Below, in pieces: positions 1-34,147 of a DNA stretch of 34,147 nt; the stretch's first letter is position 1; every line of letters begins with the position of its first letter. The DNA comes from Deltaproteobacteria bacterium (GTDB lineage: Bacteria; Desulfobacterota; Desulfovibrionia; Desulfovibrionales; Desulfovibrionaceae): positions 1-34,147 of the forward strand of contig JAISDX010000157.1 in the NCBI GenBank assembly GCA_031264465.1. Direction: 5' to 3'. Below the pieces are notes generated by a model. It saw only the letters and a program-made list of their open reading frames with translations, was not told where the DNA came from and did not search any database. The position numbers and the translations under genes were made by a program.

Positions 1-284
1 CATACCACACCTTTCCCTACGGAGTTTCCCTGTTCGTGGAGGGCAGCCTGATGCGGACAAACTATCAGGCCCCGCAATGGCACGTCACCCGCGACAACCG
101 CATTGACGAGACGACCCGCCAGGATCAGACTTGGCGCTTCCTGGCTTCTCTTTCCAGCACCGTTTTGGAGGAGTACGGCCTGACGCCTGTTCTTCAATAT
201 AGCTACACCAAGCGCGAGTCCAATATCTGGACCAGGGAATACGACCGCCACCGCCTGAATCTGCTGTTTAACTACAGGTTTTAG
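1..284 (+). CDS. C-terminal end of an outer-membrane beta-barrel protein (Slam/DUF560-like), partial
   Basis: The reading frame is open from the left edge (frame starting at base 3) to a TAG at 282-284, so only the last ~93 residues are present. The pattern of alternating polar and hydrophobic residues, many aromatics and a final ...NLLFNYRF ending in Phe is typical of the last strands of an outer-membrane barrel. The strand 'YGLTPVLQYSYTKRES' followed by 'YDRHRLNLLFNYRF' resembles the C-terminus of surface lipoprotein assembly modifier (Slam, DUF560) proteins, which export surface lipoproteins. That family call is inference from a short fragment; another barrel family is possible. The next gene is convergent, 23 bases away. 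Confidence 0.6.
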   Translation, partial: YHTFPYGVSLFVEGSLMRTNYQAPQWHVTRDNRIDETTRQDQTWRFLASLSSTVLEEYGLTPVLQYSYTKRESNIWTREYDRHRLNLLFNYRF

Positions 285-307
285 CGGAGCGCCCCCCTTG
301 CCTGCCT

Positions 308-1039
308 TTACATGGTAATAGAAGTAATCTGCCCATCCGGCGCAATAATCGCCGCCCGGAGCGGCACGGCCTTGCCGCTCTTCTCAATGGCCTGTTCCAC
401 CGCGCGGGCCAAACCGGCGCAGCAAGGCACGCTCATGCGCGCCAGGGTGAGGCTCCGGATGTCGTTCAACTGCAAAATTTCCGCCAGTTTTTCACTGTAA
501 TCCACCCCGTCCAGCTTGGGGCAGCCAATCAGGGTGATCTTGTTCTTCATGAAAGCGGCGTGGAAATTGCCGTGGGCGTAAGCGGCGCAATCAGCCGCCA
601 GCAACAGGTCGGCCCCGTTGAAATACGGCGCTTGCAGCGGGACCAGCCGGATCTGCACAGGCCACTGCCGGAGAGCGCTTCCTACCGCGGGCGCCAGCGG
701 GCCGGGGCCGAAAGCGGGGGCGCGCCCGGGTTTGAGCTCAGCGGCCTGGGAGCCGAGGGAACCGGGGCAGATGGGGGAGCCGGGGCCCGGCTTGGCTTTG
801 GCGGCCTGGGCCGCCTTGACGGCGGCAGCGTCATAGGCCGGCGCCTCGCGCTCCGCAAAAGTCAGCGCCCCGGCGGGGCAGGCGGGCAGGCAGTCGCCCA
901 GCCCATCGCAGTAGTCGTCACGCAGCAATACGGCTTTGCCGTCCTTGAGCCCGATGGCGCCCTCGTGGCAGGCGTTCAGGCAAAGGCCGCAGCCGTTGCA
1001 TTTTTCCGGGTCAATGCTGATTATTCGCCTCTTGATCAT
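308..1039 (-). CDS. 4Fe-4S dicluster ferredoxin-domain protein
   Basis: A 243-residue protein with an N-terminal bacterial ferredoxin domain. Cluster I has the full C-x2-C-x2-C-x3-C spacing (Cys14, 17, 20, 24). The second half reads C44-x5-C50-x3-CP54, so the usual middle Cys is a Leu (47). A long low-complexity Ala/Pro/Gly linker (about 70-125) leads to a C-terminal domain with 'LAADCAAYAHGNFH', 'LIGCPKLD' and 'PCCAGLA' motifs, seen in ferredoxin-like proteins of strict anaerobes; those Cys could hold another metal site. Probably cytoplasmic electron transfer; the partner is unknown. The start chosen is the ATG at 1039, five bases after a GGAGGG ribosome-binding site; an in-frame start at 1057 has no such site. 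It overlaps the end of the upstream GT61 gene by 29 bases, so the two are likely co-translated. Confidence 0.8.
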   Translation of the reverse strand: MIKRRIISIDPEKCNGCGLCLNACHEGAIGLKDGKAVLLRDDYCDGLGDCLPACPAGALTFAEREAPAYDAAAVKAAQAAKAKPGPGSPICPGSLGSQAAELKPGRAPAFGPGPLAPAVGSALRQWPVQIRLVPLQAPYFNGADLLLAADCAAYAHGNFHAAFMKNKITLIGCPKLDGVDYSEKLAEILQLNDIRSLTLARMSVPCCAGLARAVEQAIEKSGKAVPLRAAIIAPDGQITSITM

Positions 1040-2129
1040 ACATGCCCTCCAGAGCAATACGCAAATGCACGGGATCTACCGTAATGTCGGCCGGGATTCC
1101 GTCAAGCAGATATTGAAAAATATCGCACTGCCGGCCCGGCCCGCAGGGCGAGGCGGTAACGTCCAGATCCTGCACCAGCGGGTAGTAGCGCAAGCGCAAC
1201 AGCCGCACCGCGTGCAGGTTATTGTAGCTGACGTAGCGGTTGCTGAACAATTCCAGGAAAGGCGCGCCGGGCGCGAGCAGGAGGCTGTGCGCCGAGCCGG
1301 CGCCGTGCGCGGCCAGAAACCCGCCGGCGCCCGCAAAAGAGCGCCATTGCTCGGCCAGGCTGAGTTCTTCCGGCACCAGCACCGTAAAACCGAAATCGCG
1401 GATCACTTCCAGGAGTTCGTCTTCGTTCAGCACTCGCCGGTTGCCGATGCGGCGCAGGTAAATGCGTCTTTGGCCTGGTTCCCGGGCCGGCGTTGCGCCG
1501 GCCGCCGCCAGAATTTTCTCGCGCAGCAGGCTGGCCAGCGGCATGTTGCCGGCCAAGTGGAAACCGGCCAGGCGGGGCGGCAGGATCAGATTTTTTACCA
1601 GGCAGGAGGCGCTGCCGAACAGGAGGCGCTCCGGCGCGATGCCCAAAAATTCCAGACTCTGGGCCGGCACGCCGGCGGGGTCGGCCGGGATGATATAGCG
1701 CCCCTGATAGCCGATGGATTCCAGAGCCAGAAGCTTGGGCAGGCTTTCCGTCATCCAGTGCCAGAGGTTGGGCGCGCCGGGCGGGTTGAGCGGCACGGCT
1801 TCCTCCACCTCCGGCAAATCCCGGCCGGCAGCCGGCTCCGCCAGAGCCCGGGCCGCCAGGCCGGTCAAATACTGCTCGTTGGAGGAATAGGGGCAGGATT
1901 CGAGAAATAGGTAAGGCAGATGCGGAGCTCCGGCCTGCGCGGGCGGCGCGGCCAGGGGCAGCACGGTTTGCGAACTGCCGCCCAGAACAAGGCAGTCACG
2001 GATGCCGTAAAACTCCAAGCTCAGATGCCTGAGTTGGAAAGCGCGCCCGCGCCGAGGGTTGGCGCGCAGGAAGTCGGCGGCCCGGACCAGCCGGCAATCG
2101 GCCGGGGAATAGGAAAATTTTTTGTTCAT
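1011..2129 (-). CDS. GT61 (DUF563) family glycosyltransferase
   Basis: A 372-residue protein. The middle contains 'NLWHWMTESLPKLLALE', the substrate-side motif of the DUF563/GT61 family, and near residue 275 'AAHGAGSAHSLLLAPGAPFLELF', the family's conserved HGA..N/H loop followed by the L.LF strand. GT61 enzymes transfer sugars in capsule, O-antigen or other cell-surface glycans in bacteria; the acceptor here cannot be told. The N-terminus has no signal peptide or membrane segment, fitting a cytoplasmic enzyme. ATG at 2129 follows a short GAGG site. The 3' end overlaps the ferredoxin-like gene. The neighbouring divergent ugd makes UDP-glucuronate, a common precursor for such glycans, so a shared role in surface polysaccharide is plausible but inferred. 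Confidence 0.8.
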   Translation of the reverse strand: MNKKFSYSPADCRLVRAADFLRANPRRGRAFQLRHLSLEFYGIRDCLVLGGSSQTVLPLAAPPAQAGAPHLPYLFLESCPYSSNEQYLTGLAARALAEPAAGRDLPEVEEAVPLNPPGAPNLWHWMTESLPKLLALESIGYQGRYIIPADPAGVPAQSLEFLGIAPERLLFGSASCLVKNLILPPRLAGFHLAGNMPLASLLREKILAAAGATPAREPGQRRIYLRRIGNRRVLNEDELLEVIRDFGFTVLVPEELSLAEQWRSFAGAGGFLAAHGAGSAHSLLLAPGAPFLELFSNRYVSYNNLHAVRLLRLRYYPLVQDLDVTASPCGPGRQCDIFQYLLDGIPADITVDPVHLRIALEGMYDQEANNQH

Positions 2130-2206
2130 GGCCTCACAACGGAACGCGCCCGCCGGCGCGTCGCGAACGAATTCGGGCGGGGCGGGTTCGGCCAGGTCCG
2201 CGTTGC

Positions 2207-2437
2207 TTACTGGCGTACTTCCTTGATGTATTTCAACTCGGAACGCGGCACGTAAACCATGCGCCCGCTGTCGTCCCGAAAGCTGAACTGGTCCGTGGCC
2301 GGGTCAATTTCGGGCTTTTCCACGGCAATATGCGCCGCGTAGTCACTGGTCACTACCACGTAGCGCGAAGAGGAGCAGCCGGCGAGTGAAAACGCGCCCA
2401 ATACCAGCAGCGCGCAGAGCAAAACATTTTTTTTCAT
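2207..2437 (-). CDS. YgdI/YgdR-type (DUF903) small lipoprotein
   Basis: A 76-residue protein with a lipoprotein signal: two Lys after Met, a hydrophobic stretch and the lipobox 'LAGC' placing the lipidated Cys near residue 21. The mature part is a ~50-residue SH3-like fold typical of YgdI/YgdR proteins: 'YVVVTSDYAAHIAVEKPEID...FSFRDDSGRMVYVPRSELKYIKE'. These are envelope lipoproteins of unknown function. It is followed after 77 bases by the GT61 gene on the same strand, and is divergent from ugd. A TTGACC box lies upstream on the minus strand at 2547-2552 but no convincing -10 follows it. The ribosome-binding site is weak. Confidence 0.85.
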   Translation of the reverse strand: MKKNVLLCALLVLGAFSLAGCSSSRYVVVTSDYAAHIAVEKPEIDPATDQFSFRDDSGRMVYVPRSELKYIKEVRQ

Positions 2438-2604
2438 GCTAAATCTCGGTTACGAGTGGCGGTTACAGCATTGCGGACCGCCGGCGCCGCCAGGGCGCGG
2501 TTTCAGCGGCTTATTCATCTTTTTAACTATGCCCTAACCACGCCCAGGTCAACCCGGAATTGAAGCCCGGCGCGCTTTTTAGCGGTAAAATCGCCGCCGC
2601 CAGG

Positions 2605-2633
2605 TAGACAAGGCCAGGTATTGCGCTTATTAA
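2605..2633 (+). promoter_or_regulatory. Candidate sigma70 promoter for ugd
   Basis: TAGACA at 2605-2610 and TATTAA at 2628-2633 are separated by exactly 17 bases, about 70 bases upstream of the ugd start. Five of six and four of six consensus bases match. Found by eye only. Confidence 0.4.
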
Positions 2634-2703
2634 TTGCCGGTAACATGCGACCGTTCCGCAGGGAACGCGCGCTCCAAACAAATTGATAACCTCGGGCGGC
2701 AAC

Positions 2704-4032
2704 ATGAAAATATGCATGGTGGGAACAGGGTACGTGGGTCTGGTAAGCTCGGCCTGCTTTGCCGAAATGGGCAACGACGTTTACTGCATCGACAATAACC
2801 GTGAACTGGTGGAACGCCTGCGCGCGGGCCATATTCATATCTTCGAGCCCGGGCTGGAGCCGCTGGTGCGGCGCAACCACGCCGAAGGCCGGCTGAATTT
2901 CAGCACCGAACTGGCCGAGGGGCTTGACGGGGTCAAGGCCGTATTCATTTGCGTGGGCACGCCTTCCAGGGACGACGGTTCCTGCGACCTCGGCTACGTG
3001 CGGGCCGTGGCCCGGGAAATCGGGCAAAAAATGACCGCTCCGCTGGTGCTGGTGGATAAATCCACCGTACCGGTGGGCACGGCCGACCTGGTGCGTTCGC
3101 TGGTGGCGGAAGAACTGGCCGCGCGCGGCCTGGATCTGGAATTCCACGTGGTCTCCAACCCGGAATTCCTTAAGGAAGGCGACGCCGTAAACGACTTCAT
3201 GAAGCCGGATCGCGTGATTATCGGCTCGGATTCGGAAGCGGCCGTCGAACTCATGCGTGACCTCTACCAGCCTTTTGCCCGCAGCCGCGACAAGTTCATC
3301 CCCATGCGGGTGCGCAGCGCCGAAATGACCAAATACGCGGCCAACTGCATGCTGGCCACCAAGATATCCTTCATTAACGAAATCGCCGGCATCTGCGAGC
3401 AGGTGGGGGCGGACGTGCGCGACGTGCGCACCGGCATCGGCTCCGACCACCGCATCGGCTACCACTTCATCTACCCCGGCATGGGTTATGGCGGTTCCTG
3501 CTTCCCCAAGGACGTGAAAGCGCTGATCAACACGGCCCGCGAATACAGCTTCGCCCCGCAACTCCTGCAAGCGGTGGATGCGGTGAACGACCGCCAAAAG
3601 CTGGTCATGGCCCGGCGCATTGCCGACTATTTCGAGCCGCAGGGCGGAGTGCGGGGCAAAACCCTGGCCCTGTGGGGCCTGGCTTTCAAGGCCAATACCG
3701 ACGACCTGCGCGAATCTTCGCCCGTGGCGGCGGTGCGCTGGCTGACGGCCCGAGGCATGAAGGCGCGCATTTTTGACCCGGTGGCCGGCCCCAACGGCGA
3801 ACGCCTGTTTGCGGACGAGCCCTTGGTGCGGGTTGTGCATAAGCAGTACGCGGCCCTGGAAGGAGCCGACGCCCTGCTGGTGGCCACGGAATGGAACCAG
3901 TTCCGCACGCCGGATTTCGACCGGATCAAGCGGACGCTGAGCGCCCCCCTGATTTTTGACGGGCGCAACCTCTACCAGCCGGCCGCTCTGGCCCGGCAGG
4001 GTTTTGCCTATTTCTGCATCGGGCGCAAATAA
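2704..4032 (+). CDS. ugd: UDP-glucose 6-dehydrogenase
   Basis: A 442-residue enzyme that oxidises UDP-glucose twice with NAD+ to UDP-glucuronate, the precursor of acidic surface polysaccharides and of sugars used on LPS. The N-terminal Rossmann fold has GTGYVG (residues 7-12). Catalytic residues are in place: Lys210 and Asn214 in 'EMTKYAAN', and the nucleophilic Cys266 with Asp270 in 'GMGYGGSCFPKD'. The C-terminal UDP-binding domain begins with 'LAFKANTDDLRESSP'. The length is normal. I chose the ATG at 2704 because the protein family starts with MKI-x-V/M-x-G; a TTG seven codons upstream is in frame but unneeded. It stands alone, divergent from the lipoprotein gene, with its own terminator at 4057-4093. 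Confidence 0.96.
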   Translation: MKICMVGTGYVGLVSSACFAEMGNDVYCIDNNRELVERLRAGHIHIFEPGLEPLVRRNHAEGRLNFSTELAEGLDGVKAVFICVGTPSRDDGSCDLGYVRAVAREIGQKMTAPLVLVDKSTVPVGTADLVRSLVAEELAARGLDLEFHVVSNPEFLKEGDAVNDFMKPDRVIIGSDSEAAVELMRDLYQPFARSRDKFIPMRVRSAEMTKYAANCMLATKISFINEIAGICEQVGADVRDVRTGIGSDHRIGYHFIYPGMGYGGSCFPKDVKALINTAREYSFAPQLLQAVDAVNDRQKLVMARRIADYFEPQGGVRGKTLALWGLAFKANTDDLRESSPVAAVRWLTARGMKARIFDPVAGPNGERLFADEPLVRVVHKQYAALEGADALLVATEWNQFRTPDFDRIKRTLSAPLIFDGRNLYQPAALARQGFAYFCIGRK

Positions 4033-4056
4033 CTCAACTCAACCTAACTGGTGCCG

Positions 4057-4093
4057 AAAAGAGGGACGCTCCCACAAGGGGCGTCCCTCTTTT
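4057..4093 (+). terminator. Rho-independent terminator of ugd
   Basis: A perfect 13-bp stem (4057-4069 with 4081-4093) with an 11-base loop; the arm starts with AAAA and ends with TTTT, so it can stop transcription from ugd and, from the other side, reinforce the minus-strand terminator beside it. Confidence 0.9.
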
Positions 4094-4114
4094 CCGGGGC
4101 ATCCGTGCCCCGTT

Positions 4115-4138
4115 AAAAACCCAAAATCCGTCTTTGGG
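4115..4138 (-). terminator. Rho-independent terminator for the minus-strand genes ending at 4165
   Basis: Read on the minus strand, CCCAAA (4138-4133) pairs with TTTGGG (4125-4120) over a 7-base loop and is followed directly by a run of five T. It lies 27 bases downstream of the stop at 4165. Short stem, but the position and T-run fit. Confidence 0.65.
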
Positions 4139-4164
4139 GTTGAAGTCGCGCGGACTTTTACACT

Positions 4165-4512
4165 CTAGGAATTCCTGGTCACCACCTGGGCGAACATGCT
4201 TCTCTTGCCCCTGGCGCCGTAGCCCTGGATGGCCCGGCTGGCCTGCTGGCGTTTTTTCAGGAGATCGCCGGTTGCCGCGTGCAGGCGGACGGCCTTTTCA
4301 TCCAGCCGGCGCTGCAGGTCACGCAAGCGCAGGAGCCGTTGACTGAACGCGCCGGCATCGCACCCGCCCTTGCCGGCCCAGGCTTCGTTGATCAGGCGCA
4401 GCCGTTCGTCGGCGCTTTCGCCAAGCCCGGCCATATCGTCCAGGTCGAGCAGGCCGATTTCCCGCCGGGCCAGTTCGGCGGCCTTGTCCAGACATTCCAG
4501 GCTGGGGTGCAC
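4165..4512 (-). CDS. Small helical protein, possibly FlgN/FliT-type flagellar chaperone
   Basis: A 115-residue, charged, almost wholly helical protein without signal peptide or membrane segment. The heptad-like stretch 'FSQRLLRLRDLQRRLDEKAVRLHAATGDLL' (about 55-85) followed by 'KKRQQASRAIQGYGARG' resembles the C-terminal helix and 'RQ...GYG' end of small flagellar secretion chaperones (FlgN/FliT type). This is a weak resemblance, not a recognised match; hypothetical protein is the safe label. GTG start at 4512, one base after the stop of the upstream gene at 4514 and with an AAGGCGG site overlapping that gene's end, so the two genes are translationally linked. A terminator follows at 4115-4138. 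Confidence 0.6.
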   Translation of the reverse strand: MHPSLECLDKAAELARREIGLLDLDDMAGLGESADERLRLINEAWAGKGGCDAGAFSQRLLRLRDLQRRLDEKAVRLHAATGDLLKKRQQASRAIQGYGARGKRSMFAQVVTRNS

Positions 4513-4513
4513 G

Positions 4514-5119
4514 CTAGGCCGCCTTGTAGTGCGCGATGTCCTCGGCCAGATGGCTGACCACGCTCTGCCAGCTTTCGCAGGCCGGCAGGAATTCGTACTC
4601 GGCCAGGTCCGCCAGCAGCATCCAGTCTTCCTGCTCGATCACGTCGGACATTTCGTCGATGAGCCCGCCCAGTTTTTCGGTCAGGGGGAGCAGTTCGTTG
4701 TCGCGGTTAATGGAAAATTCCTGACGCAGCAGGGCCACGGTGGCCAGAAAATTGCGGGTTACGTCAATCACGTCGAACAGCACTTCCAAAGCGTTGCCCA
4801 CTTCGGCCTGGCGCATTTCCGAGGCCACGCGGCGGGCGCCCACGGTCATCAGGGTGATGACCTTGTACAGTTCTTCGGTAACGTCGGCGGCCATATTGGC
4901 CACGGAAACGCTGCGGATTTCCACCTGATCGATTTCGGAAGCGTCAATATCTTCCGCCTGATGGGGGTAAAGCTCGGAAAACGCTTCGCCGTTCACCAGA
5001 ACGTCGGTGACGATGCGGTTGTCCATGCACTCTTCTTCCATCATCTTGACCAGGATTTCCTCAAGGTTGACAAAATTGCCGACCTTCATCTCAGTATTGC
5101 GTCCGTCAATAATTATCAT
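4514..5119 (-). CDS. Conserved-looking acidic protein of unknown function
   Basis: A 201-residue protein, strongly acidic and rich in Leu, Val and Met, that I do not recognise. The first ~70 residues alternate short strand-like and helical pieces ('MIIIDGRNTEMKVGNFVNLEEILVKM', 'DRIVTDVLVNGEAFSELYP'-type segments); the rest (about 75-201) looks like a bundle of long helices, ending in 'LADLAEYEFLPACESW'. No signal peptide or membrane segment. ATG at 5119 follows AGGAG at six bases. It precedes the small helical protein with a single-base gap and follows the GT9 gene by 78 bases. If the downstream gene is a flagellar chaperone, this one may belong to flagellum assembly or flagellin modification, but that is inference from position. 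Confidence 0.75.
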   Translation of the reverse strand: MIIIDGRNTEMKVGNFVNLEEILVKMMEEECMDNRIVTDVLVNGEAFSELYPHQAEDIDASEIDQVEIRSVSVANMAADVTEELYKVITLMTVGARRVASEMRQAEVGNALEVLFDVIDVTRNFLATVALLRQEFSINRDNELLPLTEKLGGLIDEMSDVIEQEDWMLLADLAEYEFLPACESWQSVVSHLAEDIAHYKAA

Positions 5120-5197
5120 GACAGTCTCCTTTTCCTCCCCAAGAGGTTTTTTTGGTTTTCTGCCACGATATATGCAAGTTGCGGGCCAACTATCCAG

Positions 5198-6889
5198 TCA
5201 GACCGGCTCAACTCCCGCAAAGCGCCGCCGCAAGCCGTTTATCAGGCTGCTGTACTGCCCGGCGCAGCGCAGGGCGGTGGCCAAATCGCTCCCCTGTTCC
5301 TGCATTTCCGTGCGCCACAGGAACCCCAGAGCCGGAAAAAATGTACTGCTTTCAAAATCCCGGGCCAGGCGGCATACGCTCTCAAGAAAGCCCTCCCGGA
5401 ACTGGGGGAGCGGGCGCATGCTTAAAACCTTGCCCCGCGCCAGCAGCAAGTCGAGTTGGGAAGCCAGGTTTGCCAGTTCGGCCAAAAGCCGGGTCCGCTG
5501 CTCTGGCGCAAAGCCGGCCACGGCCTCTTGCCCGCCTTCGGCCGGACGCAACTGGAAATCCGCCCCCGGGTTCCGGTCAAGAAATTGACTCAAAAAGTGA
5601 CGCTGCTCCATCATCCAGAGGCTGCGCGGCTGCGCGCCGTGGCCGGAAAGTGAACGCAGCGCAAGCAGGCCCGCCGCGTCCCTGGCGGTGAGCCAGGCCC
5701 GGGCCGTATGTCCGGCGGCCCCGGAGTCTGTTGTTGCCGCGCCCCAGGAACCGGTATTCAGGAATTCGGCGGAACGCCGCAAAACTTCCTCCGGGCTGAC
5801 GGCCCGACGGCAGCGCAGCCCGTGCGGGCACTCCCGCCCGAAAACGCAGGGGTGGCACTCCAGATCAGGTTCCAGACTGAGGCTCCCCTCCAGGCCCGGA
5901 CCGGTATCCCAGGGCTGGGCCGTGGCCAGAAAAATGCCCAGCACCGGGCGCCCCAAGCCGGCGGCCAGGTGCAGGGTGCCGGTGTCGTTGCTCACCACCA
6001 GGGAGCAGCACTCCAGCACGCCGGCCAATTCTTCCAGGCTGGTGGCGCCAATCAAAGATACCTGGGGGCAGTCGCCGCCCTGGGCGTTAAGGGCGGCATA
6101 GCGCCCGGCCAGTTCGCGCTCGCCGCCGCTGCCCAGCAGCACCGGCAGCCGGCGGCTTTCCCGCCATAGGCCCTGGCCCAGGCGGACAAAATACTCCAGC
6201 GGCCAGCGCCGCCGCTCCTCGCTGGCCCCGAGTTGCAGCCCCACAAAACCGCGCGCCGCGCCGGCGGCGGGGTATTGCTCGGCCATCAGGCTCTCCAGCC
6301 GCCGGCGCGCCGCCGCCCGGTCCGCTTCCGGGCGCGGGCGGAGGACGCTGTCTCCGGTCCGGCCGCGCCGGCTTCCGGCCACGGCCCGGAACAGATCGAT
6401 GACGTTGAACGGACTGGCGAAGCGGGAACGGGTGGAACCGCGCAAAAACGCCGCCCAGGCCCCTTCTTGGGAAAATCCGGCTTCATCCAGGCCGAAGCCG
6501 CCAAGCGGGGCCGCTCCCGCCAGGTAGCGGGACAGGAGGCGGGCCGGGACCGTGGGCGTGAGGTTGCACACCAGGTCCGGCTTGAAAACGCGCCAGGTTT
6601 CCTCACGCCAGCGCCAAAGAGCGGACAATGACTCCAGCCAGGCTTCCGGCCTGGCGCCGGATTGGCCGGGTTGCTCATTCCAGCCGCTGAGAAAGGCGTC
6701 TTTGGGCAGGGGGAAGGTGTGCGCCAGACCGCGCAAAAAGCCGGCCGCAAACGCGAAATTGGCCAGGCAGACCAGCCCGACGCGGCTCTCCCCCGCGGCC
6801 GGATCCGGCATGGCGTTCAGGGCCGTAATCGCGGCCTGGCTTTGCAGCAAGTCGCCGAAGCGGGTGAGGTTGACCAGCAGGATGTTCAT
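5198..6889 (-). CDS. GT9-family (heptosyltransferase-like) glycosyltransferase with C-terminal extension
   Basis: A 563-residue protein. Residues 1-375 form a GT9 enzyme (the family of the LPS heptosyltransferases WaaC/WaaF/WaaQ): N-terminal 'ILLVNLTRFGDLLQSQ', the nucleotide-sugar domain start 'GLQLGASEERRRWP' (217-230) and the hallmark 'SNDTGTLHLAAGLGRPVLGIF' (300-320). A Cys cluster C345, C348, C354, C360 follows, as is common in this family. Residues ~381-563 are an extra ~180-residue, mostly helical region I cannot assign. GT9 enzymes transfer ADP-heptose to LPS core or, in some bacteria, to proteins such as autotransporters or flagellins. The start at 6889 has only a weak ribosome-binding site. 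It is separated from mltD by a terminator and followed by two small genes on the same strand. Confidence 0.85.
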   Translation of the reverse strand: MNILLVNLTRFGDLLQSQAAITALNAMPDPAAGESRVGLVCLANFAFAAGFLRGLAHTFPLPKDAFLSGWNEQPGQSGARPEAWLESLSALWRWREETWRVFKPDLVCNLTPTVPARLLSRYLAGAAPLGGFGLDEAGFSQEGAWAAFLRGSTRSRFASPFNVIDLFRAVAGSRRGRTGDSVLRPRPEADRAAARRRLESLMAEQYPAAGAARGFVGLQLGASEERRRWPLEYFVRLGQGLWRESRRLPVLLGSGGERELAGRYAALNAQGGDCPQVSLIGATSLEELAGVLECCSLVVSNDTGTLHLAAGLGRPVLGIFLATAQPWDTGPGLEGSLSLEPDLECHPCVFGRECPHGLRCRRAVSPEEVLRRSAEFLNTGSWGAATTDSGAAGHTARAWLTARDAAGLLALRSLSGHGAQPRSLWMMEQRHFLSQFLDRNPGADFQLRPAEGGQEAVAGFAPEQRTRLLAELANLASQLDLLLARGKVLSMRPLPQFREGFLESVCRLARDFESSTFFPALGFLWRTEMQEQGSDLATALRCAGQYSSLINGLRRRFAGVEPV

Positions 6890-6924
6890 TTGTGAAATAC
6901 TCTATCATCAGCGGGAACAAAACA

Positions 6925-6959
6925 AAAGCCGGGGAGCCGATACGGCGGGCCCCGGCTTT
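6925..6959 (-). terminator. Rho-independent terminator of the lytic transglycosylase gene
   Basis: Read on the minus strand, a 10-bp stem (6959-6950 with 6934-6925) ends in TTT and is followed by further T-rich sequence. It lies 22 bases after the mltD stop and just before the GT9 start, so the two genes are separate transcription units. Confidence 0.85.
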
Positions 6960-6980
6960 CGCTCAGCTCGTTTGTTCGTT

Positions 6981-8690
6981 TCAGGGGAGCAGAAGCTTCT
7001 GCCCCGGCTTGATCATGGCGTTGCGGCCCAGCTTGTTGGTCTGGATCAGCTTGTCCACGCTGGTGTTGTTTTTCTGGGCCAGACTGTAGAGCGTGTCGCC
7101 CTTCCGCACCACCACGATCCTGGATTTGCCCGCCGCAACGGCGGTTTTGAGGCCGGCTTCGCCCGGGCCGGGGATGACCAGCTTCTGGCCCACCAGCACG
7201 AAGCTGTCGGCGGCGCTCATCTTGTTGGCGGTCTGCAACGCGGAGAGGCTCACGTTATAGGCGCGGGAAATCTGGTAAAGGTTCTCGCCGCGTTGGACGG
7301 TGTGGAGGACGCGCCCGGCGCTGGCGCTCCCGGGCTGGCCGGAGGAAGAGGCCAGGCTGTTTTGCGCGTTGCTCTTCTGAGCGGTATTCTTGTTGGCGCT
7401 GCCGCTTTGTTTCTGGGCGGCCTGCGTGGGCTTCGCCACCGGCGCAGGAGCGGCCTTGCCGCCGCCGGGCACGAGCAGGGTGGCGCCTTCGCGCAGGGAG
7501 CTGCCCTTGAGGTTGTTGGCCTGGCGTAGAGTTTCAATGGGCACGCCGTGGCGCTGGCTCAGGGCGTAAAGGCTGTCGCCCCGCCGCACCTTGTACTGCT
7601 GCCAGCCGGCAAAGCTGCGCGCCTGCGGCTTGGCCAGCCAGGCCAGGCATTTATCCCTGCTCTTGCCGGGCACATAGGCGGTGGAATGGCCGGACACCGG
7701 GCTGATCTTCTGGCGGTAGGCCGGGTTCAAGGCCTTGAAGTCGGCATAGCTCAGACCGGCCTGCCGGGCCAGGGCGCTCAGGTCCGCCCCGGGGCCGACC
7801 TTAATGGCCACCAGATCATAAGCCCTGGCCGGATCCGGCTCCTGAAAGCCCAGGAGCTCCAGGTTGCGCATGATCTTGACCACGGCCAGAAAGCGCGGCA
7901 CATACTGCTGGGTTTCCGGGCGCAGTTGGAGCTTGTACTCGGCAATGTCCTTGTTCAGTCGGCTGAGTTCAAAAAAGCTTTCCGCTCCGGTGTGTTGCAG
8001 GGCTCGGGAAATTTTGCCCTCGCCCCCGTTGTAAGAAGCGATGGCCAGGTGCCAGTCGCCGAAATATTCATACAACTGCTTGAGGTAATTGGCGGCCGCT
8101 TCGGTGGCTTTATAGGGGTCGCGCCGTTCGTCCGTCCAGTAGTTCTGGATGAGCCCGTAACGGGTGCCGGTATAGCGCATGAACTGCCACATGCCGGTGG
8201 CGCCGGACCGGGAAACGGCATTACAGTTGAAGCCGCTTTCCACAAGAGCCAAGCTGGCCAGTTCCTCGGGCAGGCCCTTTTCCCGCAGCACTTGCTTGAC
8301 GTAGGGCAGATAGCCCTCCGCTCTTTGCAGGTAAACCTGAAACCCGGCCCGGTTACGGCGCAGGAAATACTTGAAATGGCGCTCCACCTGCTTCTTCTGG
8401 TCGGCAGTCAGGCTCCTGTCCAGTTCGCCGGTGGAATGCAGGGCCTGCCGCTCGGCGGCCGTGAGCGGAATGCCGTCATCAGCCGGCAGGTTCGGATATT
8501 CCACCAGCACGCTGTCATCAAAATCCGCGTAGTCTTCCGCAACGTAACCGTCCGCATGGGCGGCCTGGACTCCGCCGGGCGACCTGATGCTGGAGCGGGA
8601 CGAACAGGCGGCGCTGAGCATGACGCATACCAAGAAAAGCCATATGTGCAGCCATCTGACGCTCTGCGCTTTTCCCTTTTTAATATCCAT
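6981..8690 (-). CDS. mltD: MltD-type membrane-bound lytic murein transglycosylase with three LysM domains
   Basis: A 569-residue lipoprotein that cleaves the glycan strands of peptidoglycan to 1,6-anhydro-muropeptides in the periplasm. The signal peptide ends in lipobox LSAAC with Cys29 as the lipidated residue. The SLT domain (about 120-260) has the catalytic Glu151 in 'LVESGF', followed by 'SGATGMWQFM' and 'AIASYNGGEGKI'. Three LysM peptidoglycan-binding repeats lie at about 365-408, 463-507 and 525-569, the first two joined by an Ala/Gln/Ser-rich linker; residues 291-341 look like a degenerate extra repeat. The ATG at 8690 is chosen over 8696 because the GAGGA site touches the latter and sits six bases from the former. 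A pair of direct repeats lies just upstream. Confidence 0.93.
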   Translation of the reverse strand: MDIKKGKAQSVRWLHIWLFLVCVMLSAACSSRSSIRSPGGVQAAHADGYVAEDYADFDDSVLVEYPNLPADDGIPLTAAERQALHSTGELDRSLTADQKKQVERHFKYFLRRNRAGFQVYLQRAEGYLPYVKQVLREKGLPEELASLALVESGFNCNAVSRSGATGMWQFMRYTGTRYGLIQNYWTDERRDPYKATEAAANYLKQLYEYFGDWHLAIASYNGGEGKISRALQHTGAESFFELSRLNKDIAEYKLQLRPETQQYVPRFLAVVKIMRNLELLGFQEPDPARAYDLVAIKVGPGADLSALARQAGLSYADFKALNPAYRQKISPVSGHSTAYVPGKSRDKCLAWLAKPQARSFAGWQQYKVRRGDSLYALSQRHGVPIETLRQANNLKGSSLREGATLLVPGGGKAAPAPVAKPTQAAQKQSGSANKNTAQKSNAQNSLASSSGQPGSASAGRVLHTVQRGENLYQISRAYNVSLSALQTANKMSAADSFVLVGQKLVIPGPGEAGLKTAVAAGKSRIVVVRKGDTLYSLAQKNNTSVDKLIQTNKLGRNAMIKPGQKLLLP

Positions 8691-8702
8691 GGACATTCCT
8701 CA

Positions 8703-8741
8703 AGGTTACCGCTTAAAAATCTTTTAGGTTATCGCTTAAAA
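8703..8741. repeat. Pair of 16-bp direct repeats upstream of mltD
   Basis: Positions 8703-8718 and 8726-8741 are identical except for one base (aggttaccgcttaaaa and aggttatcgcttaaaa), spaced 23 bp start to start, about two helical turns. They sit immediately upstream of the mltD ribosome-binding site, in an AT-rich stretch that contrasts with the GC-rich surroundings. This arrangement would fit a tandem operator. Confidence 0.6.
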
Positions 8742-9107
8742 TAATTTAAATTACAACAAGTTGACCGCGCACTCCGTCCGCAGGCAGGCACGGGCGGAAT
8801 CCGCTGCCGCGCAAAGCAAAAAAGCTCTGGAGCCTCCCCGCGAATAGCCGGACTTTGGCTGCCGGCCTCCATTACTCCCCATATCGGCAATAAACCGCAA
8901 AACGTTATAGCCCTCCCCCAAGGGCTACACGGCGCCGCAGTAAGCGTCTTAAAAGTACATCCCTCCTATCTTATCAGATACGGCCGGATAAATACAACCG
9001 GATAAATCCGGCTTGCCTGAACGAGCGTAACAGGATAGCGGTGAGGGGGCTGATTGTTGGAAATATGCGGCTGTTCGCGGAATCTCTAAAAAAATTCGCC
9101 AGGTTTT
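8742..9107. other. Intergenic region between mltD and the RNA methyltransferase gene
   Basis: About 365 bases between divergent genes in which I see no coding region and no tRNA-like structure. It contains a 10-bp direct repeat ccggataaat at 8984-8993 and 8998-9007. The AT-rich part next to mltD (8740-8760) could carry the mltD promoter, but no convincing -35/-10 pair stands out for either gene. Confidence 0.5.
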
Positions 9108-9929
9108 ATGCAAAAAAATAATAACTATGCCGCTGCCTTGTCGGAATCAAAGCGCTGCGGCCCAGAAGAGGTGGCCGCGCCCGCGCCTGAGGCGGATCAG
9201 ATCACGAATTTTTTGCCTGGCCTGAAGCCGGTGCTGGAGCTTTTGCAGAGCGCCCCGGAAAAAATTGACTGCGTCTTTGTACGCAAGGGCCGGCGCGACA
9301 AACGGAGCGACGCGCTGCTGGACCGGTGCCGGGAACAGGGAGTGCGTTTCTCCCTGCTTGAGGAAAAGCCTTTTGTCCGGCTTTACGCGGGCCCGAGCCA
9401 GGGCGTGCTGGCCCGTCTGTTCGCGACCGGGTTCGTTGACCTGGAAGATTTGCTGGCCGGCGCAGCGGGCGCCCCCCTGCCCCTGCTGCTGGCCCTGGAC
9501 CAGGTGCTGGACCCCGGCAATGCCGGCACCCTGGCCCGCACTCTCTATGCCTTGGGCGGGGCCGGGCTGATTCTGCCCCGGCACCAGGCCGCCTTTTTGG
9601 GGGCGGCGGCCGCCAAGGCCGCGGCCGGCGCCCTGCAAAAGCTGCCGGTGGCCAAGGTTACGAACCTGGCCGTGGCTCTGGACAAGGCGGCCGAAGCCGG
9701 ATTCAGGATATATGGCGCCGCCGCCGGCGCAGGCGCGGCGAGTGTTTACGGGGTCAGGCCGGAATTTCCCGCCGTCTTGGTGCTCGGGAGCGAAGAAGCG
9801 GGCTTGCGGCCCGGGATCGCTAAACGCTGCGACCGGCTGCTGGCCGTGCCCATGCTGCGGGAGTTCGACAGCCTGAACGTGGCCCAGGCGGGAGCTATTA
9901 TTATGGGATTCCTAAGCGCCGGGCGGTAA
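9108..9929 (+). CDS. SpoU/TrmH-family RNA 2'-O-methyltransferase
   Basis: A 273-residue member of the SPOUT superfamily, which methylates the ribose 2'-OH of rRNA or tRNA with S-adenosylmethionine. An N-terminal substrate-binding domain (about 30-105, beginning 'LPGLKPVLELL' and containing 'VFVRKGRRD' and 'RLYAGPSQGVLARL') precedes the knotted catalytic domain. SPOUT motifs are seen: 'LDQVLDPGNAGTLARTL' (motif 1, with the catalytic-Arg region), 'VLVLGSEEAGLRPG' (motif 2) and 'LNVAQAGAIIMGFL' (motif 3). RlmB-like 23S rRNA methylation is the nearest guess, but the exact target cannot be told. The 30-residue N-terminus before the domain is variable. It is a lone gene, convergent with rplQ across a strong terminator. 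Confidence 0.88.
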   Translation: MQKNNNYAAALSESKRCGPEEVAAPAPEADQITNFLPGLKPVLELLQSAPEKIDCVFVRKGRRDKRSDALLDRCREQGVRFSLLEEKPFVRLYAGPSQGVLARLFATGFVDLEDLLAGAAGAPLPLLLALDQVLDPGNAGTLARTLYALGGAGLILPRHQAAFLGAAAAKAAAGALQKLPVAKVTNLAVALDKAAEAGFRIYGAAAGAGAASVYGVRPEFPAVLVLGSEEAGLRPGIAKRCDRLLAVPMLREFDSLNVAQAGAIIMGFLSAGR

Positions 9930-9989
9930 AAGACAGGTTAAGGAGGGGGCGGCGGGCAGTCCCGCCTTGCCGGCCTTTTTGCCTTGCAA

Positions 9990-10034
9990 AAAGCCAAAAG
10001 GCCCTGCCATAGCTTGGCGGGGCCTTTTGGCTTT
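9990..10034. terminator. Bidirectional terminator between the RNA methyltransferase gene and rplQ
   Basis: A perfect 15-bp stem (9990-10004 with 10020-10034), extendable inward by four more pairs, with a 7-base loop at 10009-10015. A-rich sequence precedes and CTTTC follows, so both convergent transcripts can end here. Confidence 0.9.
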
Positions 10035-10057
10035 CAAAGAGGTCGGAGGGCCAGAAA

Positions 10058-10660
10058 CTAGCCTTCCATCTTCCTGGGAGTGCTTTTCGGCTTCGCGCCG
10101 GCAACCTTGCTGCTCTTGCTATCGTCCTTGGGGGCCTTGGGAGCCTTCAGGCCGTCCTTAGGGGCGGCCTGCCTGGCCGAAGCCTTTTTCGGTTCGGCTT
10201 CGCCTGCGGCGGCCGGAGCTCCCGCGCCGTCAGCCGGAGCGGTGTCCGCTTTTTTGGGGGCCTTGGCGGCCGGGGCGAGCTTCGCGGCCAGCTTGCCAAC
10301 TTCGCCGTGGGTCAGTTCGATAAGGGCCAAGGGAGCGCTGTCGCCCTTGCGGGGCAGAGCCAGCTTCACCACGCGGGTAAAGCCGCCGGGCACGCCTTTG
10401 AAGGCGGGGGCCACTTCGTCAAACAGGCGTTTGGTTAGCTTGTGGCTGCCCAGGAGCCGGTAAGCCTGACGGCGGGCATGCAGGGAGTCGGTCTGAGCCA
10501 GAGCGATCAGAGGCTCGACCACGCCGCGCAGTTCCTTGGCTTTGGCTTCAGTGGTGGTGATGCGCCCGTAAGTAAGCAGGGCGGTGGCCATGTTTTTGAA
10601 CAGGGCCTTGCGGTGCGATGAGCTTCTGCCGAGTTTGCGGCCGGAGTTTCTATGCCTCAT
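10058..10660 (-). CDS. rplQ: 50S ribosomal protein L17 with long C-terminal tail
   Basis: A 200-residue L17; the family is usually about 115-130. The core (1-120) begins '[20 protein letters not shown]' with the usual '[23 protein letters not shown]', and ends near '[10 protein letters not shown]'. Residues ~128-200 are a low-complexity tail of Ala, Lys, Pro, Asp and Ser, likely disordered and basic. L17 sits near the exit tunnel of the large subunit. Start at 10660, preceded by GAGGA at a good distance, overlapping the last 11 bases of rpoA, the standard alpha-operon arrangement. Last gene of the operon, with the terminator 24 bases downstream. Confidence 0.96.
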
Positions 10661-11696
10661 TTTGATTCTTCCTCTTCCATTCCTGCAGTTTCTTTTCAAA
10701 TCCGTCCAGCTTGGTGCCGAAATCAAGATTCATCTCGGAAAGCACGCGGCGGATTTCATCCAGCGACTTGCGCCCGAAGTTCTTGGTTTTGAGCATGTCG
10801 GCCTCCGCCTTCTGCACCAGTTCGCCCACGTAGGCGATGCTGGCGCTCTTCAGGCAGTTGGTGGCGCGCACGGAAAGCTCAAGCTCGTCAATGGACTTGA
10901 ACAGGTTTTCGTTCCAGTCGGAACTGCCGCCGCCGCCGCTTTGCTGCTCGCCTTCAATCTGTTCGTCAAAATTGATGAACACGGCCAGTTGTTCCTTAAG
11001 GATCTTGGCGCTGTAGGCGATAGCGTCGTCCGGGGTGACGGAGCCGTCCGTCCAGACCTGCAGGATGAGCTTGTCGTAGTCGGTCATCTGGCCGACGCGG
11101 GCCTGCTCGATGGTGTAAGACACCTTGCGTACCGGCGCGAAGCTCGCGTCCAGCTTGATCAGGCCGATTTCTTCCGAAAGGCCTTCATGCAGGTCGGCGG
11201 TAACATACCCCTTGCCCATGCGGACTTCCAGTTCCATCCTCACGGTCACGTCTTCGGTGAGGGTGAAAAGGTGGATATCGGGGTTCAGCACGGCAACGTG
11301 CTGGTTGGTCTTGATCTGGGCGGCGCTCACCGGCCCCTTGCCGGAAGCGACGAGCTCCAGGCGCTGGGGATCGCTGGTGCCCATGGCCAGACGCACCTGC
11401 TTGAGATTGAGCACGATGTCGGTGACGTCTTCAAGCACACCGTTGATGATAGTGAATTCGTGCTGCACGCCTTCAATTTTAACGGCCACAAACGCGGCTC
11501 CCTGCAGAGAGGAGAGCAGCACGCGGCGCAGGGCGTTGCCGATGGTGGTGCCGTAGCCCCGTTCCAGTGGTTCGCAGGTGAACTTGCCGTACATGCCTTC
11601 GGCATTGCTCGTACTTTCCCTGGTGACCTGCTCGGGCCTTACCAGTTCGGACCAGTTCCTTGCGTTAATAAGCTTTTCACCTTGTTTAATGAGCAT
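10650..11696 (-). CDS. rpoA: DNA-directed RNA polymerase alpha subunit
   Basis: A 348-residue RNA polymerase alpha subunit, normal in length. The N-terminal domain (about 1-235), which dimerises and assembles beta and beta', shows '[20 protein letters not shown]' and '[10 protein letters not shown]'. A linker with Gly-Gly-Gly-Gly-Ser-Ser (around 255) leads to the C-terminal domain, '[19 protein letters not shown]', which contains the Arg and Asn that bind UP-element DNA and the CRP-type activators. The ATG at 11696 follows GGAAG at five bases; an in-frame GTG at 11702 is possible but less likely. It lies between rpsD and rplQ in the alpha operon, overlapping rplQ by 11 bases. Confidence 0.97.
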
Positions 11697-11710
11697 ACCC
11701 ACTTCCGTGA

Positions 11711-12337
11711 TTATTTGGAGTAAAGCTCGACAATCAGATTTTCGTTGATGAGGGTCTGAATGTCTTCGCGCTGCGGCAGAGCTTTGACGGCGCCTTTAAA
11801 GGCGGCGCCATCCACTTCAAGCCAGGCCGGGAGGCCGCGGCGGGCCACCACTTGCTGGGCGTCAGCCAGTACGGGGATCTTGCGGTGCTTTTCCGGAACT
11901 TCCAGCACATCGCCGACGCGCACAAGCATGGAGGGAATATTCGCTTTACGTCCGTTCAGAGTGAAAATGCCATGCCTTACCAACTGGCGGGCCTGCTGGC
12001 GGGAGTTGGCGAAGCCGAGGCGGTAGATTACGCTGTCGAGGCGGCGTTCGAGCATGGAAAGCAGGTTGGTGCCGGTTACGCCCTTGGCCATGTCGGCCTT
12101 CTGGAAGTAGTTGCGGAACTGCTTTTCCAGCACGCCGTAAATGCGGCGCACTTTTTGCTTCTCGCGCAACTGGGTGGAATAGTCGGTGGCCTTTTTACGG
12201 GCGCGGCCGTGCTGGCCGGGCGCGTAAGGACGGCGGTCATAGGCGCACTTTTCGGTAAAGCACCGGTCGCCTTTAAGAAAGAGCTTGCTGCCTTCGCGTC
12301 TGCAAAGGCGGCATTTGGATTCGTTATACTTAGCCAA
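11711..12337 (-). CDS. rpsD: 30S ribosomal protein S4 (zinc-binding form)
   Basis: A 208-residue primary 16S rRNA-binding protein that starts assembly of the 30S body. The N-terminus carries four Cys (9, 12, 26, 31) in a CxxC...CxxxxC pattern, the zinc-containing form. The S4 RNA-binding domain follows at about 97-160 ('[28 protein letters not shown]...LNGRK'). S4 is the usual autoregulator of the alpha operon by binding its leader mRNA; whether this holds here cannot be told from the protein. It lies 18 bases after rpsK and 14 before rpoA. Confidence 0.97.
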
Positions 12338-12355
12338 GGCTGGTTCCTCCTTGCC

Positions 12356-12745
12356 CTAGACCCGGCGCCGCTTGGGCGGGCGGCACCCGTTGTGGGGAAT
12401 GGGCGTTACGTCGCGGATGAAAGCCACCCGGAAGCCCGAGTTGTTAATGGCGCGCATGGCCGATTCGCGGCCCGAACCCGGGCCGGTGACGTAAATGCCC
12501 ACCGTGCGCACGCCGTTGTCCTGAGCTTTGCGGGCGGCCTGTTCGGCGGCCACCTGAGCGGCGAAAGGCGTGGACTTGCGGCTGCCCTTGAAACCGGCCT
12601 GGCCGGCGCTGGCCCAACTGACGGTGTTTCCGCGGGTGTCGGTAAAGGTAATAATGGTATTGTTAAAAGTCGCCTGAATGTGGACAATGCCCACAGGGAT
12701 ATTTTTCTTTTCTCTTTTTTTGACTGTACGCTTGGCTTTAGCCAT
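12356..12745 (-). CDS. rpsK: 30S ribosomal protein S11
   Basis: A 129-residue protein of the 30S platform near the mRNA exit channel. Typical S11 signatures are '[22 protein letters not shown]', '[11 protein letters not shown]' and the terminal '[12 protein letters not shown]'. The second residue-level motif '[14 protein letters not shown]' is intact. It is separated from rpsM by 105 bases, an unusually wide gap that holds a nested inverted repeat at 12776-12825. The ribosome-binding site before the ATG at 12745 is weak. Confidence 0.97.
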
Positions 12746-12775
12746 CTTAATTCTCGCTAAGGATTAAGGTTCGTC

Positions 12776-12825
12776 GCCGGGCGGGAGGCGAGGCCGGAAC
12801 GCGGCGCGCCTCCTGGCAGCCCGGC
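12776..12825. other. Nested GC-rich inverted repeat between rpsM and rpsK
   Basis: An outer perfect 7-bp stem (12776-12782 with 12819-12825) encloses an inner perfect 7-bp stem (12784-12790 with 12807-12813). In RNA this would be one long, GC-rich hairpin in the 105-base intercistronic gap. There is no T-run, so it is not a normal terminator. Confidence 0.55.
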
Positions 12826-12850
12826 TGCACGGGCCGCACCGGCAAAAACA

Positions 12851-13219
12851 TTACTTCTTCTTGGGCGTGGCGCCACGGCGCGGTCCCTTGCGGGTGCGCG
12901 CGTTGGTGTGGGTGCGCTGACCGTGGACCGGAAGGCCCTTGCGGTGGCGCATGCCGCGATAACAGCCGATGTCCATGAGGCGCTTGATGTTCGTGCCGAC
13001 TTCGCGCCTGAGGTCGCCCTCGACTTTGTGGTTCTGTTCGATTTCCTTACGGATTTCGTTAACTTCGTCGGCGGACAAATCGTCAATGCCCCTGGTCCAA
13101 TCCACACCGGTGGTGTCCAGGATGCGCAAAGCCGTGTTACGGCCGATTCCATAAATATAGGTGAGGGCGATGTCGGCCCTCTTGCCCTTGGGCAAATCAA
13201 CTCCAGCTATTCTGGCCAC
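12851..13219 (-). CDS. rpsM: 30S ribosomal protein S13
   Basis: A 122-residue protein of the 30S head, contacting L5 and the P-site tRNA across the subunit bridge. Conserved pieces include '[14 protein letters not shown]', '[11 protein letters not shown]' and the C-terminal '[25 protein letters not shown]'. It starts with GTG at 13219, eight bases after AGGAG. It follows rpmJ after 20 bases, as in many bacteria. Confidence 0.97.
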
Positions 13220-13239
13220 AGTTCAGACTCCTGCTGATA

Positions 13240-13353
13240 TTATCCCTGGCGCTGCTTGTGCCGGGGGTTTTCGCAGAGCACTCTTAAAATGCCCTTGCGG
13301 CGGATCACTTTGCACTTGGGGCAAATGCGTTTAACCGAAGGTCTAACTTTCAT
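13240..13353 (-). CDS. rpmJ: 50S ribosomal protein L36 (zinc-binding form)
   Basis: A 37-residue protein read from the ATG at 13353 to TAA at 13240-13242, beginning MKVRPSVK and ending HKQRQG. The zinc ligands of the common L36 form are present: Cys11, Cys14, Cys27 and His32. L36 helps fold the 23S rRNA near the peptidyl-transferase region. It is the first gene of the alpha-operon segment, with its own promoter-like sequence at 13410-13438. infA, which often sits between map and rpmJ, is absent here. Confidence 0.96.
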
Positions 13354-13409
13354 GATTATATTCACTCCATTCCAGTTTTTTCCAGCCAAGGAGCCTGCCG
13401 GAACGGGAA

Positions 13410-13438
13410 ACTATAGCCATTCGCACGGCTTTAGTCAA
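13410..13438 (-). promoter_or_regulatory. Sigma70-type promoter of the rpmJ-rplQ (alpha) operon
   Basis: On the minus strand TTGACT (13438-13433) and TATAGT (13415-13410) are separated by exactly 17 bases; each matches five of six consensus bases. The likely start point lies near 13403, about 50 bases before rpmJ, in the 125-base gap after map. Confidence 0.7.
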
Positions 13439-13478
13439 GAAACTCGTCCTTTAAGGCCTCCAAGGAGCCAACCGGCCC

Positions 13479-14243
13479 TCAACTATCCAGAATCTGCGGA
13501 CCCCTGGGCGTTACAGCCACGCTGTGTTCAAAATGCGCGGCCAAACTTCTGTCCCGGGTAACTGCGGTCCACTCGTCTTCCAGAATGTCGACGTCGTCGG
13601 CGCCGAGCGTGAGCATGGGCTCTATCGCCAGCACCATGCCGGGCTGCAGGGGCAGGTCCGGCGAATTAAGGCCGACAAAATTGGGTATTTCCGGCTTTTC
13701 ATGCAGGCGCAGCCCGATGCCGTGCCCGACAAAACGCTTTACAATACCCATTCCGTTCGCTTCGGCGTGCTTTTGCACCGCCGCGGATACGTCTTTCAGG
13801 TTGTTGCCGGGTTTGGCAGCCGCTGCACCCAGCTCCAGGCTTTCAGCCGTTACCCGTAAAAGCCGTTCCGCTTGTTCGGAAATACGTCCGACCGGGTAGG
13901 TACGGGCCGCATCGCCGTGAAAGCCCTCAACCACCACGCCCATGTCGAAGCTCACAATGTCCCCTTCCCGCAAAATACGCTTTTTGGAAGGGAAGCCGTG
14001 CACCACTTCTTCATTTACCGAACAGCACAGGGCATAGGGAAAACCGCCATAACCCTGGAACGCCGGCCGGACGTCATGCTTCTTGCAAAGTTCCTGGGCG
14101 ATGTCCTCGAAATGCATGGTCGGCCGGCCCGGCTCAATAGCCCGGCCCATGGCCTCCAGAATTTGCCTGACAATCTGGTTGGCCTGTTTCATCAAGGCCA
14201 ATTCATTGTCGTTTTTAAGGAACACTCCCCGGTACTTCTTCAT
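13479..14243 (-). CDS. map: Methionine aminopeptidase, type I
   Basis: A 254-residue enzyme that removes the initiator Met from nascent proteins. It has the five metal ligands of the pita-bread fold: Asp100, Asp111, His174, Glu208 and Glu239, and the substrate His82. The length fits type Ia enzymes without an N-terminal zinc-finger extension. The ATG at 14243 is chosen because the family begins close to 'KNDNELALMKQAN'; a longer in-frame form starting at 14306 would add an unlike, Gly/Pro-rich stretch. It follows secY by 75 bases, with no adk gene between them. The weak ribosome-binding site hints at coupling to secY. Confidence 0.96.
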   Translation of the reverse strand: MKKYRGVFLKNDNELALMKQANQIVRQILEAMGRAIEPGRPTMHFEDIAQELCKKHDVRPAFQGYGGFPYALCCSVNEEVVHGFPSKKRILREGDIVSFDMGVVVEGFHGDAARTYPVGRISEQAERLLRVTAESLELGAAAAKPGNNLKDVSAAVQKHAEANGMGIVKRFVGHGIGLRLHEKPEIPNFVGLNSPDLPLQPGMVLAIEPMLTLGADDVDILEDEWTAVTRDRSLAAHFEHSVAVTPRGPQILDS

Positions 14244-14318
14244 CGTAAATTCTCTGCTTGCGACGGCCCAAGCGGGGCTGCGCGCCCCCGGGCCGCCGAA
14301 AGCCAATAATTATCCAAA

Positions 14319-15635
14319 CTAGCCGTTTCTGCCCTTGATGCGGGTTTTGCCCAGCATGCCTTCGTACTTGTTGGTGATGAGCTGCGATTCCACCTGGGAC
14401 ATGAAGTCCATGGAAACGCCCACCACGATGAGCAGGCTCGTGCCGCCAAAGTAGAAAGGAATGTTGAACTGTTGCATCAGCACCTGGGGCAGCACGCAGA
14501 TTACCGAAATGTAAAGCGCGCCCCAAACCGTGATTCTGGTAAGCACCCGGTCGATATATTCCTGGGTCTTGAGACCGGGGCGAATGCCCGGCACGAAGCC
14601 GCCCTGCTTCTTCAGGTTTTCCGAAATGTCCTTGGTATCAAAGACAATGGCGGTGTAGAAGAAGCAGAAGAACACGATCAGGGCCACGAAGATCAGGTTG
14701 TAAAGCAGCCCGCCCATGCTGAACCAGTCGGAGATGTCACGCAGCCATTGCGCAGTGGAAACCTGGGCGATGGTGGCCGGGAACATCAGCAAGCTGGAGG
14801 CGAAGATGGGCGGGATAACGCCGGCGGTGTTCACCTTGAGCGGCAAATGGGTGCTCTGGCCGCCCACCATTTTCCGGCCCACCTGGCGCTTGGCGTAGTG
14901 AATCGGGATACGGCGCTGGCCGCGTTCCATGAACACGATGAAAATCAGCACCGCAGCCATGAAGACAATCAGCAGGAGCGCCGCGATAATGCTCATGGTG
15001 CCGCCGGAAACCATCCCGAACAGGCGGTAAATGCCGGTCGGAATGCCGGCCACGATGCCCGCGAAGATGATCAGCGAAATACCGTTGCCGATGCCCTTTT
15101 CCGTAATCCGCTCGCCGATCCACATGACCAGGATGGTGCCGGCCGTGATGGTCAGGGTGGTAATCAGGACAAAGGACAAACCGGGGTGCAGCACCACCGG
15201 CGCGCCGCCCGGGCTGTGCATGCCCATGACCACCTTGGCCAGGGCCAGGCCCTGCACGATGGCGATGAGCACGGTGCCGTAACGGGTATACTGGGTTACT
15301 TTCTTGCGGCCGGCCTGGCCTTCTTCCTTGGCCATGCGCTTCAGGTCCGGGCTGACCACCTGCAGGAGCTGCATGATGATCGAGGCGGAAATGTAAGGCA
15401 TCACGCCCAGGGCGAAAATGGACAGGTTGGCCATGGCCCCGCCGGAAAACATGTCCAGAAGGCCGAACAGGGTGCCTTCAAGGGTCTGGAAGTAATCCCG
15501 TAGCGCTCCGGTATCCACGCCCGGAATCGGCACGTGCGCGCCGATACGGTAGAAAACGAGCAGAAGGAACGTCCAGCCGAGCTTTTTGGGCAGTTCGGAC
15601 TTCGGACCCTGGTTTGGCATGCGGCTTTGGGACAC
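14319..15635 (-). CDS. secY: Preprotein translocase subunit SecY
   Basis: A 438-residue inner-membrane protein forming the SecYEG channel, with ten predicted membrane segments; clear ones start at 'GWTFLLLVFYRIGAHVPIPGV' and around 'FALGVMPYISASIIMQLL' (segment 2). The cytoplasmic 'IHYAKRQVGRKM' before 'LPLKVNTAGVIPPIFASSLL' and the loop 'NLKKQGGFVPGIRPG' are typical of SecY and the SecA/ribosome contact site. Start is GTG at 15635, eight bases after GGAAGG and four bases after the stop of rplO. Standard place at the end of the spc operon. Confidence 0.97.
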   Translation of the reverse strand: MSQSRMPNQGPKSELPKKLGWTFLLLVFYRIGAHVPIPGVDTGALRDYFQTLEGTLFGLLDMFSGGAMANLSIFALGVMPYISASIIMQLLQVVSPDLKRMAKEEGQAGRKKVTQYTRYGTVLIAIVQGLALAKVVMGMHSPGGAPVVLHPGLSFVLITTLTITAGTILVMWIGERITEKGIGNGISLIIFAGIVAGIPTGIYRLFGMVSGGTMSIIAALLLIVFMAAVLIFIVFMERGQRRIPIHYAKRQVGRKMVGGQSTHLPLKVNTAGVIPPIFASSLLMFPATIAQVSTAQWLRDISDWFSMGGLLYNLIFVALIVFFCFFYTAIVFDTKDISENLKKQGGFVPGIRPGLKTQEYIDRVLTRITVWGALYISVICVLPQVLMQQFNIPFYFGGTSLLIVVGVSMDFMSQVESQLITNKYEGMLGKTRIKGRNG

Positions 15636-15639
15636 GGGA

Positions 15640-16086
15640 TTAACCTTCCAGTGCCTTGACGCTGCCGCCGGCCTTTTCGATCTTTTCCTTGGCGGAGGCG
15701 CTGAATTTGTGCGCTTCCACGTTAAGGACCACGGAGAGCTCGCCGTCGGCCAGAATCTTCACCGGGGCGCCGGACTTGGCCAGGCCGCGTCTGTAGATGT
15801 CTTCCAGGGAAATGTCGCTCTGGCCGGCAAAAGCCGCGGCCAGTTGGTCAACGTTGATCACCTGGTATTCCACCCGGAACGGATTCTTGAAGCCGTGCTT
15901 GGGCAAGCGGCGCTGCAGGGGCATCTGGCCGCCTTCAAAGCCGGCGTATTTTCCGCTGCCGGAACGCTGGTTCTGGCCCTTGAGGCCCTTGCCCGCGCTC
16001 GAGCCCCAGCCGGAACCCGCGCCGCGGCCGACACGCTTGCGGTTTTTGCGTTCTTCCGCAAAGGGATATAAGTCGTGCAGTTGCAT
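15640..16086 (-). CDS. rplO: 50S ribosomal protein L15
   Basis: A 148-residue protein organising 23S rRNA domain assembly. The basic, Gly-rich N-terminus 'RVGRGAGSGWGSSAGKGLKGQ' and 'FEGGQMPLQRRLPKHGF' are the L15 signature; the C-terminal half is the globular domain. Its ATG at 16086 touches the stop codon of rpmD and it is followed by secY after four bases. Confidence 0.97.
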   Translation of the reverse strand: MQLHDLYPFAEERKNRKRVGRGAGSGWGSSAGKGLKGQNQRSGSGKYAGFEGGQMPLQRRLPKHGFKNPFRVEYQVINVDQLAAAFAGQSDISLEDIYRRGLAKSGAPVKILADGELSVVLNVEAHKFSASAKEKIEKAGGSVKALEG

Positions 16087-16257
16087 CTACCTTACCTCAG
16101 TGACCAAATGGGGAATCATTGCAATCATGCCACGCATGGCGGCATTGTCCTTAACCTCTTTAACCTGGCCGAGCCTCGTCAGACCAAGCGCCTCCAGCAC
16201 CTTGCGCTGTTTGGGGTTGGCCCCGATCCGGCTGCGAATCATTTTTATCTTCATCAT
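16087..16257 (-). CDS. rpmD: 50S ribosomal protein L30
   Basis: A 56-residue L30, the normal bacterial length. It has 'KIKMIRSRIGANPKQRKVLEALGL' and 'VKDNAAMRGMIAMIPHLV'. Two adjacent ATG codons (16257, 16254) are possible starts; AAGG seven bases upstream favours the first. A wide 120-base gap with a hairpin separates it from rpsE. Confidence 0.95.
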   Translation of the reverse strand: MMKIKMIRSRIGANPKQRKVLEALGLTRLGQVKEVKDNAAMRGMIAMIPHLVTEVR

Positions 16258-16309
16258 GGCAGTGCCTTTTTTGGATGCCTCCGGCGGCCAGGGCTCCGCC
16301 CCAGACCCG

Positions 16310-16331
16310 GCGGGGAAAATAATTTCCCCGC
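16310..16331. repeat. Hairpin (palindrome) between rpsE and rpmD
   Basis: A perfect 9-bp stem (16310-16318 with 16323-16331) closed by a 4-base loop, in a 120-base gap of very GC-rich sequence with repeated CCCCGC and GGGGC motifs around 16290-16350. No T-run follows, so it would not end transcription. The style resembles dispersed intergenic palindromes, inserted within an essential operon. Confidence 0.6.
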
Positions 16332-16377
16332 ACCCCGCCAAGGGGTGAGTCGGTTTTCACTTAGTCAGCACACCCAG

Positions 16378-16869
16378 TTACTTTCTGGGCGCCGCCAGTT
16401 CCTTGCCGCGCACTTCGCCGACCGCGTCGGCGCTGCGCAGGGAGGCGAGTCCCGCCACGGTGGCGCGCAGCACGTTGTGCGGGTTGTTGGTGCCAATGGC
16501 CTTGGTGAGCACGTCGGACACGCCCACGGCTTCCATGACGGCGCGCACGGCGCCGCCGGCGATAATGCCGGTACCGCGGGAAGCCGGGCGGAGCATAACT
16601 TTGCCCGCGCCGAACGAGCCGAGGATTTCATACGGCAGGGTGCCGTCCAAAAGGGGCACTTCAATCATGTTCTTGCGGGCCCGTTCGGTCGCCTTGCGCA
16701 GGGCTTCCGGCACTTCCTGGGCTTTGCCCAGGCCGTAGCCCACGCGGCCCGCGCCGTCACCCACCACCACCAGGGCGGAGAAACTGAAACGGCGTCCGCC
16801 TTTGACAACTTTGGCCACGCGATTGAGAGAAACTACCTTCTCAACCAAACCGAGTTCATTCTGTTCCAT
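16378..16869 (-). CDS. rpsE: 30S ribosomal protein S5
   Basis: A 163-residue protein at the 30S decoding and mRNA entry region. The N-terminal double-stranded RNA-binding fold has '[23 protein letters not shown]' with the GxG loop; the C-terminal fold has '[25 protein letters not shown]' and 'NPHNVLRAT'. Length is normal. It follows rplR by 18 bases. Confidence 0.97.
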
Positions 16870-16887
16870 GTGGTTACCTGTGCGGGG

Positions 16888-17247
16888 TTAAAATTCAAGG
16901 CCGCCTTCGCGCGCGCCTTCCGCCACAGCCTTGATGCGGCCGTGGTAAATGTATCCGTTGCGGTCGAAAACCACACGGTTGATGTTCTTTTCCTTAGCCA
17001 GGCGGGCAATTTCCTTGCCCACCGCCTGGGCGCCTTCCTTGTTCGGGTGGGCGGCGCTTTCCTTCAGGACGAGGGTAGAGGCGGCAACCAGGGTCTTGCC
17101 GGCTGCGTCGTCAACGATCTGGGCGTAAATGTGCAGGTTGGACCTGAACACCACCAGACGCGGACGTTCCTCGGTGCCGCGAATCTTTTTCCTGATGCGG
17201 ATCTTGCGGCCCTGTCTAGCCTCAGCCCGATTGATTTTACTGGCCAT
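16888..17247 (-). CDS. rplR: 50S ribosomal protein L18
   Basis: A 119-residue protein that binds 5S rRNA with L5 and L25. Conserved features are the basic N-terminus '[34 protein letters not shown]' and '[29 protein letters not shown]' at the end. It lies 13 bases downstream of rplF. Confidence 0.97.
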
Positions 17248-17260
17248 GACTTACCTGCCC

Positions 17261-17797
17261 CTATTTCTTGCCAGACTTGCCGACTTTGCGGCGAATCTGC
17301 TCGTTTTCGTACTTGATGCCCTTGCCCTTGTAGGGTTCGGGCTTGCGCAGGCGGCGAATCCGGGCCGCCATTTCACCCACCGCTTCCTTGCTGGCGCCCG
17401 AGATGGTCAGCTTTTGGCCTTCGGCCCTGGCTTCCAGTCCCTTGGGCAGATCCACCAGTACCGGGTGGGAAAAACCCAGGGCCAGTTCGATGGTGTTGCC
17501 TTTTACCGCCACTCTGTAACCCACGCCGATGACTTCCAAGGTCTTGGAAAAGCCCTTGGTCACGCCTTCGATGCAGTTGTTCAGGAGCGTGCGGCGCAGC
17601 CCGTGCTGGGCGCGGGTGATGCGTTCTTCGTTCTTGCGGGTGATGGTGACTTTGCCATCTTCCAGCTTGTATTCAAGGCAGTCGCACAGGGGAGTGGAAA
17701 GCTGCCCCTTGGGGCCTTTGACTTCAACCGAATCGCTCCCGATTTTCACTTCCACACCGGAAGGAACGGGAATGGGATTTTTACCTATTCTGGACAT
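17261..17797 (-). CDS. rplF: 50S ribosomal protein L6
   Basis: A 178-residue protein near the factor-binding site of the large subunit. It begins 'MSRIGKNPIPVPSGVEV' and ends in 'KPEPYKGKGIKYENEQIRRKVGKSGKK', with the two related L6 repeats between. Follows rpsH by eight bases. Confidence 0.97.
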   Translation of the reverse strand: MSRIGKNPIPVPSGVEVKIGSDSVEVKGPKGQLSTPLCDCLEYKLEDGKVTITRKNEERITRAQHGLRRTLLNNCIEGVTKGFSKTLEVIGVGYRVAVKGNTIELALGFSHPVLVDLPKGLEARAEGQKLTISGASKEAVGEMAARIRRLRKPEPYKGKGIKYENEQIRRKVGKSGKK

Positions 17798-17805
17798 AGC
17801 AGCAC

Positions 17806-18183
17806 CTACCAGATTTCACACAAAAGTTCGCCGCCCACTTTCTTCTCGCGGGCGTGGGCGCCTTCCATGACTCCAGTGGAGGTGGAAAGGATACAAATGC
17901 CCAGTCCATTCTGAACGCGGGGGATTTCAAGGGAACCCACATACACGCGGCGGCCGGGCTTGCTGATGCGTTTCAGGCCGGCAATGCCGGGCGCGCCTTT
18001 GTGGTACTTAAGGGAAATCTTGATTTCCTTCTCGTCCACCTTAACATCATTCACATACCCTTCCTGCTGGAGGATGGCGGCAATCGATTCCTTCATCTTC
18101 GAGCGCGGCACACTTACTTCCTTATGAAGGGCCATGTGTGCGTTGCGGATACGCGTGAGCATATCGGCAATAGGATCAGTCAT
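17806..18183 (-). CDS. rpsH: 30S ribosomal protein S8
   Basis: A 125-residue primary binder of the 16S central domain. 'MTDPIADMLTRIRNAHMA' and the C-terminal 'GLGICILSTSTGVMEGAHAREKKVGGELLCEIW' are typical. In Escherichia coli S8 represses the spc operon by binding mRNA; here a 7-bp hairpin sits just before its AGGAG ribosome-binding site (18196-18215). It follows rpsN by 59 bases. Confidence 0.97.
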   Translation of the reverse strand: MTDPIADMLTRIRNAHMALHKEVSVPRSKMKESIAAILQQEGYVNDVKVDEKEIKISLKYHKGAPGIAGLKRISKPGRRVYVGSLEIPRVQNGLGICILSTSTGVMEGAHAREKKVGGELLCEIW

Positions 18184-18195
18184 GTCATCTCCTAA

Positions 18196-18215
18196 GGCAA
18201 ACTATGGTGTTTGCC
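18196..18215. promoter_or_regulatory. Hairpin just upstream of the rpsH ribosome-binding site
   Basis: ggcaaac at 18196-18202 pairs with gtttgcc at 18209-18215 around a six-base loop, in the rpsN-rpsH gap and directly before the AGGAG of rpsH. In mRNA it could affect access to the site. Confidence 0.5.
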
Positions 18216-18242
18216 TGTACAATGTTTAAAAATAAAACCGGT

Positions 18243-18428
18243 TTACCAGCTGGATTTACGTACGCCGGGCAGTTCGCCGTTGAGCGCCATCTTGCGGAAG
18301 CAAATACGGCACAGTCCGAACTTGCGCAGGTAAGCGCGCGGGCGGCCGCAAATGGGGCAACGGTTGTAGGCGCGGGAGCTGTATTTGGGCTTACGGGTAG
18401 CCTTTACTTCAAGAGATGTACGGGACAA
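18243..18428 (-). CDS. rpsN: 30S ribosomal protein S14, zinc-binding (type Z)
   Basis: A 61-residue S14 of the short zinc-binding type, with Cys24, Cys27, Cys40 and Cys43 and the usual '[23 protein letters not shown]' core. It helps build the 30S head. It follows rplE by 12 bases. Confidence 0.97.
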
Positions 18429-18440
18429 GGTCTCTCTCCT

Positions 18441-18980
18441 TTACTTTCTGAAAGGCAGGCCCAGGTGCTCAAGCAGCATCTTGCCTTCCTTATCCGTGGC
18501 GGCGGAGGTTACGATGGTAATGTTCATACCCTTGGCATTATCCACCCGGTCGGCTTCCAGTTCCGGAAAGATCGAGTGTTCCTTGATGCCCATGGTGAAG
18601 TTGCCTCTGCCGTCAAAGCCGCGGTCCGGAATGCCCCGAAAGTCGCGCACGCGCGGGAGCGCGAAGTTGAAGAGCTTGTCCAGGAAGTCCCACATGCGGG
18701 CGCCGCGCAAGGTAACGCGGCAGCCGATGGGCATGCCCTCGCGCACTTTGAAGGCCGCGACGGACTTCTTGGCGCGGGTTACCACCGCTTTCTGGCCGGC
18801 AATGGCGGTCAGTTCGGTGACGGCTTCTTCCATGAGCTTGTTGTTTTGGGACGCAGCCCCAAGACCAATGTTCAGCGAGACCTTCTCGAGGCCGGGAATC
18901 TGCATGGGCGACTTGTAAGCGAACTCGTCCCGCAGGGCCGGCACCACTTTCTCGCGGTATATTTTTTCAAGGCGTGTCAT
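18441..18980 (-). CDS. rplE: 50S ribosomal protein L5
   Basis: A 179-residue protein that binds 5S rRNA and contacts S13 and the P-site tRNA. Typical pieces are '[34 protein letters not shown]', '[22 protein letters not shown]' and '[18 protein letters not shown]'. Follows rplX by 11 bases. Confidence 0.97.
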
Positions 18981-18991
18981 CTGCGATCACC

Positions 18992-19312
18992 TTATCCAAT
19001 AGTTTTATTGCACTTCTTGCAGAAGCGGACTTTCTTGTCGTCTTCCACGCGATAGCCGACACGCACCGGACCGGCGCAGGCGTCACACATGACCATGACG
19101 TTGGAAACGTGAATGGGCATTTCCTTCTCGATAATGCCGCCGGCCTGCCGCTGGTAGGGGTTGGGGCGGGTGTGGCGCTTGGCCATGTTCACTTTTTCGA
19201 CCAGCACGCGGTCTTTCTTGCGCAGGACTTTCAAAACCTTGCCGATTTTGCCCTTGTCCTTGCCCACGGTGACCATCACGCGGTCGTCTTTACGAATGCG
19301 GTACTGTTGCAT
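18992..19312 (-). CDS. rplX: 50S ribosomal protein L24 with C-terminal zinc-finger-like motif
   Basis: A 106-residue initiator of 50S assembly with the KOW motif '[22 protein letters not shown]' at the N-terminus and 'MAKRHTRPN' after it. The C-terminal half carries two CxxC pairs (Cys76/79 and Cys98/101), a putative zinc ribbon seen in many bacterial L24 proteins. Follows rplN by 11 bases. Confidence 0.97.
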
Positions 19313-19323
19313 TGCGGAGTCTC

Positions 19324-19692
19324 CTAAAGAACCTCGGGCGCGAGGGACACAATCTTCATATAGTTTTTGGCTCTGAGCTCACGGGCCACCGGTCCGAAGA
19401 TACGGGTGCCCACGGGCTCGCCCTGCTTGGTGAGCAGCACGGCCGCGTTGTTGTCAAAGCGGATGTAAGAGCCGTCCACGCGGCGCACTTCTTTGGTCGT
19501 GCGCACGATAACCGCCTGCATCACGTCGCCCTTTTTCACCTTGCTGTGCGGCATGGCATCTTTCACGGTAACGACGATAACGTCGCCCACGGTGGCGTAA
19601 CGGCGGTGAGAGCCGCCCAGCACCTTGATGCAGGCAACTTCTTTTGCGCCGGAGTTATCCGCCACTTCAAGTCGGGATTCAACCTGGATCAT
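19324..19692 (-). CDS. rplN: 50S ribosomal protein L14
   Basis: A 122-residue protein at the subunit interface, bridging to 16S rRNA and binding the silencing factor RsfS. It begins '[27 protein letters not shown]' and contains '[32 protein letters not shown]'. Nine bases after rpsQ. Confidence 0.97.
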
Positions 19693-19701
19693 TTTGCGCT
19701 C

Positions 19702-19968
19702 CTAGACGGCTTTTTCCAAAATGGAAACTAAGTGCCAGCGTTTGGTACGGCTCATGGGGCGGAATTCGATAATCTGCACCTTGTCGCCGATGTTGCATTC
19801 ATTGGCCGGATCATGAGCGGCGTACTTCTTGTGGCGGCGGATGTACTTTTTGATCAGGGGGTGCTTGACCAGGGTTTCCACGTTCACAATGATGGTCTTG
19901 TCGCTCTTGTTGCTGACCACTATTCCTTCGAGCGTTCTGCCGTTTCTGTGTTCTACATTCACTGACAT
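19702..19968 (-). CDS. rpsQ: 30S ribosomal protein S17
   Basis: An 88-residue OB-fold protein binding helix 11 of 16S rRNA. Typical 'NGRTLEGIVVSNKSDKTIIVNVE' and 'HPLIKKYIRRHKKYAAHDPANECNIGDKVQIIEFRPMSRTKRW'. Four bases after rpmC. Confidence 0.97.
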   Translation of the reverse strand: MSVNVEHRNGRTLEGIVVSNKSDKTIIVNVETLVKHPLIKKYIRRHKKYAAHDPANECNIGDKVQIIEFRPMSRTKRWHLVSILEKAV

Positions 19969-19972
19969 TTCC

Positions 19973-20161
19973 TTACGCTCCCTTCTGCTTGAGAACGGTC
20001 ATGATTCTCGCGACATTACGCCGCGCCGCCGGAATTTCGGAAGTGTTCTCGAGCTGGGCGGTGGCGTGCTTGAAGCGGAGGTTGAAGAGCTCCTGGCGGC
20101 TTTCCGTCAGAGCCTTGTTCAGCTCCTCCACGCTTAATTTCTGCAGATCTTTAGCCTTCAT
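19973..20161 (-). CDS. rpmC: 50S ribosomal protein L29
   Basis: A 62-residue helical-hairpin protein near the exit tunnel, where it helps dock the signal recognition particle and trigger factor. It has '[30 protein letters not shown]' and '[20 protein letters not shown]'. Its ATG lies inside the end of rplP (11-base overlap). Confidence 0.96.
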
Positions 20162-20573
20162 TGTATCCCTCCCTGACCACGATGGCGGTCTTGATGGGGA
20201 GCTTGTGGGCGGCGCGGGTCAGGGCCTCTTTGGCCAGTTCCAGGCTGACGCCCTTGAGTTCATACATGATCCGGCCGGGCTTCACGGCGGCGTACCAGCC
20301 GGCCGGGGCGCCCTTGCCGGAACCCATGCGCACTTCCAGCGGTTTGGAGGTGTAAGGCAGATCCGGGAAAATACGGATCCAGACTTTACCGCCGCGCTTG
20401 ATGTGGCGCATCATCGCGATACGGGCCGCTTCAATCTGCTGGTTGGTGAGCTTGCCGTGCTCCAGAGCCTTGAGGCCGATATCGCCGAAAGCGATGTAAT
20501 GGCCGCCGGTGGCCGGGCCTTTGATGCGGCACTTCTGGCGCTTGCGGAATTTTACTTTTTTAGGACTGAGCAT
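20151..20573 (-). CDS. rplP: 50S ribosomal protein L16
   Basis: A 140-residue protein near the A-site tRNA elbow. '[57 protein letters not shown]' and '[24 protein letters not shown]' are the family signatures. It overlaps rpsC by 14 bases and rpmC by 11, a tightly coupled trio. Confidence 0.97.
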
Positions 20574-21213
20574 TGCTGTTCACCTCATCATCCATAAGTT
20601 CACCGCGGAACACCCACACTTTCACGCCGATTTTGCCGTAGGTGGTGTTGGCTTCGGCAAAACCGAAGTCAATGTCGGCGCGCAGGGTTTGCAGCGGCAC
20701 CCGGCCGTCGCGGTACCATTCGGTACGGGCGATTTCAGCCCCGGCCAGACGCCCGGCGCAGTTCACCTTGATGCCTTCGGCGCCGAACTTGCGGCTCATG
20801 GCCACGGTGCGCTTCATGGCGCGGCGGAAAGCCACGCGGCGTTCCAACTGCTGGGCGATGCTTTCGGCCACGAGTTGGGCTTCCACTTCGGGGCGGCGGA
20901 TTTCGTTAACTTCGATGGAAAACTCGCGGCCGAACCTGGCTTTCAAATCGCCGCGCAGTTTTTCAATTTCCACGCCTTTGCGCCCGATAACGATACCGGG
21001 GCGGGCGGTGTACAGGACAAGCCGTACCTTGCCGCCGGCGCGCTCAATTTCAATTTTGGACAAGCCCGCGCTAAAGAGCAATTTTTTGACGTAGTTGCGG
21101 ATCTTGTGATCTTCAAACACGAACCCGGCGTATTCCTTGGTGCTGTACCAGCGGGACTGCCAGTTCTTGTTGTAGCCGAGCCTGAACCCGTAGGGATGTA
21201 CTTTCTGACCCAT
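20560..21213 (-). CDS. rpsC: 30S ribosomal protein S3
   Basis: A 217-residue protein of the mRNA entry tunnel. N-terminal '[24 protein letters not shown]', the type-II KH domain loop '[19 protein letters not shown]' and the C-terminal '[34 protein letters not shown]' are all intact. Normal length. Starts five bases after rplV. Confidence 0.97.
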
Positions 21214-21218
21214 ATTTC

Positions 21219-21548
21219 CTAGTCCTCGAGAATCACGGTTATATGGCTGGTGCGCTTCAAAATGGTGTTGGCACGCCCCTGCGAACGGGGCATGAAGCGC
21301 TTCCAGGTGGGGCCTTCGTTGACGATGACCTGCTTAACCCTAAGGGTGTCCACGTCGGCCTTCTGATTTTCCTGGGCGTTGGCCAGGGCAGAATGCATCA
21401 CTTTGTAGATGATGCCGGCGGCCTTGTTGGGCGTGAACTTCAGGACATTCAGCGCGTCTTCCACCGGCATGCCGTTCACATTACGGGCAACCAGGCGGGC
21501 CTTGCGGGGCGACACGCGGATATATTTTGCGATAGCTTTAGCTTCCAT
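21219..21548 (-). CDS. rplV: 50S ribosomal protein L22
   Basis: A 109-residue protein whose beta-hairpin lines the exit tunnel. It begins '[36 protein letters not shown]' and ends '[25 protein letters not shown]', the usual tunnel-loop pattern. Follows rpsS by 15 bases. Confidence 0.97.
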
Positions 21549-21563
21549 GTCGTTACCTGTCCC

Positions 21564-21845
21564 CTAGCGTTTGGCCTTGCTTTTCTTGTCGGCGGCATGG
21601 CCGTGGAAGACGCGGGTAAGCGCGAACTCGCCGAGCTTGTGGCCGACCATGTTTTCCGTGACAAACACCGGGATGAACTTTTTGCCGTTGTGTACGGCGA
21701 AGGTGAGGCCCACCATCTCCGGCAGCACGGTGGAGCGGCGCGACCAGGTTTTAATGACGCGGCGGTCACTGTTGGTCTGGGCGGAGTCCACTTTCTTCAT
21801 CAAACTTACGTCCACAAAGGGACCTTTTTTAAGTGATCTGGGCAT
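21564..21845 (-). CDS. rpsS: 30S ribosomal protein S19
   Basis: A 93-residue protein of the 30S head that contacts S13. '[20 protein letters not shown]' and '[31 protein letters not shown]' are conserved. It lies 12 bases after rplB. Confidence 0.97.
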
Positions 21846-21857
21846 GCCTGACTACTC

Positions 21858-22688
21858 CTACTTCTTGCGGCGATCGGTAACGATCAGCTTGGAGGAAGCT
21901 TTCTTGCGGTTACGGGTCTTATAGCCCTTGGTGGGCACACCCCAAGGAGAAACCGGATGACGGCCGCCGGAGGAACGGCCTTCGCCGCCGCCCAGCGGGT
22001 GGTCGATGGGGTTCATGGCCACGCCGCGCACTTCCGGCCTCTTGCCCAGCCAGCGATTGCGGCCGGCCTTGCCGAGAGAGATGTTTTCCCACTGCAAGTT
22101 ACCCACCTGGCCGATGGTGGCCATGGCGGTCACCAGCACTTTGCGCACTTCGCCCGAGGGCATGCGCAGCGTGGCGTACTTGCCTTCGCGGGCCACAAGC
22201 TGGGCGTAGGTGCCGGCGGCGCGGCAAAACTGGCCGCCTTTGCCGGGGTGCAGCTCAATGTTGTGAATGTTCGTGCCCACCGGGATGCGGTTGATGGCCA
22301 TGGCGTTGCCGGGCTTGATATCGGCGCCTTCGCCGGAGAGGATCGTATCGCCCACGGCCAAGCCCACCGGGGCCAGGATGTAACGCTTTTCGCCGTCGAC
22401 ATAATGCAGAAGGGCGATGCGGGCGGTTCGGTTCGGATCGTATTCGATGGTGGCGACGCGGGCCGGAATGCCGGCCTTGTCCCGCCTGAAATCGATAATA
22501 CGGTAGAGCCGCTTGTGGCCGCCGCCGCGGCGGCGGCTGGTCACACGGCCGTAGTTGTTGCGGCCGGATTTTTTGGTCAGCCCCACGGTCAGGGATTTTT
22601 CCGGGCGGGCAGCGGTAATTTCCTCAAAGGTGAACACCGTCATGCCGCGGCGACCTGCCGAGGTGGGCTTAAGCTTTCTGATAGCCAT
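21858..22688 (-). CDS. rplB: 50S ribosomal protein L2
   Basis: A 276-residue protein near the peptidyl-transferase centre. The C-terminal '[20 protein letters not shown]' holds the conserved His, and the N-terminus '[24 protein letters not shown]' and '[20 protein letters not shown]' are standard. Length typical. Follows rplW by three bases. Confidence 0.97.
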
Positions 22689-22691
22689 TGC

Positions 22692-22982
22692 TTATACTCC
22701 CTCGAAGAATTCGATCTTTTCGCCCTGGGCCAGAGTGACGTAGGCTTTCTTGAAGCCGGCCACCTTGCCCACAACGCGGCCGTGACGAGTTTTCGGCCTG
22801 CTCTTGCGCACCACCACGTTCACGTCCACCACCTTCACATTGAAAGCCTGTTCCACGGCGCGCTTGATTTCCAGCTTGCCGGCGCGCGGGCTCACCATGA
22901 AGGCGACCTGGTTGTGGTCGTCGCGGATGAAGGTGGCTTTTTCAGTTACGACCGGCTTGAGAATGATTTGAGTGTAATCCAT
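22692..22982 (-). CDS. rplW: 50S ribosomal protein L23
   Basis: A 96-residue protein at the tunnel exit, the docking site of trigger factor and SRP. It has 'ILKPVVTEKATF' and 'NQVAFMVSPRAGKLEIKRAVEQAFNVKVVDVNVV'. Follows rplD by 13 bases. Confidence 0.97.
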   Translation of the reverse strand: MDYTQIILKPVVTEKATFIRDDHNQVAFMVSPRAGKLEIKRAVEQAFNVKVVDVNVVVRKSRPKTRHGRVVGKVAGFKKAYVTLAQGEKIEFFEGV

Positions 22983-22995
22983 AACTTGATCTCCC

Positions 22996-23616
22996 CTAGG
23001 CCAGCCGTTTGGTCACGCCTTCCACGGCTCCTTCAAGAATGATGAGCTGCGGATGGTTGATGATGTCGTACACGTTCAGCTCTTCCGGGGTGATCAGGGT
23101 TACGTTCCGGACGTTGCAGGCAGCGCGGTCCAGGGTTTCGTCGTAAGCCGGCACCACCACCAGGGCCTTCTTCCACTCCAGGCCGTTCGCGATTTTCGCG
23201 AAATGCCTGGTTTTGGCTTCGGGCAGCTCCAGGTTCTTGAGCACGGTGAGCTGGTTGTCCAGAAGGCGGACCGACAGGGCCATACGCAGGGCCAGGCGGC
23301 GCACCTTTTTGTTAACTTTGAAGGAATAGTCGCGCGGCGAAGGGCCAAAGAGCACCGCGCCGCCCGTCCACAAGGGCGAAATATTGGAGCCGGAGCGGGC
23401 GCGGCCGGTGCCTTTCTGGCGCCAGGGCTTGGCGCCGCCGCCTTTCATCATGGAGCGGGAAAGAGTGGAGTGGGTGCCGGCGCGCCAAGCGGCGCGCTGG
23501 GCCCGCACCACCAGGTGCAGAATTTCAGCGCGGGGCGCAACTTCGAACACTTCAGGCGCCAGGGTGATTTCGCCGGCTTCCTGCTTGTTCTGATCGATTA
23601 CTTTAATAGTGGCCAT
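22996..23616 (-). CDS. rplD: 50S ribosomal protein L4
   Basis: A 206-residue protein whose extended loop lines the tunnel. The loop 'GTHSTLSRSMMKGGGAKPWRQKGTGRARSGSNISPLWTGGAVLFGPSPRDYSFKVNKKVR' is a close match to the family. In Escherichia coli free L4 represses the S10 operon by acting on its leader RNA. Its start is 15 bases after rplC. Confidence 0.97.
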   Translation of the reverse strand: MATIKVIDQNKQEAGEITLAPEVFEVAPRAEILHLVVRAQRAAWRAGTHSTLSRSMMKGGGAKPWRQKGTGRARSGSNISPLWTGGAVLFGPSPRDYSFKVNKKVRRLALRMALSVRLLDNQLTVLKNLELPEAKTRHFAKIANGLEWKKALVVVPAYDETLDRAACNVRNVTLITPEELNVYDIINHPQLIILEGAVEGVTKRLA

Positions 23617-23631
23617 GACTCTCTCTCCTAC

Positions 23632-24261
23632 CTACTGCTTGCGCACCATGACCAGGCCGTTCTTGGGGCCGGGTATGGCGCCCTTGACCAGGATCACGTT
23701 TTCTTCGGGGCGAATGGCGACAATGGTGAGATTGATCGTGGTAACACGCTTGGCGCCGAGCTGGCCGGCCATCTTCTTGCCCTTCCAGATTTTGGAGGGC
23801 TCGGTGTTGTTACCAATGCTGCCCGCGCTGCGGTGCACTTTTTCAGCGCCGTGGGAACTGGACGCGCCTTTGAAGTTCCAGCGCTTCATCACGCCGGCGG
23901 TGCCTTTACCAATGCTCTTGCCGGTAACCTTCACCAGGTCGCCGGGGGTGAACAGTTCCACGGTGAGGTCGTCGCCCACCCGGTATTCGGCCGGGTTTTC
24001 CAGGCGCAGTTCACGCATGGCGCGGAACATGCCCTTGCCGGCTTTCGCGCAATGACCGGCCAAGGGCCGCGTCATGTGCTTTTCTTTAGCTTCGATGTAG
24101 CCGATTTGCAGCGCGTTGTAGCCGTCGCGCTCCATATCTTTGATCTGCAAGACCGGGCAGGGGCCGGCCTGAATGACGGTAACCGGCACGGAAACGCCGT
24201 TGCCGTCGAACACGCGGGTCATGCCGAGCTTGCGCCCAAGAATTCCGAGTTTTTCAGCCAT
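23632..24261 (-). CDS. rplC: 50S ribosomal protein L3
   Basis: A 209-residue early-assembly protein of the 50S subunit, beginning [18 protein letters not shown] and carrying '[40 protein letters not shown]', the PrmB-methylated Gln region in other species. The ATG at 24261 follows a run of six G. An in-frame ATG overlapping the rpsJ stop at 24273 adds four residues and cannot be excluded. Confidence 0.96.
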
Positions 24262-24272
24262 GACGCCCCCCA

Positions 24273-24590
24273 TTACAGTTTGATTTCAACGTCCACGCCG
24301 GCCGGGAGCGAAAGCTTGCCCAGAGCGTCAACGGTTTGCTGCGTGGGCTCGAGGATGTCCATGAGCCGCTTGTGAACGCGCATTTCAAACTGTTCACGAG
24401 ATTTTTTGTCAGCGTGCACGCTACGGTTCACGGTGACTTTGTTGATATTGGTGGGCAGAGGAATCGGCCCGGCCACGCCGGCGCCGGTATTACGCGCCGT
24501 ATCCACGATTTCCGCCACCGCTTTGTCGAGGATGCGGAAATCGTAAGCCTTGAGCTTGATCCTGATACGATCACTGCTAACTGCTGTCAT
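24273..24590 (-). CDS. rpsJ: 30S ribosomal protein S10
   Basis: A 105-residue protein of the 30S head that also joins NusB and NusG in antitermination. Family signatures are '[41 protein letters not shown]', '[23 protein letters not shown]' and the end '[11 protein letters not shown]'. GGAG lies six bases before the ATG at 24590, so that is the start rather than 24602. First gene of the S10 operon, with a very long leader. Confidence 0.97.
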
Positions 24591-24620
24591 TGTTTTCTCC
24601 ATGCTCTGGAACGTATGCCG

Positions 24621-24640
24621 CCCGACCCGAAACGGTCGGG
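24621..24640. other. GC-rich hairpin in the S10 leader near rpsJ
   Basis: cccgacc at 24621-24627 pairs with ggtcggg at 24634-24640. It has no T-run, so it is unlikely to be a terminator by itself. Confidence 0.55.
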
Positions 24641-24905
24641 CCGCGGCGTAGCCATTTCAAGGGGAAACTCGCCTTGCGGATTTACTGATGGGATTTGCGG
24701 CTGGCCTTATTGACAACCGGTTCCTTCACACCGTTACGAGTCGCCCGTTTACGCCAGCCTGCCGGGGGCGCGAATTTTAAACCCGCGCTGCTGGGGCAGG
24801 AGATGCAGGGCACAAAAACAAAGCAGACGGGTCCTTTCGGATTCCCGCCGCCCTTTGTGAACCTGCAAATATCAAACCTGGTTGGCGTAGTACAACCAAG
24901 CGCAC

Positions 24906-24928
24906 CGGAGCGGCGTTCAACCGCTCCG
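24906..24928. other. GC-rich hairpin in the S10 leader, distal
   Basis: cggagcgg at 24906-24913 and ccgctccg at 24921-24928 form a perfect 8-bp stem with a 7-base loop. No T-run follows on the minus strand. Confidence 0.55.
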
Positions 24929-25072
24929 CCGGGGGGCCGGCAAAATCAAAGCCGCTATCCCGTTCCCGGCAGCGTTCTCGCACCAGCTCCCCCAGAGGAC
25001 CAGACCTTTCGGCTCGTTCGTGGCGGTGGCCAAGGAAAATCCGGGCAGGATTCTTCCATGATGCGAGGGGAG

Positions 25073-25132
25073 TTAATACAATTTGAAAGCCGGATGGTCA
25101 AGCGCTTTTTGGATTTTTTTGATTTTTTTTTT
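25073..25132 (-). promoter_or_regulatory. Strong sigma70-type promoter with A-tract UP element for the S10 operon
   Basis: On the minus strand TTGACC (25101-25096) and TATTAA (25078-25073) are 17 bases apart. Directly upstream of the -35 box, 25106-25132 is an almost pure A-tract on the minus strand, with runs of 5, 7 and 10 A. That is the place and composition of an UP element bound by the alpha subunit C-terminal domain, as found at rRNA and ribosomal protein promoters. The start point would be near 25066. Found by eye. Confidence 0.65.
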
Positions 25133-25159
25133 GCCGCGTTCGGGCAATGTTTAAAAACC

Positions 25160-25189
25160 TTGCTGGAATGCAGGCGCTGATGGTAATAT
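25160..25189 (+). promoter_or_regulatory. Weak candidate promoter of the vWA gene
   Basis: TTGCTG at 25160-25165 and TAATAT at 25184-25189 are 18 bases apart, 45 bases before the start of the vWA gene. Matches are modest (three and four of six). Confidence 0.3.
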
Positions 25190-25234
25190 CGTCGACAGGG
25201 GAAGCAACTACAAAAATTCTTTTCAGGAGAAAAC

Positions 25235-26401
25235 ATGCGCGGTTGTAAAAAATTTGTGTTTTGCCCAGCCTTGTGCCTGGCTTTTGCTTTGGCGCTCTGC
25301 CTGGCGACCGCTACGGCGGCGTTCGCCCTGGGCGAAAAGCCCGACCGGGAAGCGGTGGAAAAAGTGAAGCCCCGGGTGGAGGTGGCTTTCGTGCTGGACA
25401 CCACCGGTTCCATGGCCGGCCTGATTGAAGGCGCCAAAAAGAAAATCTGGTCCATGGCCAATACCATCGTGGATCAGAACCCGGAAGCCGACATCTACGT
25501 CGGCCTGGTCGGCTACCGCGACCTGGGCGACGAATACGTCACCAGGCACTTTCCCCTGACCACCGACATCCAGCAAATTTACGGCGAACTGCTCACCTTC
25601 CGGGCCGAGGACGGCGGCGACACGCCCGAATCGGTGAACGAGGCCCTGGACGTGGCCGTCAGCCAACTCGGCTGGAGCGATCCGCAAGACGTCACGGCCA
25701 GCCGCATCATCTTTCTGGTGGGCGACGCCCCGCCGCACATGGATTACAAACAGGACCGCAAATACCACGAAGTGATCCCGGAAGCCGTGCAAAAAGGCAT
25801 TATCGTGAATACCGTGCAGTGCGGCGACATGCAGTCCACCACCGCCATCTGGAAGGAAATGGCCCGGCTCGGCAAGGGCGAGTATATGGCCATCCCGCAG
25901 GACGGCGGCCAGGTGGTGGTCATCGACACCCCGTATGACGTCACCATCCGGGAAATCCAGATCAAGATCAACAAAACCGTGATTCCTTACGGGAGCGTCC
26001 CACAGCAACGCGCGGTGGAAGAAAAGGGCCGGATGTACGAGGCGGCCCCCGCCTCCACTTCGGCCGACATGACTTCTTTCGTGAGCAAGAGCGGCAAGGG
26101 CGCCAAGGCCGTGACCGGCCGGGGCGACCTCGTGGCCGACTCCAAGACGGACAAGGAACTGCTCAAGAACGTCAAGGACGAAGAACTGCCGGAAAACCTG
26201 CAAAAAATGTCCGCCAAGGAACGCGAGGACTACCTGGACAAGCAGTCCAAAGAACGCGAGGACCTGACCGGCCAGTTGGCCGCGCAGGTGAAAAAGCGCG
26301 ACGACTACATAAAAAGCAAAACCGCCGAAGCCGAGTCGACCGCCCCGGCGGACAGCTTTGACGCCAACGTCAGCAAAACTCTGAAGGAACAGATCAAGTA
26401 G
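25235..26401 (+). CDS. Secreted von Willebrand factor A (vWA) domain protein
   Basis: A 388-residue protein. The signal peptide spans ~1-32: basic start, then 'LCLAFALALCLATATAAFA' with an AxA-type cut after ~Ala31. A vWA domain follows (about 48-235): the MIDAS start 'AFVLDTTGSMAGLI', the Thr loop 'GGDTPESVNEAL' and 'IIFLVGDAPPHMDY'. vWA domains bind partners through a metal ion. The C-terminal third is very rich in Lys, Glu and Asp and likely a coiled coil ('KEREDYLDKQSKEREDLTGQLAAQVKKRDDYI'). Location is periplasmic or outside; the partner is not evident. AGGAG six bases before the ATG supports the start. It is a single gene on the plus strand. Confidence 0.88.
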   Translation: MRGCKKFVFCPALCLAFALALCLATATAAFALGEKPDREAVEKVKPRVEVAFVLDTTGSMAGLIEGAKKKIWSMANTIVDQNPEADIYVGLVGYRDLGDEYVTRHFPLTTDIQQIYGELLTFRAEDGGDTPESVNEALDVAVSQLGWSDPQDVTASRIIFLVGDAPPHMDYKQDRKYHEVIPEAVQKGIIVNTVQCGDMQSTTAIWKEMARLGKGEYMAIPQDGGQVVVIDTPYDVTIREIQIKINKTVIPYGSVPQQRAVEEKGRMYEAAPASTSADMTSFVSKSGKGAKAVTGRGDLVADSKTDKELLKNVKDEELPENLQKMSAKEREDYLDKQSKEREDLTGQLAAQVKKRDDYIKSKTAEAESTAPADSFDANVSKTLKEQIK

Positions 26402-26422
26402 CTTCAGCGCTCTACTTTCAAG

Positions 26423-26494
26423 GAAAGGCTGATTAATGGTTTTTTTGCTCCTTGGCCGCGCCAGGAAACAAAAATCCTCATTAACCAGCCTTTC
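26423..26494. repeat. 72-bp imperfect palindrome between the vWA and PurF-like genes
   Basis: Left arm 26423-26456 and right arm 26460-26494, separated by a 3-base centre. About 27 of 34 positions can pair, with outer 9-bp and 6-bp perfect blocks (gaaaggctg and ttaatg), an internal loop and an inner block ending ggc-cgc-gcc. No T-run follows either arm, so it is not a standard terminator, though the long hairpin may still end both convergent transcripts. It abuts the stop codon of the PurF-like gene. Confidence 0.75.
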
Positions 26495-27901
26495 TCATAA
26501 CCCGTAGCTGGAGCCGTCCCAACAGTGAGTGCAGAGCTTTTCCTTGGGCAGGCCGATGGCCTTGACCAGGTTGTCCAGCTTCTGGAATTTGAGGGAGCTC
26601 AAATGGAACCGTTCCCGAATCCATTCGGTCAGTTCCGCGTTTTTGGGGTCGGCGGCGTTCACGTAGCGCTCGATGTTCCGCCCCTCTTCGCCTTCCAGGG
26701 CCAAAATCGCCTTCAGCCCCATAAGCTCCAGCGCCGAGCGCGAAGAGGAGAAATTGAGAAACTTGCAGGGATAGACCAAGGTCGGGCAGGCGATGCGGGC
26801 GTGCACTTCCTTCGCCCCGTGCTGATAAAGAACCTGGATGTTGTCTTTAAGCTGGGTGCCGCGCACGATGGAATCGTCCAGGAAGATCATGCGCTGGCCG
26901 CGAATCAGGGCCTGGTTGGGAATAAGCTTCATCCTGGCCACCAACTCGCGCTGGGCCTGGTCCTGCGGCATGAAGCTGCGCGGCCAGGTGGGCGTGTATT
27001 TGACCAGGGGGCGCTGGTAGGGCAGGTGGCGCCGGTTGGAGTAGCCGACGGCATGGCCGATGCCGGAGTCGGGAATGTCGCAGACGCAGTCGGCCTCCAC
27101 GTCGTCTTCCGCGCCCAGGGCCGCGCCGCAGCGGTAGCGGCAGGCCTCGACGTTTATGCCTTCGTAGCTGGAGGAGGGGTAGCCGTAGTACACCCAGAGG
27201 AACGAGCAGATCTGCATCCTGCCGCCGGGCGGGACAATGCTTTCCCAGCCCTCGGGACTGACGAACACCGCCTCGCCGGGGCCGAGGTCGCGCACCGGCT
27301 CGAAACCGATGTTGTAAAAGGCGCTGGATTCGGAGGAGAGCGCCCAGCCGTCGTCCTTGCGGCCCAAGACCAGGGGAGTGCGGCCCAGGAAGTCGCGGCA
27401 GCCGTAAATGCCCTTTTCCGTCATGATCATGAAGGTGCAGGAGCCTTTCACCTTGGCCTGCACCGCCCGGATGCCGTCCGCGAACGAGCCTTCGCGGCTC
27501 AGGAGCATGGCGATGATTTCCGTGGGTCGCACTTTGCCGCTGGCCGAGCGGTTGAAGGTGTAGCGGTGGCGCCCGGCTTCGGCGATAAGTTCGTCGGCAT
27601 TGGTTATGTTGCCCACGGTGACCAGAGAAAACGGCCCCAGGTGGGCGGAAAAGGTCAGGGGCTGGCTGTCGGTGTCGCTGATGGCGCCCAGGCCGATGTT
27701 GCCGCCGAGGTCTTTCAGGTTGGGTTCCAGCTTGTTGCGGAAGTAGCTGGATTCCAGAAAATGCACCCGGGTGGTGAAGCCGGCCTTGCCGATCACGGCG
27801 AGCCCGCCCCGCTTGGTGCCCAAGTGCGAAAGGTAGTCCGTGCCGTAAAAAAGATCGTTCAGGCAGTCGTTCTGCCTAATAACGCCGAAAATGCCGCCCA
27901 T
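26495..27901 (-). CDS. PurF-like amidophosphoribosyltransferase lacking the glutaminase nucleophile
   Basis: A 468-residue homologue of PurF, which makes 5-phosphoribosylamine from PRPP and glutamine. The phosphoribosyltransferase half is well kept: 'CDIPDSGIGHAVGYS' (274-288) and the PRPP loop 'FLDDSIVRGTQ' (340-350). Four Cys (232 in 'ICSF', 379 in 'YPCKF', 457 and 460 in 'CTHC') align by eye with the 4Fe-4S ligands of the Bacillus subtilis enzyme. The Ntn glutaminase half is degenerate: the start reads MGGIFGV instead of MCGI, the Arg region is 'LGAISDTDS' and the NGN loop is 'VGNITN'. The ATG at 27901 is right after GGAGG. From memory similar proteins occur in other anaerobes. Function unproven; ammonia-dependent activity is one option. 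Confidence 0.85.
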   Translation of the reverse strand: MGGIFGVIRQNDCLNDLFYGTDYLSHLGTKRGGLAVIGKAGFTTRVHFLESSYFRNKLEPNLKDLGGNIGLGAISDTDSQPLTFSAHLGPFSLVTVGNITNADELIAEAGRHRYTFNRSASGKVRPTEIIAMLLSREGSFADGIRAVQAKVKGSCTFMIMTEKGIYGCRDFLGRTPLVLGRKDDGWALSSESSAFYNIGFEPVRDLGPGEAVFVSPEGWESIVPPGGRMQICSFLWVYYGYPSSSYEGINVEACRYRCGAALGAEDDVEADCVCDIPDSGIGHAVGYSNRRHLPYQRPLVKYTPTWPRSFMPQDQAQRELVARMKLIPNQALIRGQRMIFLDDSIVRGTQLKDNIQVLYQHGAKEVHARIACPTLVYPCKFLNFSSSRSALELMGLKAILALEGEEGRNIERYVNAADPKNAELTEWIRERFHLSSLKFQKLDNLVKAIGLPKEKLCTHCWDGSSYGL

Positions 27902-28078
27902 GTCTCCTCCAGTCTCGAGCCTATCCAAAAAAAGGACTTTCATTAACCACCATCGGGCCGCCCTTGTCCATATGTTTTTACGGGCCGGCCTTTTGTCCTT
28001 GATCTTTCAGGGCGGTCATGCTTCTTTCATGGATATGCGCGGACAGAGGCTAACTTCATGCCAAACAGGAGAAAGATC

Positions 28079-28873
28079 ATGAAATATGGCTTTATCGGGC
28101 TGGGGAATATGGCTTCGGCCATTATCCGGGGGCTGGTGAAAAACGGCGTTCCCGGCGCCGACATTTACGGCAGCGGCGCCCGCCCGGCCACCGGCCAGGC
28201 CCTGGCCGGGAGCGTGGGCCTGAATGCCTGCGCCGGGAACGCCGCGGTCGTCGCAAGCGCCGACGTGATCGTCCTGGCCGTGAAGCCCCAGGTGCTGCCG
28301 GGCGTGCTGGAGGAAATCAAGGCCCTGCCCCTGGACGGCAAGCTCTTTATTTCCATCGCCGCCGGGCTCACGCTGGCTTGGTTGCGCGGCAGCCTTGGCC
28401 CGGTGCCCCTTGTACGGGTTATGCCCAACATCAATTCCAAGATTGGCGCGGCCACCAGCCTGCTGTGCGCCGGGCCGGACGCCAACGAGGAGCAGGTGCG
28501 GATCGCGCGCGAAATTTTCAGCACCGTCGGCACGGTCAGCGATATCCCCGAACACTTGTTCGCGGCCGCCACGGCCATTTCCGGCGCCTCGCCGGCCTTC
28601 ACCTACATGTACATAGACGCCATGGCCCGAGCCGCGCTGCGTTTTGGCCTGCCCAGGAAGCTGGCCTTGAAAATCGCGGCCAGCTCCGTTGCGGGAAGCG
28701 CCAGGATGATTCTGGAATCGGACGAACACCCGATGAGCCTGGCCGATCAGGTCTGCTCGCCGGCCGGGACTACTATCGCGGGCGTTGTTTCGTTGCAGCG
28801 GAACGCCTTTGAGAGCGCGGTGCATCAGGCGGTCGAGGCGGTTATTTTGCGGGATCGCGAAATCGCCAGATAG
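28079..28873 (+). CDS. proC: Pyrroline-5-carboxylate reductase
   Basis: A 264-residue NAD(P)H-dependent enzyme of the last step of proline synthesis. The Rossmann start 'KYGFIGLGNMASAIIRGLV', the 'VVASADVIVLAVKPQVL' and 'RVMPNINSKIGAATSLL' loops and the C-terminal 'SLADQVCSPAGTTIAGVVSLQ' are typical. AGGAG about seven bases before the ATG at 28079 supports this start over the in-frame 28058. It stands alone, divergent from the PurF-like gene and convergent with rfaE2. Confidence 0.95.
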   Translation: MKYGFIGLGNMASAIIRGLVKNGVPGADIYGSGARPATGQALAGSVGLNACAGNAAVVASADVIVLAVKPQVLPGVLEEIKALPLDGKLFISIAAGLTLAWLRGSLGPVPLVRVMPNINSKIGAATSLLCAGPDANEEQVRIAREIFSTVGTVSDIPEHLFAAATAISGASPAFTYMYIDAMARAALRFGLPRKLALKIAASSVAGSARMILESDEHPMSLADQVCSPAGTTIAGVVSLQRNAFESAVHQAVEAVILRDREIAR

Positions 28874-28890
28874 TTTTTTGCCGGCGGTCC

Positions 28891-28936
28891 TGCCTTTCCT
28901 AAGGAAACGCAGATAAGCGGCGTTTCCTTAAAGGCA
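28891..28936. terminator. Hairpin between proC and rfaE2, probable terminator
   Basis: An 11-bp perfect stem (28900-28910 with 28920-28930) with a 9-base loop, extended after a 3-base bulge by six more pairs (28891-28896 with 28931-28936). The right arm covers the rfaE2 stop codon. A clear T-run is missing after the arms, so efficiency is uncertain. Confidence 0.55.
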
Positions 28937-29410
28937 CCGAATCTTCTCAATAAGCGCGGTAGTCGAGTACCCGGCCAAAAGCGGCAGGGACAGCACTTTC
29001 CCCCCGTCGGCCTCGACAAGATCGCGGCCGGCAATCCGGTCCGGGGACCAATCCCCGCCTTTTACCAGCACCTGCGGCCGCAGCGCCGCAATCAATTCGC
29101 GCGGGGTATCTTCCTCGAAACCGACGATGAAATCGACCGCCGCCAAATGCGCCAGCACAAAGGCCCGCTCCGCGAACGGCACCACCGGCCGGGCCGGCCG
29201 CTTGCCCTGGCGACTGACGGAAGCGTCGCTGTTCAGGCCGAGAATCAGCTTGTCGCCCAGAGCTTTGCAACGGGCCAGAAAATCCACGTGGCCGGGGTGC
29301 AGCAGGTCATAGCAGCCGTTGGTGAAGACGAACTTCCGCCCGTCCCGGCGCAGCGGCGCAAGGACGGGCAGAAGGTCTGAGCGGGTGTATAGCTTCGGAT
29401 TGTTCAGCAC
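28928..29410 (-). CDS. rfaE2: D-glycero-beta-D-manno-heptose 1-phosphate adenylyltransferase
   Basis: A 160-residue stand-alone adenylyltransferase (the C-terminal half of HldE in enterics) making ADP-heptose for LPS core. The nucleotidyltransferase motif is 'FTNGCYDLLHPGHVDFL' with HPGH at 38-41; 'NSDASVSRQGKRPARPVVPFAERAFVLAHL' and 'VLVKGGDW' follow. The kinase half (RfaE1) is not in the window. GTG at 29410 overlaps the trpS stop as TAGTG, so it is translationally coupled to trpS. ADP-heptose made here would be the donor of GT9 enzymes such as that at 5198-6889. Confidence 0.93.
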   Translation of the reverse strand: MLNNPKLYTRSDLLPVLAPLRRDGRKFVFTNGCYDLLHPGHVDFLARCKALGDKLILGLNSDASVSRQGKRPARPVVPFAERAFVLAHLAAVDFIVGFEEDTPRELIAALRPQVLVKGGDWSPDRIAGRDLVEADGGKVLSLPLLAGYSTTALIEKIRCL

Positions 29411-30432
29411 TATCTGTAATAGCCGATTTTCATGGCCTGGCGCACCGCCTGCATGGTCAGGACTATTTCCCGGCGCGCCTTTTCGTTGCCGGCCATGATC
29501 ACGTCGCGCACGCAGTTCGGCTTGGCGTCAATCCTGGCCCGGCGTTCCTGGATCGGCTCAAGGAAGCGCTTCAGGCCGTCAATCATGATCTGCTTGCACT
29601 CCACGCAGCCCATGGCGGCGCTGGCGCAGCCCTCGCGGATTTTTTCCCGGGTGGGCGCGTCGGTGAGCAGTTCGTGATACGGATAAAGGTTGCATTCGTC
29701 CGGGTTGCCCGGGTCGGTGCGGCGCAGCCGGTTTTTGTCCGTGAGCATGCCGCGCACCTTGGGCGTGAGCGACTTGATGCTGTCGGTCAGGAAAATGCCG
29801 TTGTCGTAGCTCTTGGACATCTTGCGCCCGTCCAGGCCGGGACACTTGGGCGAAGGCGTAAGGCGGGCCTGGGGCTCGGGAAAGACGTTGCCGTAAAAGT
29901 TGTTGAAACGGCGGGCTATTTCCCGCGACAGCTCCAGGTGCGGCTCCTGGTCGATCCCCACCGGCACCCAGCGGGCGCGCACGATGATAATATCGGCCGC
30001 CATCAGCACCGGGTAGCCGAGAAAGCCGTAATTGGTCAGATCCTTGCCCACGATGTTCTGGAGCTGCTCCTTGTAGGTGGGGCAGCGCTCCAGCCAACCC
30101 AGGGGCGTGACCATGCCGAGCAGCAAATTGAGCTCGGCCAGCTCCGGCATGTGCGATTGCAGGTAAATGGCGCTGACTTCCGGGTCTATGCCCACGGCCA
30201 ACCAGTCTTTGACCATGCTCTCGACGTATTCGCCAATGCCGGAGGTGTCCTCATAATTGCTGGTCAGGGCGTGCCAATCCACCACGAAGAAAAAGCTTTC
30301 GAGCTCGTGCTGCATTTCGACCCAGTTCTTGAGGGCGCCGAAATAGTGTCCGATGTGGAGAGGCCCGGTGGGACGCATGCCGGAAGCCACGCGCTTGTCC
30401 GGATCATGCTGACAATTGAGGAACGTGTTCAT
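29410..30432 (-). CDS. trpS: Tryptophan-tRNA ligase
   Basis: A 340-residue class Ic aminoacyl-tRNA synthetase. The HIGH motif is PLHIGHYFG (HIGH at 26-29) and the KMSKS motif is intact at 204-208 ('GRKMSKSYDN'). 'GYPVLMAADIIIVRARWVPVGIDQEPHLELSREIARRFN' is the usual dimer/ATP region. Normal length. A good promoter lies upstream, with a 50-base leader. It is coupled to rfaE2 by a TAGTG overlap. Confidence 0.96.
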   Translation of the reverse strand: MNTFLNCQHDPDKRVASGMRPTGPLHIGHYFGALKNWVEMQHELESFFFVVDWHALTSNYEDTSGIGEYVESMVKDWLAVGIDPEVSAIYLQSHMPELAELNLLLGMVTPLGWLERCPTYKEQLQNIVGKDLTNYGFLGYPVLMAADIIIVRARWVPVGIDQEPHLELSREIARRFNNFYGNVFPEPQARLTPSPKCPGLDGRKMSKSYDNGIFLTDSIKSLTPKVRGMLTDKNRLRRTDPGNPDECNLYPYHELLTDAPTREKIREGCASAAMGCVECKQIMIDGLKRFLEPIQERRARIDAKPNCVRDVIMAGNEKARREIVLTMQAVRQAMKIGYYR

Positions 30433-30489
30433 AATACCGCCTGTTTTGGAAAGGTTGCAGAAAACGGCGCTCGGAACGCCGGCGAGGAG

Positions 30490-30518
30490 AATATAAGAAG
30501 AAATCAGTATAATGACAA
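30490..30518 (-). promoter_or_regulatory. Sigma70-type promoter of trpS-rfaE2
   Basis: On the minus strand TTGTCA (30518-30513) and TATATT (30495-30490) are separated by exactly 17 bases, each with five of six matches. The -35 box lies within the last codons of the M50 protease gene. Confidence 0.7.
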
Positions 30519-31196
30519 GCCGAAGACCGAGAAGAGCAAATTGGCGCCGTAGAACACCGGCGGCACCAGAACGTGGCGCAGCGCCCCGGCGATGAGCAGC
30601 ACCAGGATGATCAACAGGCCGAAGCGCCCCAGGCTCATGTAGGCGTTCGCCAGGCGGGCGGGCAGGAGCGAAGCCAGCACCTTGCTGCCGTCCAGCGGCG
30701 GGATGGGCAGCAGGTTCAGCACGGCCAGGGTGAGGTTGATGAATACGCCCATGACGCAGGTGTTGATGATGAAGCTGTTGCTCATGTAAACCAGCGGCAT
30801 GGCGGGCGTGCCCGAAAGCGGCACGGCCAGGCAGGCGATGCCGGCGAAACCGGCGGCCAGAAGGATGTTGGCCCCGGCTCCGGCCAGAGAGACGGCCAAA
30901 AGCCCCTGGCGCAGGTTGCGGAAGTTGCGCGGGTTGATCGGCACCGGCTTGGCCCAGCCGAATATGAACGAAGCGCCGGTCAGGCTGCTGGTGATGGCGG
31001 TCAGGACGAATACGAAAAGCCCCATGGGGTCAATGTGCGGCAGCGGGTTGATGGTGATGCGGCCGCTGTGGCGGGCGGTGGGGTCGCCAGCTTTTTCGGC
31101 CACCCAGCCGTGAGCGACTTCGTGGCAGATCATGCCGAGCATGAACGGGATGAACCCGATGCTGATATAATAAAAGGCCTGGGAGAGACTTTCCAT
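30504..31196 (-). CDS. Site-2 protease family (M50) membrane metalloprotease
   Basis: A 230-residue membrane protein with about five to six hydrophobic segments. The zinc site is complete: HEVAH at 25-29 in the first segment ('GMICHEVAHGW') and the partner Asp169 in 'NLLPIPPLDGS'. This is the compact, PDZ-less type of M50 enzyme that cuts proteins within the membrane; substrates are unknown. The start at 31196 has no clear ribosome-binding site, but the first residues read as a membrane segment, supporting it. It follows the receiver gene by 66 bases, separated by a GC-rich hairpin. Confidence 0.9.
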   Translation of the reverse strand: MESLSQAFYYISIGFIPFMLGMICHEVAHGWVAEKAGDPTARHSGRITINPLPHIDPMGLFVFVLTAITSSLTGASFIFGWAKPVPINPRNFRNLRQGLLAVSLAGAGANILLAAGFAGIACLAVPLSGTPAMPLVYMSNSFIINTCVMGVFINLTLAVLNLLPIPPLDGSKVLASLLPARLANAYMSLGRFGLLIILVLLIAGALRHVLVPPVFYGANLLFSVFGLSLY

Positions 31197-31220
31197 AACG
31201 CGTTATTTTACATAAACCAC

Positions 31221-31244
31221 CGGCCCGGCGCCAGCGCCGGGCCG
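31221..31244 (-). terminator. GC-rich hairpin after the receiver gene
   Basis: A perfect 10-bp stem (31221-31230 with 31235-31244) with a 4-base loop, 18 bases after the stop of the receiver gene. On the minus strand it is followed by GGTGGTTTATGT, a poor T-run, so it is a probable but not certain terminator. Confidence 0.6.
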
Positions 31245-31262
31245 TATTGGCTGTGCGGGCGG

Positions 31263-31640
31263 CTACTGGCCGGCGCCGGTTTTATTTTTCAATATATTGC
31301 GGATCTTCTCCCTGAGTTCGGTCAAATCCACGGATTTAACGACATAACCGTCCGCCGCGATGGATTTGAGGTCGTACTGGAAACTGTCGTAGGCGGTACT
31401 CAGGATTACCGGCAGGTTCGGATAGGGACCGCGCAGAGTTTGCAGCAGATCCAGGCCGGAAATGTTCGGTTCGATTTTAATATCCAGGACAATCAGATCC
31501 GGCGCTTCGCGGGCGATGAGGTCGACAATCGGTTCCTGTCCGTCGGACATGGCCACCAGGTAACCTTCGTGGGTCAGCTCTTCCTGATAAAGCATGCGGA
31601 TATGAAGTTCATCATCAATGACGAGAAGTTTTTGGGCCAT
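31263..31640 (-). CDS. Stand-alone response-regulator receiver protein
   Basis: A 125-residue single-domain receiver of the CheY type with all key residues: Asp9 and Asp10, phospho-acceptor Asp53 in 'LIVLDIK', Thr82 in 'LSTAYD' and Lys102 in 'VVKSVD'. There is no output domain, so it must act by protein-protein contact, for example in a phosphorelay or on the flagellar motor or a kinase. No histidine kinase is nearby. GGAGG five bases before the ATG at 31640 supports the start. It has a good promoter of its own. Confidence 0.93.
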   Translation of the reverse strand: MAQKLLVIDDELHIRMLYQEELTHEGYLVAMSDGQEPIVDLIAREAPDLIVLDIKIEPNISGLDLLQTLRGPYPNLPVILSTAYDSFQYDLKSIAADGYVVKSVDLTELREKIRNILKNKTGAGQ

Positions 31641-31679
31641 GGCTGCCTCCTGCTCTCCGGTTCGGGGCTATTTATCAAA

Positions 31680-31708
31680 AATATATAGTGCCTGCGCAGT
31701 CTTAGCAA
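31680..31708 (-). promoter_or_regulatory. Sigma70-type promoter of the receiver gene
   Basis: On the minus strand TTGCTA (31708-31703) and TATATT (31685-31680) are separated by exactly 17 bases, four and five of six matches. About 40 bases before the start codon. Confidence 0.6.
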
Positions 31709-31782
31709 GGCTTTCCAGGCAAAATTACACGCCCCCGGCCAAAAAAACGGCGCTAAAGCAAACCCTAAACGGAAACAGTTAT

Positions 31783-34147
31783 TTATTCAACCGTAAACTC
31801 GGCCACCCGCACCCGCTCTTTGGCGTTTTCCAGCCGCAGGGTGCTGCGCTCCTCTTGCTGCTCCGACGTGCCGAACTTGCTCTGCACGGTCAGCATCATG
31901 GTCACTTCGCCGGCGATGGTCTGGCTGGAGCTGCCGTAATAATTGACCTCCACCCGGTATTTGCCGGGCGCGGCCTTTTTCAGCATGAATTCTTCCGGCC
32001 CGTAACCCTGGGTGCAGTCCAGGCTCATCCGCCCGCCCAGGCGGGTAAGCCGGTTGCTGTAGCCGGCGGCTTCGCCGTCAGGTGAAATAATCCACAGGTC
32101 CATGTCGGTATTGTCCATGTCCCAGGCCAGAACCACCCGGATGTCAGAAGCCAGGTTCCTGACCAGGCGAGCATCGATGGCCCCGCTGTTCACCTGGTTG
32201 CCGGAGCGGGCAATCAGCGCATTCATCTCGGTCAGGGCGATGGTGTTGACCTCGCCGAAACGGTCGGACCAGGCCCGGCGGGCGGTTTCGTAGAGCAGGT
32301 CCACGGCGGCCTGGGTGTTGCCCAGGCCGGCCTGAACCTGCGCGATGTCCCGTAGCGACTGCGGCTCATACGGGGCCAGATCTCGCACCTGCTCCAACAC
32401 CGGCAGGGCCAGGGCCATTTCGCCCGCCTGCATCAGCCGGTAGGCCAGCATACGCAACACTTGCCGGTTTTCCAACCGCATTTCGGCCAGGTTGGAAAGC
32501 ACGCGCAGCCCCAGTTCCTTCAGGCCGCGCTCGAAAAAGCGGTCGGCCACGTCCATGAAAAAAACGCTGCTGTTGCGGTAAGCCGGGCGCTCGTCCAGGT
32601 ACACGGCGTAGAGTTCGTCGTCCCTGGCCGCTTTCAGACGGGCGATGTAAGACGCATCCGACACCCAGGGCCGCAGTTCGATGCCCACGGCCGCGCCCGG
32701 CCCGGCCCGGTCGCCGGGAGCCGGCGCGGGCCGGGCTTCTTCAAGTTCCGCCCGGGAAACGGCGCCGGAGCCGATCACCGCCTGTTCCGGCGACAAGGAC
32801 GCCCAGTCCCGGGGCGAGGCTGCGGCATTCCCGGCCGCAGTGCTCAGGTCGAACGCCGAAGTCGGGCTTCCCTCCTTTTTGGACTCCTGCCCTTTCTTGG
32901 GGAACGAAGTCTCCCACCACCGCACTTTTTCCAGCCACAGGGCGGCCAGCCGGTCGTCGCTCAGGCGCTGCCCGCCGCCGGCGGGCTCGCGCTGGCGGCG
33001 CAGGGCTTCCACCCGCTCCCGGAGCGCGGCCGGCGGCGCCACGCCGTAACGCGCGTAATCCTCCGCCGTTTCCAGGACAATCAGCGAAGTTTCGCGGCTG
33101 ACAATGCCGAATTCCTCGCCCAGCCGGGCAATGGCCAGCTTGTTGGCACGCCGGTCCGCCTCCAGGGCGGCGATTTTGTAGCGCCCCCACAGGCGGGCCT
33201 CCAGGGGAGCCTGCTGGGGGGAGCCGTCGCCGCCGGCCTCGTCCGCCTGCTCCCAGGCCGGCAGAGGCAGAGGCCGCTCGCTGACGGAGCCGTCCGGCCA
33301 GCGCAGGCGCAACGCCAGGGATCTGGCCGCGCCGCGCTTCACCCAGCCGGCCAGGCGGCAAAAGCCCGCCTGCCCGTTCTGCTCACTTGAGGGCGTCAGG
33401 TAAGCGCAAGCCGGGTCCAAGGCCGTCTCGCCCGCGCCGGCAAGCGAAGCGTCGAGCACACTCACCTGCGCCCCTTCCAGCAAGAGCTTTTGCGCGGCCA
33501 GTTCCACCGGCTCGTGCGCCAGATCAATTACCGCGCCGCGCTCGGCCAGGCCGCGCAGGACGGCGTAATCGGCCGTGGCTGAGGAATTGACGGCGAACAG
33601 GCGCCGGGGTTGGTCCAGCTTGGGGAAACTCGCGCCGCCGTAATTGGACACCCCGTCGGAAAACAGCAGGAACTCGGAACAATCGGCCGCGGGCCGCCAA
33701 TCCGCCAAGTTGGTGGCGCCGTCGTAAACCAGCCCGTGCAGGGCTTCTTTAAGCCCGCTCCAGTTTCCGTCACGCACGGTGAAGCTGCGGGCCGGTTCGG
33801 CCTGGTCGCGCAGGATCACCAGGCGCGCCTCGCCGGAACCGAAGGCCTGAAAATATCGGTCGAGCAGGGCGTACTCCCCGGCCAGGTCGCGCCCGAGGCT
33901 GGAGCCGGAAGCGTCCCAGAGCAGGGTCACCTTGTCCGGCAAAACGCGTTTTACCGCTGGCACGGCCAGATAGGCCGCGCTGCTGAAGTAAAGCTTGTCC
34001 CGCCACCGGACGGCTGTGAGGGAGCCAACCGGCGAATCCGGAAAAGCCGGCGCCGGCAGCGAAATATCCAGCCAGCCTTGCGGCGTGATCTCCTTCTTTT
34101 CCACCTTGCCGCGCCAGAGCGTACCGGCACGTTGCAGGGTCAGTCCC
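31783..34147 (-). CDS. Large vWA and DUF2135 domain protein, N-terminus cut by the window edge
   Basis: The frame is open to the right edge (34147), so the N-terminus is missing; about 788 residues are seen. The visible part starts before 'EKKEITPQGWLDISLP', then a vWA domain with MIDAS motif 'TLLWDASGSSLGRDL', the Thr loop 'DGATNLADW' and 'FLLFSDGVSN'. A middle region of unclear structure follows, with an Ala/Pro-rich stretch, then TPR-like helices ('LRMLAYRLMQAGEMALALPVLEQV...'), and a C-terminal DUF2135 domain ('DNTDMDLWIISPDGEAAGYSN' to 'GKYRVEVNYYG'). Such proteins often begin with a VIT domain; that part would lie off the window. Likely envelope-located; function unknown. No strong terminator follows it. 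Confidence 0.82.
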   Translation of the reverse strand, partial: GLTLQRAGTLWRGKVEKKEITPQGWLDISLPAPAFPDSPVGSLTAVRWRDKLYFSSAAYLAVPAVKRVLPDKVTLLWDASGSSLGRDLAGEYALLDRYFQAFGSGEARLVILRDQAEPARSFTVRDGNWSGLKEALHGLVYDGATNLADWRPAADCSEFLLFSDGVSNYGGASFPKLDQPRRLFAVNSSATADYAVLRGLAERGAVIDLAHEPVELAAQKLLLEGAQVSVLDASLAGAGETALDPACAYLTPSSEQNGQAGFCRLAGWVKRGAARSLALRLRWPDGSVSERPLPLPAWEQADEAGGDGSPQQAPLEARLWGRYKIAALEADRRANKLAIARLGEEFGIVSRETSLIVLETAEDYARYGVAPPAALRERVEALRRQREPAGGGQRLSDDRLAALWLEKVRWWETSFPKKGQESKKEGSPTSAFDLSTAAGNAAASPRDWASLSPEQAVIGSGAVSRAELEEARPAPAPGDRAGPGAAVGIELRPWVSDASYIARLKAARDDELYAVYLDERPAYRNSSVFFMDVADRFFERGLKELGLRVLSNLAEMRLENRQVLRMLAYRLMQAGEMALALPVLEQVRDLAPYEPQSLRDIAQVQAGLGNTQAAVDLLYETARRAWSDRFGEVNTIALTEMNALIARSGNQVNSGAIDARLVRNLASDIRVVLAWDMDNTDMDLWIISPDGEAAGYSNRLTRLGGRMSLDCTQGYGPEEFMLKKAAPGKYRVEVNYYGSSSQTIAGEVTMMLTVQSKFGTSEQQEERSTLRLENAKERVRVAEFTVE

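Follow-up and report, generated by a model that had tools for sequence, protein, structure and literature searches.

A core-less IS5-type MITE at a convergent gene junction of a Desulfovibrionaceae bacterium and the conserved hairpin core of its family

What is the long palindrome that lies between two converging genes of a Desulfovibrionaceae genome (Deltaproteobacteria bacterium, assembly GCA_031264465.1), and is it more than a place where transcripts end? The contig that carries it (JAISDX010000157.1; 34,147 nucleotides, hereafter the window) had been annotated from its letters alone. This preliminary description marked an imperfect 72-base palindrome at positions 26423-26494 and proposed a miniature inverted-repeat element (MITE), a REP element or a long bidirectional hairpin. 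The structural claims are borne out. The palindrome forms a single imperfect hairpin of 72 nt over its whole extent, with 16-nt outer arms (26423-26438 and 26479-26494) that are 94% complementary and separated by 40 nt. Folding energies are -31.1 kcal/mol on the plus strand (z = -6.1) and -39.6 kcal/mol on the minus strand (z = -8.1), and none of 200 dinucleotide shuffles was as stable on either strand, confirming a real palindrome far above chance expectation. The junction is convergent, as had been described, between a VWA-domain gene (plus strand) and a PurF-like gene (minus strand) whose TGA stop (26497-26495 on the minus strand) is in contact with the right arm; the reported lack of a T-tract also stands, as neither strand has a T-run downstream of the stem. 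The extent needs one amendment, in that the palindrome is as given and the mobile unit starts one base earlier, at 26422 (GGAAAGGCTGATTAATG, 26422-26438). The PurF-like protein has an identical C-terminal end point in two relatives without the element, as does the VWA protein in one, so the element is located behind natural stops. Coordinates of all features are collected in Table 1.

Table 1. Features of the element and its surroundings in the window.
Feature	Position	Strand	Remark
VWA-domain gene	25235..26401	+	Stop codon 21 bases ahead of left arm
Left terminal inverted repeat, GGAAAGGCTGATTAATG	26422..26438	+	14 of 15 letters equal to the IS5-family end GGAAACGCTGATTAA, counted from the sequences
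Inner stem and 3-nt centre (CGC, 26457-26459)	26439..26478	none	Remains after core loss
Core-loss junction, ...GGCCGCG / CCAGGAAAC...	26460..26461	none	From alignment with full-length copies
Right terminal inverted repeat, GAAAGGCTGGTTAATG on the minus strand	26479..26494	-	
PurF-like gene, GATase_7 domain	26495..27943	-	TGA stop abuts the element

The palindrome belongs to a dispersed repeat family. A 90-base query returned 56 matches in the host genome (2.27 Mb), and 42 distinct places were fetched. Of these, 31 have the two halves and a complete or partial core, three hold palindromes without the core (the window copy, L002 and L003), and eight are one-ended. Full-length copies measure about 145-157 bp and consist of a structured core between two terminal inverted repeats of ~17 bp; family members overall span 72-157 bp, are short and carry no transposase gene, as is usual for MITEs. 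In the window copy, GGCCGCG is fused straight to CCAGGAAAC (26460/26461), where full copies hold ~80 further bases. The window feature is thus a core-less IS5-type MITE from which ~80 bases in the middle of the full-length form are missing; that it is a deletion derivative, and that full copies have a conserved core, had been missed by the preliminary description. In L003 a deletion from one CAGG motif to another could account for the loss, and L002 has the right-arm type in both arms. Retrotransposition, which would leave 5'-truncated copies, was considered and dropped, the RNA 3' end being kept in seven truncated copies and the 5' end in two, numbers too small to use. Plasmid, phage and IMG/VR collections gave no match to the family. 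As a separate observation, at L025 (G000:C34:14935) and L179 (G000:C171:764) a lone terminal repeat ending in TTAATG or TTAATCATG is followed by open sequence, and may provide or position a start codon there.

The arms represent IS5-type terminal inverted repeats, and 26422-26494 belongs to a set of dispersed non-autonomous elements. The end pattern GGRARNGCTGATTAA occurs 17 times in the host genome, compared to none for a reversed control, and was present in 8 of 16 genomes searched. In a congener (G001) the pattern flanks an IS5-family transposase gene, so that the GGAAACGCTGATTDA ends are common to the MITEs and an autonomous insertion sequence (IS). The left end of this IS reads CTAA|GGAAACGCTGATTAAAG in L176 (the left end also follows CTAA in L152) and its right end TTAG|GGAAACGCTGATTTATT in L182; the two ends were taken from two copies, and the copy with the left end is without its first ~15 codons. 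The transposase scores 215 bits against NF033581 (cut-off 140) and also matches PF01609. This transposase was found in 2 of the 18 genomes searched; the IS is not intact in the host genome, where the gene survives only as a 37-aa remnant (G000:C119:919-1032, L181; 73% identity to the congener's protein).

Copies in the host genome are flanked by YTAR-like 4-mers. In a comparison of 30 copies (the other 12 places being one-ended, damaged or unclear in their ends), left and right flanks of length 4 agree at 72 of 120 letters, compared to 57.8 after permutation (p = 0.0006), and the match peaks at exactly 4, with no other length close. The expected target duplication is therefore seen for the family; the window copy itself has none that is recognizable (TATG / TTGA, 1 of 4 letters). 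No empty site was found among relatives without the element behind purF and the VWA gene, where gene order is not syntenic. Two other genomes, G004 (L153, L160, L166, L171) and G085 (L149, L157, L164, L169, L174), have IS5-type ends around unrelated GC-rich insides, which in L166 is a near-perfect palindrome of ~56 bases.

Copy number and ends bear directly on the two simpler explanations. If the palindrome did no more than terminate transcription in both directions between the converging VWA and purF genes, its stable hairpin and convergent position would be as expected, but there is no T-run behind the stem, the palindrome is absent from a terminator scan of 18000-34147, and dozens of copies exist, many outside convergent gene pairs. 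The preliminary description had tied a mere terminator to uniqueness in the genome, and the family occupies at least 42 places; a repeat family refutes termination as the full explanation, which we regard as very improbable. The REP suggestion fares no better. Palindromes of the REP/BIME type, mobilized by a Y1 (RAYT) transposase, would also be extragenic and fold strand-specifically, as the present ones do, yet Y1 elements are not known to make target duplications, whereas a 4-bp one is present here, on elements of 145-157 bp with IS5-type ends. Judged by length and ends, the family lies outside the REP/BIME class of 20-40-nt palindromes linked to a RAYT gene, and this origin is scarcely credible. 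The MITE suggestion, by comparison, agrees with the many genomic copies, the IS5-type ends and the duplication, and a MITE family with a structured core is the reading that we hold with high confidence.

Comparison of full copies suggests where conservation in this family lies. An alignment of full copies from the host genome and three others has 147 columns, in which RNAalifold finds 53 pairs, 27 of them with double compensating changes; in genome G014 the outer arms vary from copy to copy and nearly always retain complementarity. The core was described by two covariance models, R1 (37 sequences) and R2 (40 sequences). Across the alignment of 40 sequences, pairing holds in 91.5% of cells, compared to 65.9% in shuffles, and double changes occur in 241 cells, compared to 64.6; neither value was reached in 500 shuffles, and structures slid along the alignment reach at most 48.6% paired. 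Two internal loops are almost invariant, the first with CAAGGA(A) opposite UGACGCAG, the second with GAAGUGUA opposite UACAUGAG. These G/A-rich loops may be read as tandem G/A pairs.

The core folds better on one strand, and this holds for 34 of the 36 host-genome sequences that are 60 nt or longer (both exceptions being truncated), for all 14 loci of other families and for all 48 further copies. Outer arms have balanced mismatches (13 wobble G.U pairs and 10 A.C mispairs), which is what DNA ends should show. For the inner stems (A1), the fold of this strand yields 96 G.U and 5 A.C pairs, and the fold of the other strand 3 G.U and 28 A.C. The raw imbalance arises partly because the pairs were chosen by folding this strand; when only Watson-Crick-majority pairs are counted, 18 G.U and 4 A.C remain. 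We take the strand preference of the core to be real and smaller than the raw count implies. Overall, the core is a conserved hairpin with covarying stems and one better-folding strand.

Two further ideas about the core were abandoned. A small open reading frame (MSFARGEPDA-like) was dropped, as changes in the stems follow pairing. L129, L131, L132, L266 and L271 were considered as a single orthologous site with compensation in place; this was rejected, since L271 has arms of both types and the pattern could stem from two adjacent copies. Individual copies also have additions: L204 and L213 (G014), of 192-193 bp and with ends of the second type described below, have an extra side hairpin between both conserved loops, and in L067 (G014:C1:1839146) a different palindromic repeat of ~70 bases is nested within the core.

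The core reaches well beyond the host genome. Covariance-model E-values are rough; with this reading, R1 matched 66 of 247 genomes and 22 of 44 genera of the taxonomic family (E <= 0.001), and, at class level, 76 of 348 genomes, three other families included (E <= 0.0001), the latter set being checked in 10 genomes picked for being matches. In a phylum sample, R2 matched 29 of 395 genomes and 17 of 246 genera (E <= 0.00001). Named carriers include the isolate Desulfovibrio cuneatus DSM 11391, Desulfovibrio sp. OttesenSCG-928-C06 and several metagenome-assembled genomes. None of the 16 loci scanned against Rfam 15 gave a match on an element, and a literature search, which left most subscription papers out of reach, turned up no account of the element family.

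The same core is carried between different ends. A second element type has this core between GGTAGYGGCTCARTTTG ends (L092, L095, L097), and flanks of these ends at length 8 agree at 123 of 208 letters, compared to 56.9 by permutation (0 of 3000 permutations), with a peak at exactly 8; the test used 26 end pairs, some of them without a core, and counted one locus twice with two left ends. L092, L095 and L097 have perfect 8-mer duplications. Elements with GGAGCTGTTTCTAAAT ends in genomes G235 and G160 have TA on both flanks in most of 14 cases. Since this one core is carried by MITEs with two or more duplication lengths, two or more types of transposase are implied. In genome G068 the core is located in a 16S-23S rRNA spacer (L134, 1501-1576), with 16S rRNA on one side and tRNA-Ile/tRNA-Ala on the other, and its structured strand is in rRNA sense. 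Several additional loci are listed here for completeness. Two further places in G068 score equal to L134; L261 (G069:C1, copies at 1144482-1144997) and L262 show tandem arrays, with four cores 146-147 bases apart and a second pair at a spacing of 128 bases; and the host genome has a 54-bp element with second-type ends (GGTAGTG...CACTACC) and a CTGCGTCAGG core remnant (G000:C124, L265, near 10167-10220).

The window copy touches a stop codon, and so do many others: 19 of the 34 host-genome copies examined have either end at a stop (0-8 bases away, one overlapping by 3). Fixed targeting of stop codons was considered and is weakened, since many extragenic YTAR sites are stop codons anyway (16 of 51 in the window, 30 of 132 in host-genome loci); target choice together with selection accounts for much of the contact. 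The orientation of the contact is a separate matter. Among cored host-genome copies with only one end touching a stop, it is the 3' end of the better-folding strand in 13 cases and the 5' end in one (p = 0.002). In 62 loci from other genomes the hand count is 26 to 3, or 23 to 3 without three loci that share a site with another locus (p = 0.00009), and a third set of 48, which has nine loci in common with the second, gives 16 to 3 (p = 0.004); all p values are from two-sided binomial tests, with genes called by a simple purpose-made gene caller. Relative to the gene at whose stop codon the element lies, the folded strand therefore tends toward antisense orientation. The mRNA of that gene then contains the strand with less structure, a poor fit to a simple 3'-UTR role of the folded strand. 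Genes at the 5' end have no favoured direction (16 same, 16 opposite).

With the ends, spread and orientation in hand, two readings of the core compete with one based on RNA. The core could be retained because its DNA, when single-stranded in replication or transposition, forms a hairpin; the wobble preference (G.T in this case) would then mark the DNA strand that must fold. DNA too forms G.T pairs and tandem G/A loops, the element is mobile, and the even split of 5' neighbours is in its favour. Against this, the classical transposases that make 4- and 8-bp duplications act on double-stranded ends and not on folded hairpins, and in G235, a single contig, the 19 copies listed show no strand switch between chromosome halves (7 to 4 and 6 to 2, compared by eye from coordinates with the origin assumed near position 1). 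We consider a DNA hairpin unlikely, though a serious competitor. Alternatively, the compensating changes may come from template switching in a DNA quasi-palindrome only, with no selection on a folded strand. Such a switch would yield an element like L002, with its two right-type arms, and is consistent with the absence of strand preference in the outer arms; however, the inner pairs retain wobbles of one strand, and the two fixed, mispaired G/A loops persist where correction would erase them. This origin seems to us improbable.

A bolder reading, to which we give slightly less than even odds, is that the core may be a structured RNA module found phylum-wide, carried in MITEs of different transposases with exchangeable ends, and acting on adjacent transcripts and, in one genome, on pre-rRNA. 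In the more general reading of a MITE family with a structured core, IS5-type and other transposases would have mobilized the elements in trans, and the symmetric arms would be retained because a transposase requires two equal ends. The core would be retained as a folded single strand, most probably RNA, produced by read-through or, in one genome, within pre-rRNA. Its likeliest role would be that of a cis-acting RNA structure that makes insertions tolerable beside genes, for example as a site for a double-strand RNase or for protein binding. The window copy, having lost its core, is probably inert except as a hairpin in the purF 3' UTR.

Bacterial MITEs are usually seen as decayed insertion sequences with an unimportant inside, whereas here the inside is the conserved part: its stems have been repeatedly rewritten while pairing and two internal loops were kept, and the ends that determine the transposase have been exchanged. 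Whether small mobile elements carry selected RNA becomes testable through this family, and with the covariance models, hundreds of so far unannotated intergenic loci could be labelled in sulfate reducers and related bacteria. We file the family as new, a MITE variant set apart by its core.

Among known systems, the closest for the ends are IS5-family insertion sequences (NCBIfam NF033581), represented by the congener's IS, which likewise has the GGAAACGCTGATTAA terminal repeat and a YTAR-like target; the present elements differ in having no transposase, with a mere remnant in the host genome. Prokaryotic MITEs such as Correia/NEMIS, ERIC and QMITE1/2 are described, in the part of a 2024 review available to us, as short, multi-copy and intergenic, with terminal inverted repeats, target duplications, stable folded transcripts, known truncated derivatives and, for Correia elements, RNase III cleavage (PMC10969869). 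As far as that part goes, the present family is like them in size, copy number, intergenic sites, repeats, duplications, predicted folded transcripts and truncated forms, and no conserved core common to elements with different ends is described there. What sets it apart from MITEs in general is one covarying, fixed-loop core common to different ends and duplication lengths, phylum-wide. Geobacter uraniireducens, host of the Chunjie MITE, is in the same broad bacterial group as the hosts of this family. Chunjie, according to the same portion of the review, is similar in its many intergenic copies, size variants and partial copies and differs in length (178-235 bp), a comparison by description (PMC10969869). 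Rickettsia palindromic elements, in the same partial account, are ~150-bp palindromes of similar size and copy number that lie in frame inside genes (PMC10969869), whereas the elements described here are intergenic and often abut stop codons.
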